Positions 1 through 64,000 of a DNA stretch of 64,000 bases are shown here, in pieces. A program made the position numbers and the translations under genes. Under the pieces are notes generated by a model. The model ran no database searches, was not told the origin of the DNA, and saw only the letters and a list, made by a program, of their open reading frames with translations. Origin of the DNA: a virus; IMG/VR virus record IMGVR_UViG_3300025771_000025, positions 1 through 64,000 of that record, one strand, 5' to 3'. Each line of letters opens with the position of its first letter. The stretch's first letter is position 1.

Positions 1-1
1 T

Positions 2-1660
2 AGTTGGGCAAGTATTAGTAATGGTGATGAAGTCTTTATGACTATCTCCATTATTGGTGATGCTGGATCTCAAGGTGCCCAAGGTCTTCAGGGACTACAA
101 GGTCTCCAAGGTACTCAAGGATCTCAAGGATTCCAGGGAACACAAGGATCTCAAGGATTCCAGGGAACTCAAGGGTCACAGGGATTCCAGGGAACACAAG
201 GATCTCAAGGATTCCAGGGAACTCAAGGGTCACAGGGATTCCAGGGAACACAAGGATCTCAAGGATTCCAGGGTCTTCAAGGAAGAACTGGACCTGTTGC
301 TGGATCTGCATATCAAGTAATTTATAAAGATGGTTCCAATGAACCAGTAGGATCTAATACCTTACAATTTGATGGACAAAATTTATCTGTTTCTGGTGAA
401 GTAAACGCTCTTGGTGGATTTAACCTTGGTATTCATTCTGGTGGGACAGCGATTACAACTGGTATAATTACTGCCGTAAACTTTATTGGAACTGGTAATA
501 CAGTATCTTATAATAGTTCTTCAAAAGTTGTTGATGTTTCTATTTCTGGTGGTGATAAATGGATTCTTGTAGAAGATGATTACACAGCAACTGTCGGAGA
601 CCAAATTGTTGCTGATACTATAGGGAATCCCGAATCTACTTCTAATCCCTTTACAATAACTTTACCATCAAACCCTGTTTTTGGTGATACTGTTACAATA
701 GCTGATGGTCATGATTGGAGTCTTGCAAATCTAACAGTTACATCTTCTGATAATATAGAATCATCATCATCTGATAGAACTGAAGGTACTCAACATGCAT
801 TAGTTAAGTATGTATATCTTAATTCTAATGTTGGGTGGAATAGATATACTCAATATGAGGCTCTTCAGGGTGCTCAGGGACTTCAAGGTTTACAGGGATT
901 ACAAGGGACTCAGGGTTTACAGGGAATACAAGGTAATCAAGGAACTCAGGGAAGACAGGGTCTTCAAGGAACTCAAGGAATAGGTAATCAAGGAACTCAA
1001 GGTCTTCAGGGTTATACTGGTGATTTTGGTTCTCAAGGTGCTCAGGGACTTCAAGGTTTACAGGGTCTTCAGGGACTTCAAGGATCAAATGCTGGGCAGG
1101 GTGTTCAGGGTGTTCAGGGTATTACTGGTTATATCGCTGATGGTGGTGTTGAGAGAACAGTTACATCTGTGATTATTGGTGCTGCAGCAACTGATAGAAT
1201 ATCCGCTAATTATACTGTTGGATATGTTGATGTCTTCTTGAATGGATCTAAATTGGATTCAAGTGAATATACTGCAACTAATGGTTCATCTATCATCTTT
1301 ACTGAGGATCCTGTTGAGAATGATATTATTGAAACAATCGCTTATGAGAGAGTAAGTCTTGGGTCAATCATTGGTATTACTACATCATCGGCATATACTT
1401 TAGTTTCTACTGATGCTGGTAAATTTGTTAATACTAGTGATGATGTAATCATACCTCAAAATGTTTTTAATGAGGGGGATATAATTTCCGTTTATAATAA
1501 TTCTGGAGCTACTTTTGATGTTGTGCAAGGTTCTGGAACCACTGTTTATCTTGGTGGAGTTGGAAGTACGGGAAATAAAACACTTTCAGCAAAAGGTCTT
1601 GCAACAATTTTATGTGTTGGAACTAATAAATTTGTAATTGTTGGTGCGGGGGTAGTATAA
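2..1660 (+). CDS. Collagen-like tail-fibre protein (5' partial)
   Basis: The frame is open from base 2, so the true start lies upstream; the ATG at 38 is probably internal because the preceding codons (SWASISNGDEVF) read as ordinary protein. Two Gly-X-Gln collagen-like tracts (about bases 64-297 and 862-1130) flank beta-rich segments. The first beta segment (about 540-850) resembles part of the protein at 10326-11060 (a GDQ-ADT...FTITLP pattern). The domain at about 1140-1380 (GYVDVFLNG...EYTATNG) is paralogous to the C-terminal part of the 2688-5615 protein. Tail-fibre or adhesin function is inferred from the collagen-like architecture and the fibre-gene neighbourhood. The receptor is unknown. 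Confidence 0.8.
   Translation, partial: SWASISNGDEVFMTISIIGDAGSQGAQGLQGLQGLQGTQGSQGFQGTQGSQGFQGTQGSQGFQGTQGSQGFQGTQGSQGFQGTQGSQGFQGLQGRTGPVAGSAYQVIYKDGSNEPVGSNTLQFDGQNLSVSGEVNALGGFNLGIHSGGTAITTGIITAVNFIGTGNTVSYNSSSKVVDVSISGGDKWILVEDDYTATVGDQIVADTIGNPESTSNPFTITLPSNPVFGDTVTIADGHDWSLANLTVTSSDNIESSSSDRTEGTQHALVKYVYLNSNVGWNRYTQYEALQGAQGLQGLQGLQGTQGLQGIQGNQGTQGRQGLQGTQGIGNQGTQGLQGYTGDFGSQGAQGLQGLQGLQGLQGSNAGQGVQGVQGITGYIADGGVERTVTSVIIGAAATDRISANYTVGYVDVFLNGSKLDSSEYTATNGSSIIFTEDPVENDIIETIAYERVSLGSIIGITTSSAYTLVSTDAGKFVNTSDDVIIPQNVFNEGDIISVYNNSGATFDVVQGSGTTVYLGGVGSTGNKTLSAKGLATILCVGTNKFVIVGAGVV
137..271 (+). repeat. 27-bp tandem array in A-B-A-B-A order
   Basis: Five 27-bp units lie end to end at 137-163, 164-190, 191-217, 218-244 and 245-271. 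Each encodes the nine residues GTQGSQGFQ. Units 1, 3 and 5 have one nucleotide spelling and units 2 and 4 another, so the real duplication unit is 54 bp. The array is in frame within the fibre gene and lengthens a collagen-like stalk. Confidence 0.9.
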
Positions 1661-2640
1661 TGTCAATTCTTCAAATGTTATTTCATCGCGAAGTTGCAAT
1701 TATGACAAGCGGTGGAACAGTATTAGAACCAGGGAATGGATATAAGTATCACGTATTTACCAATCAAAATAGTACAGAATACTTTCAAATAATTAAAGCT
1801 CCTCAGAATCAATTAACATTTGATTATATTATTATTGGTGGCGGTGGTGGTGGAGGAGCGACTAGAACAGAACCCAATAATCAGAGTACATATGGTTCTG
1901 GTGGTGGAGGAGCAGGAGGTGTTTTGGCAGGAATTGGTACTTTGAGTGTTGGATCCTATGCTGTTCAATGTGGTGCTGGTGGAACAGGTGGAATTGATGG
2001 TGCAACTGATGCTATTGCTTATGGTAGGGGTAATAATGGAACACCATCCTATCTTTGGAATGGGGAGACTAATAGTGGTATAGGAACCGCTATTGGTGGT
2101 GGAGGTGGTGGATATGGTACTTGGAGTGGACCTGAGTCGAGTACATATGGTCCTGGAAATCCTGGTGGATCTGGTGGAGGTGGTGCTGCTCCATCAAGAA
2201 CTAAGGGGTCTGGAACTCCTGGACAGGGAAATGATGGCGGACAAGCAATTTTTTCTGGAAATGTAACTGCTGGTGGTGGCGGCGGATCTGGTGGTAATGG
2301 TAGCAGTAATACTTATGGTGGTGTGGCTAACACTTACCCAATTTATCCAGCACCAATAATTGCTCCTGCAATACCATCTACAGATAGACCTGATTGGACT
2401 CCAACTGTAACTACATCAGGATATTATGCTTCTGGCGGTAATGGTGGAAGCAGTAGTAATAATTTAACATCTTTAGGTGGTGCTGGTGGTAACAGTGCAT
2501 TTCTTAGTGTTTCATATAGACATGCTCATAACTACACTGGTGCAGGTGGTGGTGGGCATCCTGGAAGATTTGGTTATGCTGGTGGTGATGGTGGACATGG
2601 GGCTCATGGTCTTGTTGTTATTCGGATTGATGTTTCATAA
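1660..2640 (+). CDS. Glycine-rich tail adhesin-like protein
   Basis: This 326-residue protein starts at an ATG overlapping the upstream stop by one base (TAATG), so translation is probably coupled. After an N-terminal segment of about 60 residues (F-Y-IIGGGGGGG pattern) most of the protein is poly-Gly clusters ([15 protein letters not shown]) separated by short polar segments. It ends in a compact hydrophobic strand (HGLVVIRIDVS). Gly-rich domains of this kind occur in phage adhesins that sit at fibre tips, such as the Gly-rich loops of T4-type gp38; assignment here rests on composition and position only. An internal ATG at 1702 is an alternative start. Confidence 0.65.
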   Translation: MSILQMLFHREVAIMTSGGTVLEPGNGYKYHVFTNQNSTEYFQIIKAPQNQLTFDYIIIGGGGGGGATRTEPNNQSTYGSGGGGAGGVLAGIGTLSVGSYAVQCGAGGTGGIDGATDAIAYGRGNNGTPSYLWNGETNSGIGTAIGGGGGGYGTWSGPESSTYGPGNPGGSGGGGAAPSRTKGSGTPGQGNDGGQAIFSGNVTAGGGGGSGGNGSSNTYGGVANTYPIYPAPIIAPAIPSTDRPDWTPTVTTSGYYASGGNGGSSSNNLTSLGGAGGNSAFLSVSYRHAHNYTGAGGGGHPGRFGYAGGDGGHGAHGLVVIRIDVS

Positions 2641-2660
2641 CATGTTTTACATTTATAAAA

Positions 2661-2668
2661 ATAAATAC
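2661..2668 (+). promoter_or_regulatory. T4-type late promoter motif
   Basis: ATAAATAC lies 19 bases upstream of the ATG at 2688, in the only clear intergenic gap before the next fibre gene. It matches the late -10 motif recognised by gp55-type sigma factors in T4-like phages. Confidence 0.55.
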
Positions 2669-2687
2669 TTAAAACCATAGGAATATA

Positions 2688-5615
2688 ATGGGAAAGTCTA
2701 GACAAACTGGTAAGTTATCTTCAGATGGAATGCTTTTCCCCTCAGTTACTGATGGGAAGGTGGGGATAGGCACGACTATACCTTCTGAGACTTTACATAT
2801 CCAGGGAAGTGCGAGACTTACTGGAGAACTGAAAGATTACTATAATGTTTCGGGAACTGCAGGGCAGATTTTAATCTCAACTGGATCTGGAGTATCGTGG
2901 ACTTCTGATGGGTCTACAATTACTGGTGTTGGAGCACCTGGTTATTGGGAAAGTAATACGGTAGGTCTTTCCACAAATTCTCATGTTAGTATTGGCGCTG
3001 GTTTAAGTGTAACTGGTATTTCTACCTTTAAAGATCGTATACAACTTGGCGATACTTTAGGTAATGGATTATATGTTGGTAATGATAATGATCTTATAAT
3101 ATACGAAACTTCTGGTGATGTTGGGATTAACTACCAGACAAGTGGTGGAACATTGTTTATCCGTGGTGATAATGTTAAGATCGATACGGCTGGATCAAAA
3201 AGAATTCTCACACACTCTGCTGGTGCAGTAGATCTTTATTATGCTGATAGTAAAAAACTTGAAACTGCTAATACTGGTGTAAGAATTACTGGTGGACTTC
3301 TGGACAAAGATGGTGATATTGGATCATCTGGACAAGTATTAAGTTCTACTGGAACTGAGATTAATTGGGTTGATGCGGCAGTTGCTTCTCAAGGACTTCA
3401 AGGGGTTCAAGGTGTTAAGGGGCGTGGAGGTGGAGTAGTATATCGATATAGTAATACAACAACTAAGTCTAATCCTGGAGCGGGTTATTTTAGATGGGAT
3501 GATACATCCGCAGCATCAGTAACAGAAATATACATTCATCATAATGATTTACAAAACATATCTCAAACTTCGTGGATTGGTAATTGGTCTTCTATAGGGG
3601 GAGCAAATCCTATAGGATATTTACATATACAATTATTTAATTATACTTGGACTTTTGAAGTTACTGATATAGTCGATGAATCGGTTAACCAAGGTACTGA
3701 TACATATTACACACTTACTGTTAGTCTTTCATCTGGTAGTATCACCACAATTGGTAATAACAATCATTGTTCTATTTTCTTTGTTCCTACTGGATTGCAA
3801 GGTGTTCAAGGTGGATTATCTGCTCAAGGACTTCAAGGACTTCAAGGTATTAAGGGAGATACTGGCAACTTTGGTGGTGCTACATTTTATTATACCTTTG
3901 AAGCAAATACCACAGATGCGAATCCAGGTTCAGGAGATATTAGATTAGATAATTCAACTCAGAATGCTGCAACGGGTATCTATATTTGTGACATAGATGA
4001 GAACGGTAATGATATATCATCTTATCTACAAACTATTGATGACTCTACAAGTACTATCAAGGGTCATGTCAAGATTTCAAACAAAACAGATCCAAGTCAA
4101 TTTATATTATTTACAATTTCAAGTCTTACAGACAACAGTGGATATTTTGATATTACGGTAAGTCCTGTAGATTCATCGGCAACTAATCCATTTAGTGCTG
4201 ATGAAGACATTATAATAACCTTTGCTAGAACTGGTGATAAAGGAGAAACGGGTCCTCAAGGAAATCAGGGAACTCAGGGTGTTCAAGGATTCCAAGGAAC
4301 TCAGGGTGTTGGATCTCAGGGAACTCAGGGTGTTAAGGGTGAAGACTCTAACGTACCTGGTCCTCAAGGTGCTCAAGGTCTTCAAGGTCTTCAAGGTCGT
4401 GATGGATCTAATGCTGGACAAGGTACTCAAGGTTCTCAAGGATTCCAAGGTCTTCAGGGGCAAAGAGGTCAAACAGGTGCTGGTACTCCTGGTTCCGATG
4501 GTGCTCAAGGTACTCAAGGACTTGTTGGATCACAACCTATTGCAAAACAGTATGTTGTTACTGTATCTGGTAGTGTTTTTGTTCTAGATGGTGATTCTCA
4601 ACCATCTTTATCTTTATTCAGGGGTCAAAAGTATACCTTTGATCAATCTGATTCTAGTAATGTTAGTCATGAATTAGAATTAGAACTTCTAAATGGATCT
4701 GGATACACTAGTGGATGGACTGATAATGGTGGTACATTAGGAACAGATTTGGTACATACTTTTGTAGTTCCCTACGATGCACCAGACCAACTTAATTATA
4801 GTTGTGTTACTCATGGAACTTCTATGGGTAATACCATTAACATCTATGATCTTACTGCCTCTGACTTACAAGGTCTCCAAGGTATAATTGGTTCTGGTGC
4901 TCAAGGCACTCAAGGATCTCAAGGATTCCAAGGAACTCAGGGTGTTGGATCTCAGGGAACTCAGGGTGTTAAGGGTGAAGACTCTAACGTACCTGGTCCT
5001 CAAGGTGCTCAAGGTATTCAAGCTACTCAAGGTCTTCAGGGTCTTCAGGGAGTTGGATTACAAGGTTTACAGGGACCAGCTGGTGCTGGTAGTGCTATTA
5101 CAGTTCAGGATGAGGGTTCTGCTTTAACAACAGCAGCATCCGTATTAAACTTTGTTGGTAGTGGTGTAGTTGCATCAGGAACTGGTTCAACAAAAACAAT
5201 TACAATTTCTGGAGGTGGAGGTGGTGGTAGTACTACAAGAACAGTTACTACTCAAACTGTTAGTAGTGCAACCGATACATATTCAGTTACTTATGATGTT
5301 GGATATCTTGATGTATACCTTAATGGTGTCAGATTAGAAACTGGTGAATTTACGGCAACAAATGGGACAAGTGTTGTATTGGATAATGATACTCACGTTG
5401 GAGATGTGATTGAATTTGTTGCATATAGTTCTGTATCTCTTACTAGTGTTGAGGTTAGTGATGATACGACTCCAGAATTAGGTGGTCATCTTGATTTAAA
5501 TGGATATAATATTACTGGTATTGGCAGTATAAGTATTACTGGTGATATATCTGCTAATAATGTTCAGATGGCAACTCAAAATGATGCAATTGCATTTGCA
5601 ATCGCATTAGGATGA
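2688..5615 (+). CDS. Collagen-like tail fibre with cupredoxin-like and beta domains
   Basis: This 975-residue fibre protein begins with a short head (MGKSRQTGKLSSDG) similar to the start of the 10326 protein. Collagen-like Gly-X-Gln tracts lie near residues 233-245, 366-390, 512-622 and 728-800. Between them are two beta domains (about 246-365 and 391-511) related to interrupting domains in the 2904-residue fibre. A cupredoxin-like domain (about 626-722) has candidate copper ligands His661, Cys706, His709 and Met713. The C-terminal domain (GYLDVYLNG...EFTATNG) is paralogous to one in the first fibre gene. Fibre function is inferred from this architecture. Confidence 0.75.
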   Translation: MGKSRQTGKLSSDGMLFPSVTDGKVGIGTTIPSETLHIQGSARLTGELKDYYNVSGTAGQILISTGSGVSWTSDGSTITGVGAPGYWESNTVGLSTNSHVSIGAGLSVTGISTFKDRIQLGDTLGNGLYVGNDNDLIIYETSGDVGINYQTSGGTLFIRGDNVKIDTAGSKRILTHSAGAVDLYYADSKKLETANTGVRITGGLLDKDGDIGSSGQVLSSTGTEINWVDAAVASQGLQGVQGVKGRGGGVVYRYSNTTTKSNPGAGYFRWDDTSAASVTEIYIHHNDLQNISQTSWIGNWSSIGGANPIGYLHIQLFNYTWTFEVTDIVDESVNQGTDTYYTLTVSLSSGSITTIGNNNHCSIFFVPTGLQGVQGGLSAQGLQGLQGIKGDTGNFGGATFYYTFEANTTDANPGSGDIRLDNSTQNAATGIYICDIDENGNDISSYLQTIDDSTSTIKGHVKISNKTDPSQFILFTISSLTDNSGYFDITVSPVDSSATNPFSADEDIIITFARTGDKGETGPQGNQGTQGVQGFQGTQGVGSQGTQGVKGEDSNVPGPQGAQGLQGLQGRDGSNAGQGTQGSQGFQGLQGQRGQTGAGTPGSDGAQGTQGLVGSQPIAKQYVVTVSGSVFVLDGDSQPSLSLFRGQKYTFDQSDSSNVSHELELELLNGSGYTSGWTDNGGTLGTDLVHTFVVPYDAPDQLNYSCVTHGTSMGNTINIYDLTASDLQGLQGIIGSGAQGTQGSQGFQGTQGVGSQGTQGVKGEDSNVPGPQGAQGIQATQGLQGLQGVGLQGLQGPAGAGSAITVQDEGSALTTAASVLNFVGSGVVASGTGSTKTITISGGGGGGSTTRTVTTQTVSSATDTYSVTYDVGYLDVYLNGVRLETGEFTATNGTSVVLDNDTHVGDVIEFVAYSSVSLTSVEVSDDTTPELGGHLDLNGYNITGIGSISITGDISANNVQMATQNDAIAFAIALG
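4284..4379 (+). repeat. 96-nt direct repeat, copy 1
   Basis: This segment is identical base for base to 4920-5015 in the same gene. Each copy encodes collagen-like triplets followed by a GVKGEDSNVPGPQG segment. Identity at synonymous sites points to a recent duplication or gene conversion. Confidence 0.85.
4920..5015 (+). repeat. 96-nt direct repeat, copy 2
   Basis: Second copy of the repeat at 4284-4379. The two copies flank the cupredoxin-like domain, so recombination between them would delete that domain in frame (offset 636 nt, divisible by three). Confidence 0.85.
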
Positions 5616-5622
5616 TAAATAC
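5615..5622 (+). promoter_or_regulatory. T4-type late promoter motif
   Basis: ATAAATAC overlaps the upstream stop codon and ends 23 bases before the ATG at 5646. An AAAGGA ribosome-binding site (about 5636-5641) follows. Confidence 0.55.
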
Positions 5623-5645
5623 TGATATAAAACTGAAAGGATACA

Positions 5646-8600
5646 ATGGCAAAGAAGTTAATCTATAATTACACCTTTGATGCTTCTGCACAAACTGTAG
5701 TTATAAAGGGGTTATATAAACTTAGAACACTTCAACTGATCACAAATGTAACCGATCAGACAATTATTTACAATTTTGCCGATACAAATAAAGGGGGCAC
5801 TACATCATATAATAGTGATAATGATGAGACGACTATCACTTTAGAATATGACACTACCACGATGAGTGATAGTGATGAGCTTCAAATATTTGTTGATGAA
5901 CAAGAGAATAAAATTGAAGCAGGAGAATCACTATTAGATCCTGTTCATAAATTTAGAGTATCAAATCCAGAGAATTTAATTGATACTGACTTTGAATATG
6001 GATTACAACCAACAAAGTGGGAAACATTAGAACTTGTTAATAATATTCCATCAACATACACAAGAGCTCCTGGTATCTCTATTGGTGGAATTAGTCAGGT
6101 TAATATCACAAATAATAGTGATGAGGTTACTGTTGTTTGTACGATTAACCATGACTTAGCAGTTGGTGATCCAATTGAAGTTCAAGGAACCAATGTAAGA
6201 ACAGTAAACGGAAAGTATATTATTACTGCAGTTCCATCTGATACTACATTTGTTTATAGAGCAGGTTCTATACAATCTACAACTGCAAATACAAAGACGG
6301 TATATACAACGATTATTCCTGGTTCATTTTTCACTGGATCAAATATTGAATATGAGAAAAGTAGAGGAATTGAGACAGATAATGCAGATCCATCAACATT
6401 AACAATCGAAACAGAATTTAATCATGGATTAACAACATCAACCAGTTTGTATATTACAAATACTGTAGGCAAAAGATCTATTGGTATTGCAAGTACAGCA
6501 TCAAATGCTCCTGATGGAAGTCCTTTTGTGAATATAACTGATGATAGTTTTTATGCTGCTAATCACGGATTATATACAAATCAAACCGTATTTTTATCAG
6601 CAGATACTGGTGGAACAATGCCAACGGCAGCTACTGGAGCAGGTGGAGAACCTGAAACAAGTAGTGCTGCAATAAACACAATATTTGATGCCGTTACGAC
6701 TGCTGCAGATGCAATTGTATCAACACATGGAGCAAATCACTCCAGAATTTATCATAATGCTAATATCTCAACTTCTGCATTTTATACTACTAATGGAGTA
6801 GGCATAACTCCAAGAGAAGGTGCTAGTGGTGGTGCAAATGATATACAGTATCAGGATTTTTCATATGGACAATATTCTGGCTCTTCGAATAGAGCTAACC
6901 CTCTATATTTCTATAACTCTTCTCTTGCTTTTAGAGCAGAATATCGTTGGTATGATTATGGAGAAATTGCATCCGTTTTATTTACAGGAAATCCAGTAGA
7001 TGTTGGACAGTATTTTACAAGATATACTGATAATACTGGATCTGCTCCAGCAACACTAGCAAATCTAGGATATTATTATCAATCAACTGCACATAATTAT
7101 CTGGGATTTACGGATCATATTATAACTGTACGATCATTTCCAGATCCAAGCACAGTTGAGTCAAGTATTGCCAGACAACGATACTTTGATTATACTTATT
7201 ATAGCAAAGGAAGTAATACTTCTAGCGGATATAGTAATTATTATGTACAAAATACCAGACAAAATGCTGGTGATGGATGGTATTATACTTACCTTTGCCA
7301 GTATTATCGTGGTGATACTGCTCGTTCTGGTGCCGTAAAATTTAATATTTTCTTAGAAAATGATAATTGGAGTGCTCAGTATGGAGGAAATACTTTTTGG
7401 TCTCAATACCGTAGAAATATTGAGTGGGCATTTCATGGTACATTTTCAAATAGTACGCAAAATATAAGAGGACAATTTTACCTCATTGAAGTTTTATTTG
7501 CTCTTGATGAAGATACTGCCACTAATTACTATGATAGTGCTACTTTTGCATCAAGAATAAGTGATATTGTTGATCAAATCAAAACTGATACTTCAGTTGT
7601 TGGATTAAGTGGTGTTGGTATCAATACACTTACGGCAGAAGTAGTCGATGTAAATCGATTTAAATTAAAAGATAGTAATGGAAATGTTCTGGATTTTACT
7701 GATACGGGTGCAGCACCTTTATTAGTAGAAACTGCACAAACGACTGGTGTTGTTGATGATTACTATGATATAACTGGAATAACTAGTACAACAGTAAGTA
7801 TTGGTGTTAGCAATAGAATTGTATCAAGAGAACTTACATTTGGTAACACAGGTATCACATCTGATGCTAATTCAGATTCATATTATATCAATATACCAAC
7901 TGGTCATGGATTAAATAATCTTCAAAAATTAGTTTTTGATGAGGTCAGTGGTGCCAGTATTCCTGGATTAACATCAGGAACAACATATTATGCGATTGTT
8001 CCCAACAATGAATATGTTCAGTTAGGTTTTTCTACTAGTGATGCACAAACTGGTATTAATTCAATTACTGATCTTCAGGCATCTTCTGGTTCATATAAAC
8101 TTACAATTCCTGGAATTGCTGGAAGAGTTGCAGCAGCAGGAACGGTTACTACAACAGAAACAGGAACAACAGTAACAGGAACAAATACGAAATTCCAATC
8201 AACATATTCTATCGGAGATCCATTTATTGTTGCTGGACTATCAACTTTCTCAGATTATGCTCAAGGAGAAGTTGCATCTATTGTAAGTGATACGAGTTTA
8301 GTTCTTCGTAATTCGATTGGTATTGCAAAAACTGGTGTAGAGCATTATGTTGATACAAAGATCAATGTAAGGGCAGATGGAACCTTTATTCATAGACCTT
8401 TTGATGGTGGTGTGGATATTACTGCTGGAACATCACCAAATTCAAAAATTATCAGACAAACAAGAAAATATTTCCGTTATCAATCTGGTAAAGGTATTCA
8501 GTGTTCAATGGCTATTAACTTCAATCCATATCAACCAGCAAGATTAGTTGAAGGATCTGGAACCACTGTTACCGTGACGACAGAATATCCACATAATTTA

Positions 8601-10307
8601 ACTGCTGGTGATACAATTAAGTTTAGGGGTGCGAGTGATTCAAATTATAATGGAACTAATTTTACTGTAGCAAATCCAACAACATTTACTTTCCAATATA
8701 CTGCGGGTGGAACAGTATCAGAAGCAAATCCAACAGGATTTATGGAATGGACTATTAACTCATATAGTGGTGCTTCTGTTCGTGCTGGATTATTTGATGA
8801 TCAAAATGGTTTCTTCTATGAATATGATGGATCAAATTTATATTGTGTAAGAAGATCCTCTGTTCAACAGTTATCTGGAACATCAAATGTTACTTATCTG
8901 AGTAATAAAATTCTTGGTACAAATACAAGATTCCAAGATCAATTATCTGTAAATGATATGATTGTGGTTAGAGGTCAATCATATAAAGTTACCGCAATTC
9001 ATGGTCAGGATGAGATTGATATACAACCAAAATATAGAGGATCATCAAATTCTGGTGTTGTGATTACACTTACTCAGGATGTAAGAACTGCACAGACATC
9101 CTGGAATATTGATAAGGCAGATGGGTCAGGACCATCTGGATATAATTTAGATATCAATTCAATCCAAATGGCTTATATGGATTATTCCTGGTACGGTGCA
9201 GGTAAGATTCGTTTTGGTTTCAAAGATACCTACGGTCATGTTAAGTATATGCACGAATTTATTCATAATAATAGATTGAATGAAGCATATATGAGAACGG
9301 GTAATGTCCCTGCTAGATATGAGGTTGCAAATACAACAGATACTCCAACATTTGTTCCTTCATTATTCCACTGGGGAACATCAGTTATTATGGATGGTGG
9401 ATTTGATAATGATGATAGTTATCTATTTACTGCATCGGGCAATTCATTATCATTCACAAATGGAGATAGTGATACTGTAACTACAACCGCAGATGGTGCA
9501 ATTAGTAGACAAAAAATTTATGGAAATTATTCAAACTGGTATTTAAGATTAACATTTTCTGCTGCTGATGCAGATAAGTTTACAAATGGTATTCCATTGT
9601 ATACTGTTGATGATGAATTGAATGGCCAAGCAGTTGACTTCACTCAATATTCGGGAAATAGTTTCTATGTCTATATCTATCTTTCTACTGGATGGAATCA
9701 ACCTGGAGTTTATCCACTTGTTTCTTCAGGAACTGCAGTCAGTATTGGTGCTCCGTCTAGTGGTGGTTCTAATAGTGATGTTGATCTTAATTCATTAATT
9801 CCTTTGATTAGTATTCGTCTTGCACCGTCAGCAGATAATAATTTGATTGGAGAACTTGGTGAAAGAGATATTATTAATCGAATGCAATTAAAATTACAAG
9901 AGATGGGTGTTTCCGTATCACATGACTCAAGAATTACTGTCGTATTGAATGGATCATTAAGTAATTTAAATCACTTAAATGTTGGTTCTCCATCACTTTC
10001 ACAATATACTGCTCATGATTCTGGAGATACCATTCAAGGAGGAACAACAATTTACCAGTTCCGTGCATCTGGCGGACCTATTGGTATTGGAACTCAAGGT
10101 CAAGAAATTAGATCTGTTGCATCTGAAACATTTGATTTAAGTAGATTGACTGATCTTGGAAACTCTATTCTTGGTGGTGATGGTGTATTTCCAAACGGTC
10201 CAGATGTAATTACAATTTGTGCATCATCTCTTGATACTGCAAGTATCAATAAAGATTCACCTTATCAAATATCATCTAGAATTTCTTGGTCAGAATCTCA
10301 AGCATAA
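5646..10307 (+). CDS. Large virion structural protein
   Basis: A 1553-residue beta-rich protein with no signal peptide, membrane segment or collagen tract. It contains recurring modules of a type common in marine T4-like structural proteins: a strand, then an HGL/HDL/HNL turn with GD-x-I/V, then a closing strand ending in TTFVY or TFTFQY (around residues 155-205 and 970-1030). The middle is rich in Tyr, Ser and Asn. A preceding late-promoter motif and neighbouring fibre genes suggest a late virion protein, possibly a baseplate-proximal fibre or whisker component. I do not recognise a specific T4 counterpart. Confidence 0.65.
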   Translation: MAKKLIYNYTFDASAQTVVIKGLYKLRTLQLITNVTDQTIIYNFADTNKGGTTSYNSDNDETTITLEYDTTTMSDSDELQIFVDEQENKIEAGESLLDPVHKFRVSNPENLIDTDFEYGLQPTKWETLELVNNIPSTYTRAPGISIGGISQVNITNNSDEVTVVCTINHDLAVGDPIEVQGTNVRTVNGKYIITAVPSDTTFVYRAGSIQSTTANTKTVYTTIIPGSFFTGSNIEYEKSRGIETDNADPSTLTIETEFNHGLTTSTSLYITNTVGKRSIGIASTASNAPDGSPFVNITDDSFYAANHGLYTNQTVFLSADTGGTMPTAATGAGGEPETSSAAINTIFDAVTTAADAIVSTHGANHSRIYHNANISTSAFYTTNGVGITPREGASGGANDIQYQDFSYGQYSGSSNRANPLYFYNSSLAFRAEYRWYDYGEIASVLFTGNPVDVGQYFTRYTDNTGSAPATLANLGYYYQSTAHNYLGFTDHIITVRSFPDPSTVESSIARQRYFDYTYYSKGSNTSSGYSNYYVQNTRQNAGDGWYYTYLCQYYRGDTARSGAVKFNIFLENDNWSAQYGGNTFWSQYRRNIEWAFHGTFSNSTQNIRGQFYLIEVLFALDEDTATNYYDSATFASRISDIVDQIKTDTSVVGLSGVGINTLTAEVVDVNRFKLKDSNGNVLDFTDTGAAPLLVETAQTTGVVDDYYDITGITSTTVSIGVSNRIVSRELTFGNTGITSDANSDSYYINIPTGHGLNNLQKLVFDEVSGASIPGLTSGTTYYAIVPNNEYVQLGFSTSDAQTGINSITDLQASSGSYKLTIPGIAGRVAAAGTVTTTETGTTVTGTNTKFQSTYSIGDPFIVAGLSTFSDYAQGEVASIVSDTSLVLRNSIGIAKTGVEHYVDTKINVRADGTFIHRPFDGGVDITAGTSPNSKIIRQTRKYFRYQSGKGIQCSMAINFNPYQPARLVEGSGTTVTVTTEYPHNLTAGDTIKFRGASDSNYNGTNFTVANPTTFTFQYTAGGTVSEANPTGFMEWTINSYSGASVRAGLFDDQNGFFYEYDGSNLYCVRRSSVQQLSGTSNVTYLSNKILGTNTRFQDQLSVNDMIVVRGQSYKVTAIHGQDEIDIQPKYRGSSNSGVVITLTQDVRTAQTSWNIDKADGSGPSGYNLDINSIQMAYMDYSWYGAGKIRFGFKDTYGHVKYMHEFIHNNRLNEAYMRTGNVPARYEVANTTDTPTFVPSLFHWGTSVIMDGGFDNDDSYLFTASGNSLSFTNGDSDTVTTTADGAISRQKIYGNYSNWYLRLTFSAADADKFTNGIPLYTVDDELNGQAVDFTQYSGNSFYVYIYLSTGWNQPGVYPLVSSGTAVSIGAPSSGGSNSDVDLNSLIPLISIRLAPSADNNLIGELGERDIINRMQLKLQEMGVSVSHDSRITVVLNGSLSNLNHLNVGSPSLSQYTAHDSGDTIQGGTTIYQFRASGGPIGIGTQGQEIRSVASETFDLSRLTDLGNSILGGDGVFPNGPDVITICASSLDTASINKDSPYQISSRISWSESQA

Positions 10308-10325
10308 TAGGGAGGAACTAACTAA

Positions 10326-11060
10326 ATGGGAAGAACTAGAGAAACTGCAAATTTAGTTTCCGAAGGATTAATAACAAGAGCTGTTGATACGGATAGAATT
10401 GGTATCAACAGTTCTGTTCCTACTAGTTTACTTGATGTTCGTGGAACGATAACAGGAACTGATTATTCTGGTGATGGTTCTGCATTGAGTGGAATTGTAA
10501 CATCAATTGTTGCTGGAACTAATATTACTTTAACTGGTGGTCCTACAGGAATAGTTACTATTAATAGTTCTGGTGGTGGTGGAGGAGGATCAAATCCATG
10601 GACTAGAAAGACTACAACTTATACAGCTTCTGCTGGTGATCAACTTATTGCCGACACCTCTGGTGGTAGTTTTACTATAACATTACCAGCATCTCCAAGT
10701 GAAGGTGATTCTGTTAAAATTGGTGACGGTGGAGATTGGGACACTAATAATTTAACAGTGGCACGTAATGGTAGTAATATTGAAGGTTCCGCTGATAATT
10801 TTATTTTAGATTTGAAGGGTGTCATTGTAGAATTTGTATATGAAGATGCAACAGATGGATGGCAAGTTTATTCATATACTGGTCTTGGTGGTGGAATAAC
10901 AATACAAGAAGAAGGATCTAATGTTGGTGCTGCAGTAACAACTTTAAATTTTTATGGTTCTTCAGTAACAGCAGCAGTAAATAGTGGTATCGCTTCAGTT
11001 ACAATTTCTGGTTCTGGTGGTGGATCGGCAGATCTACTGGAATCTATGTTATTTACCTAA
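10326..11060 (+). CDS. Small tail-fibre-like protein
   Basis: A 244-residue protein preceded by a GGGAGGAA ribosome-binding site. Its N-terminus (MGRTRETANLVSEG) matches the style of the start of the 2688 fibre, suggesting a common virion-attachment head. A Gly-rich linker near residue 80 leads to a beta domain (GDQLIADTSGGSFTITLP) paralogous to one in the partial fibre at the window start. A second Gly/Ser-rich stretch precedes the C-terminal LLESMLFT. It is probably an accessory fibre or adhesin; no enzymatic motif is visible. Confidence 0.6.
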   Translation: MGRTRETANLVSEGLITRAVDTDRIGINSSVPTSLLDVRGTITGTDYSGDGSALSGIVTSIVAGTNITLTGGPTGIVTINSSGGGGGGSNPWTRKTTTYTASAGDQLIADTSGGSFTITLPASPSEGDSVKIGDGGDWDTNNLTVARNGSNIEGSADNFILDLKGVIVEFVYEDATDGWQVYSYTGLGGGITIQEEGSNVGAAVTTLNFYGSSVTAAVNSGIASVTISGSGGGSADLLESMLFT

Positions 11061-11063
11061 ATA
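11057..11063 (+). promoter_or_regulatory. T4-type late promoter motif (CTAAATA)
   Basis: CTAAATA overlaps the stop of the preceding gene and ends 19 bases before the ATG at 11083. CTAAATA also appears as a divergent pair between gp4 and gp54. Confidence 0.45.
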
Positions 11064-11082
11064 AAATTAAAACGAAAATATA

Positions 11083-11433
11083 ATGGCCCTAGCAAAAACT
11101 GGTTTAGGATTTCCCGTTTCCGTTTCAGCAAATAGTACTGGAACAGTTGTCCAAGTTCAGAATTCTCAAAAAATATACGTCCGAGGATTACTGATACATA
11201 ATCTAGACACTGGTGCTAACACAACTTTTCACGTCTATGTGGTGGCTAATGGTGGATCTCCAGCAACATCAAACAAAATAATTAAAGGTGCAATGAGTGC
11301 TTCAGATACGGCATTTATTGAGTTCGCATATCCAATCACATTGACAACAAATGGTGATACGATTCGGGTTGAAAATGACAGTACAACAAATGCAATAACT
11401 GTTTTACCTTTGGGTGATAAGGAGTCCTCATAA
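11083..11433 (+). CDS. Small beta-sandwich virion protein
   Basis: A 116-residue protein made of short predicted beta strands (TVVQVQNSQKIYVRGLLIHN, then TFHVYVV, then DTIRVENDS). Size and strand pattern resemble the small proteins at 15005-15367 and 61048-61407, which also sit next to fibre genes, although sequence identity is low. A role as a fibre-associated or decoration protein is inferred from position only. Confidence 0.55.
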   Translation: MALAKTGLGFPVSVSANSTGTVVQVQNSQKIYVRGLLIHNLDTGANTTFHVYVVANGGSPATSNKIIKGAMSASDTAFIEFAYPITLTTNGDTIRVENDSTTNAITVLPLGDKESS

Positions 11434-11434
11434 T

Positions 11435-12190
11435 ATGCCAATAAAAAGTTATAATTCTGGTAGAAGAACTGTAGCAAAGACGGACACTTCTAGTAAAATA
11501 GTAACAGGTCAGTCTGAATTGTCATACCATGCTGCCGAGAATTTATCCGTAAAAATACAAGACGCATATATTACATTTAAGTATTATAGGTGGGGTGATT
11601 ACATGGGAACTACTAATTTTTATTGGCACGATATTTCTGCTGGTACTCTTACTCAATTGCCTGTATCATCAAATAATGGTACAACTTATACCAGTGGTAT
11701 GGGAAGTGAACAACACTCCGCTGATGGTCAGCCATGGCTTACTGGTACTATTAACATGTCATCTTATGAATCTAGTGGTTGGGGAAGATTTCTTGTACGT
11801 CAACAGGCTTCTAGTGATGCTTCAAATTGGTTTCTTGGTGATTTCCAAATGGATCATATAGAAATTCATGCTGCTAATGGAGTTATTAATAATTTAGATC
11901 CAGACTTGTATAGACAAAACAGTGCTCAATATTGGCAAAGATCTACAACTTATAGTACTGCTTGGACTACCTCTCACTCATGGACTGATGTTGCATACCA
12001 AGAAAATACTGATAGCATGTGGTGTTATGATGCTGGTGGAACAGGTAGCACCAATACTGGAGCTACTGCTAATTCTGATGGATCTGCTACTGAATATTAT
12101 CTTTATTGTGAAGTTTCTGGTGCTGCTAGCAGATATTCTTATCTCCAAACAAAATATCAATATGACATGTTTACTGGTCAATCACAGTAA
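11435..12190 (+). CDS. Tail-fibre region protein, unknown fold
   Basis: The ATG at 11435 is chosen because an AAGGAG ribosome-binding site lies at about 11419-11424; this gives 251 residues. The protein is rich in Ser, Thr, Tyr and Trp and low in charge, typical of beta-structured phage adhesins. Aromatic-rich strands (WGDYMGTTNFYWHD, SYESSGWGRFLVRQ, AYQENTDSMWCYD) suggest a carbohydrate- or surface-binding jelly roll. No family was recognised. Confidence 0.6.
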   Translation: MPIKSYNSGRRTVAKTDTSSKIVTGQSELSYHAAENLSVKIQDAYITFKYYRWGDYMGTTNFYWHDISAGTLTQLPVSSNNGTTYTSGMGSEQHSADGQPWLTGTINMSSYESSGWGRFLVRQQASSDASNWFLGDFQMDHIEIHAANGVINNLDPDLYRQNSAQYWQRSTTYSTAWTTSHSWTDVAYQENTDSMWCYDAGGTGSTNTGATANSDGSATEYYLYCEVSGAASRYSYLQTKYQYDMFTGQSQ

Positions 12191-12210
12191 TATGTGAAAG
12201 TATTATATGA

Positions 12211-12216
12211 TATAAT
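12211..12216 (+). promoter_or_regulatory. Possible extended -10 (TGATATAAT)
   Basis: TATAAT preceded by TG one base upstream lies 24 bases before the ATG at 12241. No convincing -35 is present. If used, it would be a host-type promoter separating the oxygenase pair from the late fibre genes. Confidence 0.3.
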
Positions 12217-12240
12217 TATTTGAACAGGAAAATATAATAA

Positions 12241-12861
12241 ATGGCATATCAGAGTATTTGGTATATGACTAATCTGCCAGAAAAGGTTGTTGAAGTCATA
12301 TGTGAAGATTTGAATAATAATTTTGGGAATCAAATGAATGATTCTCTTTTATCTGGTGATTCTTTAAATAAAGATAAGAGAGCATCAAAAAATTCTTGGA
12401 TTCCAACAACGCATTGGGTTGGAGGATTTGTTTGGCATTATATTCAAAGAGCAAATAGGGAAAATTTTCTCTATGATATCCGTAATATTGATGCAGAGAA
12501 TATGCAATTTACTCAATATGATGTTGGTGAATTTTACACTTGGCATAATGATGCTGGAATATCATGCCATTACAAACCAATTTCTGTAGGAAATTATTCT
12601 GATGGTAGAGCACAAGATTTTGTAAATGAAAATCTAGAATTGGTTAGAAAACTTTCGTTTGTTGTTCAACTTTCAAATCCAGAAGATTATGAGGGTGGAA
12701 ATTTACAATTACTTGCTGAAGATGGAAAAAGTTATTTTGCTCCAAGGCAGAGGGGAACTATAGTAATTTTTGATTCTAGAACTCAGCATAGAGTTTTGAA
12801 AGTTACTAAAGGACAAAGAAAATCATTAGTTGGTTGGGTTGTTGGACCTAGGTGGAAGTAA
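12241..12861 (+). CDS. 2-oxoglutarate/Fe(II)-dependent oxygenase (prolyl-4-hydroxylase-like)
   Basis: This 206-residue protein carries the full 2OG-oxygenase signature. His102-x-Asp104 (TWHNDAG) and distal His183 form the iron facial triad, and Arg193, ten residues after the distal His, is the expected 2-oxoglutarate ligand. Between them is the EGGNLQLL...PRQRGTIVIF core typical of P4Hc-type enzymes. Family members hydroxylate protein prolines or small molecules; the substrate here is unknown. It lies inside a tail-fibre cluster, four bases upstream of a second oxygenase and near a collagen-like gene, so virion proteins are possible substrates. That last point is inference. Confidence 0.85.
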   Translation: MAYQSIWYMTNLPEKVVEVICEDLNNNFGNQMNDSLLSGDSLNKDKRASKNSWIPTTHWVGGFVWHYIQRANRENFLYDIRNIDAENMQFTQYDVGEFYTWHNDAGISCHYKPISVGNYSDGRAQDFVNENLELVRKLSFVVQLSNPEDYEGGNLQLLAEDGKSYFAPRQRGTIVIFDSRTQHRVLKVTKGQRKSLVGWVVGPRWK

Positions 12862-12864
12862 ATT

Positions 12865-13485
12865 ATGACTATTAGTAAAACAAATAATAGTGTTTTTGAT
12901 GAACAAGGATACTTAGTTGTTAAGGATTTATGGAATCCTGAAGAGTTGTACAGGAATGTTCCATCTAAAACTGGGCAAATACATTACTGGGGTAAAAAAT
13001 TAAACGAGTTTACATATGCTGGTGAAGATATGCAAGTAAATGGAGCTACTTGCTGTTATAATCACCCACAATATAGAAATATACACAACCAGATTAGATT
13101 GAAAATAGAAAAAATAATTGGTAAAAAACTTTATAATACTTATTATTTTGATAGATTTTATTTTTCAAATCAAAAATTAGAAAAACATATTGATAGACCA
13201 TCATGTGAAATATCAGTATCAATACATGTATCTTCTAATTCAAAGAAACCTTGGCCAATATTTGTAAAAACACCAAATGGTGATGATGTTTCTGTGAATC
13301 TTTCTGCTGGAGATGCAATTCTATATAAGGGTTGTGAAATACTTCATTGGAGAGAAGAATTTGACAAGAAAAATTTTTCAATAACAAAAAATATTTTTAA
13401 AAAATATTATCATCAAATATTTTTTCATTATGTGTTGTCTGATGGACATAATGTACATTATGCTTTTGATAGTGCAGATAAATAG
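12865..13485 (+). CDS. 2OG-Fe(II) oxygenase-like protein, second copy
   Basis: A 206-residue protein beginning just after the stop of the first oxygenase. The N-terminus (FDEQGYLVVKDL) resembles phytanoyl-CoA-hydroxylase-type dioxygenases. His108-x-Asp110 (KHIDRPSCEIS) followed by ISVSIHV and a distal His161 in YKGCEILHWRE make a plausible iron site. The two oxygenases share no obvious identity, so they are not a recent duplication. The substrate is unknown; operon placement suggests the pair act together. Confidence 0.7.
   Translation: MTISKTNNSVFDEQGYLVVKDLWNPEELYRNVPSKTGQIHYWGKKLNEFTYAGEDMQVNGATCCYNHPQYRNIHNQIRLKIEKIIGKKLYNTYYFDRFYFSNQKLEKHIDRPSCEISVSIHVSSNSKKPWPIFVKTPNGDDVSVNLSAGDAILYKGCEILHWREEFDKKNFSITKNIFKKYYHQIFFHYVLSDGHNVHYAFDSADK
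13478..13484 (+). promoter_or_regulatory. T4-type late promoter-like motif
   Basis: ATAAATA overlaps the stop codon of the second oxygenase and ends 23 bases before the ATG at 13508, the same spacing seen for the other late-promoter candidates in this window. Confidence 0.4.
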
Positions 13486-13507
13486 ATCATATTAACCCTA
13501 CAATATT

Positions 13508-13867
13508 ATGCCCGATATAAGATTAACAGAGTTTTTAACTGGTACTAATTTTTCTGGAGCACAAGGTGTTCAGGGTCTTGCTAACCAAGGCACTCAAGGA
13601 ACCATTGGTCTTCAAGGACTTCAAGGACTTCAGGGTCTCTTTGGTGCTGTTGGTGGTCAAGGTTCTCAAGGCACTCAAGGTGTTCAAGGTCTTGCTGGTG
13701 CTGGTGGTATTCAAGGAAACCAAGGTACTCAAGGTTTGCAGGGTCTTTCTGGTGAATATGCTGCTGTCGGTGCCCAGGGTGTTCAAGGTATTGCTGGTAC
13801 TTCTGATGGTGGAGGTAGTGGCAGTGGTGGCAGTGGTGGTGTTATGATATCAATGATTTTTGGATGA
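13508..13867 (+). CDS. Short collagen-like protein
   Basis: A 119-residue protein with a short head (MPDIRLTEFLTGTNFSG), then about 27 Gly-X-Y triplets dominated by Gln in the third position, then a Gly/Ser linker and a hydrophobic tail (GVMISMIFG). It lacks the beta domains of the larger fibres. It could be a minimal trimeric stalk or linker, or a remnant of a longer fibre whose C-terminal domain has been lost. Confidence 0.65.
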   Translation: MPDIRLTEFLTGTNFSGAQGVQGLANQGTQGTIGLQGLQGLQGLFGAVGGQGSQGTQGVQGLAGAGGIQGNQGTQGLQGLSGEYAAVGAQGVQGIAGTSDGGGSGSGGSGGVMISMIFG

Positions 13868-13869
13868 TA

Positions 13870-13877
13870 TATAAATA
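13870..13877 (+). promoter_or_regulatory. T4-type late promoter (TATAAATA)
   Basis: Exact TATAAATA in the 35-base gap before the ATG at 13903, the canonical T4 late -10 element. Confidence 0.7.
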
Positions 13878-13902
13878 TTTGAACGCATGAAAAAGATTTT
13901 AT

Positions 13903-14943
13903 ATGGCTGATCCAAATATTGCGAGTGCTTCGTCAATTCATGGAGGTTATGTTGCGGCATCTACAACAACAACGTTAACATCTCTCCTGTCTGTTACCGC
14001 TGATTCTAATAAGGTATATAAAATAGATACTATATACGCTTCATGTTCAAGTAGTAGTACTCTAGGTGGAGTAGATATTTGTATTAGTGATGGTGTTAAT
14101 GATCGTTATATTGCAAAAAACGTACAAGTACCACCTGAAAGTACGCAAATTATTTTAAACAGGTCTAGATACTTCTATCTTCAAGAAGGAGAGAGTATAA
14201 AAGTTAGTGGTTATAACACTCATGTTATTGTCGTTTATGATGATATTTACACCGCACCTGGTGTTATTACTGATGGTTTAATATTTCATGTCGATGCTGC
14301 TGATAGTGCTTCATACAGTGGAAGTGGCACTACTTGGACTGATATAAGTGGACAAGGCAACGATATGACATTAAATGGATCGCCTACACATACGAGTGGA
14401 TCTGGTGGTTATTTCCAATTTGATGGAACTAGTAGTGAATATGCAAATGTATCTCTTTCAGATTTCAACAGTGGTCATAATCCCATCTCAATCGAAGCGT
14501 GGGTGAATATTGATGATACTGATTCAGCTTATAGACATATTTTTGGGGCGCGTGATACTGGAAGTAATAACTTTGGTTTTTATATGTTATTGCTTCTTGG
14601 TTCTAATGTATATAAAATGGAAGCTAGATTAGAAACAACAACTACTACTGATATTGTTTATAATCTTGGTTCGCACTGGAATTCTTGGCGTCAAATAGTG
14701 TTCACGTGGGATGCTGATGGTGATAATGCAATTAGACTTTATATAAATGGATCGCTTATATCGACTGGTTCGACAAATACTAATTCATTTGGAACTGCAG
14801 CTGATTTTACGGTTGCTAAAACTAGTGGTGATGCCTTTCCTACTCAAATGAAGGGATCTAAATTTTTAGTATATACTAAAGCATTGTCTGCTAACGAAGT
14901 TCTAAATAATTATAATTACTATAAAGATGAATTTGGACTGTGA
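13903..14943 (+). CDS. LamG/concanavalin-like tail adhesin
   Basis: A 346-residue two-domain protein. Residues 1-115 are a beta-sandwich module paralogous to the whole protein at 15005-15367 (shared SDGVNDRYIA / NDGSNDRYLA and STQIIL motifs). Residues about 125-340 match LamG/Laminin_G_3 lectin-like domains: GLIFHVDAADSASY, W-DISGQGND, YFQFDGT, ISIEAWVNID, and the terminal FLVYTKALSANEVLNNY. Such domains bind glycans or proteins and are frequent in phage receptor-binding proteins. The receptor is unknown. Confidence 0.75.
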   Translation: MADPNIASASSIHGGYVAASTTTTLTSLLSVTADSNKVYKIDTIYASCSSSSTLGGVDICISDGVNDRYIAKNVQVPPESTQIILNRSRYFYLQEGESIKVSGYNTHVIVVYDDIYTAPGVITDGLIFHVDAADSASYSGSGTTWTDISGQGNDMTLNGSPTHTSGSGGYFQFDGTSSEYANVSLSDFNSGHNPISIEAWVNIDDTDSAYRHIFGARDTGSNNFGFYMLLLLGSNVYKMEARLETTTTTDIVYNLGSHWNSWRQIVFTWDADGDNAIRLYINGSLISTGSTNTNSFGTAADFTVAKTSGDAFPTQMKGSKFLVYTKALSANEVLNNYNYYKDEFGL

Positions 14944-15004
14944 TAATTATACATAGTAAGTAGTGGGTTATTAGTTTTAAATGAAGATAGGAGTAAATCA
15001 GTAA

Positions 15005-15367
15005 ATGGCAAATCCAAGTTTAACAAAATCTGGACTCGTTATATTGGGTAAGCATGTTTCAGGATCTGTTACTACATCATTATCATCTATTTTGACGAAT
15101 AGTGCATCCTCAGATAAAGTATTTAAAATAAATTCAATTTACGCTGCAAATATTTCTACTGGAACGGATGCATGGATATCTGTTTCTATAAACGATGGAT
15201 CAAATGATCGTTATCTTGCATATAGAATATATGTTCCTACTTCATCTACACAAATTATTTTAGATAAAGATTCATATTTATATCTTTTAGAGGGGCATTC
15301 TATAAAAGTACAAGCAAGTAGTAGCTCAATTCTTGAAGTAACTATCGGATACGAGGAAATCTACTAA
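15005..15367 (+). CDS. Small beta-sandwich virion protein (LamG-neighbour paralogue)
   Basis: A 120-residue protein homologous to the N-terminal module of the LamG protein just upstream, implying duplication of the virion-attachment part without the lectin domain. Its stop overlaps the start of the next gene by one base (TAATG), so it is probably co-translated with the beta-propeller protein and may serve as its attachment module. Confidence 0.6.
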   Translation: MANPSLTKSGLVILGKHVSGSVTTSLSSILTNSASSDKVFKINSIYAANISTGTDAWISVSINDGSNDRYLAYRIYVPTSSTQIILDKDSYLYLLEGHSIKVQASSSSILEVTIGYEEIY

Positions 15368-17130
15368 TGTCTATTAATAGTAGCAGTTTATTGACTGGAA
15401 CGGTAAGGAAAGCCGCAATTCCTAGTGGTATGGTAAGTCAAAATGAATATCTTCGGAAAAAGGTTAGTGCAGATCTAGCATCTTCATCTCTTTCCGCAGT
15501 TACTGTGAATAGATATTTCAATCCAGTTGTTACTGGTCGAACAGCTTGGTATGATGTTCACGTTAGCCCCGATGGAACTAAAATGTTCTTGGCTACTAGT
15601 TCAGATTACATTAGACAATATTCATTATCAACACCTTTCGATCCAAGTTCAGCATCATATGTTCGTGAATGGTCTCATGTACAATATGAAGGTAATTCAT
15701 ATGGGTTTGATATTTCACCTGATGGTCAATATTTGATTCTGTGTGGACATGATAAAGATGGTATAATTTTATTTAATATGTCAACTCCGTGGGATTTATC
15801 AACAATATCTTACGGTGCCATTCCATATAAAAAATATGATAATTTAGCAACTGCAACTGGAGTATCAGATGCTTCTACATACTCATTTGAATTTAATAAT
15901 GATGGAACTAAAGTTTATTTTGTTGCCCCGAATGATAGAGTAGCTCAACGTACTTTGTCTACTGCATACGATATAAGTACAGCAGGGGGTGTAACTTATT
16001 ACACTATGTCAACAAGTCCACTGAATAGAACTGCTAGATCTATAAGATGGAAACCTGACGGCACAAAGTTTTGGATTTTGTGTGATGGATATAATGATTT
16101 ATTTGAATTCTCAGTTTCAACTGCATGGGATGTGTCATCAACTGTTACTGAGGGTAATAGTGTTGATCTTGGGACTTGGGAGACAGGTCCATATGATTTT
16201 CAGTTTTATAATAGTGGATCTAATCTATTAGTTCTTGGAATGACGGGAGATGTATTTGATAGATTTAGTTTAAGTACTGCTTATGATATTAGTAGTACTT
16301 TAACTCATCTTGGAACAACAAGTGCAGTTGATTCAAATCCAACTGGATTTGATTTCAATTCTGATGGTACAGTAATTGCCTGGTGTGGTTATGGAATGGA
16401 TGGAATTTATATTGGTGAATTATCAACACCTTATGATATTACTAGTATGGGCTCTAATTATGCTAAGTATGATCTGAATCATTACAGACAAAGTTCTGGG
16501 AATAATTCTTACTATGCTTATACCATAGCGTGTGTTAGATGGCAATCTGATGATATTTTATGGGTTGGTGACCTTTATACAACTGGTGACTATGATAGAA
16601 TTTTTAGAATGAAATATGCTGGAAAAGAATCTACACATGTTGGTAATGAAAGATATGGATTAATAGCAGCATCTTTGTTTACAAATAATCAGAGTGCTGA
16701 TACTCCACTTGGTTGCCGTTATAGTTACGATGGAACAAAGTTGTGGGCTATTGATAATAATATTGCATATCAGTATACGGTTGATCCTCCGTGGTATGGA
16801 CTAAGAACAATAGAAGGTGATACTACTTATAATTATGATGGTTCAAGCATTGCATTAGATGATAATGCTAATGTTGAAGGCAGTACAAATGGTATTGCAT
16901 GGTCTGAAGATGGACGATACTTATTTACGGCTGGACATAGCACTGATGAAATACAACAATATAAGACTAGTGTCCCCTGGAGATTAACTGGAGTTAGTTT
17001 AACATTTATGCAATCTTTTAAGGTAACGCAACAAGAAACTACTCTCAGAGGAATTCACGTTCGTGGGAGAAATATATATTTCATAGGATCTAGTTCAAAT
17101 AAAGTTTATTGGTGCCCAATTCCATATTAA
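15367..17130 (+). CDS. Beta-propeller tail protein
   Basis: A 587-residue protein built from repeated blades with the pattern DGTK-hydrophobic-F ... QYSLSTP(F/W)D(P/L/I)S. Clear copies occur around residues 70-100, 115-150, 175-205, 225-255 and onwards to the C-terminus. WD40- or lactonase-like propellers of this kind occur in marine phage structural proteins and would give a disc-shaped binding surface. No catalytic residues can be assigned. Together with the preceding 120-residue protein it looks like one more adhesin set. Confidence 0.65.
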   Translation: MSINSSSLLTGTVRKAAIPSGMVSQNEYLRKKVSADLASSSLSAVTVNRYFNPVVTGRTAWYDVHVSPDGTKMFLATSSDYIRQYSLSTPFDPSSASYVREWSHVQYEGNSYGFDISPDGQYLILCGHDKDGIILFNMSTPWDLSTISYGAIPYKKYDNLATATGVSDASTYSFEFNNDGTKVYFVAPNDRVAQRTLSTAYDISTAGGVTYYTMSTSPLNRTARSIRWKPDGTKFWILCDGYNDLFEFSVSTAWDVSSTVTEGNSVDLGTWETGPYDFQFYNSGSNLLVLGMTGDVFDRFSLSTAYDISSTLTHLGTTSAVDSNPTGFDFNSDGTVIAWCGYGMDGIYIGELSTPYDITSMGSNYAKYDLNHYRQSSGNNSYYAYTIACVRWQSDDILWVGDLYTTGDYDRIFRMKYAGKESTHVGNERYGLIAASLFTNNQSADTPLGCRYSYDGTKLWAIDNNIAYQYTVDPPWYGLRTIEGDTTYNYDGSSIALDDNANVEGSTNGIAWSEDGRYLFTAGHSTDEIQQYKTSVPWRLTGVSLTFMQSFKVTQQETTLRGIHVRGRNIYFIGSSSNKVYWCPIPY

Positions 17131-17158
17131 TGTGCTAGAATAGAGTTTATAACTCCAA

Positions 17159-17166
17159 AATAAATA
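17159..17166 (+). promoter_or_regulatory. T4-type late promoter-like motif
   Basis: AATAAATA lies 20 bases before the ATG at 17187, the first gene of the sugar operon. It is the only promoter-like element seen between here and 28399, suggesting the operon is transcribed late with the virion genes. Confidence 0.45.
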
Positions 17167-17186
17167 TCAACAGTTGATTTAATAAT

Positions 17187-18185
17187 ATGAGTGAAGAAAA
17201 TTTTGTAAAGATTGCCTTAGAAAATGGTGGATCTATACACCCACTGATTATTCCTTCAGAAGATCTTAAAGGACCAGCACTAACTAACCCATCAATTTAT
17301 AATGATAATGGAAAAATCATTGTAAATCTTAGAAATATTAATTATACATTGTATCATTCTGAATTGAATAAGTATGAACATCATTGGGGACCATTAGTTT
17401 ATATTCATCCAGAAAACGATTTACGTCTTCGCACTAAAAATATTATGTGTGAAATGACAGATGATATGTCTATTAAATATTATCATCATATTGATACTTC
17501 AGATTTTCCTGATAAAGAATTATGGGAATTTGTTGGATTGGAAGATGCTCGGATTATGAGGTGGGATGGTAAACTTTATATTTGTGGTGTAAGAAGAGAT
17601 ACCACTTATAATGGTCAAGGACGCATGGAGTTGTCTGAGATTGAGTTTACTGAAAATGGTGTTAAAGAATTAAAACAATATAGAATTCCAGTTCCTGGTG
17701 ACGATCAGGGTGACAAGACTTCTTATTGTGAAAAAAACTGGATGCCTGTCCTAGACATGCCGTTTCATTTTATTAAGTGGACTAATGGAACGGAAGTAGT
17801 TAAGTATAATATGGAAACAAATAAAACTGAAAGAGTTGCTCTCTCAGAATGGCAGGATTTGGGATGTATTGATTTGCGTGGTGGATCGCAAGTTTTAAAA
17901 TTGGATGATCAAAGACGTTTCTGTTTGAATCATGAGACATTCCTATATCAAAGTCCTGCAGGAAGAAAGGATGGAACATACAGGCATAGATTTGTTGTAT
18001 GGGATAAAGACTGGAAGATTACTAAAGTATCAAAAAGATTTTCTTTCTTAGGTGGTTCTATTGAATTTGCAGTTGGAATGTGTGAGTACGGTGATGATTA
18101 CTTGATGACATTTGGATTCCAGGATAATGCTGCATATTTGTTGAGAGTTCCCAAGCAAGTCGTTAAAAATTACATTTTTGAATAA
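17187..18185 (+). CDS. Glycosidase-like five-bladed propeller protein
   Basis: A 332-residue protein whose motifs suggest a GH130/GH43-like propeller: NPSIYNDNGKIIVNLRNINY (about 34-53), GLEDARIMRWDGKLYICGVRRD (117-138, split here only for description), NHETFLY, YRHRFVVWD and a closing GGSIEFAVGM...LRVP. The GLEDAR motif is typical of beta-mannoside phosphorylase-related proteins. Its chemistry cannot be fixed from sequence. It opens a glycan operon and overlaps the next start (TAATG). Confidence 0.6.
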   Translation: MSEENFVKIALENGGSIHPLIIPSEDLKGPALTNPSIYNDNGKIIVNLRNINYTLYHSELNKYEHHWGPLVYIHPENDLRLRTKNIMCEMTDDMSIKYYHHIDTSDFPDKELWEFVGLEDARIMRWDGKLYICGVRRDTTYNGQGRMELSEIEFTENGVKELKQYRIPVPGDDQGDKTSYCEKNWMPVLDMPFHFIKWTNGTEVVKYNMETNKTERVALSEWQDLGCIDLRGGSQVLKLDDQRRFCLNHETFLYQSPAGRKDGTYRHRFVVWDKDWKITKVSKRFSFLGGSIEFAVGMCEYGDDYLMTFGFQDNAAYLLRVPKQVVKNYIFE

Positions 18186-18961
18186 TGAAAATCGCTATAT
18201 GTATTTCTGGTGCTGTCAGGTATCCAGAATTTGCTGTTCGTAGTATTGAGAATATAACTAAAAATTATGAAGATCTAAAACTTTTTATTCATACTTGGAA
18301 GATATATGATCGTGAAGATTTTACGACAACGATACAGGGTTTAGAGTTAAAGGAAAAACAAAACATTGTAGAAACTGATCTTGGTATTATTGATCAAAAT
18401 CAATACAAGTATGAGACTTTACTCATTGAAGATTATGAAAGTAAAAAACATCATTTTCAAAAAATATATGATTGTTTAGATACCAATCCCTTTATACCAG
18501 ATACATGTATTAAACCAAGGCATGATATTGGTTACATAAGTATGTTGTACTCTATTTGGAAAAGTAATCAATTAAAAAAAGATTATGAGAATGAAAACAA
18601 TATTGTTTTTGATAGAGTTATACGGATGAGATTTGATAGTGATTTTGAAGGTAAAGAATTGGATTTGAAAAAGTTACCAGATTGTATTAATATTCCAAAA
18701 GGTGAAGATTGGTGTGGTGGAGTTAATGATCAATTTGCATTAGGTACATCACAATTGATGGACATATATTCTGATTTATATAATAATCTCACTAATATGG
18801 GTACCATTGATTATCATCCAGAATCTATTCTTCGTGATTATTTGAACAGTATGCAAATAGAACTTAATAGATTTCCTTTCAATGTTATTATCAATAACAA
18901 AAAAGATTTTAGGAGATACTGGTATGGTGAACACTATTCCGCAGAAACTCACGTTTACTAA
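18185..18961 (+). CDS. Glycosyltransferase-like protein
   Basis: A 258-residue protein starting with MKIAICISGAVRYPEFA, the N-terminus of a glycosyltransferase-like family found in marine bacteria and viruses. An SMLYSIWKSNQLK helix follows, then FDRVIRMRFDSDF (about residues 140-155), whose DSD is a candidate DxD metal/nucleotide-sugar site. One-base overlaps with both neighbours indicate co-translation. Donor and acceptor are unknown. Confidence 0.6.
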   Translation: MKIAICISGAVRYPEFAVRSIENITKNYEDLKLFIHTWKIYDREDFTTTIQGLELKEKQNIVETDLGIIDQNQYKYETLLIEDYESKKHHFQKIYDCLDTNPFIPDTCIKPRHDIGYISMLYSIWKSNQLKKDYENENNIVFDRVIRMRFDSDFEGKELDLKKLPDCINIPKGEDWCGGVNDQFALGTSQLMDIYSDLYNNLTNMGTIDYHPESILRDYLNSMQIELNRFPFNVIINNKKDFRRYWYGEHYSAETHVY

Positions 18962-19833
18962 TGAAAATTTTATACGTCTATAACTTTGCATACCCAGAAT
19001 ATCAGGCAGATACTGTTTATCATGGATTAATTGATAGTGGATTTGATGTATATGAGACTCATTATCCTTCTTATATGATTAAAAATAGTTCTGATCTATC
19101 TAAATTATATGGAAAAGGATTTACTATGTTTGGAAAACTTGATTATGTTCCAAACGTAGAATCTCCAGAAATAATAGTTGAAAAAATACGTTCTAAGTTT
19201 TATGATATTATTATATACGGATGTGTATACACACATGAGTCATTTCCAAATAGGAGATGTTTAGATTATCTTGATATTGTTAGAAAATACTATTCTAAAG
19301 ATAAAGTTCATTTTATTGATGGATCAGATAATTCTTGGAATTATTCTCACGCTTTTGGAATATTTCCTTATGGAATAATATGGAAGAGTCAATTAGAAAA
19401 TATAGGAGCAGGAAATCCCATAAGTTTTGGTATACCTGAGTCACAACTAATTAAACATACTCCTAAAAAAGAAAAAGTATTTGCTGACATAATTCCTGGA
19501 AAAAAAGAAACGTATGTTTATACTACTGAAGAATCATATTATAGGGATTATGCAATATCTTATTATGGAATAACTTGGAAAAAAAGTCAATGGAATTGTA
19601 TGAGGCATCTTGAAATACTTGCCAATAAGTGTGTACCATATTTTCCAGATATTGATGAATGTCCTGCATTTGTGATGTTAGATTATCCTAAAGAGATATT
19701 CAGAGAGGTTAATAAATATGCTAGAAAAGGAGAAATTCATCCAGAATATAATTCTTTAAATGAATATCTTTTTTCCCATCTAAAAAACAATTTAACAACA
19801 AAACAAATTGTGAAAAAAATTATAAATTATTAA
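18961..19833 (+). CDS. Glycosyltransferase-like protein
   Basis: A 290-residue protein with an alternating Rossmann-like start (MKILYVYNFAYPEYQADTVY). A C-terminal WNCMRHLEILANKCVPYFPD segment (about 212-231) resembles the exostosin/spore-maturation-type motif that recognises the sugar donor. Two downstream segments (HFIDGSDNSWNY) are also GT-B-like. Assignment is by motif only; substrate unknown. Confidence 0.5.
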   Translation: MKILYVYNFAYPEYQADTVYHGLIDSGFDVYETHYPSYMIKNSSDLSKLYGKGFTMFGKLDYVPNVESPEIIVEKIRSKFYDIIIYGCVYTHESFPNRRCLDYLDIVRKYYSKDKVHFIDGSDNSWNYSHAFGIFPYGIIWKSQLENIGAGNPISFGIPESQLIKHTPKKEKVFADIIPGKKETYVYTTEESYYRDYAISYYGITWKKSQWNCMRHLEILANKCVPYFPDIDECPAFVMLDYPKEIFREVNKYARKGEIHPEYNSLNEYLFSHLKNNLTTKQIVKKIINY

Positions 19834-19837
19834 CTAA

Positions 19838-20470
19838 ATGAACATATTAATAACTCCAGGAAATACTGCAACACATTACTTATTACGATGGTTGGGAAAA
19901 GGACCAACATTAGATGGATCAACTTATAGCGTTCATAGTAGATTTAAAAAAGAAGGATTGCCTATAGAATATTCTAATAATTATATAAAATATAAGAATG
20001 GACATAAAATTCATTATTTAATGTGTAATCCTTATGACTATATTTTAGCTTCCTTCCGCAGAGGATTTCCTAGTGAAACATGGGTTCATTGGAGAGAATG
20101 GTGTTGTGGCGATCCAACTTATTTTAAGGTTGGTAATACAATAACCCTTAAAGAATACTTACTAAATCCTTATGATGCGGTTCAATATAAATCTCACTTA
20201 ACGGGTTATGTTGAAAATCCCAATAGTGAATATGAATTTTTATTCACCAAGTATGAGTCTTTGGGTGATATTAAAGTTCAAGAAGAGATTAGAAATTATT
20301 GGGGAGTCCCTAAAAACCATCCTAAACTTAATTTTAAGGAAAGAAAAACAAGTTGGGAAAAAGAAACAGAAGAAATAAAACAATTGTTGGAACAAAAATT
20401 GGGAGAGGAATATAAATGGTTTACTAATCTTCCTGACTATTTTAAACTAAAACCTGGAGAAGTATTATGA
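19838..20470 (+). CDS. Sulfotransferase-like protein
   Basis: A 210-residue protein. HYLMCNPYDYILASFRRG is reminiscent of the 3'-phosphate-binding R-x-P-x-D-x-hydrophobic-S motif of sulfotransferases, KYESLGD (around residue 137) of their RYEDL motif, and the acidic/basic C-terminus of their RKG region. A canonical N-terminal P-loop (PKSGTT) is absent; MNILITPGNTATHYLLRWLG stands in its place. The call is therefore tentative. It ends with an ATGA overlap to a methyltransferase. Confidence 0.4.
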   Translation: MNILITPGNTATHYLLRWLGKGPTLDGSTYSVHSRFKKEGLPIEYSNNYIKYKNGHKIHYLMCNPYDYILASFRRGFPSETWVHWREWCCGDPTYFKVGNTITLKEYLLNPYDAVQYKSHLTGYVENPNSEYEFLFTKYESLGDIKVQEEIRNYWGVPKNHPKLNFKERKTSWEKETEEIKQLLEQKLGEEYKWFTNLPDYFKLKPGEVL

Positions 20471-21111
20471 AATGGAAAAAAGATCTTGTTTGTGATATCA
20501 GAACTTTTACTGAATATGATGATTTAGATTATGAGCAAAATGATTTTTTTAAAAATTATGTAAGATCTGATAATTGTAAAGAAGTAACTGAATGTAATAG
20601 ATCAAATCTTTTAGAACAATTTTTAAAAGTAAAAGATCATGCTAAAGCAATTCTTGAGATTGGTATTGCTAGAAATGATGAAGAATCATTTGTTCATGTA
20701 TTAACTTCAAATAAAAGACATGAGACTATATACGTTGGTCTTGATCTTGAAGATAGGTCTTTTATAAGGGATCCAGATAATAACATTCATACCATTCAGA
20801 ACAATAGTTCATATATTGATGAAAATGTTGGTATGTTTGACCAGTTTTGGGGAATTAAAAAATTTGATTTCATTTTTATTGATGGATGGCATAGTATTAA
20901 TCAAGTATTGACTGATTGGGAATATACTAAATTGTTAGCACCGAATGGAATAGTTGGTTTACATGACACAACGTGTCATCCAGGTCCAAATAAATTTATT
21001 AATAATTTGGACAAAACTAGATGGGATGTTATTGAAAATGCATGTCCTCAAGATTGGGGAATTGGATTTGCTAGAAAAAAGAGATACAATAAGTTTATTG
21101 AGGTAAAGTGA
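20467..21111 (+). CDS. SAM-dependent methyltransferase (Methyltransf_24-like)
   Basis: A 214-residue class I methyltransferase. Motif I is AILEIGIAR (Glu64, Gly66), an acidic strand end follows at GLDLED (about 91-96), and FIFIDGWHS (Asp139-His142) plus GIVGLHDT (His166-Asp167) are the hallmark loops of family 24. Members methylate sugars or other small acceptors. It starts at an ATGA overlap with the previous gene and its stop directly abuts the next ATG. Confidence 0.8.
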   Translation: MKWKKDLVCDIRTFTEYDDLDYEQNDFFKNYVRSDNCKEVTECNRSNLLEQFLKVKDHAKAILEIGIARNDEESFVHVLTSNKRHETIYVGLDLEDRSFIRDPDNNIHTIQNNSSYIDENVGMFDQFWGIKKFDFIFIDGWHSINQVLTDWEYTKLLAPNGIVGLHDTTCHPGPNKFINNLDKTRWDVIENACPQDWGIGFARKKRYNKFIEVK

Positions 21112-21834
21112 ATGAACATTTTAATACCAATGGCGGGTGAAGGAACTAGATTTCCTAGAGATACTTACAAAATACCAAAACCTTTAATTGATATACACGG
21201 TGTTCCAATGATACAAAGAGCTATTGAGTCTCTTGGTATGAATGGTACATATCATTTTGTAATCAGAAAGGATAGTTATTATGATCAGGTTTGCACATTA
21301 CTTCACAACATTCTTCCCGATGCAAAAATAATCAGTGTAGAAGAAACAACCGAAGGTCCTGCATCTAGTTGTCTTTTATTTAAAGATTATATTAATAATG
21401 AGGATGAACTTGTTATTGCCAATTGTGATCAAATTATGTGGTGGGATTCTGATCTTTTCTTGACAACTGCTAGATATTATAAGTATGATGGTGTTGTTGT
21501 AACTTATAGCACAACTACTCCTAAAAATAGTTATGCTAAAATTGATAAAAATGGTTTTGTTAAATTGATAAAAGAAAAGGAGGTATTGAGTGACATTTCT
21601 TTAAATGGTATTCATTACTGGAGAAAGGGTAAGTACTTTGTACAAAGTACTGAGAGTATGATAGAATGTGATGATAGAGCACCTAATGGTGAATTTTATG
21701 TTGGACCTTCTTACAATCATATGATAAAGAAGGAGTTAAAAGTTGGTATTCATCATATTCCAAATTGGCAACATAATCCAGTTGGGGTTCCAGAAGATTT
21801 AGATTCCTTTCTTATGAAATATGAAAATTACTAA
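21112..21834 (+). CDS. Sugar nucleotidyltransferase
   Basis: A 240-residue NTP_transferase-fold protein. The N-terminal G-E-G-T-R-F-P (9-15) and IPKPLIDIHG (21-30, Lys23) are the classical nucleotide- and phosphate-binding signatures of sugar-1-phosphate nucleotidylyltransferases such as RmlA or GlmU. VIANCDQ (about 102-108) holds the metal-binding Asp, and NGEFYVGPSYN (about 192-202) is typical of the distal sugar-binding part. It would activate a sugar phosphate for the neighbouring glycosyltransferases. Which sugar cannot be told. Confidence 0.85.
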   Translation: MNILIPMAGEGTRFPRDTYKIPKPLIDIHGVPMIQRAIESLGMNGTYHFVIRKDSYYDQVCTLLHNILPDAKIISVEETTEGPASSCLLFKDYINNEDELVIANCDQIMWWDSDLFLTTARYYKYDGVVVTYSTTTPKNSYAKIDKNGFVKLIKEKEVLSDISLNGIHYWRKGKYFVQSTESMIECDDRAPNGEFYVGPSYNHMIKKELKVGIHHIPNWQHNPVGVPEDLDSFLMKYENY

Positions 21835-22147
21835 ACTTTCCGATTACACTAGAGGGTGGATCATTGGTGATTTTGAACCCTCTATTTTTAGAACAAAAGA
21901 TTTTGAAGTGGCAGTTTTAAATCATAAAAAGGGTGAAGAGTGGCCTGCACATTATCATAAAAAGGGTATAGAATATAATGTTCTAGTTTCTGGAAAAATG
22001 ATAATTCAAAATAAAGAAATAAACAGTGGTGATGTATTCGTACTAGATAGATATGAAGTTGCAGATCCAGTGTTTTTGGAAGACTGCACAGTAGTATGTG
22101 TAAAAACACCATCTATACCATCAGACAAATTTGAGGTTAAATTATGA
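21821..22147 (+). CDS. Cupin-fold protein
   Basis: A 108-residue single-domain cupin. His44 and His46 (PAHYHKKGIEYNVLVSG) with Glu51 form the first metal motif, and GDVFVLDRYEVADP resembles the second. Small cupins in glycan clusters often act as sugar isomerases or epimerases, but this one is shorter than RmlC. It overlaps the nucleotidyltransferase by 14 bases and the next gene by ATGA, so it probably acts on the same sugar. Confidence 0.7.
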   Translation: MKITKLSDYTRGWIIGDFEPSIFRTKDFEVAVLNHKKGEEWPAHYHKKGIEYNVLVSGKMIIQNKEINSGDVFVLDRYEVADPVFLEDCTVVCVKTPSIPSDKFEVKL

Positions 22148-22818
22148 AATTCAATCAAGTACTTTACAATAGTTTCACATCTCCAACTGATTTATGTCAT
22201 ATTGGTGAAAAATATAAAACAGACAAATCTTCATTAGTATATGAAATGGGGCGTCATTCCTATACTCCTTTTTATAATTTTTTATTTTCTAATCTTAGAC
22301 ATAAAGACATTGTGTTTGGTGAGATTGGTATATATAAAAATGCATCTATGAAGATGTGGAGAGAGTATTTTTCGCAGGCTACTCTATATGGTTGGGATTG
22401 TAAATTGGAACACTGTACAGAAACTCGCTATCAATATGATTTTGTCCAACTTGCTAAAAATGATAATCTTCATAACGTTCATTATGATTATATAAATGTT
22501 AGGGATGAACAATCAATTCTTGAAGCATTTGAAAAAACAGGTACTAAATTTGATATTATTATAGACGATGCCAGCCATGAGTTTTGGGATCAGGTAAAAG
22601 TAATTTCAAATGTTCATAAGTATTTAAATCCTGGAGGAATTCTTATAGTTGAAGACGTTGACTACGCAATCCAATCATATGCAAATTTTCTTGAACAATA
22701 TAATAATGATAAGTATTATTGTAATATTACTCAAGTAAAGACATATGGTTCTAATAAAACATATGGATTTGCTGGTGATGAGATATTGGTTTTTATAAAA
22801 AATGAGGTTAAAGTATGA
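22144..22818 (+). CDS. SAM-dependent methyltransferase
   Basis: A 224-residue methyltransferase of the group resembling sugar O-methyltransferases and cephalosporin-hydroxylase-like proteins. The N-terminus has DKSSLVYEMGRHSYTPFY (about 27-44). Motif I is FGEIGIY (58-64), IIIDDASHEFWDQV (138-151) carries the DD-S-H metal motif, and GGILIVEDVD (164-173) follows. The acceptor is unknown, but the gene is translationally coupled (ATGA) to both the cupin and the RuBisCO-like gene. Confidence 0.8.
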   Translation: MKFNQVLYNSFTSPTDLCHIGEKYKTDKSSLVYEMGRHSYTPFYNFLFSNLRHKDIVFGEIGIYKNASMKMWREYFSQATLYGWDCKLEHCTETRYQYDFVQLAKNDNLHNVHYDYINVRDEQSILEAFEKTGTKFDIIIDDASHEFWDQVKVISNVHKYLNPGGILIVEDVDYAIQSYANFLEQYNNDKYYCNITQVKTYGSNKTYGFAGDEILVFIKNEVKV

Positions 22819-24053
22819 AATTTTTTAGAGAATTAACAGAACAAGAAAAAAATCGTTGTGTTGTTGCTACATTTTACATCGAAACATATGAAAATATAGG
22901 CAACTTGCGAGATGCTGCTTGGGCACTTGCAATTGGACAAAGTGTGGGTAATCCAAAAGTTCGTAATCGTTGGGAAAGTGATGATCTTTTTGAACTTGCA
23001 TCATGCGTCATTTACGACGATGAAGAAAAATTAACTAACATGACTTCTGGTGAAGTAAAGATTGGTTTCCCTAAAGTGAATACTGATTGGGAAGGTGATG
23101 GTATTTCTCATCTGATGTGTCAGTTAATGGGTGGACAACTTGATATTGATGTCTTCAAAACATGTAGACTCAGAAAACTTGATTTTCCTGCTGATGTTGA
23201 AGCACAGTTTTTGGGACCTAAGTATGGTATTGATGGTATCCGTAGGTTTGTTAATCGTTACGATAAACCACTTTCTGGTGCTATTGTTAAACCAAAAACT
23301 GGAATCTCTCCACAAACTCTTTCGGAGATGGTTAAAGAACTTCTCGATGGTGGAGTAGATTTTATTAAAGAAGATGAGATTCTTTCCAATCCATCTTTTT
23401 GCCGTCTTGAAGATCGTGTAGAACTTATTTCAAATCTTGTTAATGAATGTGGTAGGGGAGTAATTTACTGTTTCTGCATTAATGGTGATCACCATACTAT
23501 CCTTGATCGTGCAAAGTTTGTTGCAAATAATGGTGGTAATGGTATTCACATTAATTTCTGGAGTGGACTTGGTGTTTACAATTCCGTGAGGAAGATGGAT
23601 CTTCCAATGTTTGTTCATTATCAGAAGAGTGGAGATAAGATTCTGACTGATAAGCGTCATAACTTTGGTATCGATTGGAGTGTTCTTTGTGACCTTGCAG
23701 GTCTCTGTGGTGTTGATACTATCCATGCTGGTATGTGGGGTGGATATTTGAGTGATGATGAAGCAGAACTGCATACCGTGATGGATACTTTGCATCATAG
23801 AAATGTCCTACCAGCACTCAGTTGTGGTATGCATCCAGGTATCGTCAACACTACTGCTGAGAAGTTTGGAACTGATTTCCTAGCAAACTGTGGTGGTGCA
23901 GTTCATGGACACCCTGGTGGCACTCTCTCTGGTGCTTTAGCAATGCGACAAGCGATTGATAAGAATCCTGGAGAGGAATTCCGTGCTGCTATTGATAAGT
24001 GGGGATATGAAACTGGTGGTGGATCTCTTCCAGAATGGGTTTTAGAGTTTTGA
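22815..24053 (+). CDS. RuBisCO large-chain superfamily protein (RuBisCO-like)
   Basis: This 412-residue protein aligns along its length with RuBisCO large chains. KPK (159-161) matches K175/K177 of plant RuBisCO. GGVDFIKEDE (179-188) carries Lys185, Asp187 and Glu188, equivalent to carbamylated K201, D203 and E204. His268 and His304 match H294 and H327, Ser336 matches S379, and GGAVHGHPGG (360-369) matches the second phosphate loop. The loop-6 Lys334 position is Tyr311, R295 is Tyr269 and H298 is Ser272, so true carboxylase activity is doubtful. Form IV relatives act on sulfur- or sugar-derived compounds. It sits inside the glycan operon with ATGA coupling upstream. Confidence 0.88.
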   Translation: MKFFRELTEQEKNRCVVATFYIETYENIGNLRDAAWALAIGQSVGNPKVRNRWESDDLFELASCVIYDDEEKLTNMTSGEVKIGFPKVNTDWEGDGISHLMCQLMGGQLDIDVFKTCRLRKLDFPADVEAQFLGPKYGIDGIRRFVNRYDKPLSGAIVKPKTGISPQTLSEMVKELLDGGVDFIKEDEILSNPSFCRLEDRVELISNLVNECGRGVIYCFCINGDHHTILDRAKFVANNGGNGIHINFWSGLGVYNSVRKMDLPMFVHYQKSGDKILTDKRHNFGIDWSVLCDLAGLCGVDTIHAGMWGGYLSDDEAELHTVMDTLHHRNVLPALSCGMHPGIVNTTAEKFGTDFLANCGGAVHGHPGGTLSGALAMRQAIDKNPGEEFRAAIDKWGYETGGGSLPEWVLEF

Positions 24054-24054
24054 T

Positions 24055-24534
24055 ATGATTATCATTGCTCATAGGGGAAATGTAGATGGTCCTAATCCTG
24101 AAAGGGAAAATAGTCCAGATTACATTGATGAAGCCTTATCGATGGGATATGACGTAGAAATTGATTTGAGATCGAAAGATAAACAACTTTTTCTTGGACA
24201 TGATAAACCTCAATATCCATTGAAACTTGGGTGGCTTTATAAGCATAGAGAAAGACTCTGGATTCACTGTAAAGATCGTGAATCCTTAGAGTTCTGCTCT
24301 TCTACGGTCATGAATTTACATTACTTCTATCATGAAAATGATAGGTATGCTTTAACCAGTAGGGGTATTGGGTGGGTATTAGTAGGACAAATACCATATA
24401 ATAACTCAATCATTGTTCTACCAGAGTCCATTTCTTATTACAATAAATACGAAGAAAGATACGATAGAATATTATCAACAAAAGGTATCTGTACAGATAA
24501 TTGCAATTATTATAGGAGAGAGTTGTCTGAATGA
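24055..24534 (+). CDS. Short glycerophosphodiester phosphodiesterase-like protein
   Basis: A 159-residue protein with the N-terminal catalytic signature of GDPD enzymes: His6-Arg7-Gly8, Glu18-Asn19, Glu35-x-Asp37 and His49-Asp50. Full GDPD domains are about 230-250 residues, so the C-terminal half of the TIM barrel seems reduced. It begins two bases after the RuBisCO-like stop, and its end overlaps the next gene by ATGA. It may cleave a phosphodiester-linked lipid or glycan head group, or be a binding remnant. Confidence 0.7.
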   Translation: MIIIAHRGNVDGPNPERENSPDYIDEALSMGYDVEIDLRSKDKQLFLGHDKPQYPLKLGWLYKHRERLWIHCKDRESLEFCSSTVMNLHYFYHENDRYALTSRGIGWVLVGQIPYNNSIIVLPESISYYNKYEERYDRILSTKGICTDNCNYYRRELSE

Positions 24535-27500
24535 AGATTTCATTAATATGTGCTTGTAAAAATAGAAATGAAGCATTAAGAGTTTCATTAAATTCTTGGT
24601 TAAATTACTCAGAAATATCAGAAATTATTATTGTTGATTGGAAATCTGTCAAACCATTAAAAAATCTAACTCAACTGGACGAAAGGATTAAAATCATTCG
24701 TGTAGATGATGTTGAGTATTTTAATCAACCACAACCATTAAACTTGGCTGCTCAACAAGCGACTGGAGATTACATACTTAAGGTTGATTGTGATTATATA
24801 ATGAGTCCATATTATTCCTTTTTCAACAAATATAAGATTGATGAAAATTCATTTGTTAGTGGAAAATCTTCTATAAAAAGTCCAGAATTTTATGATGAAG
24901 AGAGTGGTCTTCATAAATTTGATAAAATGAAGATGAGTGTTGAGCAAATGCAAGATTATTACGATTCTTATAGTTCATACTATAGGTATTTGACAGGTCT
25001 TCTTTTTGTTTCAAAGGAACATTTTATTAATATTGGTGGATATAACGAATCGTTTTCAGATTTTTACTCATTTGAAGATGATGAGATTTATAAAAGATTA
25101 GAGATTTATGGATTAGAGCACAAGAAATTAGATTTTGATTATCATCTAATTCACATGCCTCATCCAGACAATAAACGATTTGAAAACTTTCGTTCAACCT
25201 ATGAGCAAAGAGAAATAAGAGATATTATAAGAGCAAATCTTTCTGGTTGTTATAGTGGTGATGATTTAGAATGGCAAACTGATTACGTTTTAGCAATGAA
25301 ACACAATCAGATTAACCGTGCTAAAGTGGATGAAGTATCTGGAGCATACGTTAAGTGTGAAACTAAATGGATAGTTTCTTCTGAAGGTGGTCGTTATTAC
25401 ACAGCATCTATTGATAATAACCAACATCAACTGGATAAAAATAAATTAAAAAATCTTCCACCAGTTAATTTTATTAGTGTTGAACATTCTGAAGAGAGGA
25501 GAGAAAATTTATATAAAATATTTTCAGAGTATGGTATACTAGAAGATCATATAACTCCTCATATATTTAAAAAATATGATGATAGTGAGCATCAAATTCA
25601 AAGTGGGTACTTACATCGATTAAGTATTGGTAGTAGAGGTCCAGTAACTTCTCATTTAAAGGCCATTAAAGAATGGTTGAATGACACTGAAGAGGAATAT
25701 GCTTTTTTCTGTGAAGATGATATCTCCTTAGAATCTGTAAAATATTGGGACTTTACATGGGAAGAGTTTTTTAACTCTTTACCTCCACAATGGGAATGTG
25801 TTCAACTTTGTTTACTTAGAGAATATGAGTATGGTTTAGATATTAAATTTAAAACTAGAGAATGGAGTGATTGGTCTGGATGTGCATACTTAATTAGTAG
25901 AAAATATGCACAAAAATTGATTGATACATATTATTATGATGATGTATTCCATCTTGATTCCAAATGTCACGATGTAGAATACAGACCAGACTGGGCTATT
26001 GTACCAGTTATTGAAACTATTATCTTTGGATTGAGTGATGAAGTTTATGTAATTCCTCTCTTTTTAGAAGATATTTCCTTTAAAGCATCATATCAAATTG
26101 ACGGTGAAGATGATAATGTAAATGTTCACCATCATAATTCACACAATATTGTCCTTAATAAATGGAAAGAAATGGCATTTAAATTGAATCAAAGTAAAGA
26201 GATACCAAACAAAATAAAATTTGTAAACTTTCCTAGCGTTTACTATATAAGTTTAGAGGAAAGTGTTGAACGGAGAAATAAACTTAATAAACAATTTTTT
26301 AGTTGTGGTGTAGAAAAAACTGTTGGTGTAATTTCCAAGAGATTTTCTGAATCTGATGATAAATTAGAAGGAGAGCAGTTACATATACTTGATGATGGTA
26401 CAAAGGGATGTGTAGTATCTCATATCAAGATGATTAAAAAGTGGTATGATGAAACTGATGAAGAGTATGCATTCTTTTGTGAAGATGATCTAAGCCTTGA
26501 GACTGTTAATGATTGGAATTTTTCTTGGACAGAATTTATTCAAAGTCTTCCAGAAGATGCTGAATGTGTTCAACTCTGCTGTGTACGAGATGGTCAGGAA
26601 GAAGTGAGATTGCGTGATAGATCAATGTATGATTGGTCTGTAACCGCATATATTTTAACCAGAGGGTATGCTAAAAAAATAATTGATCATTATTTTGATA
26701 ATAATACTTATACTTTAAATATTCCAAACTCCAATTTTTATCCAATGCCAGAAAATGTAATTTTCTATGGACTTGGTAAAGTTTATTCTATAAATCTTTT
26801 TGTTGAAGATCAAAATCATCCTTCTACTTTTTATGGGAAAGAGGGATTATCTGATAAAAACAAAGCACATCATGTTGAAACATATAAATTTGTCACAGAT
26901 TGGTGGAAAAATAACAATGTTTCACTTGGCGCACTGCTTTCTGTAACTTCCGAAAAAGATACTGAAATTGTAGAAGAAAAAAAAAGTATTGGAAGGGAAA
27001 GGACTGAGTTAGAGCAGTTATTGTATGAATATTCTTTAGATTGTGAGGATGCACAAAAAAATTACAACCTTGGAATATGGTATGAAAAAGAAGGGCACAC
27101 TGCACCAGCACTTTCATATTTCTTGAGAGCCGCTGAAAGGTTTGAAAGTGAAGATATGCAATATGAAGCAATAATTAAGTGCCATCATTGTTATGATAAA
27201 CAAGGAACAAGAGATGGTACAGCAGAATCATTACTGCAGCAAGCGTTATGTATAAAACCAACTAGACCAGAAGCATACTTTTTGCTTGCAAGATTCCATG
27301 AGAAAAGATCGCAGTGGAGTCACTGTTATCAATTTGCCTGCCAGGGTTTGACTTTATCTGATTTTGATTCTCCAAAAACAACACATGATGTTGAATATCC
27401 TGGAAGACTTGGTTTACTTTTTGAAAAAGCATCTTCTGGTTGGTACTGGGGTAAAGTTGAAGAATCTAAAGAAATTTTTCTAGATTTGATTGATAACTAT

Positions 27501-27575
27501 AATCTTACTCCGTATTATCATAATCTTATTGTTGATAATTTGAAGCACTATGATATTGAACGCGAAAAAAAGTAG
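24531..27575 (+). CDS. Three-domain glycosyltransferase (GT2 + 2x GT25-like) with TPR tail
   Basis: A 1014-residue fusion. Residues 1-230 are a GT-A/GT2-like domain (ISLICACKNRNEALRVSLNS, DCD at 86-88). Residues about 306-530 and 566-790 are two copies of a GT25-like domain, each starting with a hydrophobic strand and an S-x-ERR motif, then VSH/TSH-K-I-K-W, then EEYAFFCEDD-x-SLE (DD near 393 and 650). Residues about 823-1010 are TPR-like helices (NYNLGIWYEKEGHTAPALSY, then a second set). GT25 includes LPS and collagen galactosyltransferases. The two GT25 copies imply internal duplication; TPRs suggest a protein partner or protein acceptor. Confidence 0.75.
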   Translation: MKISLICACKNRNEALRVSLNSWLNYSEISEIIIVDWKSVKPLKNLTQLDERIKIIRVDDVEYFNQPQPLNLAAQQATGDYILKVDCDYIMSPYYSFFNKYKIDENSFVSGKSSIKSPEFYDEESGLHKFDKMKMSVEQMQDYYDSYSSYYRYLTGLLFVSKEHFINIGGYNESFSDFYSFEDDEIYKRLEIYGLEHKKLDFDYHLIHMPHPDNKRFENFRSTYEQREIRDIIRANLSGCYSGDDLEWQTDYVLAMKHNQINRAKVDEVSGAYVKCETKWIVSSEGGRYYTASIDNNQHQLDKNKLKNLPPVNFISVEHSEERRENLYKIFSEYGILEDHITPHIFKKYDDSEHQIQSGYLHRLSIGSRGPVTSHLKAIKEWLNDTEEEYAFFCEDDISLESVKYWDFTWEEFFNSLPPQWECVQLCLLREYEYGLDIKFKTREWSDWSGCAYLISRKYAQKLIDTYYYDDVFHLDSKCHDVEYRPDWAIVPVIETIIFGLSDEVYVIPLFLEDISFKASYQIDGEDDNVNVHHHNSHNIVLNKWKEMAFKLNQSKEIPNKIKFVNFPSVYYISLEESVERRNKLNKQFFSCGVEKTVGVISKRFSESDDKLEGEQLHILDDGTKGCVVSHIKMIKKWYDETDEEYAFFCEDDLSLETVNDWNFSWTEFIQSLPEDAECVQLCCVRDGQEEVRLRDRSMYDWSVTAYILTRGYAKKIIDHYFDNNTYTLNIPNSNFYPMPENVIFYGLGKVYSINLFVEDQNHPSTFYGKEGLSDKNKAHHVETYKFVTDWWKNNNVSLGALLSVTSEKDTEIVEEKKSIGRERTELEQLLYEYSLDCEDAQKNYNLGIWYEKEGHTAPALSYFLRAAERFESEDMQYEAIIKCHHCYDKQGTRDGTAESLLQQALCIKPTRPEAYFLLARFHEKRSQWSHCYQFACQGLTLSDFDSPKTTHDVEYPGRLGLLFEKASSGWYWGKVEESKEIFLDLIDNYNLTPYYHNLIVDNLKHYDIEREKK

Positions 27576-27577
27576 TC

Positions 27578-28399
27578 ATGCGGAATAATAATGAGTATGA
27601 AAAACATGATATTATTCTGCAAGGAAAATATGATGAATTTACCAATGATGTAATAGAAAGTTATTTAAATATTCCTTTCGTTAATAATATAATTTTATCC
27701 TGTTGGGATGATGATGATTTATCATCCCTCAGAGATATTATTGATAAAAATGTAGATAGAATTGTATTAGTACCGAACAAAAAACCTACAAATACTGGAG
27801 ATGATAATGTCAATCTTCAAATTTTCTCCTCTTTCAGTGGTATAAAAAAATCTACAACAGAGTATTCTATAAAAATGCGTACCGATCAGTTATATGATCA
27901 TAAGAGTATGCTCAATATGTATGAATTTTTTATAGAGAACAGAGAGAAAGATCGTATATTTGTACCAGGATTATATCCACATCTTCTATTCCACCCCAGA
28001 GATCATCTTTTCTGGGGAAAAACTGAAGATTTATATAAATTATTTGATATACCATTAAAAACATATAACATTACAGATCTGGTAAAAATATCAAAGAATG
28101 ATCTGTGGAAATATTATCCATATTTTACTAGATCTGAAACTTATATTGGAGCACATTATTGTTCTAATTTTGATGATCGTGTCAAGATAATGCTAATCCA
28201 ACAAGATAAGTATCTATATGATAATTGTCAACAATGGGATGAATCTCATGAGATTAGCACTAATCTATCAAAAAGGTTATTTAAATCTTTCCCTAAAAAA
28301 GGTATTGATTTAAAATGGCCTAAAAAAGATCTTATGTCATACCCATATGATGATCAAAAAAATGGTTACAATGAATGTTGGCATGAGGATGGAGTATAG
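27578..28399 (+). CDS. WavE-like polysaccharide synthesis protein
   Basis: A 273-residue protein with the WavE pattern: DIILQGKYDEFTNDVIESYL at the N-terminus, then IILSCWDDDD, then SIKMRTDQLYD (about 98-108), whose R-x-D resembles a GT-A metal site. WavE was described in Vibrio LPS core synthesis. It ends the sugar operon, three bases after the large glycosyltransferase. The donor and acceptor are unknown. Confidence 0.6.
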   Translation: MRNNNEYEKHDIILQGKYDEFTNDVIESYLNIPFVNNIILSCWDDDDLSSLRDIIDKNVDRIVLVPNKKPTNTGDDNVNLQIFSSFSGIKKSTTEYSIKMRTDQLYDHKSMLNMYEFFIENREKDRIFVPGLYPHLLFHPRDHLFWGKTEDLYKLFDIPLKTYNITDLVKISKNDLWKYYPYFTRSETYIGAHYCSNFDDRVKIMLIQQDKYLYDNCQQWDESHEISTNLSKRLFKSFPKKGIDLKWPKKDLMSYPYDDQKNGYNECWHEDGV

Positions 28400-28417
28400 A
28401 AAAGGAGGAATTTAATT

Positions 28418-28651
28418 TTGTTTAAAATTTTTACTAGAAAAAATTGTAAGTATTGCTATAAAGTTAAACAAGTGATAGAATTAACAGGTAACTCTTATGA
28501 GGAACTTACTCTGGGAAAAGATTTTACCAGGGATGATTTTATTTCTAAATTTGGAAGTGAATCAACTTTTCCTCAAGTAATTTATGAAGATGAATACTTG
28601 GGTGGATGTACAGATACAATTAAATTTTTAAAAGAAAAACAATTTGTCTAA
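28418..28651 (+). CDS. Glutaredoxin
   Basis: A 77-residue glutaredoxin with redox motif Cys10-Lys-Tyr-Cys13 and the cis-Pro motif TFPQV followed by GGCTDT, the glutathione-binding Gly pair. The start is a TTG at 28418, supported by an AGGAGG Shine-Dalgarno at 28402-28407 ten bases upstream. T4-like phages use glutaredoxins to reduce ribonucleotide reductase; here it is the first gene of the small-gene region. A TTG start may lower expression. Confidence 0.85.
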   Translation: MFKIFTRKNCKYCYKVKQVIELTGNSYEELTLGKDFTRDDFISKFGSESTFPQVIYEDEYLGGCTDTIKFLKEKQFV

Positions 28652-28832
28652 TAACAATATAAATAATTCTAAGATTCCTATTAACCGAGGAGTTGAATTT
28701 GTTTTACGCGGAGGCAAAAAGAAAAAACCCAACGTTATACACTTTATTACAAATAAAGTATTAAATTTTCGTAGAAGGGAAATTAATCTTTATTTTGAAT
28801 TTTCTTTAAATATAAAGAAAAAAGAAAAATAG
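28644..28832 (+). CDS. Small basic protein of unknown function
   Basis: Open from a TTG at 28644 overlapping the glutaredoxin stop; up to 62 residues. The conserved-looking part is Lys/Arg-rich (RGGKKKKPNVIHFITNKVLN, then FRRREINLYFEFSLN). A late-promoter motif at 28658-28665 lies inside the first codons, so the real start may be further in, near a CGAGGAG element at about 28685. No ATG is available. Function unknown; nucleic-acid binding is possible from charge alone. Confidence 0.4.
   Translation: MSNNNINNSKIPINRGVEFVLRGGKKKKPNVIHFITNKVLNFRRREINLYFEFSLNIKKKEK
28658..28665 (+). promoter_or_regulatory. T4-type late promoter (TATAAATA)
   Basis: Exact TATAAATA just after the glutaredoxin stop. 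It could drive the small basic ORF and the membrane protein at 28853. Confidence 0.55.
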
Positions 28833-28852
28833 TTTCCTAAGAGGTAAGAACA

Positions 28853-29080
28853 ATGTTAGCAGTAAGTTTAGTTTTTGGATCATTTTTGACTATTTTGTTT
28901 CTTATACTAGGAACTGTTGTTGGGTGGACCGCGAGAGAATACATGATGAATTATCGGGAAGTACCAAGACCTCATCCCGAAATGTTTGATGGTAACGGGA
29001 ACCTAATACCCGATGAGGTAATTGCATTTAATTTTGAAAACTATTATGACGACAACCAATCAGAAGAAGACGACGACTAG
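28853..29080 (+). CDS. Small single-span membrane protein
   Basis: A 75-residue protein. Residues about 3-25 form a clear transmembrane segment (VSLVFGSFLTILFLILGTVV), followed by a short basic/polar region, Pro-rich PRPHPE, and an acidic tail (NQSEEDDD). An AGAGGTAAG ribosome-binding region precedes the ATG. Its 3' end overlaps the next gene by 35 bases in another frame. Similar small membrane proteins are common in cyanophage genomes; function is unknown. Confidence 0.7.
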   Translation: MLAVSLVFGSFLTILFLILGTVVGWTAREYMMNYREVPRPHPEMFDGNGNLIPDEVIAFNFENYYDDNQSEEDDD

Positions 29081-29636
29081 GAAAAAAGCAGCATCTAAAC
29101 CTATTCCAGATCTTGCAAAAAATCCTTTTGCTTTTGAAGTTTTACAATTAGCTTCCAAACAGCGTAGTAAAGCAAAAAAAGTTGAGGTTCTTCAAAAATA
29201 CGGAGATAATTCTCTTAAAGCAGTTTTTATTTGGAATTTTGATGAGAGTGTAATCAGTCTTCTTCCAGAAGGACCTGTTCCTTATGCTACTAATGGTGAA
29301 CAAAATGCTTTTAGTGGTGATATGAGTGGCAAAATTGGTGATGCAGTTAAAAAAATGGAAGAACTTGGTAGTAACTCACTTGGCATGAATGATCAGGGGC
29401 AAACTACCATTCGTAAAGAATTTCGTAAGTTTTATAATTTTCTTCGTGGTGGAAATCCTGGTATGAATTCTATGAGGAGAGAAACTCTTTTCATTGATAT
29501 GCTTAGGGGTTTACATCCTTTGGAAGCAGAAATTTTAATCTTAATTAAAGATAAAAAACTGCAAACCAAGTACAATATCACTAAAGATATTGTTTCTACT
29601 GCGTATCCTGATATTAAATGGGGAAATCGCTCATGA
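29046..29636 (+). CDS. Conserved phage protein (DUF6433-like)
   Basis: 196 residues from the ATG at 29046 (MTTTNQKKTTTRKK); an earlier in-frame ATG at 29022 lies deeper in the upstream gene and is less likely. A basic N-terminal tail is followed by a helical domain (NPFAFEVLQLASKQRSKAKK, FRKFYNFLRGGNPGMNSMRR, LHPLEAEILILIKDKKL). This looks like a small conserved family of T4-like cyanophages, probably DUF6433, with no known function. It ends with an ATGA overlap. Confidence 0.6.
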   Translation: MTTTNQKKTTTRKKAASKPIPDLAKNPFAFEVLQLASKQRSKAKKVEVLQKYGDNSLKAVFIWNFDESVISLLPEGPVPYATNGEQNAFSGDMSGKIGDAVKKMEELGSNSLGMNDQGQTTIRKEFRKFYNFLRGGNPGMNSMRRETLFIDMLRGLHPLEAEILILIKDKKLQTKYNITKDIVSTAYPDIKWGNRS

Positions 29637-29992
29637 ATGAGACTTATGATGAAGTAAAATCTAAGGAAACTGGAGGATCATCTGTGGAATGGAGTAACGA
29701 AGAAAAAGAAAATTCCACAGCTAGATATGGTTGTAGTATTTTGGTTGAGAAAGCAACTTTAGAACAAGTTAAAGATCCATCTTGGCCAAATGATGCCAGA
29801 TTAATTTGGTATATCGTTGATGGTATTGAGTATATGGATCTTACTAGATGTAGTAAAATATCTAAGTTGTTTGATATGTATTATGATAAGTATGGTAAAG
29901 GATCAATACAGAAAATTGATTTTGGTTATGGTACAGTGAATCCAAAACTCTGGGGGTATAAAGCACCCACCGAAAAGAAAAAGCGAAAGTGA
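29633..29992 (+). CDS. Conserved phage hypothetical protein
   Basis: 119 residues from the ATG at 29633, chosen for the ATGA overlap with the upstream stop. The core (ARLIWYIVDGIEYMDLTRCS, then KLFDMYYDKYGKGSIQKIDFG) is mixed alpha/beta, with a basic C-terminus (PTEKKKRK). It is co-transcribed with the DUF6433-like gene and followed by a weak terminator. Function unknown. Confidence 0.6.
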   Translation: MNETYDEVKSKETGGSSVEWSNEEKENSTARYGCSILVEKATLEQVKDPSWPNDARLIWYIVDGIEYMDLTRCSKISKLFDMYYDKYGKGSIQKIDFGYGTVNPKLWGYKAPTEKKKRK

Positions 29993-30030
29993 TTTCCCAA
30001 TAACCCCGAAAAAAATTCGCCAAAATTTTT

Positions 30031-30047
30031 AACCTGTAAGGTTTTTT
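30031..30047 (+). terminator. Weak rho-independent terminator
   Basis: A 5-bp stem (AACCT / AGGTT) with a GTA loop runs into a T tract. It lies between the preceding operon and a strong early-type promoter, which supports a transcript end despite the short stem. Confidence 0.45.
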
Positions 30048-30075
30048 AAAATTGTATCATAAGTTACATAACTAC

Positions 30076-30104
30076 TTGACTACATAGTACATAGGAGTTA
30101 TAAT
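30076..30104 (+). promoter_or_regulatory. Strong sigma70 promoter
   Basis: TTGACT (30076-30081), a 17-bp spacer, and TATAAT (30099-30104). The expected start site near 30111 leaves only about 13 nt before the ATG at 30124. This is a host-RNA-polymerase (early) promoter for the small-gene cluster. Confidence 0.85.
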
Positions 30105-30114
30105 ACTCTAGTAC

Positions 30115-30368
30115 GTTCATCCAATGTTAGCACTACTGCTGGCATTCACCCTTGCCCATCATAATGACGCTAATCCTTACGATTGGCACATGTCTTGTGA
30201 AAGGTGGTTACAACGATCTACGGAAATCCGATTAGATCCAAACCTTGACCTTCGGTCGAAGTTGAGTCTAATCGCTTACCTCAAATCAAAAGTACCAGGT
30301 GAATGTAACGGAGTGTATACATAGGACGCAAGTAAGTCGCGGAACGGAGCGTTCATCCCATGCTAGAA
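30115..30368 (+). repeat. Duplicated leader sequence of two small genes
   Basis: CGTTCATCC followed by one base and ATG-C/T-TAG occurs before both small genes (about 30115-30129 and 30350-30365). A second shared element, GACGCAA...GGAACGG, follows the first gene (30325-30346) and spans the end of the second (30516-30537). This pattern indicates tandem duplication of a gene plus its flanks. Confidence 0.6.
30124..30324 (+). CDS. Small phage protein, possibly exported
   Basis: A 66-residue protein with a short hydrophobic N-terminus (MLALLLAFTLAHH) that could be a signal or membrane anchor, then a helical part with two cysteines (SCERWLQRSTEIR and VPGECNG). It has no Shine-Dalgarno and a very short leader. 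The pattern (hydrophobic start, LRSKLSLIAYLKSKVPGEC) parallels the next gene, so they are probably distant paralogues. Function unknown. Confidence 0.6.
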   Translation: MLALLLAFTLAHHNDANPYDWHMSCERWLQRSTEIRLDPNLDLRSKLSLIAYLKSKVPGECNGVYT

Positions 30369-30530
30369 TTACTTTTATATTCAAGTATAACTTGTACTGA
30401 TGCTGATGCATTATTGTTCAGGATCACAAAAAATAGATCAGAACTACCTCCACAAGTGGTGGTAGAATTGGTAGAGACCGTAAAGGAATCTGTACCTGAA
30501 TGTGAATTCTACTGGGACGCAAACGACTGA
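30360..30530 (+). CDS. Small phage protein, paralogue of the preceding gene
   Basis: 56 residues: MLELLLYSSITCTDADALLF, then a helix with VELVETVKESVPEC and an acidic end (WDAND). The layout matches the upstream 66-residue protein: hydrophobic start, helix, conserved VPEC/VPGEC near the end. Both share the CGTTCATCC leader. Here the leader also contains a CGGAG that could act as ribosome-binding site. Confidence 0.6.
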   Translation: MLELLLYSSITCTDADALLFRITKNRSELPPQVVVELVETVKESVPECEFYWDAND

Positions 30531-30551
30531 AGGAACGGGAAAAAACGGATC

Positions 30552-30563
30552 CAGCGAAAGCTG
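30552..30563 (+). other. GNRA tetraloop hairpin in a 5' leader
   Basis: CAGC-GAAA-GCTG is a perfect 4-bp stem closed by a GAAA tetraloop, about 40 bases upstream of the DUF4278-like gene. It may stabilise the leader or bind a ligand, or may be chance. Confidence 0.35.
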
Positions 30564-30602
30564 AGAAGGTTAATTTTCACCCATTCTTTTAGGAGACCTA
30601 CA

Positions 30603-30767
30603 ATGAACACCCTCAATCTCATTAAAAAGCAAATTAAAAAAGCAGCAGCACTGCACGACGCTCAAATCGCAATGACCACTTATCGTGGTGTCAAGTATGA
30701 GTGTAAGCAAGGTGCTGATGAAGTACATGGTACTTTCTGCTATCGCGGTCACACTTATAATAAGTGA
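30603..30767 (+). CDS. DUF4278-like small protein
   Basis: 54 residues from an ATG preceded by TAGGAGACC. A basic N-terminal helix (MNTLNLIKKQIKKAAALHDA) is followed by MTTYRGVKYEC and FCYRGHTYNK, two copies of the YRG-x-x-Y motif characteristic of DUF4278. That family is largely restricted to cyanobacteria and their phages, so this gene supports a cyanobacterial host. Function unknown. Confidence 0.7.
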   Translation: MNTLNLIKKQIKKAAALHDAQIAMTTYRGVKYECKQGADEVHGTFCYRGHTYNK

Positions 30768-30774
30768 GGCAATT

Positions 30775-30873
30775 ATGCAAGCATTATAAGTAGTATCATT
30801 AGGTTCTATTTTTAGTATTGCATTTCTTGGTTTAGTTTACGGAAAGTTAACACTTTTACATAAGAGAGGTTAA
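30775..30873 (+). pseudogene. Small membrane protein gene interrupted by an in-frame stop
   Basis: ATG at 30775 (GAGG ribosome-binding site five bases upstream) gives MQAL, then TAA at 30787-30789. The same frame continues with VVSLGSIFSIAFLGLVYGK and LTLLHKRG to a second TAA at 30871-30873. Without the stop it would be a 32-residue single-span membrane protein ending exactly at a terminator. One base change (TTA to TAA) explains it. Readthrough or a sequencing error are alternatives. Confidence 0.5.
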
Positions 30874-30890
30874 GAAACCTCTCTTTTTTT
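30862..30890 (+). terminator. Strong rho-independent terminator
   Basis: A 10-bp stem (AAGAGAGGTT / AACCTCTCTT) with an AAGA loop is followed by a T tract to 30890. It ends the small-gene cluster started by the promoter at 30076. Confidence 0.9.
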
Positions 30891-30894
30891 GTAC

Positions 30895-30922
30895 TTACAT
30901 TAAAAAGTTACAATAGTATATT
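30895..30922 (+). promoter_or_regulatory. Possible sigma70 promoter
   Basis: TTACAT (30895-30900), a 16-bp spacer and TATATT (30917-30922), just after a strong terminator and upstream of the gene at 31034. The 110-base gap to the ATG contains no other gene I can support. Confidence 0.35.
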
Positions 30923-31033
30923 AAGATACCAAAACATTACTACATAGAATAGAATTAAGGTTCTGCTTATGTTCTGAAATTTTTTCTTTATTATGATTTT
31001 CTAAATTAATGTTAAAATTGCGTTGGAGGTGTG

Positions 31034-31213
31034 ATGCATAATCTCATTTCTCGCAACCAATTAGCAGAATGGAATCATTTTGAGAGTACGCTAAACCGAT
31101 GTAATGAGGAATTAGATCTGGTAAACGATTACTTTGACTGCTTAATTGAATGCGACGAAGACCAAGCTACATGTAAGCGAATCTGCAGAATTCTATTAGA
31201 CACTGAGGGTTGA
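31034..31213 (+). CDS. Small phage protein with conserved Cys/acidic motif
   Basis: 59 residues from the ATG at 31034, preferred over the GTG at 31031 because GGAGG (31025-31029) leaves four bases before it. Mostly helical with a pattern (NDYFDCLIECDEDQATCKR) containing three cysteines. It resembles a recurrent small cyanophage protein of unknown function. Its stop codon lies in the loop of the following terminator. Confidence 0.6.
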   Translation: MHNLISRNQLAEWNHFESTLNRCNEELDLVNDYFDCLIECDEDQATCKRICRILLDTEG

Positions 31214-31228
31214 TCACCCTCTTTTTTT
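31205..31228 (+). terminator. Rho-independent terminator overlapping a gene end
   Basis: A 6-bp stem GAGGGT / ACCCTC with a TGATC loop is followed by seven T. The stem encodes the last residues of the upstream protein, and the loop contains its TGA stop. Confidence 0.85.
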
Positions 31229-31238
31229 GTGCTATACT
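31210..31238 (+). promoter_or_regulatory. Sigma70 promoter nested in a terminator
   Basis: TTGATC (31210-31215), a 17-bp spacer and TATACT (31233-31238) with an extended TG at 31230-31231. The -35 lies in the loop of the terminator. It would drive the two small genes and thyX. Confidence 0.65.
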
Positions 31239-31259
31239 CTATAATAATGAAAATAATTT

Positions 31260-31424
31260 ATGGACAAAGAAAGGTTAAAACTAATAGTTCGTAATTTGGA
31301 ATTATTGGTTGATTCTCTAAAAGCTGAAGTTCTATCTGATGTGGAAGCATATAAATATCCAGAATCTACTTCAAAAAGAAAAGAACTAGATTACGATGAA
31401 ATCTTTGAGGATGATGATGACTGA
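31260..31424 (+). CDS. Small acidic helical protein
   Basis: 54 residues: a helix (MDKERLKLIVRNLELLVDSL), a polar middle and an acidic tail ending EIFEDDDD. Its stop overlaps the start of the next gene. Probably a small phage-specific protein; function unknown. Confidence 0.55.
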   Translation: MDKERLKLIVRNLELLVDSLKAEVLSDVEAYKYPESTSKRKELDYDEIFEDDDD

Positions 31425-31587
31425 TACGACAAGAGCTAAACGTCTTGTAAAATTGCTTGAAAGACTTATCAAGCAAGATCATCTTTATGATGAAGAAAGG
31501 ATTGTAGAAATGAAAAAAGAACTTTCCAATCTTAAAGAACAAATTTCCGAAATTGAAAAACAAAATTACAAAGGATTTGGTAAATGA
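31417..31587 (+). CDS. Small coiled-coil protein
   Basis: 56 residues from the ATG at 31417 (MTDTTRAKRLVKLLERLIKQ). The second half has heptad-like spacing (MKKELSNLKEQISEIEKQ), indicating a coiled coil. It ends with an ATGA overlap to thyX and overlaps the upstream gene by eight bases, so all three form one translational unit. Function unknown. Confidence 0.6.
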   Translation: MTDTTRAKRLVKLLERLIKQDHLYDEERIVEMKKELSNLKEQISEIEKQNYKGFGK

Positions 31588-32222
31588 CCGTAAAACTGAT
31601 TAGTGTAACTCCAGATGCAGAAGAAACTATGGCATATGTTGCCAGAGTTTCTAATCCTGCAAATCAAGAAAACGAAAAATATGCAGGACTTTTGAAATAT
31701 TGTATTAAACATAATCACTGGAGTGTATTTGAGCAAAGTTTCATGACTCTGGAGATTGAAACTACCAGGGCAATCGCAGCTCAAATTTTGCGTCACCGTT
31801 CGTTCACATATCAAGAGTTTTCCCAGCGGTACGCTGATTCATCTCTGTTAGGTTTTGATAAGATTCCACTACCAGAACTTCGTAGGCAAGACACGAAGAA
31901 TCGCCAAAATTCTATTGATGATTTGGATCCTTTTGATGTTCAGACTCTGCAACTTCAGATGCAAACTCTCTTTGATTCTTCCATGGCTTTGTACAAGCAA
32001 ATGCTTGGACGTGGTGTCGCAAAGGAATGTGCAAGAAATGTGCTTCCACTCTGCGTACCAACAAAAATCTACATGTCAGGATCATGCAGGTCATGGATCC
32101 ATTATATAACTCTGAGGTCTGCAAACGGCACTCAGAAAGAGCACATGGATGTAGCAAATGGATGTAAGAAGATTTTTATTGAACAGTTTCCAACAGTTGC
32201 TGAAGCACTTGAATGGGTATAA
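31584..32222 (+). CDS. thyX: Flavin-dependent thymidylate synthase ThyX
   Basis: A 212-residue ThyX that makes dTMP from dUMP using FAD and methylene-tetrahydrofolate. The signature RHRSFTYQEFSQRY (70-83) is the RHR-x7-S motif that binds flavin and dUMP. C-terminal SWIHYITLRSANGTQKEHMD supplies conserved substrate contacts. ThyX is common in marine T4-like phages, replacing the T4 td enzyme, and supports nucleotide supply for replication. Confidence 0.95.
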   Translation: MTVKLISVTPDAEETMAYVARVSNPANQENEKYAGLLKYCIKHNHWSVFEQSFMTLEIETTRAIAAQILRHRSFTYQEFSQRYADSSLLGFDKIPLPELRRQDTKNRQNSIDDLDPFDVQTLQLQMQTLFDSSMALYKQMLGRGVAKECARNVLPLCVPTKIYMSGSCRSWIHYITLRSANGTQKEHMDVANGCKKIFIEQFPTVAEALEWV

Positions 32223-32225
32223 ATA
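32218..32225 (+). promoter_or_regulatory. T4-type late promoter (TATAAATA)
   Basis: Exact TATAAATA overlapping the thyX stop and ending 23 bases before the ATG at 32249, the same spacing as other late-promoter candidates here. Confidence 0.6.
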
Positions 32226-32248
32226 TTTTCGTATTGAAATTATAAAGA

Positions 32249-32494
32249 ATGGCAACTTATCCTGTAAAACATAAAGAAACTGGTGAAACCAAAGAAGTGA
32301 AGATGAGTGTTCACGAATGGGATCAGTGGAGAGAAGACAACCCAGAATGGGAAAGATACTATACTCCATACAACGCACCAGGATTTGGTGAAGTTGGTGA
32401 ATGGCAGAGTAAATTAGTTGCTAAAAATCCAGGATGGAATGATGTCCTTGGAAGAGCAGCATCTATGCCTGGCGCAAACGTAAAAAAGATTTAG
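32249..32494 (+). CDS. Conserved phage hypothetical protein
   Basis: 81 residues, rich in Trp and charged residues (MSVHEWDQWREDNPEWERYY). The start (YPVKHKETGETKEVKM) resembles proteins of T4-like cyanophages found beside phoH. No catalytic motif is seen. It lies between thyX and phoH behind its own late-promoter motif. Confidence 0.6.
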   Translation: MATYPVKHKETGETKEVKMSVHEWDQWREDNPEWERYYTPYNAPGFGEVGEWQSKLVAKNPGWNDVLGRAASMPGANVKKI

Positions 32495-32503
32495 TATTCT
32501 AGT

Positions 32504-33262
32504 ATGGCAAGAAGAAAAAGAGGATCTGCAGAGCAACCTATTGGGGTTGGACTCACTGTAAAGCAGATGAAGCGTAGAAAACCATTAGGGTTAGAATATC
32601 TTATTGATATTGAACCTATTACTGATAATCAAAAAACTTATTTTGATTCATATAAAGAAGATAAACATCTAGTTGCCTATGGTTGTGCTGGAACTGGTAA
32701 AACGTTTATTACTCTTTATAATGCACTTAAAGATGTATTAGATGAAAATAGTCCTTTTGAAAAAATTTATTTGGTTAGATCGTTAGTTGCAACCAGGGAA
32801 ATTGGTTTTTTACCTGGTACTCATGAAGATAAAGCAGACATTTATCAAATTCCATATAAAAATATGGTGAAGTATATGTTTCAAATGCCCAGTGATGCAG
32901 ATTTTGAAATGCTTTACGGTAATTTGAAGTCACAAGAAACGATTAAGTTTTGGAGCACTTCTTTTCTTCGTGGAACTACTCTCGATAATGCAATTATTAT
33001 TGTTGATGAATTTCAAAATCTAACTTTCCACGAACTTGATAGTATAATTACACGAATCGGTGAAAACTCTAAAATTATGTTTTGTGGTGATGCCACTCAG
33101 TCTGATTTAACAAAGACTAATGATAAGAATGGTATCTTTGATTTTATAAAAATACTGCAAACTATGCCTTCTGTCGATCTTGTTGAGTTTGATGTTAATG
33201 ATATTGTAAGATCTGGTTTGGTTAAAGAATATCTTCTTGCAAAACAAGAAACTAATTTATGA
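32504..33262 (+). CDS. phoH: PhoH-like ATPase
   Basis: A 252-residue P-loop protein. Walker A is GCAGTGKT (60-67), Walker B is AIIIVDEFQN (163-172, Asp168-Glu169), and CGDATQSDL (194-202) is the sensor-like motif typical of PhoH. The N-terminal DNQKTYFDSY matches the Q-motif. PhoH-like proteins are near-universal in marine T4-like phages; the biochemical role is thought to be RNA- or DNA-related NTPase/helicase activity. Confidence 0.92.
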   Translation: MARRKRGSAEQPIGVGLTVKQMKRRKPLGLEYLIDIEPITDNQKTYFDSYKEDKHLVAYGCAGTGKTFITLYNALKDVLDENSPFEKIYLVRSLVATREIGFLPGTHEDKADIYQIPYKNMVKYMFQMPSDADFEMLYGNLKSQETIKFWSTSFLRGTTLDNAIIIVDEFQNLTFHELDSIITRIGENSKIMFCGDATQSDLTKTNDKNGIFDFIKILQTMPSVDLVEFDVNDIVRSGLVKEYLLAKQETNL

Positions 33263-33960
33263 ATGATGTTATTGTTATAGATAATTTTTATTCAGATCCA
33301 GATAGTGTTGTAAATTATGCCTTATCACAAAAATTTTCTTCTGAGGTAGGTTCTAATTGGCCAGGAAAAAGAACTTCAATATTAGATAATAACTCTGATA
33401 TTTTCACATCTTTTTCAGTTTTATTAAAAAATAAAACTAGTGTTGATGTATTCAATTATGATTTGGAAACTTCATTTCATAAAACATATATTTTTTCTCC
33501 TTTTAAAAATTCATCATTAAATAGTGGATTTGTACATACCGATCTTTATAAAAACTATTTTATAGATGGTAAAAAAACTCTTTCTGGTGTTGTTTATTTA
33601 AATAAAAAATCCATTAAAAGTTCTGGAACTAGTTTTTATAAATTAAAAAATTATACAAATAACATTTCAGATCCATCAACAAATAAAAAGTTTGCAGATC
33701 TTAGAAGAGAATATGACTACTATTTCAATGCATACAAAAATATGCTATACTCTTCTTATATTCCCAAACCAAATCCTGCTATAGACATTATTAAAATAAA
33801 AGATAAAGTTGATGAATTATTTGAAAAAACACATGAAATTGATAATGTTTATAATAGATTAATCTTATATAATTCAAATTACTTTCATAGTGCTAGTAAT
33901 TTATTCTCTAATAACTTTGATCCAAGATTAACACAAGTATTTTTTATGAGTGAAAAATGA
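33259..33960 (+). CDS. 2OG-Fe(II) oxygenase-like protein (DUF6445-like)
   Basis: A 233-residue protein with a DUF6445-like layout. It starts IDNFYSDPDSVVNYAL, has NWPGKRTS, then His93-x-Asp95 (FVHTDLY) followed by LSGVVYLNK and GTSFY, and ends with NRLILYNSNYFHSA (His210) and RLTQVFF (Arg223). These are plausible iron (His93, Asp95, His210) and 2-oxoglutarate (Arg223) ligands. It overlaps both phoH and the exonuclease gene by ATGA. The substrate is unknown. Confidence 0.7.
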   Translation: MNDVIVIDNFYSDPDSVVNYALSQKFSSEVGSNWPGKRTSILDNNSDIFTSFSVLLKNKTSVDVFNYDLETSFHKTYIFSPFKNSSLNSGFVHTDLYKNYFIDGKKTLSGVVYLNKKSIKSSGTSFYKLKNYTNNISDPSTNKKFADLRREYDYYFNAYKNMLYSSYIPKPNPAIDIIKIKDKVDELFEKTHEIDNVYNRLILYNSNYFHSASNLFSNNFDPRLTQVFFMSEK

Positions 33961-34640
33961 TTTTTAACCATGTTGATATTGATCTTCCATCTCTTGAAAG
34001 AGAAACAATTGATGGAGTAAGATTTTATAAAGTTCCTGATGAAGAAGAACTCCTCCGACTGGTCTCCATTACATCTGTTACCAGTCACAGAAATAGAGAA
34101 TTTTTTGCTAAGTGGAGAAAACGGGTAGGGGAAGAAAAAGCAGAACGCATCACAAAACGTGCCACAAGTCGTGGTACAGATATGCATACTCTTGTAGAGT
34201 ATTTTCTAAAGAATGAAGAATTGCCAGAAGTACAACCTATTTCTGACTTTTTATTTAAAATCTCTAAGCAAACTCTTAAAAATATAAATAATATATACAC
34301 CCTTGAAGGTTCGCTATATAGTAAACAATTAGGGATTGCGGGAACTGTTGATTGTATTGCAGAATACAACGGCGAATTAGCAATAATCGACTTTAAGACA
34401 TCTGCTAAACCGAAACCACGGGAGTGGATTGATCACTATTTTGTACAGTGCATGGCATATGGTTGTATGCTGTACGAACTGACTGGTATTTCAGTCAAAA
34501 AACTTGTAATTATTATGGCTTGCGAAAATGGAGAATGCGTCGTCTATGAAGAACGAGACAAATCAAAGTACATCAAACTTCTCACAGAATATATTGGAGA
34601 GTTTGTTAGAGATAAATTGGAATTCTATGGAACAAAATAA
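33957..34640 (+). CDS. PD-(D/E)XK exonuclease (MGME1/Cas4-like)
   Basis: A 227-residue nuclease of the RecB/Cas4/MGME1 type. RGTDMHTLVE (72-81) is the conserved RGT-x-x-H helix, LEGSL holds Glu117, GTVDCIAEYNGELAIIDFKTS contains Asp132, Asp145 and Lys147 forming the catalytic core, and a QCMAYGCML helix (Q-motif) follows. In T4-like cyanophages a similar exonuclease sits beside gp33/gp59/gp32 and is thought to act in DNA processing. Confidence 0.85.
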   Translation: MIFNHVDIDLPSLERETIDGVRFYKVPDEEELLRLVSITSVTSHRNREFFAKWRKRVGEEKAERITKRATSRGTDMHTLVEYFLKNEELPEVQPISDFLFKISKQTLKNINNIYTLEGSLYSKQLGIAGTVDCIAEYNGELAIIDFKTSAKPKPREWIDHYFVQCMAYGCMLYELTGISVKKLVIIMACENGECVVYEERDKSKYIKLLTEYIGEFVRDKLEFYGTK

Positions 34641-34887
34641 AGATCTAAAAAACGTGTTAGAAAACAAGTTTTTAACACCATCAAAATTTGCAATAGAAAT
34701 TGAAAAAATTGTTGCAAAAGAAAAGATGAATTATATTGATGCAATATGTTTCTATTGTGAGACTAACAATATTGAAGTTGATTCAATTACAAAACTTGTA
34801 TCAAAACCTCTAAAAGAAAAGTTAAAGTGGGATGCTATTCGTCTCAACTTTATGAAAAAAACATCGAGAGCTAAACTGCCACTATGA
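34627..34887 (+). CDS. 33: Late-promoter co-activator gp33
   Basis: 86 residues from the ATG at 34627 (MEQNKDLKN); an upstream in-frame ATG at 34528 lies far inside the exonuclease gene and is rejected. The sequence TPSKFAIEIEKIVAKEKMNY, then DAICFYCETNNIE, then KPLKEKLKWDAIRLN and LPL fits the small cyanophage gp33. In T4, gp33 bridges RNA polymerase to the sliding clamp at late promoters. The gene order gp33-gp59-gp32 matches T4. Confidence 0.8.
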   Translation: MEQNKDLKNVLENKFLTPSKFAIEIEKIVAKEKMNYIDAICFYCETNNIEVDSITKLVSKPLKEKLKWDAIRLNFMKKTSRAKLPL

Positions 34888-35480
34888 TCGTGACTCCCTT
34901 TGAAACTTACCAACATTATTTGTCACTAAAAAATCACTTCACAAATCCAAAATACGACTTTTTCAAATACGGGGCAAAAACCCGTGCGAGTATTACTTCT
35001 TTCAATAAAAGAAAAGACAAGTATTGGTTTGAAAAAACCTCTCGTAAGTATTCTGATCAAGAAATTTTGGATTTTTTAGTATCTAATTTTGCTGCTGCCG
35101 ATAACCCACAAAACCTATGGATTGGAGAAATTATCAATTCTGGCGAAAGAGTGTACGCCGATTGGATGAAACGTCGTCAGAGTTCAACTTACTTGTTCAA
35201 AGAACAAAGCAACGAATTACTATCGAACAACGAATTAGAGAATCTCTTCAATTGTTCCAAGGGTCACCCAATTTTACTAAAAAAATTTCTTGGTGGAGAA
35301 ATAAGTCTTGAAACATTCGTTATTTTTGAAAAAATTTTTGGTTTTTCAAAAAACTTTGATAAAAAATTAAAAGATCCTGTATGGGAAACCGTAAGTTTAA
35401 AATTAAAAAAATATAATCCCTTCATAAATATTGATGTATTCAAATACAAGAAAATTTTGAGAGACCTGGTAGATGAGTGA
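34884..35480 (+). CDS. 59: Helicase loader gp59
   Basis: A 198-residue protein starting at an ATGA overlap with gp33. TPFETYQHYLSLKNHFTNPK, then YDFFKYGAKTR at the N-terminus, is the hallmark of T4 gp59, which loads the gp41 helicase onto gp32-coated DNA at forks. A mostly helical C-terminal domain follows (NCSKGHPILLKKFLGGEISL). Length is close to T4 gp59 (217 residues). Confidence 0.85.
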   Translation: MIVTPFETYQHYLSLKNHFTNPKYDFFKYGAKTRASITSFNKRKDKYWFEKTSRKYSDQEILDFLVSNFAAADNPQNLWIGEIINSGERVYADWMKRRQSSTYLFKEQSNELLSNNELENLFNCSKGHPILLKKFLGGEISLETFVIFEKIFGFSKNFDKKLKDPVWETVSLKLKKYNPFINIDVFKYKKILRDLVDE

Positions 35481-35805
35481 CTTTTTTGAATCTGAAATTA
35501 TTCAAAAAGAACTTGAAGAGATAAATTATCTTCAAGAAAAAATTTATGGAAGTTTATTGTCTTTTAGTGCAATGTCCCGTGAAGAAAAGTTGGAACATGT
35601 CCAAATTCTCACAGACTTGCTAGAAAAGCAGCAAGTGATGTATACTAGGTTATCTCTTTCAGACGACCCTAAAGCGGTAGAAATGAAAGAGAATCTTCGT
35701 AAATCAGTTGCTCTGATGGGTTTTCCACCAGAAACTGATATGATTATGCTTTTTGATAGTATGAATGCAACCATCGAGGCACTTAAAAAATACATTGACG
35801 CCTAA
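35473..35805 (+). CDS. DUF1825-like protein
   Basis: A 110-residue helical protein: FFESEIIQKELEEINYLQEK, then MSREEKLEHVQILTDLLEKQ, YTRLSLSDDPKA, and FPPETDMIMLFDSMNATIEA. This layout matches DUF1825, a small family otherwise found in cyanobacteria and cyanophages. It lies between gp59 and gp32, with its 3' end containing the -35 of the gp32 promoter. Function unknown; it supports a cyanobacterial host. Confidence 0.65.
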   Translation: MSDFFESEIIQKELEEINYLQEKIYGSLLSFSAMSREEKLEHVQILTDLLEKQQVMYTRLSLSDDPKAVEMKENLRKSVALMGFPPETDMIMLFDSMNATIEALKKYIDA

Positions 35806-35823
35806 CCGATTTTTTGTTATACT
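35795..35823 (+). promoter_or_regulatory. Sigma70 promoter for gp32
   Basis: TTGACG (35795-35800), exactly 17 bp, then TATACT (35818-35823) with an extended TGT before it. The transcript would carry a leader of about 40 nt containing CGAGGTAA before the gp32 ATG. Confidence 0.85.
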
Positions 35824-35868
35824 ATCCAAGTAAATCCCCCCGAATCCAATTAATCCGAGGTAATCCAA

Positions 35869-36819
35869 ATGTCTTTCGCAGACCTTAAAAAGCAATCCAA
35901 ACTGGGCTCTTTGACCGCTAAACTGGTTAAAGAAGTCGAAAAAATGAATAATTCCGCTAACCCAGGAGATGAGCGTCTCTGGAAACTGGAATGTGATAAG
36001 AGCGGCAACGGTTATGCCGTTATTCGTTTCCTGCCTGCTCCTAACGGCGAAGATCTGCCGTTTGTTAAACTGTACTCCCATGCCTTCCAAGGTCCTGGTG
36101 GTTGGTACATTGAGAACTCTCTGACTACGATGGGACAGAAAGATCCTGTGTCTGAGTATAATTCCATGCTTTGGAACAATGGCACTGATGCTGGAAAAGA
36201 ACTTGCACGTAAGCAGAAGCGTAAACTGACTTACATCGCCAACATTTATGTTGTAAAAGATCCTGCTAATCCTGAAAACGAAGGAAAAGTTTTCTTGTAT
36301 AAGTTTGGTAAGAAGATCTTTGATAAACTCACTACTGCAATGCAACCTGAGTTTGAAGATGAGGAAGCAATCGATCCGTTCGACTTCTGGCAAGGTGCTA
36401 ACTTCAAGCTGAAGGCGAAGAACGTTGCTGGTTACCGTAACTATGACTCTTCGGAGTTTGCCCGCTCCAGCGCCCTCCTAGATGATGATGACGCTATGGA
36501 AGCAATCTGGAAGAAGCAGTATTCTCTTTCTGAACTTGTTGCTCCCGATCAGTTCAAAACCTATGATGAACTGAAAAAGCGTATGGATTATGTTCTTGGA
36601 AATAAGGGAACTCCTAAATTCCAAGATCAGGAGACCCTTGAGGAAGAGGAAGAGTTCCGCCGCCAAAATCGTGGTGAGAGCAATCCTATGCCACAATCAA
36701 TGAAAGAAGAATTGAATTCATTGAGTGATGGGCGAGACTTTAACAGCTCCGATATCACCAGTTCTTCTACCGAAGATGATGATACACTGAGTTACTTTGC
36801 TAAACTGGCAGAGGACTGA
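35869..36819 (+). CDS. 32: Single-stranded DNA-binding protein gp32
   Basis: A 316-residue gp32 homologue that coats ssDNA in replication, repair and recombination. The N-terminus (MSFADLKKQSKLGSLTAKLV) is the cooperativity domain, the central OB-fold includes FLPAPNGEDLPFVKLYSH and GGWYIENSL, and the C-terminus is acidic (TEDDDTLSYFAKLAED), as needed for partner binding. The sequence is noticeably richer in GC than neighbours, consistent with codon selection in a highly expressed gene. It is followed by a short coupled ORF and a terminator. Confidence 0.95.
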   Translation: MSFADLKKQSKLGSLTAKLVKEVEKMNNSANPGDERLWKLECDKSGNGYAVIRFLPAPNGEDLPFVKLYSHAFQGPGGWYIENSLTTMGQKDPVSEYNSMLWNNGTDAGKELARKQKRKLTYIANIYVVKDPANPENEGKVFLYKFGKKIFDKLTTAMQPEFEDEEAIDPFDFWQGANFKLKAKNVAGYRNYDSSEFARSSALLDDDDAMEAIWKKQYSLSELVAPDQFKTYDELKKRMDYVLGNKGTPKFQDQETLEEEEEFRRQNRGESNPMPQSMKEELNSLSDGRDFNSSDITSSSTEDDDTLSYFAKLAED

Positions 36820-36905
36820 TGAAAAAAAAGTTCAAGTGGTCATATGAGAGGGTCTGCCTGACCCTCCTGGTTGTGGCAACTTATTATATGCTTATCTTTA
36901 AGTAA
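36819..36905 (+). CDS. 28-residue membrane peptide coupled to gp32
   Basis: The ATG overlaps the gp32 stop (TGATG). The peptide has a basic start (MKKKFKWSYER) and one hydrophobic stretch (VCLTLLVVATYYMLIF), so it is a probable single-span membrane protein. A perfect 7-bp hairpin (36848-36866) sits inside the coding region, and the stop is four bases before the terminator stem. Function unknown. Confidence 0.6.
   Translation: MKKKFKWSYERVCLTLLVVATYYMLIFK
36848..36866 (+). other. Hairpin inside the small ORF after gp32
   Basis: GAGGGTC and GACCCTC form a 7-bp stem around a TGCCT loop. No T tract follows, so it is not a terminator; it may stabilise the gp32 transcript or limit translation of the small ORF. 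Confidence 0.5.
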
Positions 36906-36909
36906 CAGC

Positions 36910-36936
36910 GGGGGGATTTAAATCCCCCCCTTTTTT
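36910..36936 (+). terminator. Terminator after gp32
   Basis: GGGGGG and CCCCCC flank the self-complementary ATTTAAAT, followed by a T tract (36931-36936). It lies between the convergent gp32 and gp53 transcripts. No T tract is present on the other strand, so it works for the + strand only. Confidence 0.9.
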
Positions 36937-37636
36937 ATGGAGAGGTAATTCTAATATTTTCTGCTTTAATCAAAGTATCATTCACATATTGTGATGAGTC
37001 TTTGTATTTCATCAACTGTCTCAATTCATCTAAAAATTGCTCTAAATATCGAGATCTTAATACTGTAATTTCTCTTTTTTTATCATTTTTCATTACCTCA
37101 TATTCAAAATTAGTTACAGGTATTGTGATATTTTCAACTCTCTTATATGAGTTGGTATCTGCATCATAATATTGAACATATGATTGTGTTGGTAATGTAT
37201 CTGTTACTGGTTTTGGTACTTTGTGATTTTGATCTACAATTTCACCAGCAGGGAGAATAATTCTACCTTTCGCATCTTTTACTTCAATAGTTTCATAATA
37301 TTTGACATCATTTAAAGTGTCACCATATAAATCATATGCATATGCTTCAAGATTACTATTTGATAAAGGCCATTCATTCCTAACATTTAGTATATTGGCA
37401 GATATTAAAACAACCCAATCTAAAGTGGAATCTTTATACAATTCGTTTGCAACTTGATCGGGGCGTGTATCTTCTACTATTGTATATTTTTCAAAAGCAT
37501 TATAAATTTTTTCAAAATCACTACGAATTTTTACTCTTCTAAAGAGATTTTTAGCTCTAACAAACTCTAGTGTTGATGTTCTATCAACTAATGGTGATTG
37601 GTAATCTAGTTCTGGAAGTTCTCTGAAATAACCCAT
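36935..37636 (-). CDS. 53: Baseplate wedge protein gp53
   Basis: A 233-residue gp53 homologue, longer than T4 gp53 (196 residues). The pattern FEKYTIVEDTRPDQVANELY, then STLDWVVLISANILNVRNEW and PLSNSNLEAY, is the LysM-like/wedge signature of the family. In T4, gp53 joins wedges around the hub. It is the last gene of a four-gene minus-strand unit with gp48 and gp4 and converges on gp32. Confidence 0.85.
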   Translation of the reverse strand: MGYFRELPELDYQSPLVDRTSTLEFVRAKNLFRRVKIRSDFEKIYNAFEKYTIVEDTRPDQVANELYKDSTLDWVVLISANILNVRNEWPLSNSNLEAYAYDLYGDTLNDVKYYETIEVKDAKGRIILPAGEIVDQNHKVPKPVTDTLPTQSYVQYYDADTNSYKRVENITIPVTNFEYEVMKNDKKREITVLRSRYLEQFLDELRQLMKYKDSSQYVNDTLIKAENIRITSP

Positions 37637-37637
37637 A

Positions 37638-38534
37638 TCAGTATCCTACTCCTAAAAGACTATCAGTATAATCTTCTGCATAAACTGGTACAACTTCTTG
37701 AAAACTTAAATCAAGTTGCATAGAAACAGGAGTTCCGTCATGATATGTTGCATAAACATTTTCACCAGTATAATTAACTGCCATATTTTTTAGAGCACAT
37801 TCTTTGAATGATGGTAGAAATGGGTGTTTAGTATTCCCCTTTCTATATTGCAGATCAAAGTAACCAGGAGTCTTAATAAATGTACCAGGGTCCTTTTCTT
37901 TACTATTATTCTTAGCACTCATATGCACTTTAAGTGTTCTAATTATTTTTTTAATATTATCTCTGTCCTCTTCATTTCTCGGTGTTAACTTGAATGAAAA
38001 GTTAAACTCTCTTAAAGTAACACCGTTGAACAATAATCTATTATTTTGATTTACGATTTGACCATAACTACGTGCCAGAATTTGATCTAGGGTAACATTA
38101 CCACCAAGAACATTTACTGCTTCTGCAGATAATTGAGTTTTTCCTAATGTTATTATCTTATCCAAATCCAAAGAACCACGAATCGTTCCCAATTTCCCTT
38201 TAACTTCTTCTAATGATCCTTCGAGATTAAATAGGTCAATATCCATTAGTGCCCCTCCTGCAGCGACTCCTGCAGCAGTAAGATTATTCATCTTACTTTC
38301 ACCCCAAGATACCGCATTGGAATCTTGCAAATTTGATGGCATTGGTAAGTATATGACTGAACCAATCTGTATGGATTCTTTTTTAGAATAATCAAGCAAT
38401 CCAGTAACGGTAAAATTTGTGTTACCAATTCCAGATGCATCTGGATTTACATATTCCTTAAGTGTAATACTAAAATAATCAGTTTCCTTCTCAATTGCCA
38501 TATCAGAAGGATACCTTATTGATTGTTCTGCCAT
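37638..38534 (-). CDS. 48: Tail-tube cap / baseplate protein gp48
   Basis: A 298-residue protein assigned to gp48. SIQIGSVIYLPMPSNLQDSN, then a central helical region (NNLTAAGVAAGGALMDIDLF), then LLFNGVTLREFNFSFKLTPR, typical of the tube-like fold that caps the baseplate and joins gp54 and the tail tube. T4 gp48 is longer (364 residues). Adjacent gp53 and nearby gp54 support the call. Confidence 0.75.
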   Translation of the reverse strand: MAEQSIRYPSDMAIEKETDYFSITLKEYVNPDASGIGNTNFTVTGLLDYSKKESIQIGSVIYLPMPSNLQDSNAVSWGESKMNNLTAAGVAAGGALMDIDLFNLEGSLEEVKGKLGTIRGSLDLDKIITLGKTQLSAEAVNVLGGNVTLDQILARSYGQIVNQNNRLLFNGVTLREFNFSFKLTPRNEEDRDNIKKIIRTLKVHMSAKNNSKEKDPGTFIKTPGYFDLQYRKGNTKHPFLPSFKECALKNMAVNYTGENVYATYHDGTPVSMQLDLSFQEVVPVYAEDYTDSLLGVGY

Positions 38535-38543
38535 TATCCTTTT

Positions 38544-38948
38544 TTAACTATTTAGACGAAAGTTTCCAAAAGGTATGGTTTGTAAATCTTTTATCTCAGA
38601 TTGATAGACTTCATATATTTCCCCTACTATCTCATCCCAAGTATATTGTCTAACTTTTCCCCAATGAAAGTTTATACCTCTGAACCCCCATGAAAAAACA
38701 TCTGAAACGGCAACAAATGGATTTTGATCATATTTTATGTTTGGTGTTTTAGGATTGTAAACAAAAATGTAGTATTTTCCAGAATCAGGAACTTTTCCAC
38801 TTTCATTTAAAACATTCATTAATTCAATCATTAAATCATCTGGATGTTCAGTACCGACGATACTATCAGTTACTGATCTAAGACGATTTACATTAAAATC
38901 AGTATCAGTATTTTCTGCTGCTCTTTGCCTTAGTGTTTTTCTTGGCAT
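38544..38948 (-). CDS. Conserved protein between gp48 and gp4
   Basis: A 134-residue protein. The central part (YYIFVYNPKTPNIKYDQNPF, then DVFSWGFRGINFHWGKVRQY) is distinctive and looks conserved among marine T4-like phages, but I cannot link it to a named T4 gene. It lies between two structural genes, so a virion or assembly role is likely. The start is one base upstream of the gp4 stop region. Confidence 0.55.
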   Translation of the reverse strand: MPRKTLRQRAAENTDTDFNVNRLRSVTDSIVGTEHPDDLMIELMNVLNESGKVPDSGKYYIFVYNPKTPNIKYDQNPFVAVSDVFSWGFRGINFHWGKVRQYTWDEIVGEIYEVYQSEIKDLQTIPFGNFRLNS

Positions 38949-38949
38949 T

Positions 38950-39384
38950 TTAGATACCTAGTTCGTCTTCTGTGATAATTTTAAATTTCCATCGACGATC
39001 TTCACAAAATTCTTGAGCAACTTTCCATTTTGCTTGATTTTTTGCCCATTCAGTAACTTCATATATGTAACCTTTAGTTTTTGTTTTTTTAACTTTAGGT
39101 TCAATAGTTTGTTTTTTGGGTTTTATTTCAATCAAATACTTTTGAATCTGTCCATTATTTTCTACAACTTTAATATAAAAATCTGGAAAGTAACGATGAA
39201 TTCTGTTATCTAACGGTGATCTATAAGGAAGTGCAAGTTCTTCACTACCCCATTCTAATATTCTTTCATTTTTATCACAATAAACCATAAACTTTCTTTC
39301 CCATAATGATCTATAAACTATATTTGTAGGATCACCCTTGTATTTCTTGGGATAAGAAGGTTTGTATTTTCCTTTGTATGCCAT
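38950..39384 (-). CDS. 4: Head completion protein gp4
   Basis: A 144-residue gp4 homologue, close to the T4 length (150). It has YKGDPTNIVYRSLWERKFMV at the N-terminus, then LEWGSEELALPYRSPL, HRYFPDFYI and YLIEIKPKKQ. The E...D...E-x-K pattern is that of a PD-(D/E)XK nuclease fold. gp4 (formerly 50/65) finishes filled heads before tail joining. It is divergent from gp54, with its own CTAAATA motif 30 bases upstream. Confidence 0.85.
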   Translation of the reverse strand: MAYKGKYKPSYPKKYKGDPTNIVYRSLWERKFMVYCDKNERILEWGSEELALPYRSPLDNRIHRYFPDFYIKVVENNGQIQKYLIEIKPKKQTIEPKVKKTKTKGYIYEVTEWAKNQAKWKVAQEFCEDRRWKFKIITEDELGI

Positions 39385-39392
39385 CTAAATAG
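39385..39392 (+). promoter_or_regulatory. Late promoter for gp54 (CTAAATAG)
   Basis: CTAAATAG on the + strand begins directly after the gp4 start codon and lies 31 bases before the gp54 ATG. It is one half of a divergent pair with 39414-39421. Confidence 0.6.
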
Positions 39393-39413
39393 TTCATAAC
39401 ATAGCGTATAAAA

Positions 39414-39421
39414 GTATTTAG
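39414..39421 (-). promoter_or_regulatory. Late promoter for gp4 (CTAAATAC)
   Basis: CTAAATAC on the minus strand lies 29 bases upstream of the gp4 start. The two motifs face away from each other within 39 bases. Confidence 0.6.
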
Positions 39422-39423
39422 AA

Positions 39424-40131
39424 ATGAAAGTTCCAGAGATTGGCACTGTAAATATGAGTATGTTGCCAACGTTTTTGAATTTATCGAGAACAAATCTATA
39501 CGAAGTTTTTATTGGAAATTCTTGGGCTTCACCATCAACTACAACATCATTTTTAAAGTTTCTTAGTGATGGTACTCAATATGGATCTATCAATTTCAAT
39601 GAAGATTTTGGTAGAGGTATAGGTCTTCTTTGTACTAATGCAACTTTACCAGCATCTTCATATGCAACTGCAGAAGTAAAAGATAATTTCATTGGTGTTG
39701 GGCAAGAATTTGCACATACTAGAATTAATACTGATATTGACTTCACATTTTATATTGATAGACAATATAAAGTATTAGGATTTTTTGAAGCATGGATGGA
39801 TTTTATTTCTGGTGGCGCTGGTGGAGACATGCCACAACAAAACTCAGATCAATCAGCATCAGTTGGTTATTATAGAAGATATAACTACCCAAAGTATTAT
39901 AAAACTAACGGAATTTACATCAAAAAGTTTGAAGCAGACTATGCAAAAGGTGGTGCAACAAACATATCATATCAGTTAGTTAATGCTTTTCCTAAGTCTA
40001 TGGCTTCAATACCAGTTGCATATGGTGGTTCTGAAATTATGAAAATAACAGTTACTCTAAACTATGATAGATACATTGTACGTAGGGAGTTTGCAACCGA
40101 ATCAATTGATTTGAACGGCAATATTGCATAA
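39424..40131 (+). CDS. 54: Tail-tube initiator gp54
   Basis: A 235-residue protein with tail-tube-fold features: LSRTNLYEVFIGNSW, then GIGLLCTNATLPASSYATAE, TDIDFTFYIDRQYKVLGFFE and AWMDFISGG, and a closing strand segment (ISYQLVNAFPKSMASIPVAY). gp54 nucleates polymerisation of the tail tube on the baseplate. It is shorter than T4 gp54 (320 residues). A paralogous tube protein (gp19-like) is the alternative. Confidence 0.7.
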   Translation: MKVPEIGTVNMSMLPTFLNLSRTNLYEVFIGNSWASPSTTTSFLKFLSDGTQYGSINFNEDFGRGIGLLCTNATLPASSYATAEVKDNFIGVGQEFAHTRINTDIDFTFYIDRQYKVLGFFEAWMDFISGGAGGDMPQQNSDQSASVGYYRRYNYPKYYKTNGIYIKKFEADYAKGGATNISYQLVNAFPKSMASIPVAYGGSEIMKITVTLNYDRYIVRREFATESIDLNGNIA

Positions 40132-40136
40132 CACCC

Positions 40137-40144
40137 TATAAATA
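40137..40144 (+). promoter_or_regulatory. T4-type late promoter (TATAAATA)
   Basis: Exact TATAAATA 26 bases upstream of the gp26 ATG at 40171, starting the hub/tape-measure operon. Confidence 0.7.
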
Positions 40145-40170
40145 AAAACACATGAATTGTATAGAAAATT

Positions 40171-40893
40171 ATGCCTTTACCTAAGATTAATACGCCATTG
40201 TATGAGATGGAAATTCCATCTTCTGGTAAAAAGATTAAGTATAGACCTTTTCTTGTTAGAGAAGAAAAGATTCTAATCATGGCATTAGAATCTGAAGATA
40301 TGAAACAAATTACCAATGCTATTGTACAAATCTTAGGAGATTGTATTAGCACAAGAGGTGTTAAGATAAAAGACTTATCAACTTTTGATATTGAATATAT
40401 TTTCCTCAATGTTAGAGCAAAATCTGTTGGTGAATCAGTTGAAGTAAGTGTTATCTGCCCAGATGATGAAGAAACTCAAGTTAAAACATCTATTGATATA
40501 GATAGCATTTCAGTTCAGAGAAATCCTGACCATGAACAGATTATTAGGTTGGATGATGAACTTTCAATGAAGATGAAGTATCCTTCCTTGGATCAGTTTG
40601 TTGAGAATAATTTTGAATATAATACGGATGATGATAATGTTGACAAATCATTAGACATGATTGTCTCATGTATCGATATGGTATATAATAAAGAAGAGTC
40701 TTGGTCTGCAAAAGATTGTACTAAGAAAGAGTTGAAGGATTTTGTAGATCAAATGAACACCAGGCAGTTGAAAGAGGTTGAAAACTTCTTTATAACTATG
40801 CCTAAATTGATGCATATTGTTAATGTTACAAATCCGAAAACCAAAGTTGAATCTGAAGTCGTTCTTGAGGGCCTTGCAAGTTTTTTCACCTGA
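40171..40893 (+). CDS. 26: Baseplate hub assembly protein (gp26 family)
   Basis: A 240-residue protein with the family N-terminus (PLYEMEIPSSGKKIKYRPFL, then VREEKILIMALESED) and a later FLNVRAKSVGESVEVSVICP. In T4, gp26 and gp51 help assemble the hub; the names are mixed in marine phages, so gp51 is an alternative label. The 3' end carries a -1 slippery heptamer (40881-40887), an upstream SD-like GAGGG and a downstream hairpin. A frameshift would append the next ORF to give about 300 residues. It sits directly before the tape-measure candidate. Confidence 0.75.
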   Translation: MPLPKINTPLYEMEIPSSGKKIKYRPFLVREEKILIMALESEDMKQITNAIVQILGDCISTRGVKIKDLSTFDIEYIFLNVRAKSVGESVEVSVICPDDEETQVKTSIDIDSISVQRNPDHEQIIRLDDELSMKMKYPSLDQFVENNFEYNTDDDNVDKSLDMIVSCIDMVYNKEESWSAKDCTKKELKDFVDQMNTRQLKEVENFFITMPKLMHIVNVTNPKTKVESEVVLEGLASFFT

Positions 40894-40907
40894 GTATGGC
40901 TCATACT
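40867..40907 (+). promoter_or_regulatory. Programmed -1 frameshift cassette
   Basis: GAGGG (40867-40871) is an SD-like element nine bases before the heptamer T-TTT-TTC (40881-40887), which is in the correct register with the gp26 codons. A 5-nt spacer follows, then a 6-bp stem AGTATG / CATACT with a GCT triloop (40893-40907). After slippage the frame reads H-L-S and enters the short ORF at its ATG. Confidence 0.75.
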
Positions 40908-41072
40908 AATCTTGAGTCATATTACCGTGTTAATTTTGCCTTGATGCAGCATCATAAATATAGCTTGACGGAGTTGGAAAATATGATTCCCTTTGAAAGG
41001 GAAATCTATGTTTCGCTTTTACAACAGCATGTTGAAGAAGAAAATCTAAAAGCACAACAAAGTGGAAATTAA
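40896..41072 (+). CDS. Short ORF after gp26 (gp51-like; frameshift extension)
   Basis: 58 residues (MAHTNLESYYRVNFALMQHH, then a helical YSLTELENMIPFEREIYVSL segment). It lies in the -1 frame relative to gp26, its ATG is inside the frameshift hairpin, and its frame is open back through the slippery site. It may be made as a gp26 fusion, as a separate protein, or both. Its end overlaps the GTG start of the next gene. The size and position match the T domain of lambda-type tail-assembly chaperones. Confidence 0.7.
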   Translation: MAHTNLESYYRVNFALMQHHKYSLTELENMIPFEREIYVSLLQQHVEEENLKAQQSGN

Positions 41073-43590
41073 CCAAATCTATAGAGCACCATCTCTTCCC
41101 AAAATTAGTAGAAGAAATATAAATTCTTCTTTAAATCGTGGTGCTTTAGGATCTGGTATAAGTCTTAAAAAAAGTAGTTTTAGTTTTAAAAAACTAACAC
41201 CAAAAATTACACCTAGTAAATTAGTTTCTGAAAAGAGTGAAAATCAAGAATCACGTGGTATAGTTAAATATATTCAGTCTAATTTAAATATATTTAAAGT
41301 TTTAGAAGAATCTAATAAGTTACTTTCTCAAATTAGAGAGCAGTTAAGTTTAGATTATGATGAAAGGATAAAGGAAAGAAATGAAAATTTAAGACTATCG
41401 AAAAAAAGGATAGCAAAAAATAAAATTAATGAAAAAGAAAAGAGGATAGAAAGTCGGGGTAAATCTTTAATTGGTAGTGCATTAAATACTGTAATAGCAC
41501 CTGCTAAAAGTATATTCCAAAGAATTTTAGATTTTCTTTCTATAATAATAACTGGTATAGTACTCAATACTGCCTTTAAATGGTTATCTGAGAAAGAAAA
41601 CCAAGAAAAATTACAGCAGTTCTTTAATTTCTTAAAAGATTACTGGAAAGAATTACTAGTAGTTTTTGGTGCAGTAAAATTACTTGGATTAGTTAAAAAA
41701 TTATACAAAATTGGAAGAGGTCTTAGATCTCTCTTTGAAAATAGACTTAAAACACCTAGGGTTCAACCACCAAAATTCCCTTTAGAAGATCTTTGTGCAA
41801 AGCTTCCAAACTGTATCAAAGAACCATCTCCAGAACTGTCATCTGCGTTGGAAGCGCAAATGCAGGCAGCAATTAGTAAAACAGATTATAAACCTATTTT
41901 TACAGGTATTTTTAATGGACTTCTGGGTTTGGGAGCTATTGAAATATTAAAACAACTTATAGAGATTAGTAATCCATTAACTGCACTTGCCAAAGCTTCT
42001 GAATCTAGTGCTTCGGCTTCACCACTAAAACCTAAAGAGACGCCACCGATAGAAGAAGTAACAAAATCCGAACCTACACCATTAGAAATAATAAGAAGAA
42101 AGGCAATACCAGTAGGAGTTCAAGAATATGTTAATCCTTTACTTAAAAAATATTACAATGATCGTACTATTTTTGGACAAACAAAAACACAAAGTGTTCA
42201 AACTCCAATGGGTCAATTGATCGTTGAACCAACATCAAAAAATATATTCACTGGGGATGACACACCCAAATTCAGATTTATAAGCAAAGAAGAACAGGAT
42301 TATAAAGCTCAACAAACTCAGTTGATGTTAGATAATCCGTGGATTAAAACCTTCTTCGGAGCTCAAACTGCATTAGATTATGCAGGTATGATTATGGCTG
42401 GAAGACCTGGAAGGGGAGTGAGACCGAAATCTCCTTTTACAAGTCTTAGATCTGCCAACCTAAGCAAATTTAAAGTTGCTGTTAGAAATCGTTTAGGGCA
42501 ATTAAAACTTAAACTACCAGATCGTCAGGCAGATAGAGTAGTCATAGCAGCTGAAAAAGAAGTACAATCTCCAGCATTTCATAGAGCTCTCTTACAACAA
42601 AGAGCAAAAGAAGGTAGATTGGTAGTAGATGAAAATGTTGTTCTTGATGAGGTATTAAAACGTCTCATACAGAGAGAATTATCTGGAACATCTGGTGGAA
42701 ATCTTTTTGTTGGAGCACCTAAAGAAGTCAGACAACAGTTAGAGAGAATATATGCAAATAGTCCATCTGAAAAAGTAAATGTTCAACCAGAAACCCAATT
42801 TAGAAGTATGGGTGGAACAGTATTTGGTTCAGGATCTCAAACAGTTGATAGTGTTCCTGCAATGCTTGCTCCTGGAGAAGAAGTTATTCGTTCATCAGCA
42901 GCAAATCCTTTCCGCCCACTTTTAAAGGATATTAATGATAATGCTGGAAGATTGTGGAAACAATTTACTGAAGCAACTATCAACCAAGAAAAAATTAATG
43001 CAGTAACTAGAAGATCAAACAGGGTATTTAAAGATTTAATTACTGAATTTACTGAATTGTTTGATGAAGAGAAGCGAGAAATTTCTAAGAAAAATAGAAA
43101 GGAAAGAGCAAAAACAAATCCACCAAGTGGTGATCCACCAAGTGGTGGTGGATCACCAGGATTAAAATCTAAAATTACTAGACCGAAAAGATCTAGACCT
43201 AAAAAAATGTCTGGACCAAGTATTCCAGCACCAAAATTTGTAAGTCAAAATAAACAATCACCATCAAGATCTCATTTTTCATCAGTTAATAATAGTATAA
43301 GACAACCCGTAACTAATAATATTGCTAAACCAGTAACAAATGTAAAAAATATTGTACAATCTCCTACAAGTACAACTGTCGTTCCATTTGTTATTGAAAA
43401 AGAAACTGGTTCTCCATCTGTTAATGTTGTTAATCTTGCGCCCAAGGTTTTAGATCTTTCTAAAAAATCTACACCAAAACCAAGGACTACACAATCAGAT
43501 GCTACATCTCCAATTCCTTCTATATCACCATTTGATTCTAATAATGACTTTAATTATACAGTCCCAGAAACTTTAGGTATCTTGGTGTAA
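41062..43590 (+). CDS. Tape-measure-like tail protein (gp29-like)
   Basis: An 842-residue protein starting at GTG within the short ORF, so probably translationally coupled. It has a basic, coiled-coil N-terminus (LSKKRIAKNKINEKEKRIES), a hydrophobic segment around residues 150-215 (IIITGIVLNTAFKW, ELLVVFGAVKLLGL), and the tape-measure motif GGTVFGSGSQTVDSVPAMLA followed by PGEEVI (about 593-618). The C-terminus has VVPFVIEKETGSP, shared with the next gene. Position after a frameshifting chaperone pair supports the tape-measure call. Confidence 0.65.
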   Translation: MEINQIYRAPSLPKISRRNINSSLNRGALGSGISLKKSSFSFKKLTPKITPSKLVSEKSENQESRGIVKYIQSNLNIFKVLEESNKLLSQIREQLSLDYDERIKERNENLRLSKKRIAKNKINEKEKRIESRGKSLIGSALNTVIAPAKSIFQRILDFLSIIITGIVLNTAFKWLSEKENQEKLQQFFNFLKDYWKELLVVFGAVKLLGLVKKLYKIGRGLRSLFENRLKTPRVQPPKFPLEDLCAKLPNCIKEPSPELSSALEAQMQAAISKTDYKPIFTGIFNGLLGLGAIEILKQLIEISNPLTALAKASESSASASPLKPKETPPIEEVTKSEPTPLEIIRRKAIPVGVQEYVNPLLKKYYNDRTIFGQTKTQSVQTPMGQLIVEPTSKNIFTGDDTPKFRFISKEEQDYKAQQTQLMLDNPWIKTFFGAQTALDYAGMIMAGRPGRGVRPKSPFTSLRSANLSKFKVAVRNRLGQLKLKLPDRQADRVVIAAEKEVQSPAFHRALLQQRAKEGRLVVDENVVLDEVLKRLIQRELSGTSGGNLFVGAPKEVRQQLERIYANSPSEKVNVQPETQFRSMGGTVFGSGSQTVDSVPAMLAPGEEVIRSSAANPFRPLLKDINDNAGRLWKQFTEATINQEKINAVTRRSNRVFKDLITEFTELFDEEKREISKKNRKERAKTNPPSGDPPSGGGSPGLKSKITRPKRSRPKKMSGPSIPAPKFVSQNKQSPSRSHFSSVNNSIRQPVTNNIAKPVTNVKNIVQSPTSTTVVPFVIEKETGSPSVNVVNLAPKVLDLSKKSTPKPRTTQSDATSPIPSISPFDSNNDFNYTVPETLGILV

Positions 43591-43591
43591 T

Positions 43592-46282
43592 ATGGAAAGT
43601 ACAAAGAGCGTAAAAAAATTAAAATTTAATATTCTTAATATAAATTCTTTGATTTTTTCAAAAAGAAAAAAAATATCGAAAATAAAAAAGGATGAAAAAA
43701 GATTTAATTTTATTCTTTTAGGTAAATCAAAACGTAAGAAAAAGGAAAACAAAATAGAAGCGGGAGCACAAAAGTCTGCATTGACTAATATTGCTACAAG
43801 ATTGGTAGCAAAACCAAAGAGTATGATTGATAAGTTCAAAGAAGTTTTTGGTGTTATTATACTTGGTGTTTTAGTAAATAATTTACCAACCCTTTTAAGG
43901 GGGTTACAGACTGCATTTACTACAATAAAGAAATTTTTTGAAGATAATCCTTGGTTAGGTCCAGCTATTGCAACAATATTTGATATTGTTGTAAAAGGAA
44001 TGAAAGGAATACTTGATTTAACAAAAGTTTTATTACCAATAATCGGTGGATCATTCCAAGCAGGACTTGATACGATTAGAGAAGCTGGAAAACTTATTAA
44101 TGAAACTGATAAGATGTTAAAAGGATTAGATTTTGATATCTTTAATTTAATTAAAAATCCTGATGAAGATGATAAGATTAAACAAGAATTGGCAGAGATA
44201 GAAGGAAAGTATTATTCAAGCACGACTAAGAAAGTATATGGTAGTTATTCTGAAGCACTTAAAGATCCTGCAGTAAAAGCTGTTGCTATTAAACCAGTAA
44301 AGGTAAAAGCACAACAAAAAATAAAAGCATCGGCTCCTGGTTACGATTCAAACACTGGAACTGTCTTCCTAAAAGATAAGAGTAAAGTAATCATGGCTCC
44401 TTTTCAGGGGAAAATGGGAGTTATGTCTCCTGGAGATAAGACTGGTACTGCAACCACAGCACCAGAATCTTGGCAGGGAATTGGTGAAGAGAAAGTATGG
44501 GATGCAAACGTAGAAAGATATGAATCTCAGCGTGCATACAATGATATACAAAAACTTTCAACTGGAGGAACAGTTACTGGTCAGAAAATGACAGTTTCTG
44601 GTGGATTAACTGGGAAAGCTAAAAGGGCAATCACATCTGTAAATTATTTTTCAAAATTAAAAACAAATACTGAAGAATCTAGTAATATATCGAAAGAATA
44701 TGAAGAAAATAATTCATTATTTAAGACTTTCATGCAGTCTTACAAATCTTTATTGAAACTAAAATATCCTAGAGAGAAAAGACCAGTAGGACGTTTACCA
44801 TCCGATTACAAAGCGACTGAGCAACAGGCGTTTAAAGAGGAGGAATTGTGGAATAGAAAGAGGACTATTATTAGTCAAGATGCAACCGATGAACCTGGAT
44901 ATGAGATTACAGGTCCCAATCCTAATATGATTGCATTATTTGATGGTAAAGTTATACCACGTGGAATTGCTAATGATCCAGCAGACCCTGGATGGGACAA
45001 AGATCCTAGTAAAAAACGTGGATACGGAAATCATGTAATTATACGAAGTGAAGATCCAAATAATCCAGGAACTTATTTTGATGCACTATATGCCCATTTT
45101 CCTACAGGAGAACTGAAAGTTAAAGATGGGGATACTATTACTGCGGGACAAGTTTTAGGTAGAAAAGCAACAAGACAAGAATATCTAGATAAACCAAGAG
45201 AAGTTGGTAGTGGGACTGGACCACACCAGAGCGTTGATTTTTTCAAGGAAGGTGGACCTTATACTACTAAAGCAGGTGCATATCCTGGTTGGGCACGATT
45301 AAGACCATTAATAACAACTCAATTATTAGGTGGAGGTGGTCCTGGTCCTAATCAATTGAAACAAGGTGATATTATTGCTACTAATGCAAAAACATCTTAT
45401 TATGATCCATCTTTGGGTGGAATTAATGCAAGTGGATATAAAACACCAGATGGATTACCAGCAACTTCTTCTGGTGAAGGTTATCGACCAGAATTATTTA
45501 CTGCTGCAGCATTCCCAGAATTTTTGGCAAAACTTCCAAAATCTATGACTTATAGAGCAGATCCCAGATATATGCCTGGTGGTAGAACTTTATCTAGGGG
45601 TCAGGCTTTCAATGTTATCGTGACAAATACTAGAACAAATAAAACTGCAGTTGTACGTGTAAATGATGCAGGTTCTGGAGTACCAGGACACTCTAAAAAT
45701 CATATGTTAGATTTTAGTGTTGCCACAAAAGATTATCTTGGAACTGGTGATGGCAATTACACTATTAAAATGGGATCACCAACGATGAAACCAGGTCCAT
45801 ATAAATTAGAACCACCAAAACCAAAAACCAATTTACAGATAAGTGAAAATATCAAAAAAATGATATTAAGTATTGGAAAGGGTAATAATATGATATTTGG
45901 ACAAGAAAATATAAATGTTGAAATAGATAGTAGTGGTAAACTCATAATCAAAGATACTAGAGGTGCATTTGGAACTGGATTATTTCCAACTGAATATGAA
46001 ACCACCAATGAAAAAAATAAAAAACTTTTGTTAAAAATTGAAAAATTGTTGGAACAGAGAATAAAAAACAATCAACAGATAAGACCACAGCAAGGAATAT
46101 CACCAGCTACTCCTGGATATGGTGGTGGTGATTCTGCATCAATAACTATATTGAAAGAAACAACCGTAGCTGTGGTTTCTGGTCCAACTGAAATTGTTGA
46201 AGTTCCTGTACAACAAGTTGTTCCATTTGTTATCACACCAAAGTCAGGATCTGGATTACGTAATAGATCCCTAATCTCTTAA
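43592..46282 (+). CDS. Tape-measure/hub paralogue with degenerate M23 and RlpA-like domains
   Basis: An 896-residue protein. It shares with the preceding gene a basic start, a hydrophobic segment (IILGVLVNNLPTLLRG, about 88-105) and the C-terminal VVPFVITPKSGSG. An M23 (LytM) fold spans about 440-555: YGNHVIIRS, YAHFP, KDGDTITAGQVLG, GPHQSVDFF. The zinc ligands look lost (H-x3-D is E-PGY-E; H-x-H is HQS). An RlpA-like double-psi barrel follows (about 600-727: TSYYDPSLGG, AVVRVNDAGSG, MLDFSVATKDYLG) with the catalytic Asp retained. It may bind or cut peptidoglycan during injection. Confidence 0.65.
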   Translation: MESTKSVKKLKFNILNINSLIFSKRKKISKIKKDEKRFNFILLGKSKRKKKENKIEAGAQKSALTNIATRLVAKPKSMIDKFKEVFGVIILGVLVNNLPTLLRGLQTAFTTIKKFFEDNPWLGPAIATIFDIVVKGMKGILDLTKVLLPIIGGSFQAGLDTIREAGKLINETDKMLKGLDFDIFNLIKNPDEDDKIKQELAEIEGKYYSSTTKKVYGSYSEALKDPAVKAVAIKPVKVKAQQKIKASAPGYDSNTGTVFLKDKSKVIMAPFQGKMGVMSPGDKTGTATTAPESWQGIGEEKVWDANVERYESQRAYNDIQKLSTGGTVTGQKMTVSGGLTGKAKRAITSVNYFSKLKTNTEESSNISKEYEENNSLFKTFMQSYKSLLKLKYPREKRPVGRLPSDYKATEQQAFKEEELWNRKRTIISQDATDEPGYEITGPNPNMIALFDGKVIPRGIANDPADPGWDKDPSKKRGYGNHVIIRSEDPNNPGTYFDALYAHFPTGELKVKDGDTITAGQVLGRKATRQEYLDKPREVGSGTGPHQSVDFFKEGGPYTTKAGAYPGWARLRPLITTQLLGGGGPGPNQLKQGDIIATNAKTSYYDPSLGGINASGYKTPDGLPATSSGEGYRPELFTAAAFPEFLAKLPKSMTYRADPRYMPGGRTLSRGQAFNVIVTNTRTNKTAVVRVNDAGSGVPGHSKNHMLDFSVATKDYLGTGDGNYTIKMGSPTMKPGPYKLEPPKPKTNLQISENIKKMILSIGKGNNMIFGQENINVEIDSSGKLIIKDTRGAFGTGLFPTEYETTNEKNKKLLLKIEKLLEQRIKNNQQIRPQQGISPATPGYGGGDSASITILKETTVAVVSGPTEIVEVPVQQVVPFVITPKSGSGLRNRSLIS

Positions 46283-46286
46283 AGAC

Positions 46287-47606
46287 ATGCCATATAGTAA
46301 TTCATCCCACTACAAACAAATATTAATTGGAAGACCAAAAGATAATACGGTAGTTCCTATTGAAGCAAAAACATTGGGATTTAAGTATTATGAAAGTATT
46401 TTTTCTCCAATACTTACAGCATCATTAACATATTATGATGTTGGAGATCTTGTAAGAGCAAGTTCTAATGTTGATGTTCAAACAAGACTTGGAACACTAC
46501 GAGATAGTTTACCAATTATTGGTAAGGGACAAGAATCTGTACAATTTTTTATTGAGAATGAATCTGGATTTTTAGATTTTAGGACAACTCCATTTAGAGT
46601 TTCAAATCCAACTCCGATTTCTCAAGACAGTCAATCTGAAACTGTTACTTTAAGTTTACTTTCAGAGTCTTCAGTTATAAACGGAACTCACAAAAGTTTT
46701 AAGAGTTATCATAATACTATTTCTAGTTCTATTGAAAAAATATTAACAGATGAGTTGGGATTTCCAACAGAAAAAGTTTTTATAGATCAAACAAGTAATA
46801 GTGATTCTTTTCGTATGAATGGTAACAGACCATTTGATATTATTACTTCCATGGCGAAAAAATCTGTCTCTAGTACGGGTGGACCTGGATATTTTTTCTG
46901 GGAGACTCAAGATGGCATGAACTACAAATCAATTGATAGTATCATTCAATCAGATCCTGTTGCAACTTACACGCACACAGATGTAATGTTCAATACTGAT
47001 GATAGAAAAAATGATTTTAAGATATTAAAAGAACCTGTTTATCATAATAATAGTAATGTTTTGAGTAATATGTACTCTGGTATTTCTATGATAAAGGAAG
47101 CATCTTTTGATATGAGTACTTTTGGATATGTTGAAAAACAAGTACCATTAGCATCTTATGGACATAGTACTCTTGGAAATAATATAGATTTTCAAGCTTT
47201 ATATGATGATGAAGATAAAACTAATGTTAATTTTTCAAGAACTGTGTTTTCACTTGCAGATTCTGGATTCACTAATCCTGGAATAAGTTCATCTATTGTG
47301 AATGATAAAAAATTCTACCTATCAAGATCAATACAGAGATATAATTTATTAATGTCACACGTGATTGATATAATAGTTCCATGTAATTTAGCATTACATG
47401 CTGGTGATGTTATAAATTGTATTTTTCAGAAAATTTCTTTTGATAGTAAACATAAAGGTACCAAAAGTGAATTAAATAGTGGTAAATATATTATAACTCA
47501 TTTATGCCATGATTTTAGACCTAGATCTTCATATACTTCTTTAAGAATAGTTCGGGACACACCTGGAATATATACAAATACGGAGACAACTTCTAATGTC
47601 ATTTAA
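46287..47606 (+). CDS. 27: Baseplate hub protein gp27
   Basis: A 439-residue protein assigned to gp27, which forms the trimeric ring under the tube around the spike. Supporting segments are LTASLTYYDVGDLVRASSNV, then RTTPFRVSNPTPISQDSQSE, then FDIITSMAKKSVSSTGGPGY with FFWET. T4 gp27 is 391 residues. Its end overlaps the gp5 OB-domain gene by 11 bases; gp27 and gp5 form the hub-spike complex in T4. Confidence 0.8.
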   Translation: MPYSNSSHYKQILIGRPKDNTVVPIEAKTLGFKYYESIFSPILTASLTYYDVGDLVRASSNVDVQTRLGTLRDSLPIIGKGQESVQFFIENESGFLDFRTTPFRVSNPTPISQDSQSETVTLSLLSESSVINGTHKSFKSYHNTISSSIEKILTDELGFPTEKVFIDQTSNSDSFRMNGNRPFDIITSMAKKSVSSTGGPGYFFWETQDGMNYKSIDSIIQSDPVATYTHTDVMFNTDDRKNDFKILKEPVYHNNSNVLSNMYSGISMIKEASFDMSTFGYVEKQVPLASYGHSTLGNNIDFQALYDDEDKTNVNFSRTVFSLADSGFTNPGISSSIVNDKKFYLSRSIQRYNLLMSHVIDIIVPCNLALHAGDVINCIFQKISFDSKHKGTKSELNSGKYIITHLCHDFRPRSSYTSLRIVRDTPGIYTNTETTSNVI

Positions 47607-48102
47607 TCCAGATTTTGTTGGAAAAGCACCATTAAAATGGTTCATAGGTCAAGTTCCCTTGGGACAAACAATTAATATTGAAAATCCTAAAGGGTGGGGT
47701 GATCGTGTTAAAGTTAGGATATTGGGTTATCACCCATCATTAGGTTCTGAACTTTCTGATGATGGGTTGGAATGGGCAGTGATCATGAGATCAACTAGTC
47801 ATGGATCTCTAAATAGAAAGAGTGTTGGAATAACTGGTGGTGAATGGGTTGTCGGAGTATTTTTAAATGATGATCCAGAAAAACTATTACCTTTGATAGT
47901 AGGAGTTTTGGGGAGAAGTGATCCATCATACGAAATAACTGAAAGTGATCAAACATCGAAAAAAAGTGCAGAATTTAAAAAGACTAAAAATTGGTATAAA
48001 AGTGTGCAACCAGCTCTGTATCATATGATTAGTGGAAAAAAACCTGGTGAAAAAAGAGAGCAAACACCATTTCGTACAAGTAGGAGTTTTTTTAGAAAAT
48101 AA
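47596..48102 (+). CDS. 5: Spike OB-fold protein (gp5 N-terminal domain)
   Basis: 168 residues corresponding to the OB-fold domain of T4 gp5: FIGQVPLGQTINIENPKGWG, DRVKVRILGYHP, LEWAVIMRSTSHGS, GGEWVVGVFLNDD, LLPLIVGVLGR. T4 gp5 has 575 residues with OB-fold, lysozyme and beta-helix; the last two are missing here. The spike helix may be supplied by the gene at 50819. Its stop overlaps the next gene's start. Confidence 0.8.
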   Translation: MSFNPDFVGKAPLKWFIGQVPLGQTINIENPKGWGDRVKVRILGYHPSLGSELSDDGLEWAVIMRSTSHGSLNRKSVGITGGEWVVGVFLNDDPEKLLPLIVGVLGRSDPSYEITESDQTSKKSAEFKKTKNWYKSVQPALYHMISGKKPGEKREQTPFRTSRSFFRK

Positions 48103-50822
48103 TGGCAAAAAGTAGAATACCAACAGATTATCTTAATAATGATTTAACAGGTAATTCTGTAAAAATTCCTAATAATGAAAAAATCAATATAATACAAGAA
48201 AATGGGTACTTTGATCCGAGTAAATTACCTGTATGTAGAACTTTAGCTCTTGATTCATATAGAGAGTTATGTGAGCTTCCACATGTTAAAGCTGCTCCAT
48301 GTGGAAAAAATAATGCAGCAAATATATATGTTTCACTAAAAAAGTTTTTTATTTTTCTTAGAGGGTTGAAGAAATATGGAGATAAGTATATTAATGGAAC
48401 TATAAAGGCAGTATCTAATTTACAAAGCGAAATAAGAGCAACAATATCAGAAATAGTTGGAGTTCTTAAGGGCATTACTCAAAGATCTAGAGAATGGGTT
48501 CTTAGAAAGATCAAGTCTGGTATTGATTATTTAATTTACTTAACAAATCCTCCACAAACCAAAGAAACGACCAAGTCAAAACTGGCAATTACACTTGATA
48601 AAGTATTTTGTAAATTTGATGATATTATTGATGGATTATTTAATTTAGTTGGAGATTTTTTATATTCATTTATAGGAAAAGTTATAAACGTTCCTTTTTG
48701 TTCTGTTGAAAATTATGTTAATGCAATATTAAATAAACTTCTTAATGATATCGATAGAGCAATGAAACCTTTTTTTGATTCAATCAATAAGGAACTTGCT
48801 CCAGTATCAAGAGTTATGGGGTCTGTTTATCAGGCGATTAATTTTATATTGGGATTTGAAGGATTTTTATGTGAACAACCAGAGTGTAATGAAGAATTAA
48901 AAGAATTTGCAGCTGGACCATTTGGTGGACCACAAAATACTAAAACTGATAATTGGTATAACTTTAGTTTTAGTGAAGGTATCTCTAAATCTGTTAATGG
49001 GTGGATGGATGACTTCTTTGGAGAAGGTGATCCAGAAAATCAGGGTGGATATGTTTCTCCAGGTGGTTGTTATAGTGGTTCTTTTGAATGTGGTGTTCAG
49101 GTTGAATTTTTTGGTGGAGGTGGAGCACAAGCTGTAGGTGGAGCTGTTGTTAATGCCATTGGAGAAATTGTTGGTGTTAATATGTTCTATCCAGGAAATG
49201 AATATGAATCAACTCCATTTATGTCCTTTGTAGATCCTGGTGGATGTGGTGTTGGTGGAAATGGATATCCAATTTTGGAAGGTGGTGAAGTAACTGATGT
49301 TGTAATTACAAATCCAGGAATTGGATATACTAATCAAATTAGACCTCAACCAGTAATTAGAAGTTTAGAATCTGTTCCAAGAGATGTTGAAGTTAATAAT
49401 ACAGTAACTATTAGATGGGAAACATCAAATGCGGATAAAGTAAGATTAAATGTTCAAGGTCTTGGAGATTTACCTGCTAATGGAAGTCGTACAATAAACA
49501 TATCAGAAGATGATGTTAATTTTCCTGCTGGTTCCAATGAAACTGAAAAAATATATCAACTTACAGCGATAAAAACTTTTTCTGATCATCCACAGAATGA
49601 AACTAAAAATGATATCTCAGTTAGGGTATTTAAAAATGATGTTCCAGGAGATCCTGGAGATCCTATCAATACAGATCCACCGTCAATAGACTCATTTGCG
49701 GCAGAACCAGAAGATTCTGTTGTAGGAAACACAGTTAAGTTTATTTGGAGTACTAGTAATGCAACTCAAGTTTCTTTAGGTAGTTATAATCAACAGTCTG
49801 ATACATCTGAAACAATATACAGTGGATTAGTTCCTAATGGATCAGCATCTTTAGTTATTCCACTTGATACCGAATTTGCTGAAGGTGAAACAACCAAAGA
49901 ATTGTATTATATTCTTACCGCATTAAATACAAAAGCTTTATCTATTGAAAATACTGCTGTTGAAGTAATTCAAATTATCGTATCAAAATTAGAAGATCCT
50001 ACAGTTCCCGAGGATCCTACAGATCCACCAGATCCCCCAGGTTCCGATGATCCTGAGGATGTAACTGGTGTACCAGGTACCGATCCAGACCCAGATCCAG
50101 ACCCCGATCCAGATCCAGACCCCGATCCAGACCCCGATCCAGATCCAGACCCCGATCCAGATGTTGAAGATCCTACTGGTGATCCAGACCCAGATCCAAA
50201 TCCAGACCCAAATCCAGACCCAGATCCAGATAATGATCCAACTGGTGATCCAAATAATCCAATTCCATCTGGTGGTGGTGGAAGTAATGAAGTACCAACT
50301 GGTAGTACAACCAGTACTTCACCTACAGGTGGCGGTGGAACGGGTGAACCATCTGGTGGTGATGATGATGGTGAAACTGATTCCAATCAAGACGGAGATG
50401 GTAGAGATCAGAATATAATAAATCTACCAGGATTAATTGCATCGATTGATGATGATCCTGATGAAGATCAAGTTCCTGAAGATTCGTCACAAGTAGTTTC
50501 TGAAATCAGTAGAATTATAATTGTTAGCACTGGAACTGGATATGATGAAGAAGATACCGTTGAAGTAGATGGAGATCTTGAAGATCAACCAGAGTTTGAA
50601 CTTGAAGTTTCTCCAGATGGTGAAATAGTTGATATTAGAATTGTATCATCACCAAGAGGATACACAGTTCTCCCAGATATTACAATAAATAGTAGAAATG
50701 GAGTAGGAGCTAAGTTTAGAACAGTGCTTAAATTCACACCCATTTCTGCTCTTGAACAGGAAGAATTGGATGCTATTGGTACAGATAAATTGTTAACCGT
50801 AATTGATTGTATTTCAAGATGA
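48102..50822 (+). CDS. Large hub-associated protein with Ig-like domains and a DP repeat
   Basis: A 906-residue protein. Residues 1-270 are helical with hydrophobic stretches; about 330-430 are Gly-rich and include a GYTNQIRPQP motif. Two Ig-like domains (about 430-520 and 525-625) each have a V-x-W-x-T/S-x-N-A strand. A Pro/Asp spacer follows (13 DP pairs from residue 661). A C-terminal domain with GTGYDEED and RGYTVLPDITI closes it. The G-x-GY-x-x-P motif recurs in the large fibre. It lies between the OB-fold and spike-like genes, so it is a likely tail-tip component. Confidence 0.6.
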   Translation: MAKSRIPTDYLNNDLTGNSVKIPNNEKINIIQENGYFDPSKLPVCRTLALDSYRELCELPHVKAAPCGKNNAANIYVSLKKFFIFLRGLKKYGDKYINGTIKAVSNLQSEIRATISEIVGVLKGITQRSREWVLRKIKSGIDYLIYLTNPPQTKETTKSKLAITLDKVFCKFDDIIDGLFNLVGDFLYSFIGKVINVPFCSVENYVNAILNKLLNDIDRAMKPFFDSINKELAPVSRVMGSVYQAINFILGFEGFLCEQPECNEELKEFAAGPFGGPQNTKTDNWYNFSFSEGISKSVNGWMDDFFGEGDPENQGGYVSPGGCYSGSFECGVQVEFFGGGGAQAVGGAVVNAIGEIVGVNMFYPGNEYESTPFMSFVDPGGCGVGGNGYPILEGGEVTDVVITNPGIGYTNQIRPQPVIRSLESVPRDVEVNNTVTIRWETSNADKVRLNVQGLGDLPANGSRTINISEDDVNFPAGSNETEKIYQLTAIKTFSDHPQNETKNDISVRVFKNDVPGDPGDPINTDPPSIDSFAAEPEDSVVGNTVKFIWSTSNATQVSLGSYNQQSDTSETIYSGLVPNGSASLVIPLDTEFAEGETTKELYYILTALNTKALSIENTAVEVIQIIVSKLEDPTVPEDPTDPPDPPGSDDPEDVTGVPGTDPDPDPDPDPDPDPDPDPDPDPDPDPDVEDPTGDPDPDPNPDPNPDPDPDNDPTGDPNNPIPSGGGGSNEVPTGSTTSTSPTGGGGTGEPSGGDDDGETDSNQDGDGRDQNIINLPGLIASIDDDPDEDQVPEDSSQVVSEISRIIIVSTGTGYDEEDTVEVDGDLEDQPEFELEVSPDGEIVDIRIVSSPRGYTVLPDITINSRNGVGAKFRTVLKFTPISALEQEELDAIGTDKLLTVIDCISR
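50082..50162 (+). repeat. Asp-Pro codon repeat
   Basis: 13 Asp-Pro pairs plus one Asp, encoded by alternating GATCCA, GACCCA and GACCCC hexamers. Further DP and NP pairs continue after a VEDPTG break. Confidence 0.9.
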
Positions 50823-51430
50823 CAACACCACCATCAAATCCAGCACCAGATTATACAATTGCAAATAATCCACATGCTTATGTTCATTGTGGTCCCATAG
50901 GACCAGGATCACAGGATGATGGTAGAGATTTTTGTATTATTACATCAACAAATAATCACTGTGTTTATCATAAAGATGGATCTAAAGTTGAACATATACA
51001 AGACGCATGGCACGAAGTTTCTGGTCATAGTATAGATGGAACAAAAAAAGAAGCTATTGCAAGATCTATCGTTGCCAAAAACGGTGATTTAATTATTAAT
51101 GCTGAAAGAGGAAATATACATCTTAAAGCAAAAAATATTCATATCGAAACAACAGGTGAAAAAAATCAAGGAAATTTTTTAGTATCTTCAAATGGGCATG
51201 TAATCATAGCTTCAACAAAGGAAGTGCGTATTGCTGCATCTAGATTATGTCTAAATGGAACTAGTGGAGTAAATATAGTTACAGAAAACTTTGTAAATGT
51301 AATGGGATTATTAGAACAATTTCCTCCTCAATCAATGACAAAATCGATTACATCATTACTTCAAGGAAATTGGGAATCTTTGTTAAAGGGTCTATCCCAG
51401 TCATGTGGATCTACAGGAACAGTAAAATAA
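50819..51430 (+). CDS. Spike/VgrG-like beta-helix protein
   Basis: 203 residues from the ATG at 50819, overlapping the upstream stop as ATGA. The N-terminus has HCGPIGPGSQDDGRDFCIIT; the C-terminal half has repeating strands (VAKNGDLIINAERGNIHLKA, then KNIHIETTG, HVIIASTKEVRIAASRLCLN) typical of the triangular beta-helix of gp5/VgrG spikes. It may be the separate C-terminal half of gp5. Alternative: a baseplate decoration protein. Confidence 0.6.
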   Translation: MTTPPSNPAPDYTIANNPHAYVHCGPIGPGSQDDGRDFCIITSTNNHCVYHKDGSKVEHIQDAWHEVSGHSIDGTKKEAIARSIVAKNGDLIINAERGNIHLKAKNIHIETTGEKNQGNFLVSSNGHVIIASTKEVRIAASRLCLNGTSGVNIVTENFVNVMGLLEQFPPQSMTKSITSLLQGNWESLLKGLSQSCGSTGTVK

Positions 51431-51441
51431 AATAATATATT

Positions 51442-52329
51442 ATGTCATCAGCAAATTTTTCGGATATTTCGACAAGTTATTTAGAAGTTAAAGCACCAGT
51501 TGTTGGCGCTGCATTAAACATACCACAAGCATTCATCCCACCAGGAAGTGCAAACATATATCAATGTTTTGTCGGTTCTGGTATGAATAAAATTGTTAAT
51601 GCAGCACTTAATGTGATGTCTAACACCACAAATCCAATAGCTGTTGAAGTTGTAGGACCATCTAATTTAACAGGTGTAGTTACTATTGTTGGCGCTACAT
51701 CCGTAAATGGTGCTACTAGAATTGAGGGTCCTACCCTAGATGTAGTTTCAGTCACAACAACCGTTAAAAGTACAAAAACTGCAATAGCTGGAACTAAGGG
51801 ACTTACTTTAACTGGTAATAGTGTTCTTATGAATGGTAGTGGTAAAGTTGATATATCTGCACCTACTATCAATTTGAATGGTGCTGTTCTTGTTGCTGGA
51901 GTTGGTAATCTTCCATTAGCTTTAAATAGTAAAAAAACCTTTGATATAAAGCACCCCAATAAACCAAATTATAGGTTAAGACATGCATGTGTTGAGGGTC
52001 CAGAAGCTGCAATATACGTTCGAGGAAAGTTGTTAAATAGTAATGTAATTACTCTCCCCGATTATTGGGATGGTTTAGTTGACAAAGAGTCTATCACAGT
52101 AAATCTTACTCAAATAGGGCATAGTCAAGATCTTTATGTTGAAAAAATTGAATGGGGTAAAAATATTATTGTAAAATCTGGAAATGGAACAACAATTAAT
52201 TGTCATTATCAAGTTTGGGCTGATAGATTGGGTAAAATGATAATAGAGTACGAAGGTACCACACCAGATGATTACCCAGGTGATAATTCGGAATATTCAA
52301 TCGCTGGTTGGACATACGACAAGAAATAA
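51442..52329 (+). CDS. Tail protein with beta-helix and conserved KHPNKPNYRLRHACVEGPE domain
   Basis: A 295-residue protein. The middle has beta-helical repeats (VTIVGATSVNGATRIEGPTL; GLTLTGNSVLMNGSGKVDIS). Residues about 167-290 form a domain widespread in marine phage tail proteins: FDIKHPNKPNYRLRHACVEG, then AAIYVRGKL, ITLPDYWDGLVDKESITVNL. It often precedes tail-fibre C-terminal ends. The gene is followed by the giant fibre, so it is probably its attachment or neighbour in the baseplate. Confidence 0.65.
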   Translation: MSSANFSDISTSYLEVKAPVVGAALNIPQAFIPPGSANIYQCFVGSGMNKIVNAALNVMSNTTNPIAVEVVGPSNLTGVVTIVGATSVNGATRIEGPTLDVVSVTTTVKSTKTAIAGTKGLTLTGNSVLMNGSGKVDISAPTINLNGAVLVAGVGNLPLALNSKKTFDIKHPNKPNYRLRHACVEGPEAAIYVRGKLLNSNVITLPDYWDGLVDKESITVNLTQIGHSQDLYVEKIEWGKNIIVKSGNGTTINCHYQVWADRLGKMIIEYEGTTPDDYPGDNSEYSIAGWTYDKK

Positions 52330-52332
52330 AAC

Positions 52333-55300
52333 ATGGCAAGAATTAATATCTACAGTACAAATCAACCGCCTGAGCAACTATCTCTTTTAGAGATAGATGA
52401 TCTTAAGGTTGGAACAGGTGTTACCGTATATGGTAATACTGGTATTGTTAGTGCAGTTAGTGTCTATGCTCAAAATTATTATGGTGATGGATCTAACTTA
52501 GAGAACGTTGGTATAGAAGTTAGTGCAATTGATACATTAACTATAGACCCTGAAACTGGGAATGGTGTAATTAGTAATCAGATTACAAATGTAAAAGCAA
52601 TACGTTTTGATACTGATTCTGGATTTGCAGTATCTGATTTGGGTGATGGTGCTGTACAAATTGCCCTTAATAGTACGTTTAAATATTGGGAAGTTGATGG
52701 GCAAGATACATTAGAAGCCGAAGGTCTTGATACTGTAAAAATAGTAGCTGGTGTTGGTATTGCACTTACAACACAAAACATTGATGGTGATAAAAGATTA
52801 ACGATTACTGGAACCGTAGGTGCTCAAGGTCTCCAAGGTACTTTAAGTAATTTTCAAGGAACACAAGGATTACAGGGATTACAAGGACATCAGGGATTAC
52901 AGGGAAATCAAGGATTACAAGGTAATCAAGGAACACAGGGAAATCAAGGACTACAAGGTGTACTTGGTAATTTTCAAGGAACCCAAGGACTCCAAGGTGC
53001 TCAAGGTTTACAAGGTTCTCAGGGGTCACAAGGATTTCAAGGACTCCAAGGTGCTCAAGGACTCCAAGGTGCTCAGGGTGTACTTAGCAATTTCCAAGGA
53101 CTTCAAGGTTCAAAAGGATCTCAAGGCGCACAAGGATTCCAAGGTGTTCAGGGTTTAATTGGTGAGCAAGGTAATAAAGGTGATAGTGGTGGAACAATAT
53201 GGAGATTTAATACTTCTACAACACAGGGAGATCCTGGTAATGGATACTTTAGATTTGATAATAATACTCCAGCAGATATAACAAAAATATACATTGATAA
53301 TATTGATAGTGTAGGTAAGAATCAAACTGCATGGTTTGATGATTGGGAAATTTTAGGATCAAAACCAACTGTAGGATATTTGCATTTACAATCTTCTTCC
53401 CCAGACGGAACTATTTCTTATATTTTTGAAGTTACTGATGTAAATGCTGGTACTCAGGGTGCTTTTAATACTTATTATACACTTACTGTCAATCTTTTAA
53501 CAGATACTACTAGTACAATAGGTGCAAATACAAAGATTGCATTTTTCTTCGCTCCTATTGGAAGGCAAGGTGTTCAAGGTTTACAAGGTTTACAAGGATT
53601 CCAAGGTGTCCAGAGTGCTCAAGGTCTTCAAGGACTTCAAGGACTTCAGGGTCCTTTAAGTAATTTTCAAGGAACTCAAGGATTACAAGGTTTACAAGGT
53701 GTCCAGAGTGCTCAAGGTCTTCAAGGACTTCAAGGACTTCAAGGTGTAATTAGCAATTTTCAAGGAACTCAAGGATTACAAGGTAATCAAGGAACACAGG
53801 GAAATCAAGGACTACAAGGTGTAGTTGGTAATTTCCAAGGAACTCAAGGTTTACAAGGTGTACAATCTAATCAAGGAACTCAGGGACTCCAAGGAGTTCA
53901 AGGACTCCAAGGACTTCAAGGACTTCAGGGTCCTTTAAGTAATTTTCAAGGAACTCAGGGTGTTGTTGGATTTCCTAATGGTGTACCTTATGAATTTGAT
54001 AGTGAAACTCAGAGACCACTTGATCCAGGTGGAATTAGTAATATTTTATATCGAGTCGCAAATGGAACACTAAAATTTAATAATCTTTCAATTGCATCAG
54101 TTAATAGAATTTTTATTTCGGTACAAGATTATTATGGAGTATCAAGATCTAATTGGATTAACGGGTGGGATGATCCTTCATTCACAAACACTATAAAAGG
54201 ATCTTTAACTATTTCATCAGCGGAAACTAACAATCCTGGAGCTGTTATATTTTATGTTACTCAAGTTGAAGATGTAACAATAAATGGATTTTCTGGTAGT
54301 CATAGATTCTTAGAGGTTTATGTTACTTATCTTTCTGGTTCTTCTAGTTTTGATGATACAGAGAGATTATCTATCTCATTTAACCCTACTGGTGTTCAAG
54401 GTCTTCAGGGTGTTCAAGGTCCTTTAAGTAATTTTCAAGGAACACAAGGATTACAGGGATTACAAGGACATCAGGGTGTTCAAGGATTACAAGGACTTCA
54501 AGGTAATCTAAGTAATTTCCAAGGAACACAGGGAAATCAGGGTGTTCAAGGATTACAAGGACTTCAAGGATTACAAGGACTTCAAGGTTTACAGGGTTTC
54601 CAAGGCACTCAAGGATGTCAAGGATTTCAAGGACTTCAAGGTTTACAGGGAATGCAAGGACTTCAGGGTCCTTTAAGTAATTTTCAAGGTGTTCAAGGAT
54701 CTCAAGGATTCCAAGGTCTCCAAGGATTACAAGGTTTACAAGGTGTCCAGAGTGCTCAAGGTCTTCAAGGTCTTCAGGGTCTTCAAGGTCTTCAGGGTCT
54801 TCAAGGTAATATAAGTAATTTCCAAGGTACACAAGGAATGCAAGGACTTCAGGGTCCTTTAAGTAATTTTCAAGGTGTTCAAGGATCTCAAGGATTCCAA
54901 GGTGTTCAAGGTCCTTTAAGTAATTTTCAAGGAACTCAAGGTCTCCAAGGTCTCCAAGGATTACAAGGTATACAAGGTAATCAAGGAACTCAAGGTGTCC
55001 AAGGTCTCCAAGGATTACAGGGATTACAAGGTAATCAAGGTACTCAAGGACTTCAAGGTTTACAGGGATTACAGGGATTACAAGGACTTCAAGGATTACA
55101 AGGACTTCAAGGTTTACAGGGATTACAAGGTTTACAGGGATTACAAGGTGTAATTGGCAATTTTCAAGGTACTCAAGGACTACAAGGAAATCAGGGTGTT
55201 CAAGGTCTTCAAGGTTTACAGGGAGTTCAATCTACACAAGGAACACAGGGTCTTCAGGGACCTCAGGGTGTTCAAGGTACTCAAGGTACTCAGGGTGTTC

Positions 55301-58300
55301 AAGGTGTTCAAGGTGTTCAAGGATTACAAGGAAATCAGGGTACCCAAGGTCTCCAAGGTTTACAGGGTGTAAGATCGAATTTCCAAGGAACTCAAGGCAC
55401 TCAAGGTTTACAGGGACCCCAAGGTACTCAGGGTTTACAAGGAGTTCAAGGAACTCAAGGTTTACAGGGACATCAAGGAACGCAAGGTTTACAGGGAGTT
55501 CAGGGAACACAAGGACTCCAAGGTATTCAAGGACTCCAGGGAACGCAAGGTACTCAAGGTTTACAAGGAACACAGGGGACACAGGGATTCCAGGGAGTTC
55601 AGGGCACTCAAGGATTACAAGGAGTTCAAGGAATCCAAGGTACTCAAGGACTTCAAGGATTGCAAGGTCCTAAGGGAATAACACAATTTGAAGTTGATGA
55701 TACCGATGAAGATGTAGTTCTTTATCCAGTGATGACCAACGTTACTGTTGGATCAACTGAAGTGATAGAGGTATCTAGTGAAAAATTAGTTTTCAATCCA
55801 TCCTCTGGTAGTATTGGTATTGGAACGAGTGCAATTACAAATACACTGACTGTAGTTGGAACAGCAACAGCAACAAATTATTTTGGTAATGGTGATACTC
55901 TAAGTGGAATTGTTACTCAAATTGTTCCAGGAATTGGTATTGATATTTTTGAAACTCAAGTTCCAGGAAAAGGTAAAGTAGAAGTTCAATCATATAAACC
56001 AGTTGGAAGAACGATATTTGTTTCTATAAATGGTGATGATAATAATACTGGTCTTGCAGAAAATCATCCAAAGCGAACTATAAAAGGAGCTTCATCTGTT
56101 GCATTAACAAATGATACTATAAAAGTATTTCCAGGCACATATGTTGAGGATAATCCTGTTATTCTGAATAAAATTGTTTCGATTGAAGGAACAGAACTTA
56201 GAAATTGTATTATTACACCAAAAAATCCAAATCAAGATTTGATTTATGTTAATAATGGATGTCATATAACTGATATTAGCTTTATCGGTCCAGAAATGAC
56301 TGATGGAGCTGCAGTGGTAGCATTACAACCTTTATTGGGGGTTGCTACGGATAGATTCTTTGATGCTGCAAGAATGATTAGATTGAATTTAGATTATATT
56401 GCGAAAGAATCTGTAGGATTCTTAACTAGTGGATATAGTGGATTTGCTGGAAATCATAGAGAGCAAGATGCTGCAAGATTAATTGATTTAAATATTGACT
56501 ATATTGCTGCAGAAACAGTAGGATTTTTAACCACTGCATACGTTGGTTCCGCTGGTCAACCATTTGTTGTTACTAATTCTTCAGGTATTTCTACAGATCC
56601 ATCTAATTGTGAAGATGATATTAAAGATATTTTGCGTTCTTTATCTTATGATTTGAAAGCTGGAAGTAATAAAAAATGTGTTGGTGCAGGATTATCTTAT
56701 TATGATGATGGAGGAACACTTCTCCACATTATTGGAAACGATGAAAATGGAAATAGTATTCAAGATGCGACTATATCCGCTATACAATATGCTGTTGGTG
56801 TTACAACATACATTATAGATAACAAAGATTATAAATCTCAACCTGGTGTTACAACTTATAGTCAACTTGCACAAAATGTTTCTTACTCACCAATTTTAGT
56901 TGGTGGCGGTTGCACTGCAGTTAGAGAAAAAATAAGAGAACGTGTTGGTATTATTACTAATATTATTGATAATTTTAATTATGCTACTGGTATTACAACA
57001 ATTCATGGAGTAAGATTAGAAAGTGCTGATTGTGCCGATGATGTTGGTGATATATGGAGATCTGTAATATATGATATTACTAGAGGTGGTAACTCTAAGT
57101 GTGTTGGTGCTGGTAAATCATATTATGATGATGATTGGAACTTAGCAGTTGGTACATTAGACAATGAAAAAGGTGAAATTGAACAGACAATTGCAACTTT
57201 AGACTATTCATTTGATGTTGCTAGAGCAATTGTTAATAACTCTACTTGGGGAGGAACTGTAGTTGGATTTGGAACAACTGTTGTATCTGCAGATTATGAT
57301 TATAGTACTGGCATTACTACAATAACTGCTACAGATCATGGATTATTAAAAGATGATGCTGTCAAAATTGAGAATCTGACATATTCATGTACATCTGGAT
57401 CTTCTGGAGTTCCTGTTGGTGTTATAACAGCTTCTTACACTAACAGCACAGGAATTACAACAATTCAAACTTCTGGTTATCTACCAATATCCTCTGGTGA
57501 TCGAGTTAAAATTGAAGGATTAACTTTCGAGTGTGTTGATGGAACGGACGTTTATCCAGATGGAAATCAAGGATATGAATTTACAGTTCAAGATGTTATT
57601 AGTTCTTCATCTAGTAGCACTACATTTATAGTAAATACTGGATCTACAACTTATGCAAATCCTCATACTTACGTGAGTGGTGGACAAGTATCCAAACTTT
57701 ATACACCAGTATTTACTGTAGATGATGCAGATTATGATTATTTAACTGGAATAACTACGGTAACAGTTACTGGAACTGGTCCAACAGGTCCATATCTTTT
57801 CATTGAACCAGGAAAGAGAGTAAAACTTGGAGGATTAGTTTTTAGTTGTGATCAAGGTCAATCAGTTTATCCATCTGGAAATAATGGATATGATTTTGAA
57901 GTTATATCTACAACTGATGATCGATATGTTGATGCTGCAAATTTAATAAAAGCAAATAGAACTGAAATTATTGATAAATCTTTAGCTTCGATTGCAATAT
58001 CTCATCCAGATTTTTATTATCCTAATGATGTACAAACAACAAGATTTTCTAGATTTAAAGATGCTTATAGATTAATACAGCAAAACAGAACGGAGATCAT
58101 TAATAGTGCTTGGAATACAATGCAGGCTGGAGAAAATCCTGCAGATTCTTCAACAGAAACTAAGTGTAAACGTGACATTGGTTATTTTGTAGACGCAGTT
58201 TCAACTGATGTATTTACTGGTGGAAATAGTTATTCAATATCATTTGTTAAACTCTATTTTAATAATGGAACACCAATTTCAAATGGATTGGTTGGTGAAG

Positions 58301-61047
58301 AAGCATCATCTATAGATGCTTTTAATGCCGCTAGAGATTTAATGAAGCAGGCAATTACTAATCAACTTACGGTAACAGATTTAACTATTACTGCTGATCC
58401 AGTGACTGGAGATAATCAGTCATCAGATTCATGTGCTAATGTACAAAGTGCAATTGACACTTTAACTTCTTTAGTTGTTGTAATAATTGATGCAGGAAAT
58501 CTTGATCTCTTAAAAACAACTTATGTTAATGCAGGTATTTTTGTTGCTGGAGAAAATAAGTGTCGTAGAGACATCGGATTTATTGTAGATGCTCTCGAAA
58601 AGGATATTAGATATGGGACTAATAAATTTATTAGAGAATCTACCAGAGCATATTTTGATGCAAATGGTGCACCAATTACAAATGGATTACTTGGAGAGGA
58701 GTCAGAATCTATAACGGCATTTAATAGTATTCGCGATTATGCTAAGAAAGCAATTACAAATCAATTAAATGTAAAAGATTTAACGATTACAGCAGATCCT
58801 CTGACAGGTGATAATCAAGATCCTAGTTCTTGTGCAGATGTGCAAACGAATATTGATAATATTATTGCAATTATAACCACAGTAATTAGTGACGGTAATT
58901 TATCAAATTACCCAGCGTTATACGTTTCTAATAAAGTTGAAGTAAATACAGGAACTACAACAAAAGCACACAATTATGTAAATGGTGGAACGTTAACTTC
59001 CAATTACACATCTGAAATTTATCCTGATGGAACTTTTGGTTATATTTTCCCAGTTAAAGATGTTCTTAGTGATGATGTATTTGAAGTAGTAACTGGCAAA
59101 ACAGTATTACCTCATACATATGAAAGTGGTGGAACAGTTAAAAAGGTTAGTAACTTCCAATCTGAGTTCACTCAAGTAAAAGATTTATCTATTCAATCTG
59201 ATTATAAGTCTGGATTTAACAATACGATTAATTCTTGTACTGATGTTGCATCAGCAATGAGGTCATGTGTTGGGGTTGTCACCAATATAGTTGGTTTAGG
59301 ATCAACAGCATTCTCAACAATTGGATTCAATACAACATATCCTGGAAATCGTGGAGAAGGATTTGATCATCTCTCAGGAATTTCTAGTGCTGTTTACGAA
59401 AAAGAATCTGGAAAAACAACTCTTAAAGCATTAGGATATACACCTAACGTTGGTGATTTGGTTGAAATTAGAGACCTGTTATTCTCATGTTCCTCTGGTG
59501 GATCTATTTCAACAACAAGATTCCCATCTGGATATTTTGGATATGAGTTCTATGTAACTAAGGTACATGGTGATAATTCTTTTGATGTATATACTGGTGT
59601 TAGTACTATTCCACACACATATGTTTCTGATGGGTATGTTGTTAATCGTTCAATGAACATTACACAAGCAGATTACACACATACTACAGGAATAGTTACA
59701 ATTACTTCACCTGGAATTAAGTTAAGATCAGGTGATTTGGTTACTTTGAGAGATATGGAATTTGCATGTTCTAGTGGAGCGGCTACTACAACAATATATC
59801 CTTCTGGAAATAACGGTTATGCATTTAGAGTATTAAGTGCAGATAATGAAAATGATACTTTTACGGTAAATGTCGGAACTTCTAGTGTAGATCATACTTA
59901 TGTTGTTGGCGGAACTGTTACACCACCATATTCTAGAGGGGTTGGTAATATTGTTCAAGGACCTTATACTAGAAACTGTACAAACTTTATTCCAAATTCT
60001 ATCGGAATGAAAGTTGATGGATTTGAGGCAGAACCTGGTGATTTACCAGATATTGGTGTTACAGGAACGATGAGTGTTGATTCATATACACAGTATAACC
60101 AAGGAGGAATTGGAGTTTCTATTACAAATGGAGCATATTCTCAGTTAGTTTCTATATTTACCATTTGTAACGATACAGCAATTTTCACCGCTTCAGGTGG
60201 GCAATGTGACTTAACAAACTCAAACTCCTCATTTGGTAGATTGGGATTGGTTGCTGATGGTGTCGGTGATGAAACATCTAAATCAATTTATAGATATACT
60301 GGCATTTCTTCTGGAATAGCAGAAGTTGAGCAAGATACTATAACAGTTAGTGGAGTTGGTAGTTATCGTCCTTATGATGGACAAGCATTATATTTTGGAG
60401 AGTTGTATTATACAGTTCAAAAAATTGAAGTTACTGATGGTGGTTCTGGATACATAGCACCTCCAATAGTTACAATTTCAGATCCAGAAGGACCAAATGG
60501 AATTGTTTGTGAGGGATCACCAAATATTGATGCAAGTGGAAGAGTAATCTCAGTAGATATTATTAGTGCTGGTAGTCAATATTTGACAAATCCAACTGTT
60601 ACGTTTACTGGTGGTGGAGGAGTCGGTGCAGCTGCAACTACCATAATTTATCCATTATATTATTCTATTGAAAGTGCAACAAAACCTGTTGCAGGAATCT
60701 CAACTATTGTTCTAAACCAGAATCTAAATAACACAGTGAGTGCTGGAACAACAGTCTATTTTAGTAGAGTAAGTTTACAAATTACATCATCACACTCTTT
60801 TGAATGGGTTGGTGCTGGAAATAATATTTTCTCAGCAAAACCTGGATTGGGTGGAGTTGTTATAACTGAAAATGAAGTTGTAATGAACAATGGTGGTCAA
60901 GTTGTTTATACCAGTACGGATCAAGCTGGTAACTTTAAAATTGGTGATCAGTTTACAATTAATCAACTTACTGGAACAATTAGTGGTAGAGCATTCAGTC
61001 AAAGTCTGTTAAATACAGTAACACCTTTAATTCTTGCAATAGGATAA
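52333..61047 (+). CDS. Giant collagen-like / beta-helix tail fibre
   Basis: A 2904-residue fibre. Residues 1-160 form a beta-rich head. Collagen-like tracts at about 163-285, 410-545 and 687-1118 are almost pure Gly-X-Gln and are broken at intervals by L-S-N-F-Q insertions. Two interrupting beta domains (about 286-405 and 548-680) are related to those in the 2688 fibre. From about 1224 a pectin-lyase-like beta-helix begins (FVSINGDDNNTGLAENHPKR). It is interspersed with helical repeats (DAARLIDLNIDYIAAETVGF and similar) and GSGY-x-x-PP motifs. Domains suggest a long trimeric stalk with a receptor- or glycan-binding end. Confidence 0.75.
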   Translation: MARINIYSTNQPPEQLSLLEIDDLKVGTGVTVYGNTGIVSAVSVYAQNYYGDGSNLENVGIEVSAIDTLTIDPETGNGVISNQITNVKAIRFDTDSGFAVSDLGDGAVQIALNSTFKYWEVDGQDTLEAEGLDTVKIVAGVGIALTTQNIDGDKRLTITGTVGAQGLQGTLSNFQGTQGLQGLQGHQGLQGNQGLQGNQGTQGNQGLQGVLGNFQGTQGLQGAQGLQGSQGSQGFQGLQGAQGLQGAQGVLSNFQGLQGSKGSQGAQGFQGVQGLIGEQGNKGDSGGTIWRFNTSTTQGDPGNGYFRFDNNTPADITKIYIDNIDSVGKNQTAWFDDWEILGSKPTVGYLHLQSSSPDGTISYIFEVTDVNAGTQGAFNTYYTLTVNLLTDTTSTIGANTKIAFFFAPIGRQGVQGLQGLQGFQGVQSAQGLQGLQGLQGPLSNFQGTQGLQGLQGVQSAQGLQGLQGLQGVISNFQGTQGLQGNQGTQGNQGLQGVVGNFQGTQGLQGVQSNQGTQGLQGVQGLQGLQGLQGPLSNFQGTQGVVGFPNGVPYEFDSETQRPLDPGGISNILYRVANGTLKFNNLSIASVNRIFISVQDYYGVSRSNWINGWDDPSFTNTIKGSLTISSAETNNPGAVIFYVTQVEDVTINGFSGSHRFLEVYVTYLSGSSSFDDTERLSISFNPTGVQGLQGVQGPLSNFQGTQGLQGLQGHQGVQGLQGLQGNLSNFQGTQGNQGVQGLQGLQGLQGLQGLQGFQGTQGCQGFQGLQGLQGMQGLQGPLSNFQGVQGSQGFQGLQGLQGLQGVQSAQGLQGLQGLQGLQGLQGNISNFQGTQGMQGLQGPLSNFQGVQGSQGFQGVQGPLSNFQGTQGLQGLQGLQGIQGNQGTQGVQGLQGLQGLQGNQGTQGLQGLQGLQGLQGLQGLQGLQGLQGLQGLQGLQGVIGNFQGTQGLQGNQGVQGLQGLQGVQSTQGTQGLQGPQGVQGTQGTQGVQGVQGVQGLQGNQGTQGLQGLQGVRSNFQGTQGTQGLQGPQGTQGLQGVQGTQGLQGHQGTQGLQGVQGTQGLQGIQGLQGTQGTQGLQGTQGTQGFQGVQGTQGLQGVQGIQGTQGLQGLQGPKGITQFEVDDTDEDVVLYPVMTNVTVGSTEVIEVSSEKLVFNPSSGSIGIGTSAITNTLTVVGTATATNYFGNGDTLSGIVTQIVPGIGIDIFETQVPGKGKVEVQSYKPVGRTIFVSINGDDNNTGLAENHPKRTIKGASSVALTNDTIKVFPGTYVEDNPVILNKIVSIEGTELRNCIITPKNPNQDLIYVNNGCHITDISFIGPEMTDGAAVVALQPLLGVATDRFFDAARMIRLNLDYIAKESVGFLTSGYSGFAGNHREQDAARLIDLNIDYIAAETVGFLTTAYVGSAGQPFVVTNSSGISTDPSNCEDDIKDILRSLSYDLKAGSNKKCVGAGLSYYDDGGTLLHIIGNDENGNSIQDATISAIQYAVGVTTYIIDNKDYKSQPGVTTYSQLAQNVSYSPILVGGGCTAVREKIRERVGIITNIIDNFNYATGITTIHGVRLESADCADDVGDIWRSVIYDITRGGNSKCVGAGKSYYDDDWNLAVGTLDNEKGEIEQTIATLDYSFDVARAIVNNSTWGGTVVGFGTTVVSADYDYSTGITTITATDHGLLKDDAVKIENLTYSCTSGSSGVPVGVITASYTNSTGITTIQTSGYLPISSGDRVKIEGLTFECVDGTDVYPDGNQGYEFTVQDVISSSSSSTTFIVNTGSTTYANPHTYVSGGQVSKLYTPVFTVDDADYDYLTGITTVTVTGTGPTGPYLFIEPGKRVKLGGLVFSCDQGQSVYPSGNNGYDFEVISTTDDRYVDAANLIKANRTEIIDKSLASIAISHPDFYYPNDVQTTRFSRFKDAYRLIQQNRTEIINSAWNTMQAGENPADSSTETKCKRDIGYFVDAVSTDVFTGGNSYSISFVKLYFNNGTPISNGLVGEEASSIDAFNAARDLMKQAITNQLTVTDLTITADPVTGDNQSSDSCANVQSAIDTLTSLVVVIIDAGNLDLLKTTYVNAGIFVAGENKCRRDIGFIVDALEKDIRYGTNKFIRESTRAYFDANGAPITNGLLGEESESITAFNSIRDYAKKAITNQLNVKDLTITADPLTGDNQDPSSCADVQTNIDNIIAIITTVISDGNLSNYPALYVSNKVEVNTGTTTKAHNYVNGGTLTSNYTSEIYPDGTFGYIFPVKDVLSDDVFEVVTGKTVLPHTYESGGTVKKVSNFQSEFTQVKDLSIQSDYKSGFNNTINSCTDVASAMRSCVGVVTNIVGLGSTAFSTIGFNTTYPGNRGEGFDHLSGISSAVYEKESGKTTLKALGYTPNVGDLVEIRDLLFSCSSGGSISTTRFPSGYFGYEFYVTKVHGDNSFDVYTGVSTIPHTYVSDGYVVNRSMNITQADYTHTTGIVTITSPGIKLRSGDLVTLRDMEFACSSGAATTTIYPSGNNGYAFRVLSADNENDTFTVNVGTSSVDHTYVVGGTVTPPYSRGVGNIVQGPYTRNCTNFIPNSIGMKVDGFEAEPGDLPDIGVTGTMSVDSYTQYNQGGIGVSITNGAYSQLVSIFTICNDTAIFTASGGQCDLTNSNSSFGRLGLVADGVGDETSKSIYRYTGISSGIAEVEQDTITVSGVGSYRPYDGQALYFGELYYTVQKIEVTDGGSGYIAPPIVTISDPEGPNGIVCEGSPNIDASGRVISVDIISAGSQYLTNPTVTFTGGGGVGAAATTIIYPLYYSIESATKPVAGISTIVLNQNLNNTVSAGTTVYFSRVSLQITSSHSFEWVGAGNNIFSAKPGLGGVVITENEVVMNNGGQVVYTSTDQAGNFKIGDQFTINQLTGTISGRAFSQSLLNTVTPLILAIG
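54394..55680 (+). repeat. Longest collagen-like Gly-X-Gln tract
   Basis: About 430 codons of near-continuous Gly-X-Gln triplets (X mostly Leu, Thr, Val, Asn, Phe, Ser). Blocks inside it are identical to parts of 61640-62785, including a 77-nt match to 62331-62407. Confidence 0.9.
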
Positions 61048-61407
61048 ATGGCAGTAGTAGCACTTAATAAATTCCGAACAATACGAGTACCAGTAACTAC
61101 TGATACTGTTGGTATATACACATGCCCAATTGGTGTTGCATCTATTGTAATATTATGTCAAGTCACCAATGTTTCTTCTGGAGCTGCATTGAGTGCATAT
61201 ACAGTTAGTGCATTTCATTCAAGACCAACGGAATCAACTATAAATTTTGCTTTTGCCAATGAATTTTTAGTAGCACCTAATGATGGTGCAAATTTAGTTT
61301 CTGATGGAAGATTGGCATTAGAAACATCAGATAGTATTCAAGTCACTGCAAATGAAAATGGTGTTCTTGAAATAATACTTAGTGTACTTGAAACAGCAAA
61401 ACAGTAA
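61048..61407 (+). CDS. Small beta-sandwich virion protein
   Basis: 119 residues starting directly after the giant fibre's stop. Its strand pattern (TIRVPVTTDTVGIYTCPIGV, then SIVILCQVTNVSS, then DSIQVTANENGVLEIILSVL) resembles the small proteins at 11083 and 15005. These three sit beside fibre genes and may be virion-attachment or capping proteins. Function unknown. Confidence 0.6.
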   Translation: MAVVALNKFRTIRVPVTTDTVGIYTCPIGVASIVILCQVTNVSSGAALSAYTVSAFHSRPTESTINFAFANEFLVAPNDGANLVSDGRLALETSDSIQVTANENGVLEIILSVLETAKQ

Positions 61408-61415
61408 TATAAAAT

Positions 61416-64000
61416 ATGGACCTTAATTCTAAAAGAGTTAAAAAACTTGCGAGAACGGGAATAACATCCGATAGATATCAATTTCTGGGATTAAATCAAG
61501 CAGAACCAGATCTTGGAGATCCTTTAGTTGGAGTTTCTTCGATAGTCAATAAACCCATACCTGCTGGCGATCAGTATATGGTTGCTGCTGTCGATGGTTA
61601 TGCTGGGGAAAGATATTGGATAAGAGCAACTGAAACACAAGGTGCTGGAATACAAGGTACTCAGGGACTGCAAGGTGCTTTGAGCAATTTTCAAGGTACT
61701 CAAGGTACTCAAGGATTGCAAGGTAATCAAGGGACACAAGGTTTACAGGGAAGACAAGGATTACAGGGTCCTTTAGGAAATTTTCAAGGTGTTCAAGGAT
61801 TACAAGGACTTCAAGGATTACAAGGACTTCAAGGTTTACAAGGACTTCAAGGATTACAGGGTGTTCAAGGATCCCAAGGATTCCAAGGCGTTCAAGGTTT
61901 ACAAGGACTTCAAGGATTACAGGGTGTTCAAGGATTACAAGGTAATCAAGGAACACAAGGTTTACAAGGAATGCAAGGACTTCAGGGTCCTTTAAGTAAT
62001 TTTCAAGGAACACAGGGATCCCAAGGATTTCAAGGTGTTCAAGGTTTTCAAGGTATACAGGGATCTCAAGGTCTTCAAGGAATGCAGGGATTCCAGGGAA
62101 CTCAAGGATTTCAAGGTTTGCAAGGTTTGCAAGGCGTTCAAGGATTACAAGGTTCGCAAGGATTCCAAGGATTACAAGGATTACAAGGAAGAAGTCACCA
62201 AGGTGTTCAAGGTTTACAAGGAACGGAAGGATTCCAAGGTGCTCAAGGTATTCAAGGTATTCAAGGGTTGCAAGGAATCCAGGGTGTGCTTGGTAATTTT
62301 CAGGGCACTCAAGGGACACAAGGTTTACAGGGAATGCAAGGACTTCAGGGTCCTTTAAGTAATTTTCAAGGTGTTCAAGGATCTCAAGGATTCCAAGGTG
62401 TTCAAGGTTTACAAGGACTTCAGGGAATTCAAGGAGGATTATCCCCTCAAGGTTCTCAGGGTGTTCAAGGAACTCAAGGTCCTCAAGGAATACAAGGGTA
62501 TAGTGGAATTCAGGGACCCCAAGGTACTCAGGGTTTACAAGGAGTTCAAGGTGTACAGGGTGTTCAAGGTAGAGGTATAACTGGTTCAAAAGGTGATCAA
62601 GGTACTCAAGGTGTACAGGGTACTCAAGGATTACAAGGCAGGAGAGGTTCACAAGGAATGCAGGGTGTCGAGGGTGAGCAGGGCACTCAGGGAACACAGG
62701 GAAGGCAGGGTGTTCAAGGCAGAATAGGTTTAGGTGGTATCAAGGGTGACACTGGTTCACAAGGTGCACAAGGTGTTAAAGGATTAACATCTACAACACC
62801 TTATACATTGATGAATTTTGACATTCCAGGAGATTTGGTTGTTAATACTCAAACTGTTAGTAATAATTTAGTTGATGGTGTATCTTTTACCACTGTAGGT
62901 AATATAAGTGGCATGAGTAACACATCTAATGTTACATCTGGAGCATCAATTGCATTATTTTCAGGGACAACTGGAGAAAGATGGGTAAGAACAAGTAGAA
63001 AAGTTTATTTTGCCACCATATCTAAGATATTTTTCTATGTCAATCAAGGTGGAAGTGGATGGGGTGAACAACCAGATTCTGGTGAAGGTTTATCACTCCA
63101 ATATTCGTTCAACGGCACTAACTGGACTAACATTTTTACAATTCAACCATCAGATATAACAAGAAATACGTGGGTTCTTCAAGAAGTAGATGTACCAACT
63201 GCAATACAAAATTATGAAGGTGCATATGTTAGATTCAAACAAGACAATAGTAGTGGAACTGCCTTTGATAACTGGGCTATAAGTGCATTAGCAATACAAA
63301 TCACTTCTCCAAATACTGGTGGTATAGGTGGTGGAGGTGGTGGATCGGGAACTCTTATACTCGATGCAACAAATACCTCTAATGTTATGAGAGGCACTGT
63401 ATATCAAAGATCATTAACTGATGCATTTTCTGATTTTGGAAATGTTTCATCAACACCATTACCTTGGATACAATCCAATGATTACGTTTTTCAATTTGGT
63501 ACGTCTGGAGGTAGTATTGGTTCTACTGAAACGAGAACTATCACTACTAGAAATAAAATATTTTTAGCATCTTCAGAATTGGTTGAATTCTGGTCTCTTC
63601 CTGGTGGAGTAGGAGGTTGGGGTGAACAACCAGATGATTTGGAAGAAGTAATACTGGAATATTCTTATAATGGCACTACGGGTTGGAATGAGATTGGGGA
63701 GAGGGGTAGGTTTAATAGCTCTTCCCAAAATGGTCTTAGATGGATAAGAAATGTATTTAAAGTTCCCGATGGTGCTAAAAACTCTGGTGGAGTTTTCATA
63801 AGACTAAAGCAATCATCTAGTGGTGCTAACATCGACCACTACCTGGTGAGTTCAGTTTACATAAGATCTTATTCTTCCAATACTAATAGTTCCTTTGCCG
63901 CTTTAGATTTTTCAAATTATGCTAGTGCTTATTTTCATAACGCATGGCCAACTACTATTGCCCAATATAACACAATAGGTGCAGTGAATTTACCAACATC
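61416..64000 (+). CDS. Collagen-like tail fibre with reelin-like repeats (3' partial)
   Basis: Starts at the ATG at 61416 ([20 protein letters not shown]) and remains open to the window end, giving at least 861 codons. A head of about 75 residues precedes a collagen-like tract (61640-62785) with the same L-S/G-N-F-Q breaks as the giant fibre. After it come two copies of a beta-jelly-roll domain (GWGEQPD near bases 63060 and 63620, each with an L-x-YS-NG strand), resembling reelin/neuraminidase-type repeats. The start differs from all other fibres here, so the virion attachment may differ. Confidence 0.75.
61640..62785 (+). repeat. Collagen-like Gly-X-Gln tract of the last fibre
   Basis: Near-continuous Gly-X-Gln triplets with breaks containing S-N-F-Q or G-N-F-Q. 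Shares exact DNA blocks with the tract at 54394-55680. Confidence 0.9.

Follow-up and report, generated by a model that had tools for sequence, protein, structure and literature searches.

A RuBisCO-like protein encoded with a nucleotidyltransferase cassette in T4-like phages: a possible sugar-phosphate isomerase in glycan synthesis

RuBisCO-like proteins (RLPs) are established in methionine salvage and in sugar-acid breakdown. The RLP of R. rubrum is described as a 5-methylthioribulose-1-phosphate (MTRu-1P) isomerase (A1998), which precedes a cupin-like MTXu-5P sulfurylase (A2000) in the MTA-isoprenoid shunt (PMC4958253). The Global Ocean Sampling survey of 2007 reported 65 marine RuBisCO sequences outside all four forms, and the accessible part of the survey links these outlier groups neither to viruses nor to a gene context or function (PMC1821046). 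RuBisCO genes from Lac Pavin have been assigned to CPR and DPANN genomes, and the accessible part of that report mentions none in phages (PMC9875498). No report placing an RLP among phage glycan genes was recognised among the titles and abstract openings of the open PMC literature. The locus described here lies in the window, a 64,000-nucleotide stretch of the virus record IMGVR_UViG_3300025771_000025. The genome around the RLP gene is T4-like and cyanophage-related. All coordinates refer to the plus strand of the window.

The RLP gene (22815..24053, ATG to stop) encodes a protein of 412 amino acids. Its product matches the family PF00016 (RuBisCO_large) with an E value of 1.1e-42 and 146.8 bits, the cut-off being 30.1 bits. 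The N-terminal domain family PF02788 gave no match at E ≤ 1e-3, though the structural match spans residues 1-402. At the same threshold 99 PDB sequences match the RLP, and all of the 60 matches listed are RuBisCO or RLP. The predicted model has a mean pLDDT of 92.4 and shows the two-domain RuBisCO fold with a TIM barrel. It superimposes over the whole fold on the form III RuBisCO of Pyrococcus horikoshii (2cwx; Z 43.0, rmsd 2.1, 379 residues aligned, 27% identity). Further matches are the DK-MTP-1P enolase MtnW (2zvi, Z 42.7; 2oem, Z 42.3) and the RLP structures 1tel (Z 39.8) and 2qyg (Z 40.0). Chance or artefact is ruled out by the PF00016 match, the pLDDT value and the fold match to 2cwx. 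On the profile match and the predicted model, the window protein is a member of the RuBisCO superfamily. The preliminary description, made from the sequence letters, had proposed such an open reading frame with a TIM-barrel fold; both proposals were borne out, and of the two profiles it named only PF00016 was matched. PHROGs yielded no family for the RLP. A BFVD fold search listed 50 matches, with a top TM-score by query of 0.38, and no RuBisCO is named among them.

The residue numbers and residue roles used below are those customary for RuBisCO. Residues were counted in 83 viral, 23 cellular and 24 reference sequences; an earlier comparison covered 37 representatives. The Mg/carbamate core of RuBisCO is kept. 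The motif K159-P160-K161 (23289..23297), equivalent to K175 and K177, is invariant in the viral and cellular sequences, and so are K185, D187 and E188 of the motif K185-E186-D187-E188 (23367..23378), equivalent to K201, D203 and E204. E186 is invariant across the clade and is found in none of the 24 references. The S379, G381 and G403 equivalents of 2cwx are also shared. In the phosphate loop G360-G361 (23892..23897; G403/G404), G360 is invariant in the clade, and the second position is Gly in 83/83 viral and 20/22 cellular sequences. In contrast to 2cwx, the loop-6 Lys334 position is occupied by Y311 (23745..23747). Tyrosine is found here in all 83 viral sequences and in all 22 cellular sequences reaching the site, whereas 23 of the 24 references have the lysine. 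The loop-6 lysine is also missing from MtnW. The positions of E60, T65, N123 and H294 hold Gly, Asn, Gly and Gln in all 83 viral sequences; MtnW differs from the clade in having Lys at the N123 position. Thus, the clade does not have the residues of a bona fide RuBisCO (Lys334; E60, T65, N123, H294, R295).

The region of residues 268-274 had been read with the R295 and H298 equivalents as Tyr and Ser. This reading is out of register: HMMER and MAFFT align H268 with H292, Q270 with H294, K271 with R295 and D274 with H298 (Q270 to D274, 23622..23636). The catalytic residue truly lost here is His294, replaced by Q270 in 83/83 viral sequences. The residues equivalent to the C5-phosphate ligands are variable. 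The R295 position holds Lys in 43 and Ser in 40 of the viral sequences, and in those 40 K271 and D274 become Ser and Ala. H304 (23724..23726; H327 position) is His in the window protein, as first described, but it is not constant (29 His and 8 Gln among the 37 representatives; 33 His and 50 Gln among the 83 viral sequences). Lys271, Asp274 and His304 change as a block to Ser, Ala and Gln in 40/83 viral sequences. The remaining assignments of the preliminary description (K159-P160-K161, K185/D187/E188, S336, G360/G361, and Y311 for the loop-6 lysine) are all found in the window protein and do not vary among the 37 representatives.

Judged by these residues, the RLP is a form IV RuBisCO-like protein in the broad sense, that is, a homologue without at least one essential carboxylase residue. 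Because the loop-6 lysine, H294, E60, T65 and N123 have been lost, the clade protein is almost certainly not a carboxylase. Annotation pipelines may label its gene as rbcL, an auxiliary metabolic gene for carbon fixation. Viral rbcL genes are indeed on record: the accessible parts of the respective reports describe an 'RbcL-like' cluster from landfill together with rbcL among 100,000 sampled IMG/VR viruses (PMC12607003), a soil viral rbcL1 reported active with rbcS (PMC12615777), and viral rbcL from the Great Salt Lake (PMC8506154) and from an estuary (PMC13390420). For the RLP a carbon-fixation role is extremely improbable, since those five residues are replaced in every viral sequence, the type III equivalog score is far below its cut-off and the genes around it belong to glycan synthesis.

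All NCBIfam scores of the RLP lie under the respective cut-offs: 201 of 497 bits for type III, 190 of 438 for PRK04208, 105 of 489 for PRK13475, 122 of 514 and 163 of 409 for the two MtnW-type enolase (mtnW) models, and 156 of 700 for the OiaX equivalog. In the trees the RLP clade forms its own branch with 100/100 support, apart from the known forms sampled, the OiaX and MtnW branches included. Neither tree contains identified IV-DeepYkr, IV-Photo or IV-GOS members or the R. rubrum RLP, and nine alphaproteobacterial RLPs placed near MtnW are unclassified. The larger tree (84 rows) was built after dropping sequences below 340 amino acids (below 350 for loci L114-L165), near-copies of at least 80% identity, the fragment L213 and 11 of the 14 form I rows of the class sample, one of which also fell below the length limit; the rows of the smaller one (38) were hand-picked from this set. 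Membership in OiaX or MtnW is excluded by the equivalog scores and the tree position, so the two analogues named at first were not upheld, while the phylogeny proposed along with them resolved a distinct and, in the sequences compared, mainly viral clade. The outlier sequences of the ocean survey may include members of this clade.

In the 38-row tree the nearest branch, weakly supported (87/83), is that of OiaX and the RLPs linked to four-carbon acid sugar kinases. Like the RLP, OiaX has Gly at the N123 position; the members of that branch differ from it in keeping the loop-6 lysine and H294. One reading is that the RLP, in the manner of OiaX, decarboxylates or isomerises a sugar-acid phosphate of the branched or 3-oxo type, giving the nucleotidyltransferase a rare sugar phosphate. 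We regard this as unlikely. The OiaX equivalog score is low. A four-carbon acid sugar kinase gene adjoins the RLP gene in nine of ten annotated plasmid records (in the tenth, that of OiaX, the downstream gene lies outside the part viewed), whereas none was found among the neighbour proteins scanned here. The replacement by RpiB described below also points to isomerisation rather than to decarboxylation.

Viral relatives of the RLP number in the hundreds in IMG/VR, where one scan gave 239 and another 297; the best 80 of the 239 were used, and the best 80 of the 297 were nearly all repeats of these. A two-motif IMG/VR scan built on the known forms yielded five viral matches, all of which fall in the RLP clade. 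A tblastn search of the 50,697 named phage records of INPHARED found no RLP. Among cellular genomes, the SAR11 order sample contained the RLP in 2/247 genomes, one being the centre genome and the other known beforehand. At E ≤ 1e-60 the Azospirillum class sample (1/337) and the Patescibacteria phylum sample (1/286) each returned the centre genome itself. The Legionella genus sample gave 5/22: three had been known before, L169 was new, and the fifth was a 40-position match with an E value of 8.6e-4.

In the window the RLP gene is part of a cassette in which adjoining genes share 14 or 4 bases or are separated by a single base. The first gene (21112..21834) encodes a nucleotidyltransferase of the sugar-phosphate type with 240 amino acids (PF00483, E 1.8e-8; profile match to 4evw, E 3e-36). 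It is followed by a gene for a small putative cupin of 108 amino acids (21821..22147), with 20 of the 27 bits required for Cupin_7 and weak matches to cupin PDB entries (best E 1e-4). An optional methyltransferase gene (22144..22818; PF13847, E 6e-8), whose family is present in 14/165 loci, separates the cupin gene from the RLP gene. Downstream of the latter lies the gene of a miniature GDPD-like phosphodiesterase of 159 amino acids (24055..24534). Its model (pLDDT 94.8) has the predicted GDPD fold, with Z 11.3 against the GDPD 1o1z in VIA-align, and the best Foldseek E value is only 2.5e-3. The residues H6, E35, D37 and H49, which we take to be the His pair and the acidic metal ligands of GDPDs, are invariant in 28/28 sequences. 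Compared with 1o1z and 7e0v, the protein is shortened by 67-96 residues. Pfam GDPD gave no match to it at E ≤ 1e-3, nor to its L083 counterpart at E ≤ 0.1. Glycosyltransferase genes of the LPS type follow: 24531..27575 encodes a protein of 1014 amino acids with GT2 and GT25 regions (PF00535, PF02709, PF01755), and 27578..28399 a WavE-like LPS synthesis protein (PF07507, E 4e-14). Upstream, a methyltransferase gene directly precedes the nucleotidyltransferase gene (20467..21111; PF13578, E 9e-7; family in 60/165 loci), and a DUF7796 protein gene (18185..18961; PF25072, E 7e-11) belongs to a family recurring in 55/165 loci.

The cassette recurs. Among 133 viral RLP loci (130 records, three of them counted twice), many of which are cut by contig ends, the nucleotidyltransferase is present in 124, the GDPD-like protein in 106 and the cupin in 102. 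Complete or partial cassettes also occur in SAR11, Azospirillum, Elusimicrobia and Patescibacteria. All four genes are found in 5/23 cellular loci, for example in an Elusimicrobia genome (L098), Azospirillum oleiclasticum (L099) and a Patescibacteria genome (L086). The nucleotidyltransferase gene is present in 21/23 cellular loci, including those of SAR11, Legionella and a nanoarchaeon. Judging from these constant partners, the RLP would help to make an activated sugar for surface decoration. The initial proposal, a form-IV-like protein with a different chemistry encoded within a glycan operon, is well supported, with Lys334 and His294 gone, the partners recurring and glycosyltransferase genes following.

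In 85 viral loci the cupin gene lies directly ahead of the RLP gene, and this recalls the R. rubrum arrangement of an RLP isomerase followed by a cupin. A similar salvage of methylthioadenosine is nevertheless very improbable for the RLP. The same cupin family occurs without the RLP in 67 cupin-anchored loci, 56 of them with RpiB, the mtnW score is low, and neither MTA phosphorylase nor MTR-1P isomerase was found among the neighbour proteins scanned. The most constant partner is the nucleotidyltransferase, for which we know of no role in the MTA-isoprenoid shunt. A methionine-salvage role, the context of MtnW, was rejected for the RLP, as the partners do not fit.

A second type of cassette is found in phages without the RLP. 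In the cyanophage Bellamy a related nucleotidyltransferase carries a fused LacAB_rpiB isomerase domain (E 3.9e-32). A cupin follows, and both are accompanied by a kinase of the PfkB type and a HAD phosphatase. The phage SynMITS9220M01 encodes a near-identical fusion. The two cassettes share with the window homologous nucleotidyltransferase, cupin and GDPD-like genes and the same kind of glycan cluster. They differ in having the RpiB domain in place of the RLP and, in Bellamy, also PfkB and HAD. In locus L299 the genes are contiguous in the order HAD, PfkB, nucleotidyltransferase, cupin and GDPD-like protein. RpiB is present in none of the 133 viral RLP loci. Conversely, the 97 loci anchored on RpiB or on the cupin all lack the RLP, and RpiB is encoded in 86 of them; they come from 73 distinct records, of which 62 contain RpiB, and a single query per anchor also collects related loci. 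The Bellamy-type PfkB and HAD genes are likewise absent from the 133 RLP loci, and another type of PfkB occurs in three (L013, L137, L138). Among the cupin-anchored loci, the 56 with RpiB contain PfkB in 54 and HAD in 52 cases, and the 11 without RpiB contain both in all cases.

The same pattern was seen in 48 whole records (30 of 130 with the RLP and 18 of 73 others), picked mostly for record size. RpiB is found in 0/30 RLP records versus 16/18 others, and PF00016 in 30/30 versus 0/18. PfkB at E ≤ 1e-3 occurs in 3/30 versus 18/18; above the Pfam cut-off all three of the RLP records remain but just 9 of the 18 others, and one of the three genes is some 4 kb away from the RLP gene. In trees thinned at 75% identity, a single branch sets off the RLP-type cupins from the others, and the RpiB-type nucleotidyltransferases form one clade apart from L270. 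Read from these trees, the exclusion of RLP and RpiB amounts to roughly one evolutionary switch or a few; given this topology, counting it as 133 independent cases was dropped.

The replacement of the fused or adjacent RpiB, PfkB and HAD enzymes supports the earlier suggestion that the RLP serves the nucleotidyltransferase. It is unlikely that the RLP instead acts upstream of or parallel to the nucleotidyltransferase on an unrelated intermediate, such as a sugar already nucleotide- or phosphodiester-linked, the RpiB pattern being a coincidence of lineage. The small number of switches would suit this, the GDPD-like partner suggests a phosphodiester in the pathway, and a LicD gene (E 1e-42) adjoins the RLP-nucleotidyltransferase pair in Legionella nautarum, the only one of the three Legionella loci examined for it. 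Against it, the fusion and the gene order of L299 tie the replaced enzymes to the nucleotidyltransferase, and the Legionella unit consists of the RLP with the nucleotidyltransferase, having neither cupin nor GDPD-like gene.

We propose, with a probability of roughly 0.48, that the RLP has the RuBisCO fold and works as a sugar-phosphate isomerase (or epimerase), supplying the substrate of the adjacent nucleotidyltransferase. A Mg2+ ion would be bound, probably on carbamylated Lys185, with Lys159 and Lys161 as proton shuttles. A phosphorylated ketose would be converted into an enediolate, from which the carbonyl would be moved or a centre inverted. Since the loop-6 lysine is Tyr and His294 is Gln, neither CO2 nor O2 would be added and the reaction would halt at this step. 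The product would pass to the nucleotidyltransferase, directly or via one further step, to give a nucleotide-activated sugar, which the glycosyltransferases of the operon may place on host LPS or virion proteins. The same pathway would include steps for the cupin and the GDPD-like hydrolase. The isomerase of R. rubrum with its pathway cupin is a precedent, although it belongs to sulfur salvage.

Some observations run counter to the isomerase reading. Eleven loci have the nucleotidyltransferase, cupin, kinase and HAD genes (ten also the GDPD-like gene) and neither RpiB nor RLP, which may mean that the pathway can do without an isomerase; the HAD and PfkB enzymes could serve a different sugar pathway encoded in this cluster. 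Further, the RLP lacks His294, a residue near the RuBisCO metal site, and the cupin and GDPD-like genes are missing in Legionella.

A distinctly unlikely variant is that the RLP converts a ketose-1-phosphate into an aldose-1-phosphate in one ring-closing step and hands the nucleotidyltransferase a ready sugar-1-phosphate. Ring-closing isomerisation of this kind is carried out by MtnA. The RLP would then replace three enzymes, the RpiB isomerase, the PfkB kinase and the HAD phosphatase. The C1-phosphate glycines are kept and the C5-phosphate residues are lost as a block in 40/83 viral sequences, which fits a monophosphate held at C1. To our knowledge, such a reaction would be new to the RuBisCO superfamily, and the RLP would be the first with a nucleotide-sugar role.

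Since all five two-motif matches fall in the RLP clade, rbcL annotations in viruses possibly refer in some cases to this protein and not to a carbon-fixation enzyme. Comparison of the RLP with the RpiB, kinase and phosphatase set narrows the enzyme to a short list of testable substrates. The product of the pathway would show which surface sugar is installed by marine T4-like phages during infection. If the proposal is true, this mostly viral clade extends the RuBisCO superfamily to biosynthesis, in the assembly of glycans.

The open reading frame at 22815–24053 on the plus strand of the window encodes a RuBisCO-like protein (RLP) of 412 aa. Its assignment to the RuBisCO superfamily in the preliminary description was borne out by a profile search, in which it matched RuBisCO_large (PF00016, E 1.1e-42), and all of the 60 PDB matches listed, of 99, are RuBisCOs or RLPs. 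The RuBisCO fold is also predicted by an AlphaFold2 model built from 28 aligned relatives (mean pLDDT 92.4). The form III RuBisCO 2cwx aligns with this model over 379 residues with Z 43.0 and rmsd 2.1, and MtnW (2zvi), a known member of the superfamily, does so with Z 42.7. By its gene content, the virus, whose record comprises 66,039 bases, is a relative of the T4-like cyanophages. Its gp32-like protein aligns with those of the cyanophages S-SKS1 (91% of its length) and P-SSM2 (78%) at 86–89% identity, and the window contains genes for base-plate gp53, PhoH and ThyX. The ThyX gene (31584–32222), the PhoH-like gene (32504–33262) and a glutaredoxin gene (28418–28651) are located downstream of the glycan operon. 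Megablast of 24 kb of the window returned only short matches in three records, which places the virus far from every named phage searched. An open reading frame of 2904 aa occupies positions 52333–61047.

Most of the active-site residues named in the preliminary description hold in the alignments, namely K159, K161, K185, D187, E188, H304, Y311, S336 and the GG loop. The register at 268–274, where Tyr and Ser had been placed at the R295 and H298 equivalents, had to be revised: H268 corresponds to H292 of RuBisCO, Q270 to H294, K271 to R295 and D274 to H298. Across 83 viral and 23 cellular sequences of the clade, the positions of K175, K177, K201, D203 and E204 (RuBisCO numbering) are invariant, and E60, T65, N123 and H294 are replaced by Gly, Asn, Gly and Gln in every sequence. 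The loop-6 lysine is Tyr in every one of these sequences that reaches the site, and S379, G381 and G403 are retained in all that reach those sites. In the reference rows H294 is present in 24/24 and the loop-6 lysine in 23/24. From this constrained catalytic core we infer that the RLP is an active enzyme, though one that, judged by these residues, could hardly stabilise a carboxylation step. Positions 271, 274 and 304 correspond to the residues with which RuBisCO binds the C5 phosphate. They read Lys-Asp-His in 33 viral RLPs, Ser-Ala-Gln as a block in 40 and Lys-Asp-Gln in 10. The substrate probably needs one phosphate only.

Scans of IMG/VR returned 239 relatives with the window RLP as query (the best 80 of 239 were analysed) and 297 with the clade alignment (the best 80 of 297 were returned); a tblastn search of the named phage records at E<=0.01 gave no RLP match. 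An alignment of forms I, II, III and OiaX-type sequences retrieved five viral relatives, all belonging to this clade (profile scores of 523–716 bits), in a scan based on two motifs that does not itself prove the absence of true RuBisCO from viruses. Among bacterial and archaeal genomes 32 relatives were found, 23 of them in the RLP clade and nine being other RuBisCOs. The carriers are SAR11 and another alphaproteobacterium, Azospirillum oleiclasticum, three Legionella species, Elusimicrobia, Verrucomicrobia, Patescibacteria, Bacteroidota and DPANN archaea. A viral origin is possible for some of the short "cellular" contigs, and the samples of the larger taxonomic groups suggest that the RLP is rare in cells. 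In an 84-row tree, an SH-aLRT support of 100 sets 45 clade members apart from 39 known forms; the split recurs at 100/100 in a careful tree built from 38 of the 84 rows. OiaX together with the RLPs linked to four-carbon-acid kinases forms the nearest branch, weakly (87/83). Viral and cellular members are intermixed, which suggests gene transfer. One locus, L157, contains a tandem pair of RLP matches; the PF00016 match in its record has four internal stops, and one copy seems broken or misassembled.

The Global Ocean Sampling report describes 65 marine sequences outside all known RuBisCO forms (PMC1821046), and these may include the RLP clade. Viral rbcL genes are described as carbon-fixation genes in four papers (PMC12607003, PMC12615777, PMC8506154, PMC13390420). 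One of these reports soil viral rbcL active together with rbcS (PMC12615777), so not every viral rbcL call need be an RLP of this clade. Our searches of open PMC papers yielded none that we recognised as placing such a protein within a glycan cassette of a phage.

Clustering of the neighbours at 165 loci, nine of them outside the RLP clade, gave three dominant families: a sugar-type nucleotidyltransferase (NT, 141), a miniature GDPD-like hydrolase (GD, 110) and a small cupin (CU, 106). With profiles run on six-frame peptides, NT was found at 124, GD at 106, CU at 102 and all three at 79 of 133 viral RLP loci (130 records), many of whose contigs stop near the RLP gene. When only genes on the RLP strand and no more than three positions away are counted, the order is NT-CU-RLP-GD at 53/133 loci and NT-CU-RLP at 35/133. 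The window gaps are −14 bases for NT-CU, −4 for CU-methyltransferase, −4 for methyltransferase-RLP, +1 for RLP-GD and −4 for GD-glycosyltransferase, and this tight spacing points to one coupled transcript from NT to the glycosyltransferase. All four cassette genes are present at five of the 23 cellular loci (L082, L086, L087, L098, L099), with NT on the opposite strand in L086. The closest PDB profile match of NT is 4evw (E 3e-36). GD, with 159 residues, has a predicted GDPD fold (Z 11.3; best Foldseek E 2.5e-3), although no Pfam family was matched by the window copy. The cupin CU consists of a single domain, and its matches are only weak. The cassette is flanked in the window by LPS-type glycosyltransferases and methyltransferases, and epimerases, aminotransferases and additional methyltransferases recur at other loci. 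In Legionella nautarum, a divergent LicD gene (E 1e-42) adjoins the RLP-NT pair; LicD is a phosphotransferase family using CDP-linked donors.

Some loci deviate from this arrangement. At six SAR11 loci (L089, L091, L092, L094, L095, L097) the RLP lies between two NT homologues; in L089 the upstream homologue is without the usual G-x-G-x-R-F motif and could be a degenerate or regulatory protein. A gene family with a ThyX-like member is found directly upstream of GD-NT-RLP-NT in L089, L091, L092 and L094. The member scanned, a 315-aa protein at L092:3525–4472, matches PF02511 (E 7e-56), which puts a thymidylate synthase family member next to a sugar cassette. Nine viral loci (L025, L026, L031–L034, L036, L037, L071) carry an extra gene set immediately after the RLP, consisting of weakly fructosamine-kinase-like, 3-dehydroquinate-synthase-like and short-chain dehydrogenase genes. 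This set, of which one representative per gene was scanned, suggests a branch to a cyclitol or rare sugar.

Relatives of the partners also occur in named cyanophage records (NT in 19, 18 of them Synechococcus phages; GD in 16; CU in three, two being the same phage), none of which contains the RLP. The fusions of NT in such phages are a useful guide to the pathway. The NT of the cyanophage Bellamy carries a fused LacAB_rpiB domain (RpiB, E 3.9e-32) and is followed by the cupin; SynMITS9220M01 has a near-identical fusion. In S-CAM9 and B23 NT is fused to a HAD phosphatase domain, and in the cultured cyanophages L223–L227 it is joined variously to RpiB, HAD or a second NT domain. Bellamy and the locus L299 have two further genes upstream of NT, one for a HAD phosphatase and the other for a PfkB-type kinase whose matches fall just below Pfam's cut-off. 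L299 has neither RLP nor RpiB, and a 93-aa SET-domain protein (L299:7761–8042; PF00856, E 1e-12) adjoins its GD gene. RpiB was found at 0/133 viral and 0/23 cellular RLP loci. A further 97 loci, collected with NT-RpiB or the Bellamy cupin as anchor, stem from 73 distinct records; none has the RLP, and RpiB is present at 86 of these loci and in 62 of the records. The Bellamy-type PfkB and HAD genes are likewise absent from all 133 RLP loci; they are present at 54/56 and 52/56 cupin-anchored RpiB loci, respectively, and each at 11/11 loci that lack RpiB as well as the RLP. In whole records, PF00016 was matched in 30/30 with the RLP versus 0/18 others, RpiB in 0/30 versus 16/18, and PfkB at E<=1e-3 in 3/30 versus 18/18 (over Pfam's cut-off, 3/30 versus 9/18). 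The three PfkB genes in RLP records lie about 4, 30 and 41 kb from the RLP. The type found at about 4 kb is present at 3/133 RLP loci (L013, L137, L138) in a neighbouring gene group, perhaps as part of a heptose-type pathway beside the cassette. The tree of CU gave one branch and that of NT one clade plus the locus L270, and the GD tree has six changes between cassette types, two of them forced by well-supported branches. The trees imply few switches between cassette types; as a difference in gene content the replacement pattern is thus strong, but it is weakly replicated.

The first step of RuBisCO is the enolisation of a ketose phosphate at the Mg-carbamate site, and RpiB is a family of sugar-phosphate isomerases. 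An RLP of R. rubrum is reported to isomerise a ketose-1-phosphate (PMC4958253). We propose that the viral RLP would act as an isomerase feeding NT, the most economical reading, to which we give a probability of roughly one half. A stronger reading, in which the RLP would yield the sugar-1-phosphate directly and spare the kinase and the phosphatase, seems unlikely to us. Confidence in both readings is slightly lowered by the PfkB counts over Pfam's cut-off. The clade itself is real, conserved and mainly viral, with recurrent partners; its function is what we infer, and the gene partners of the RLP define a short list of tests.
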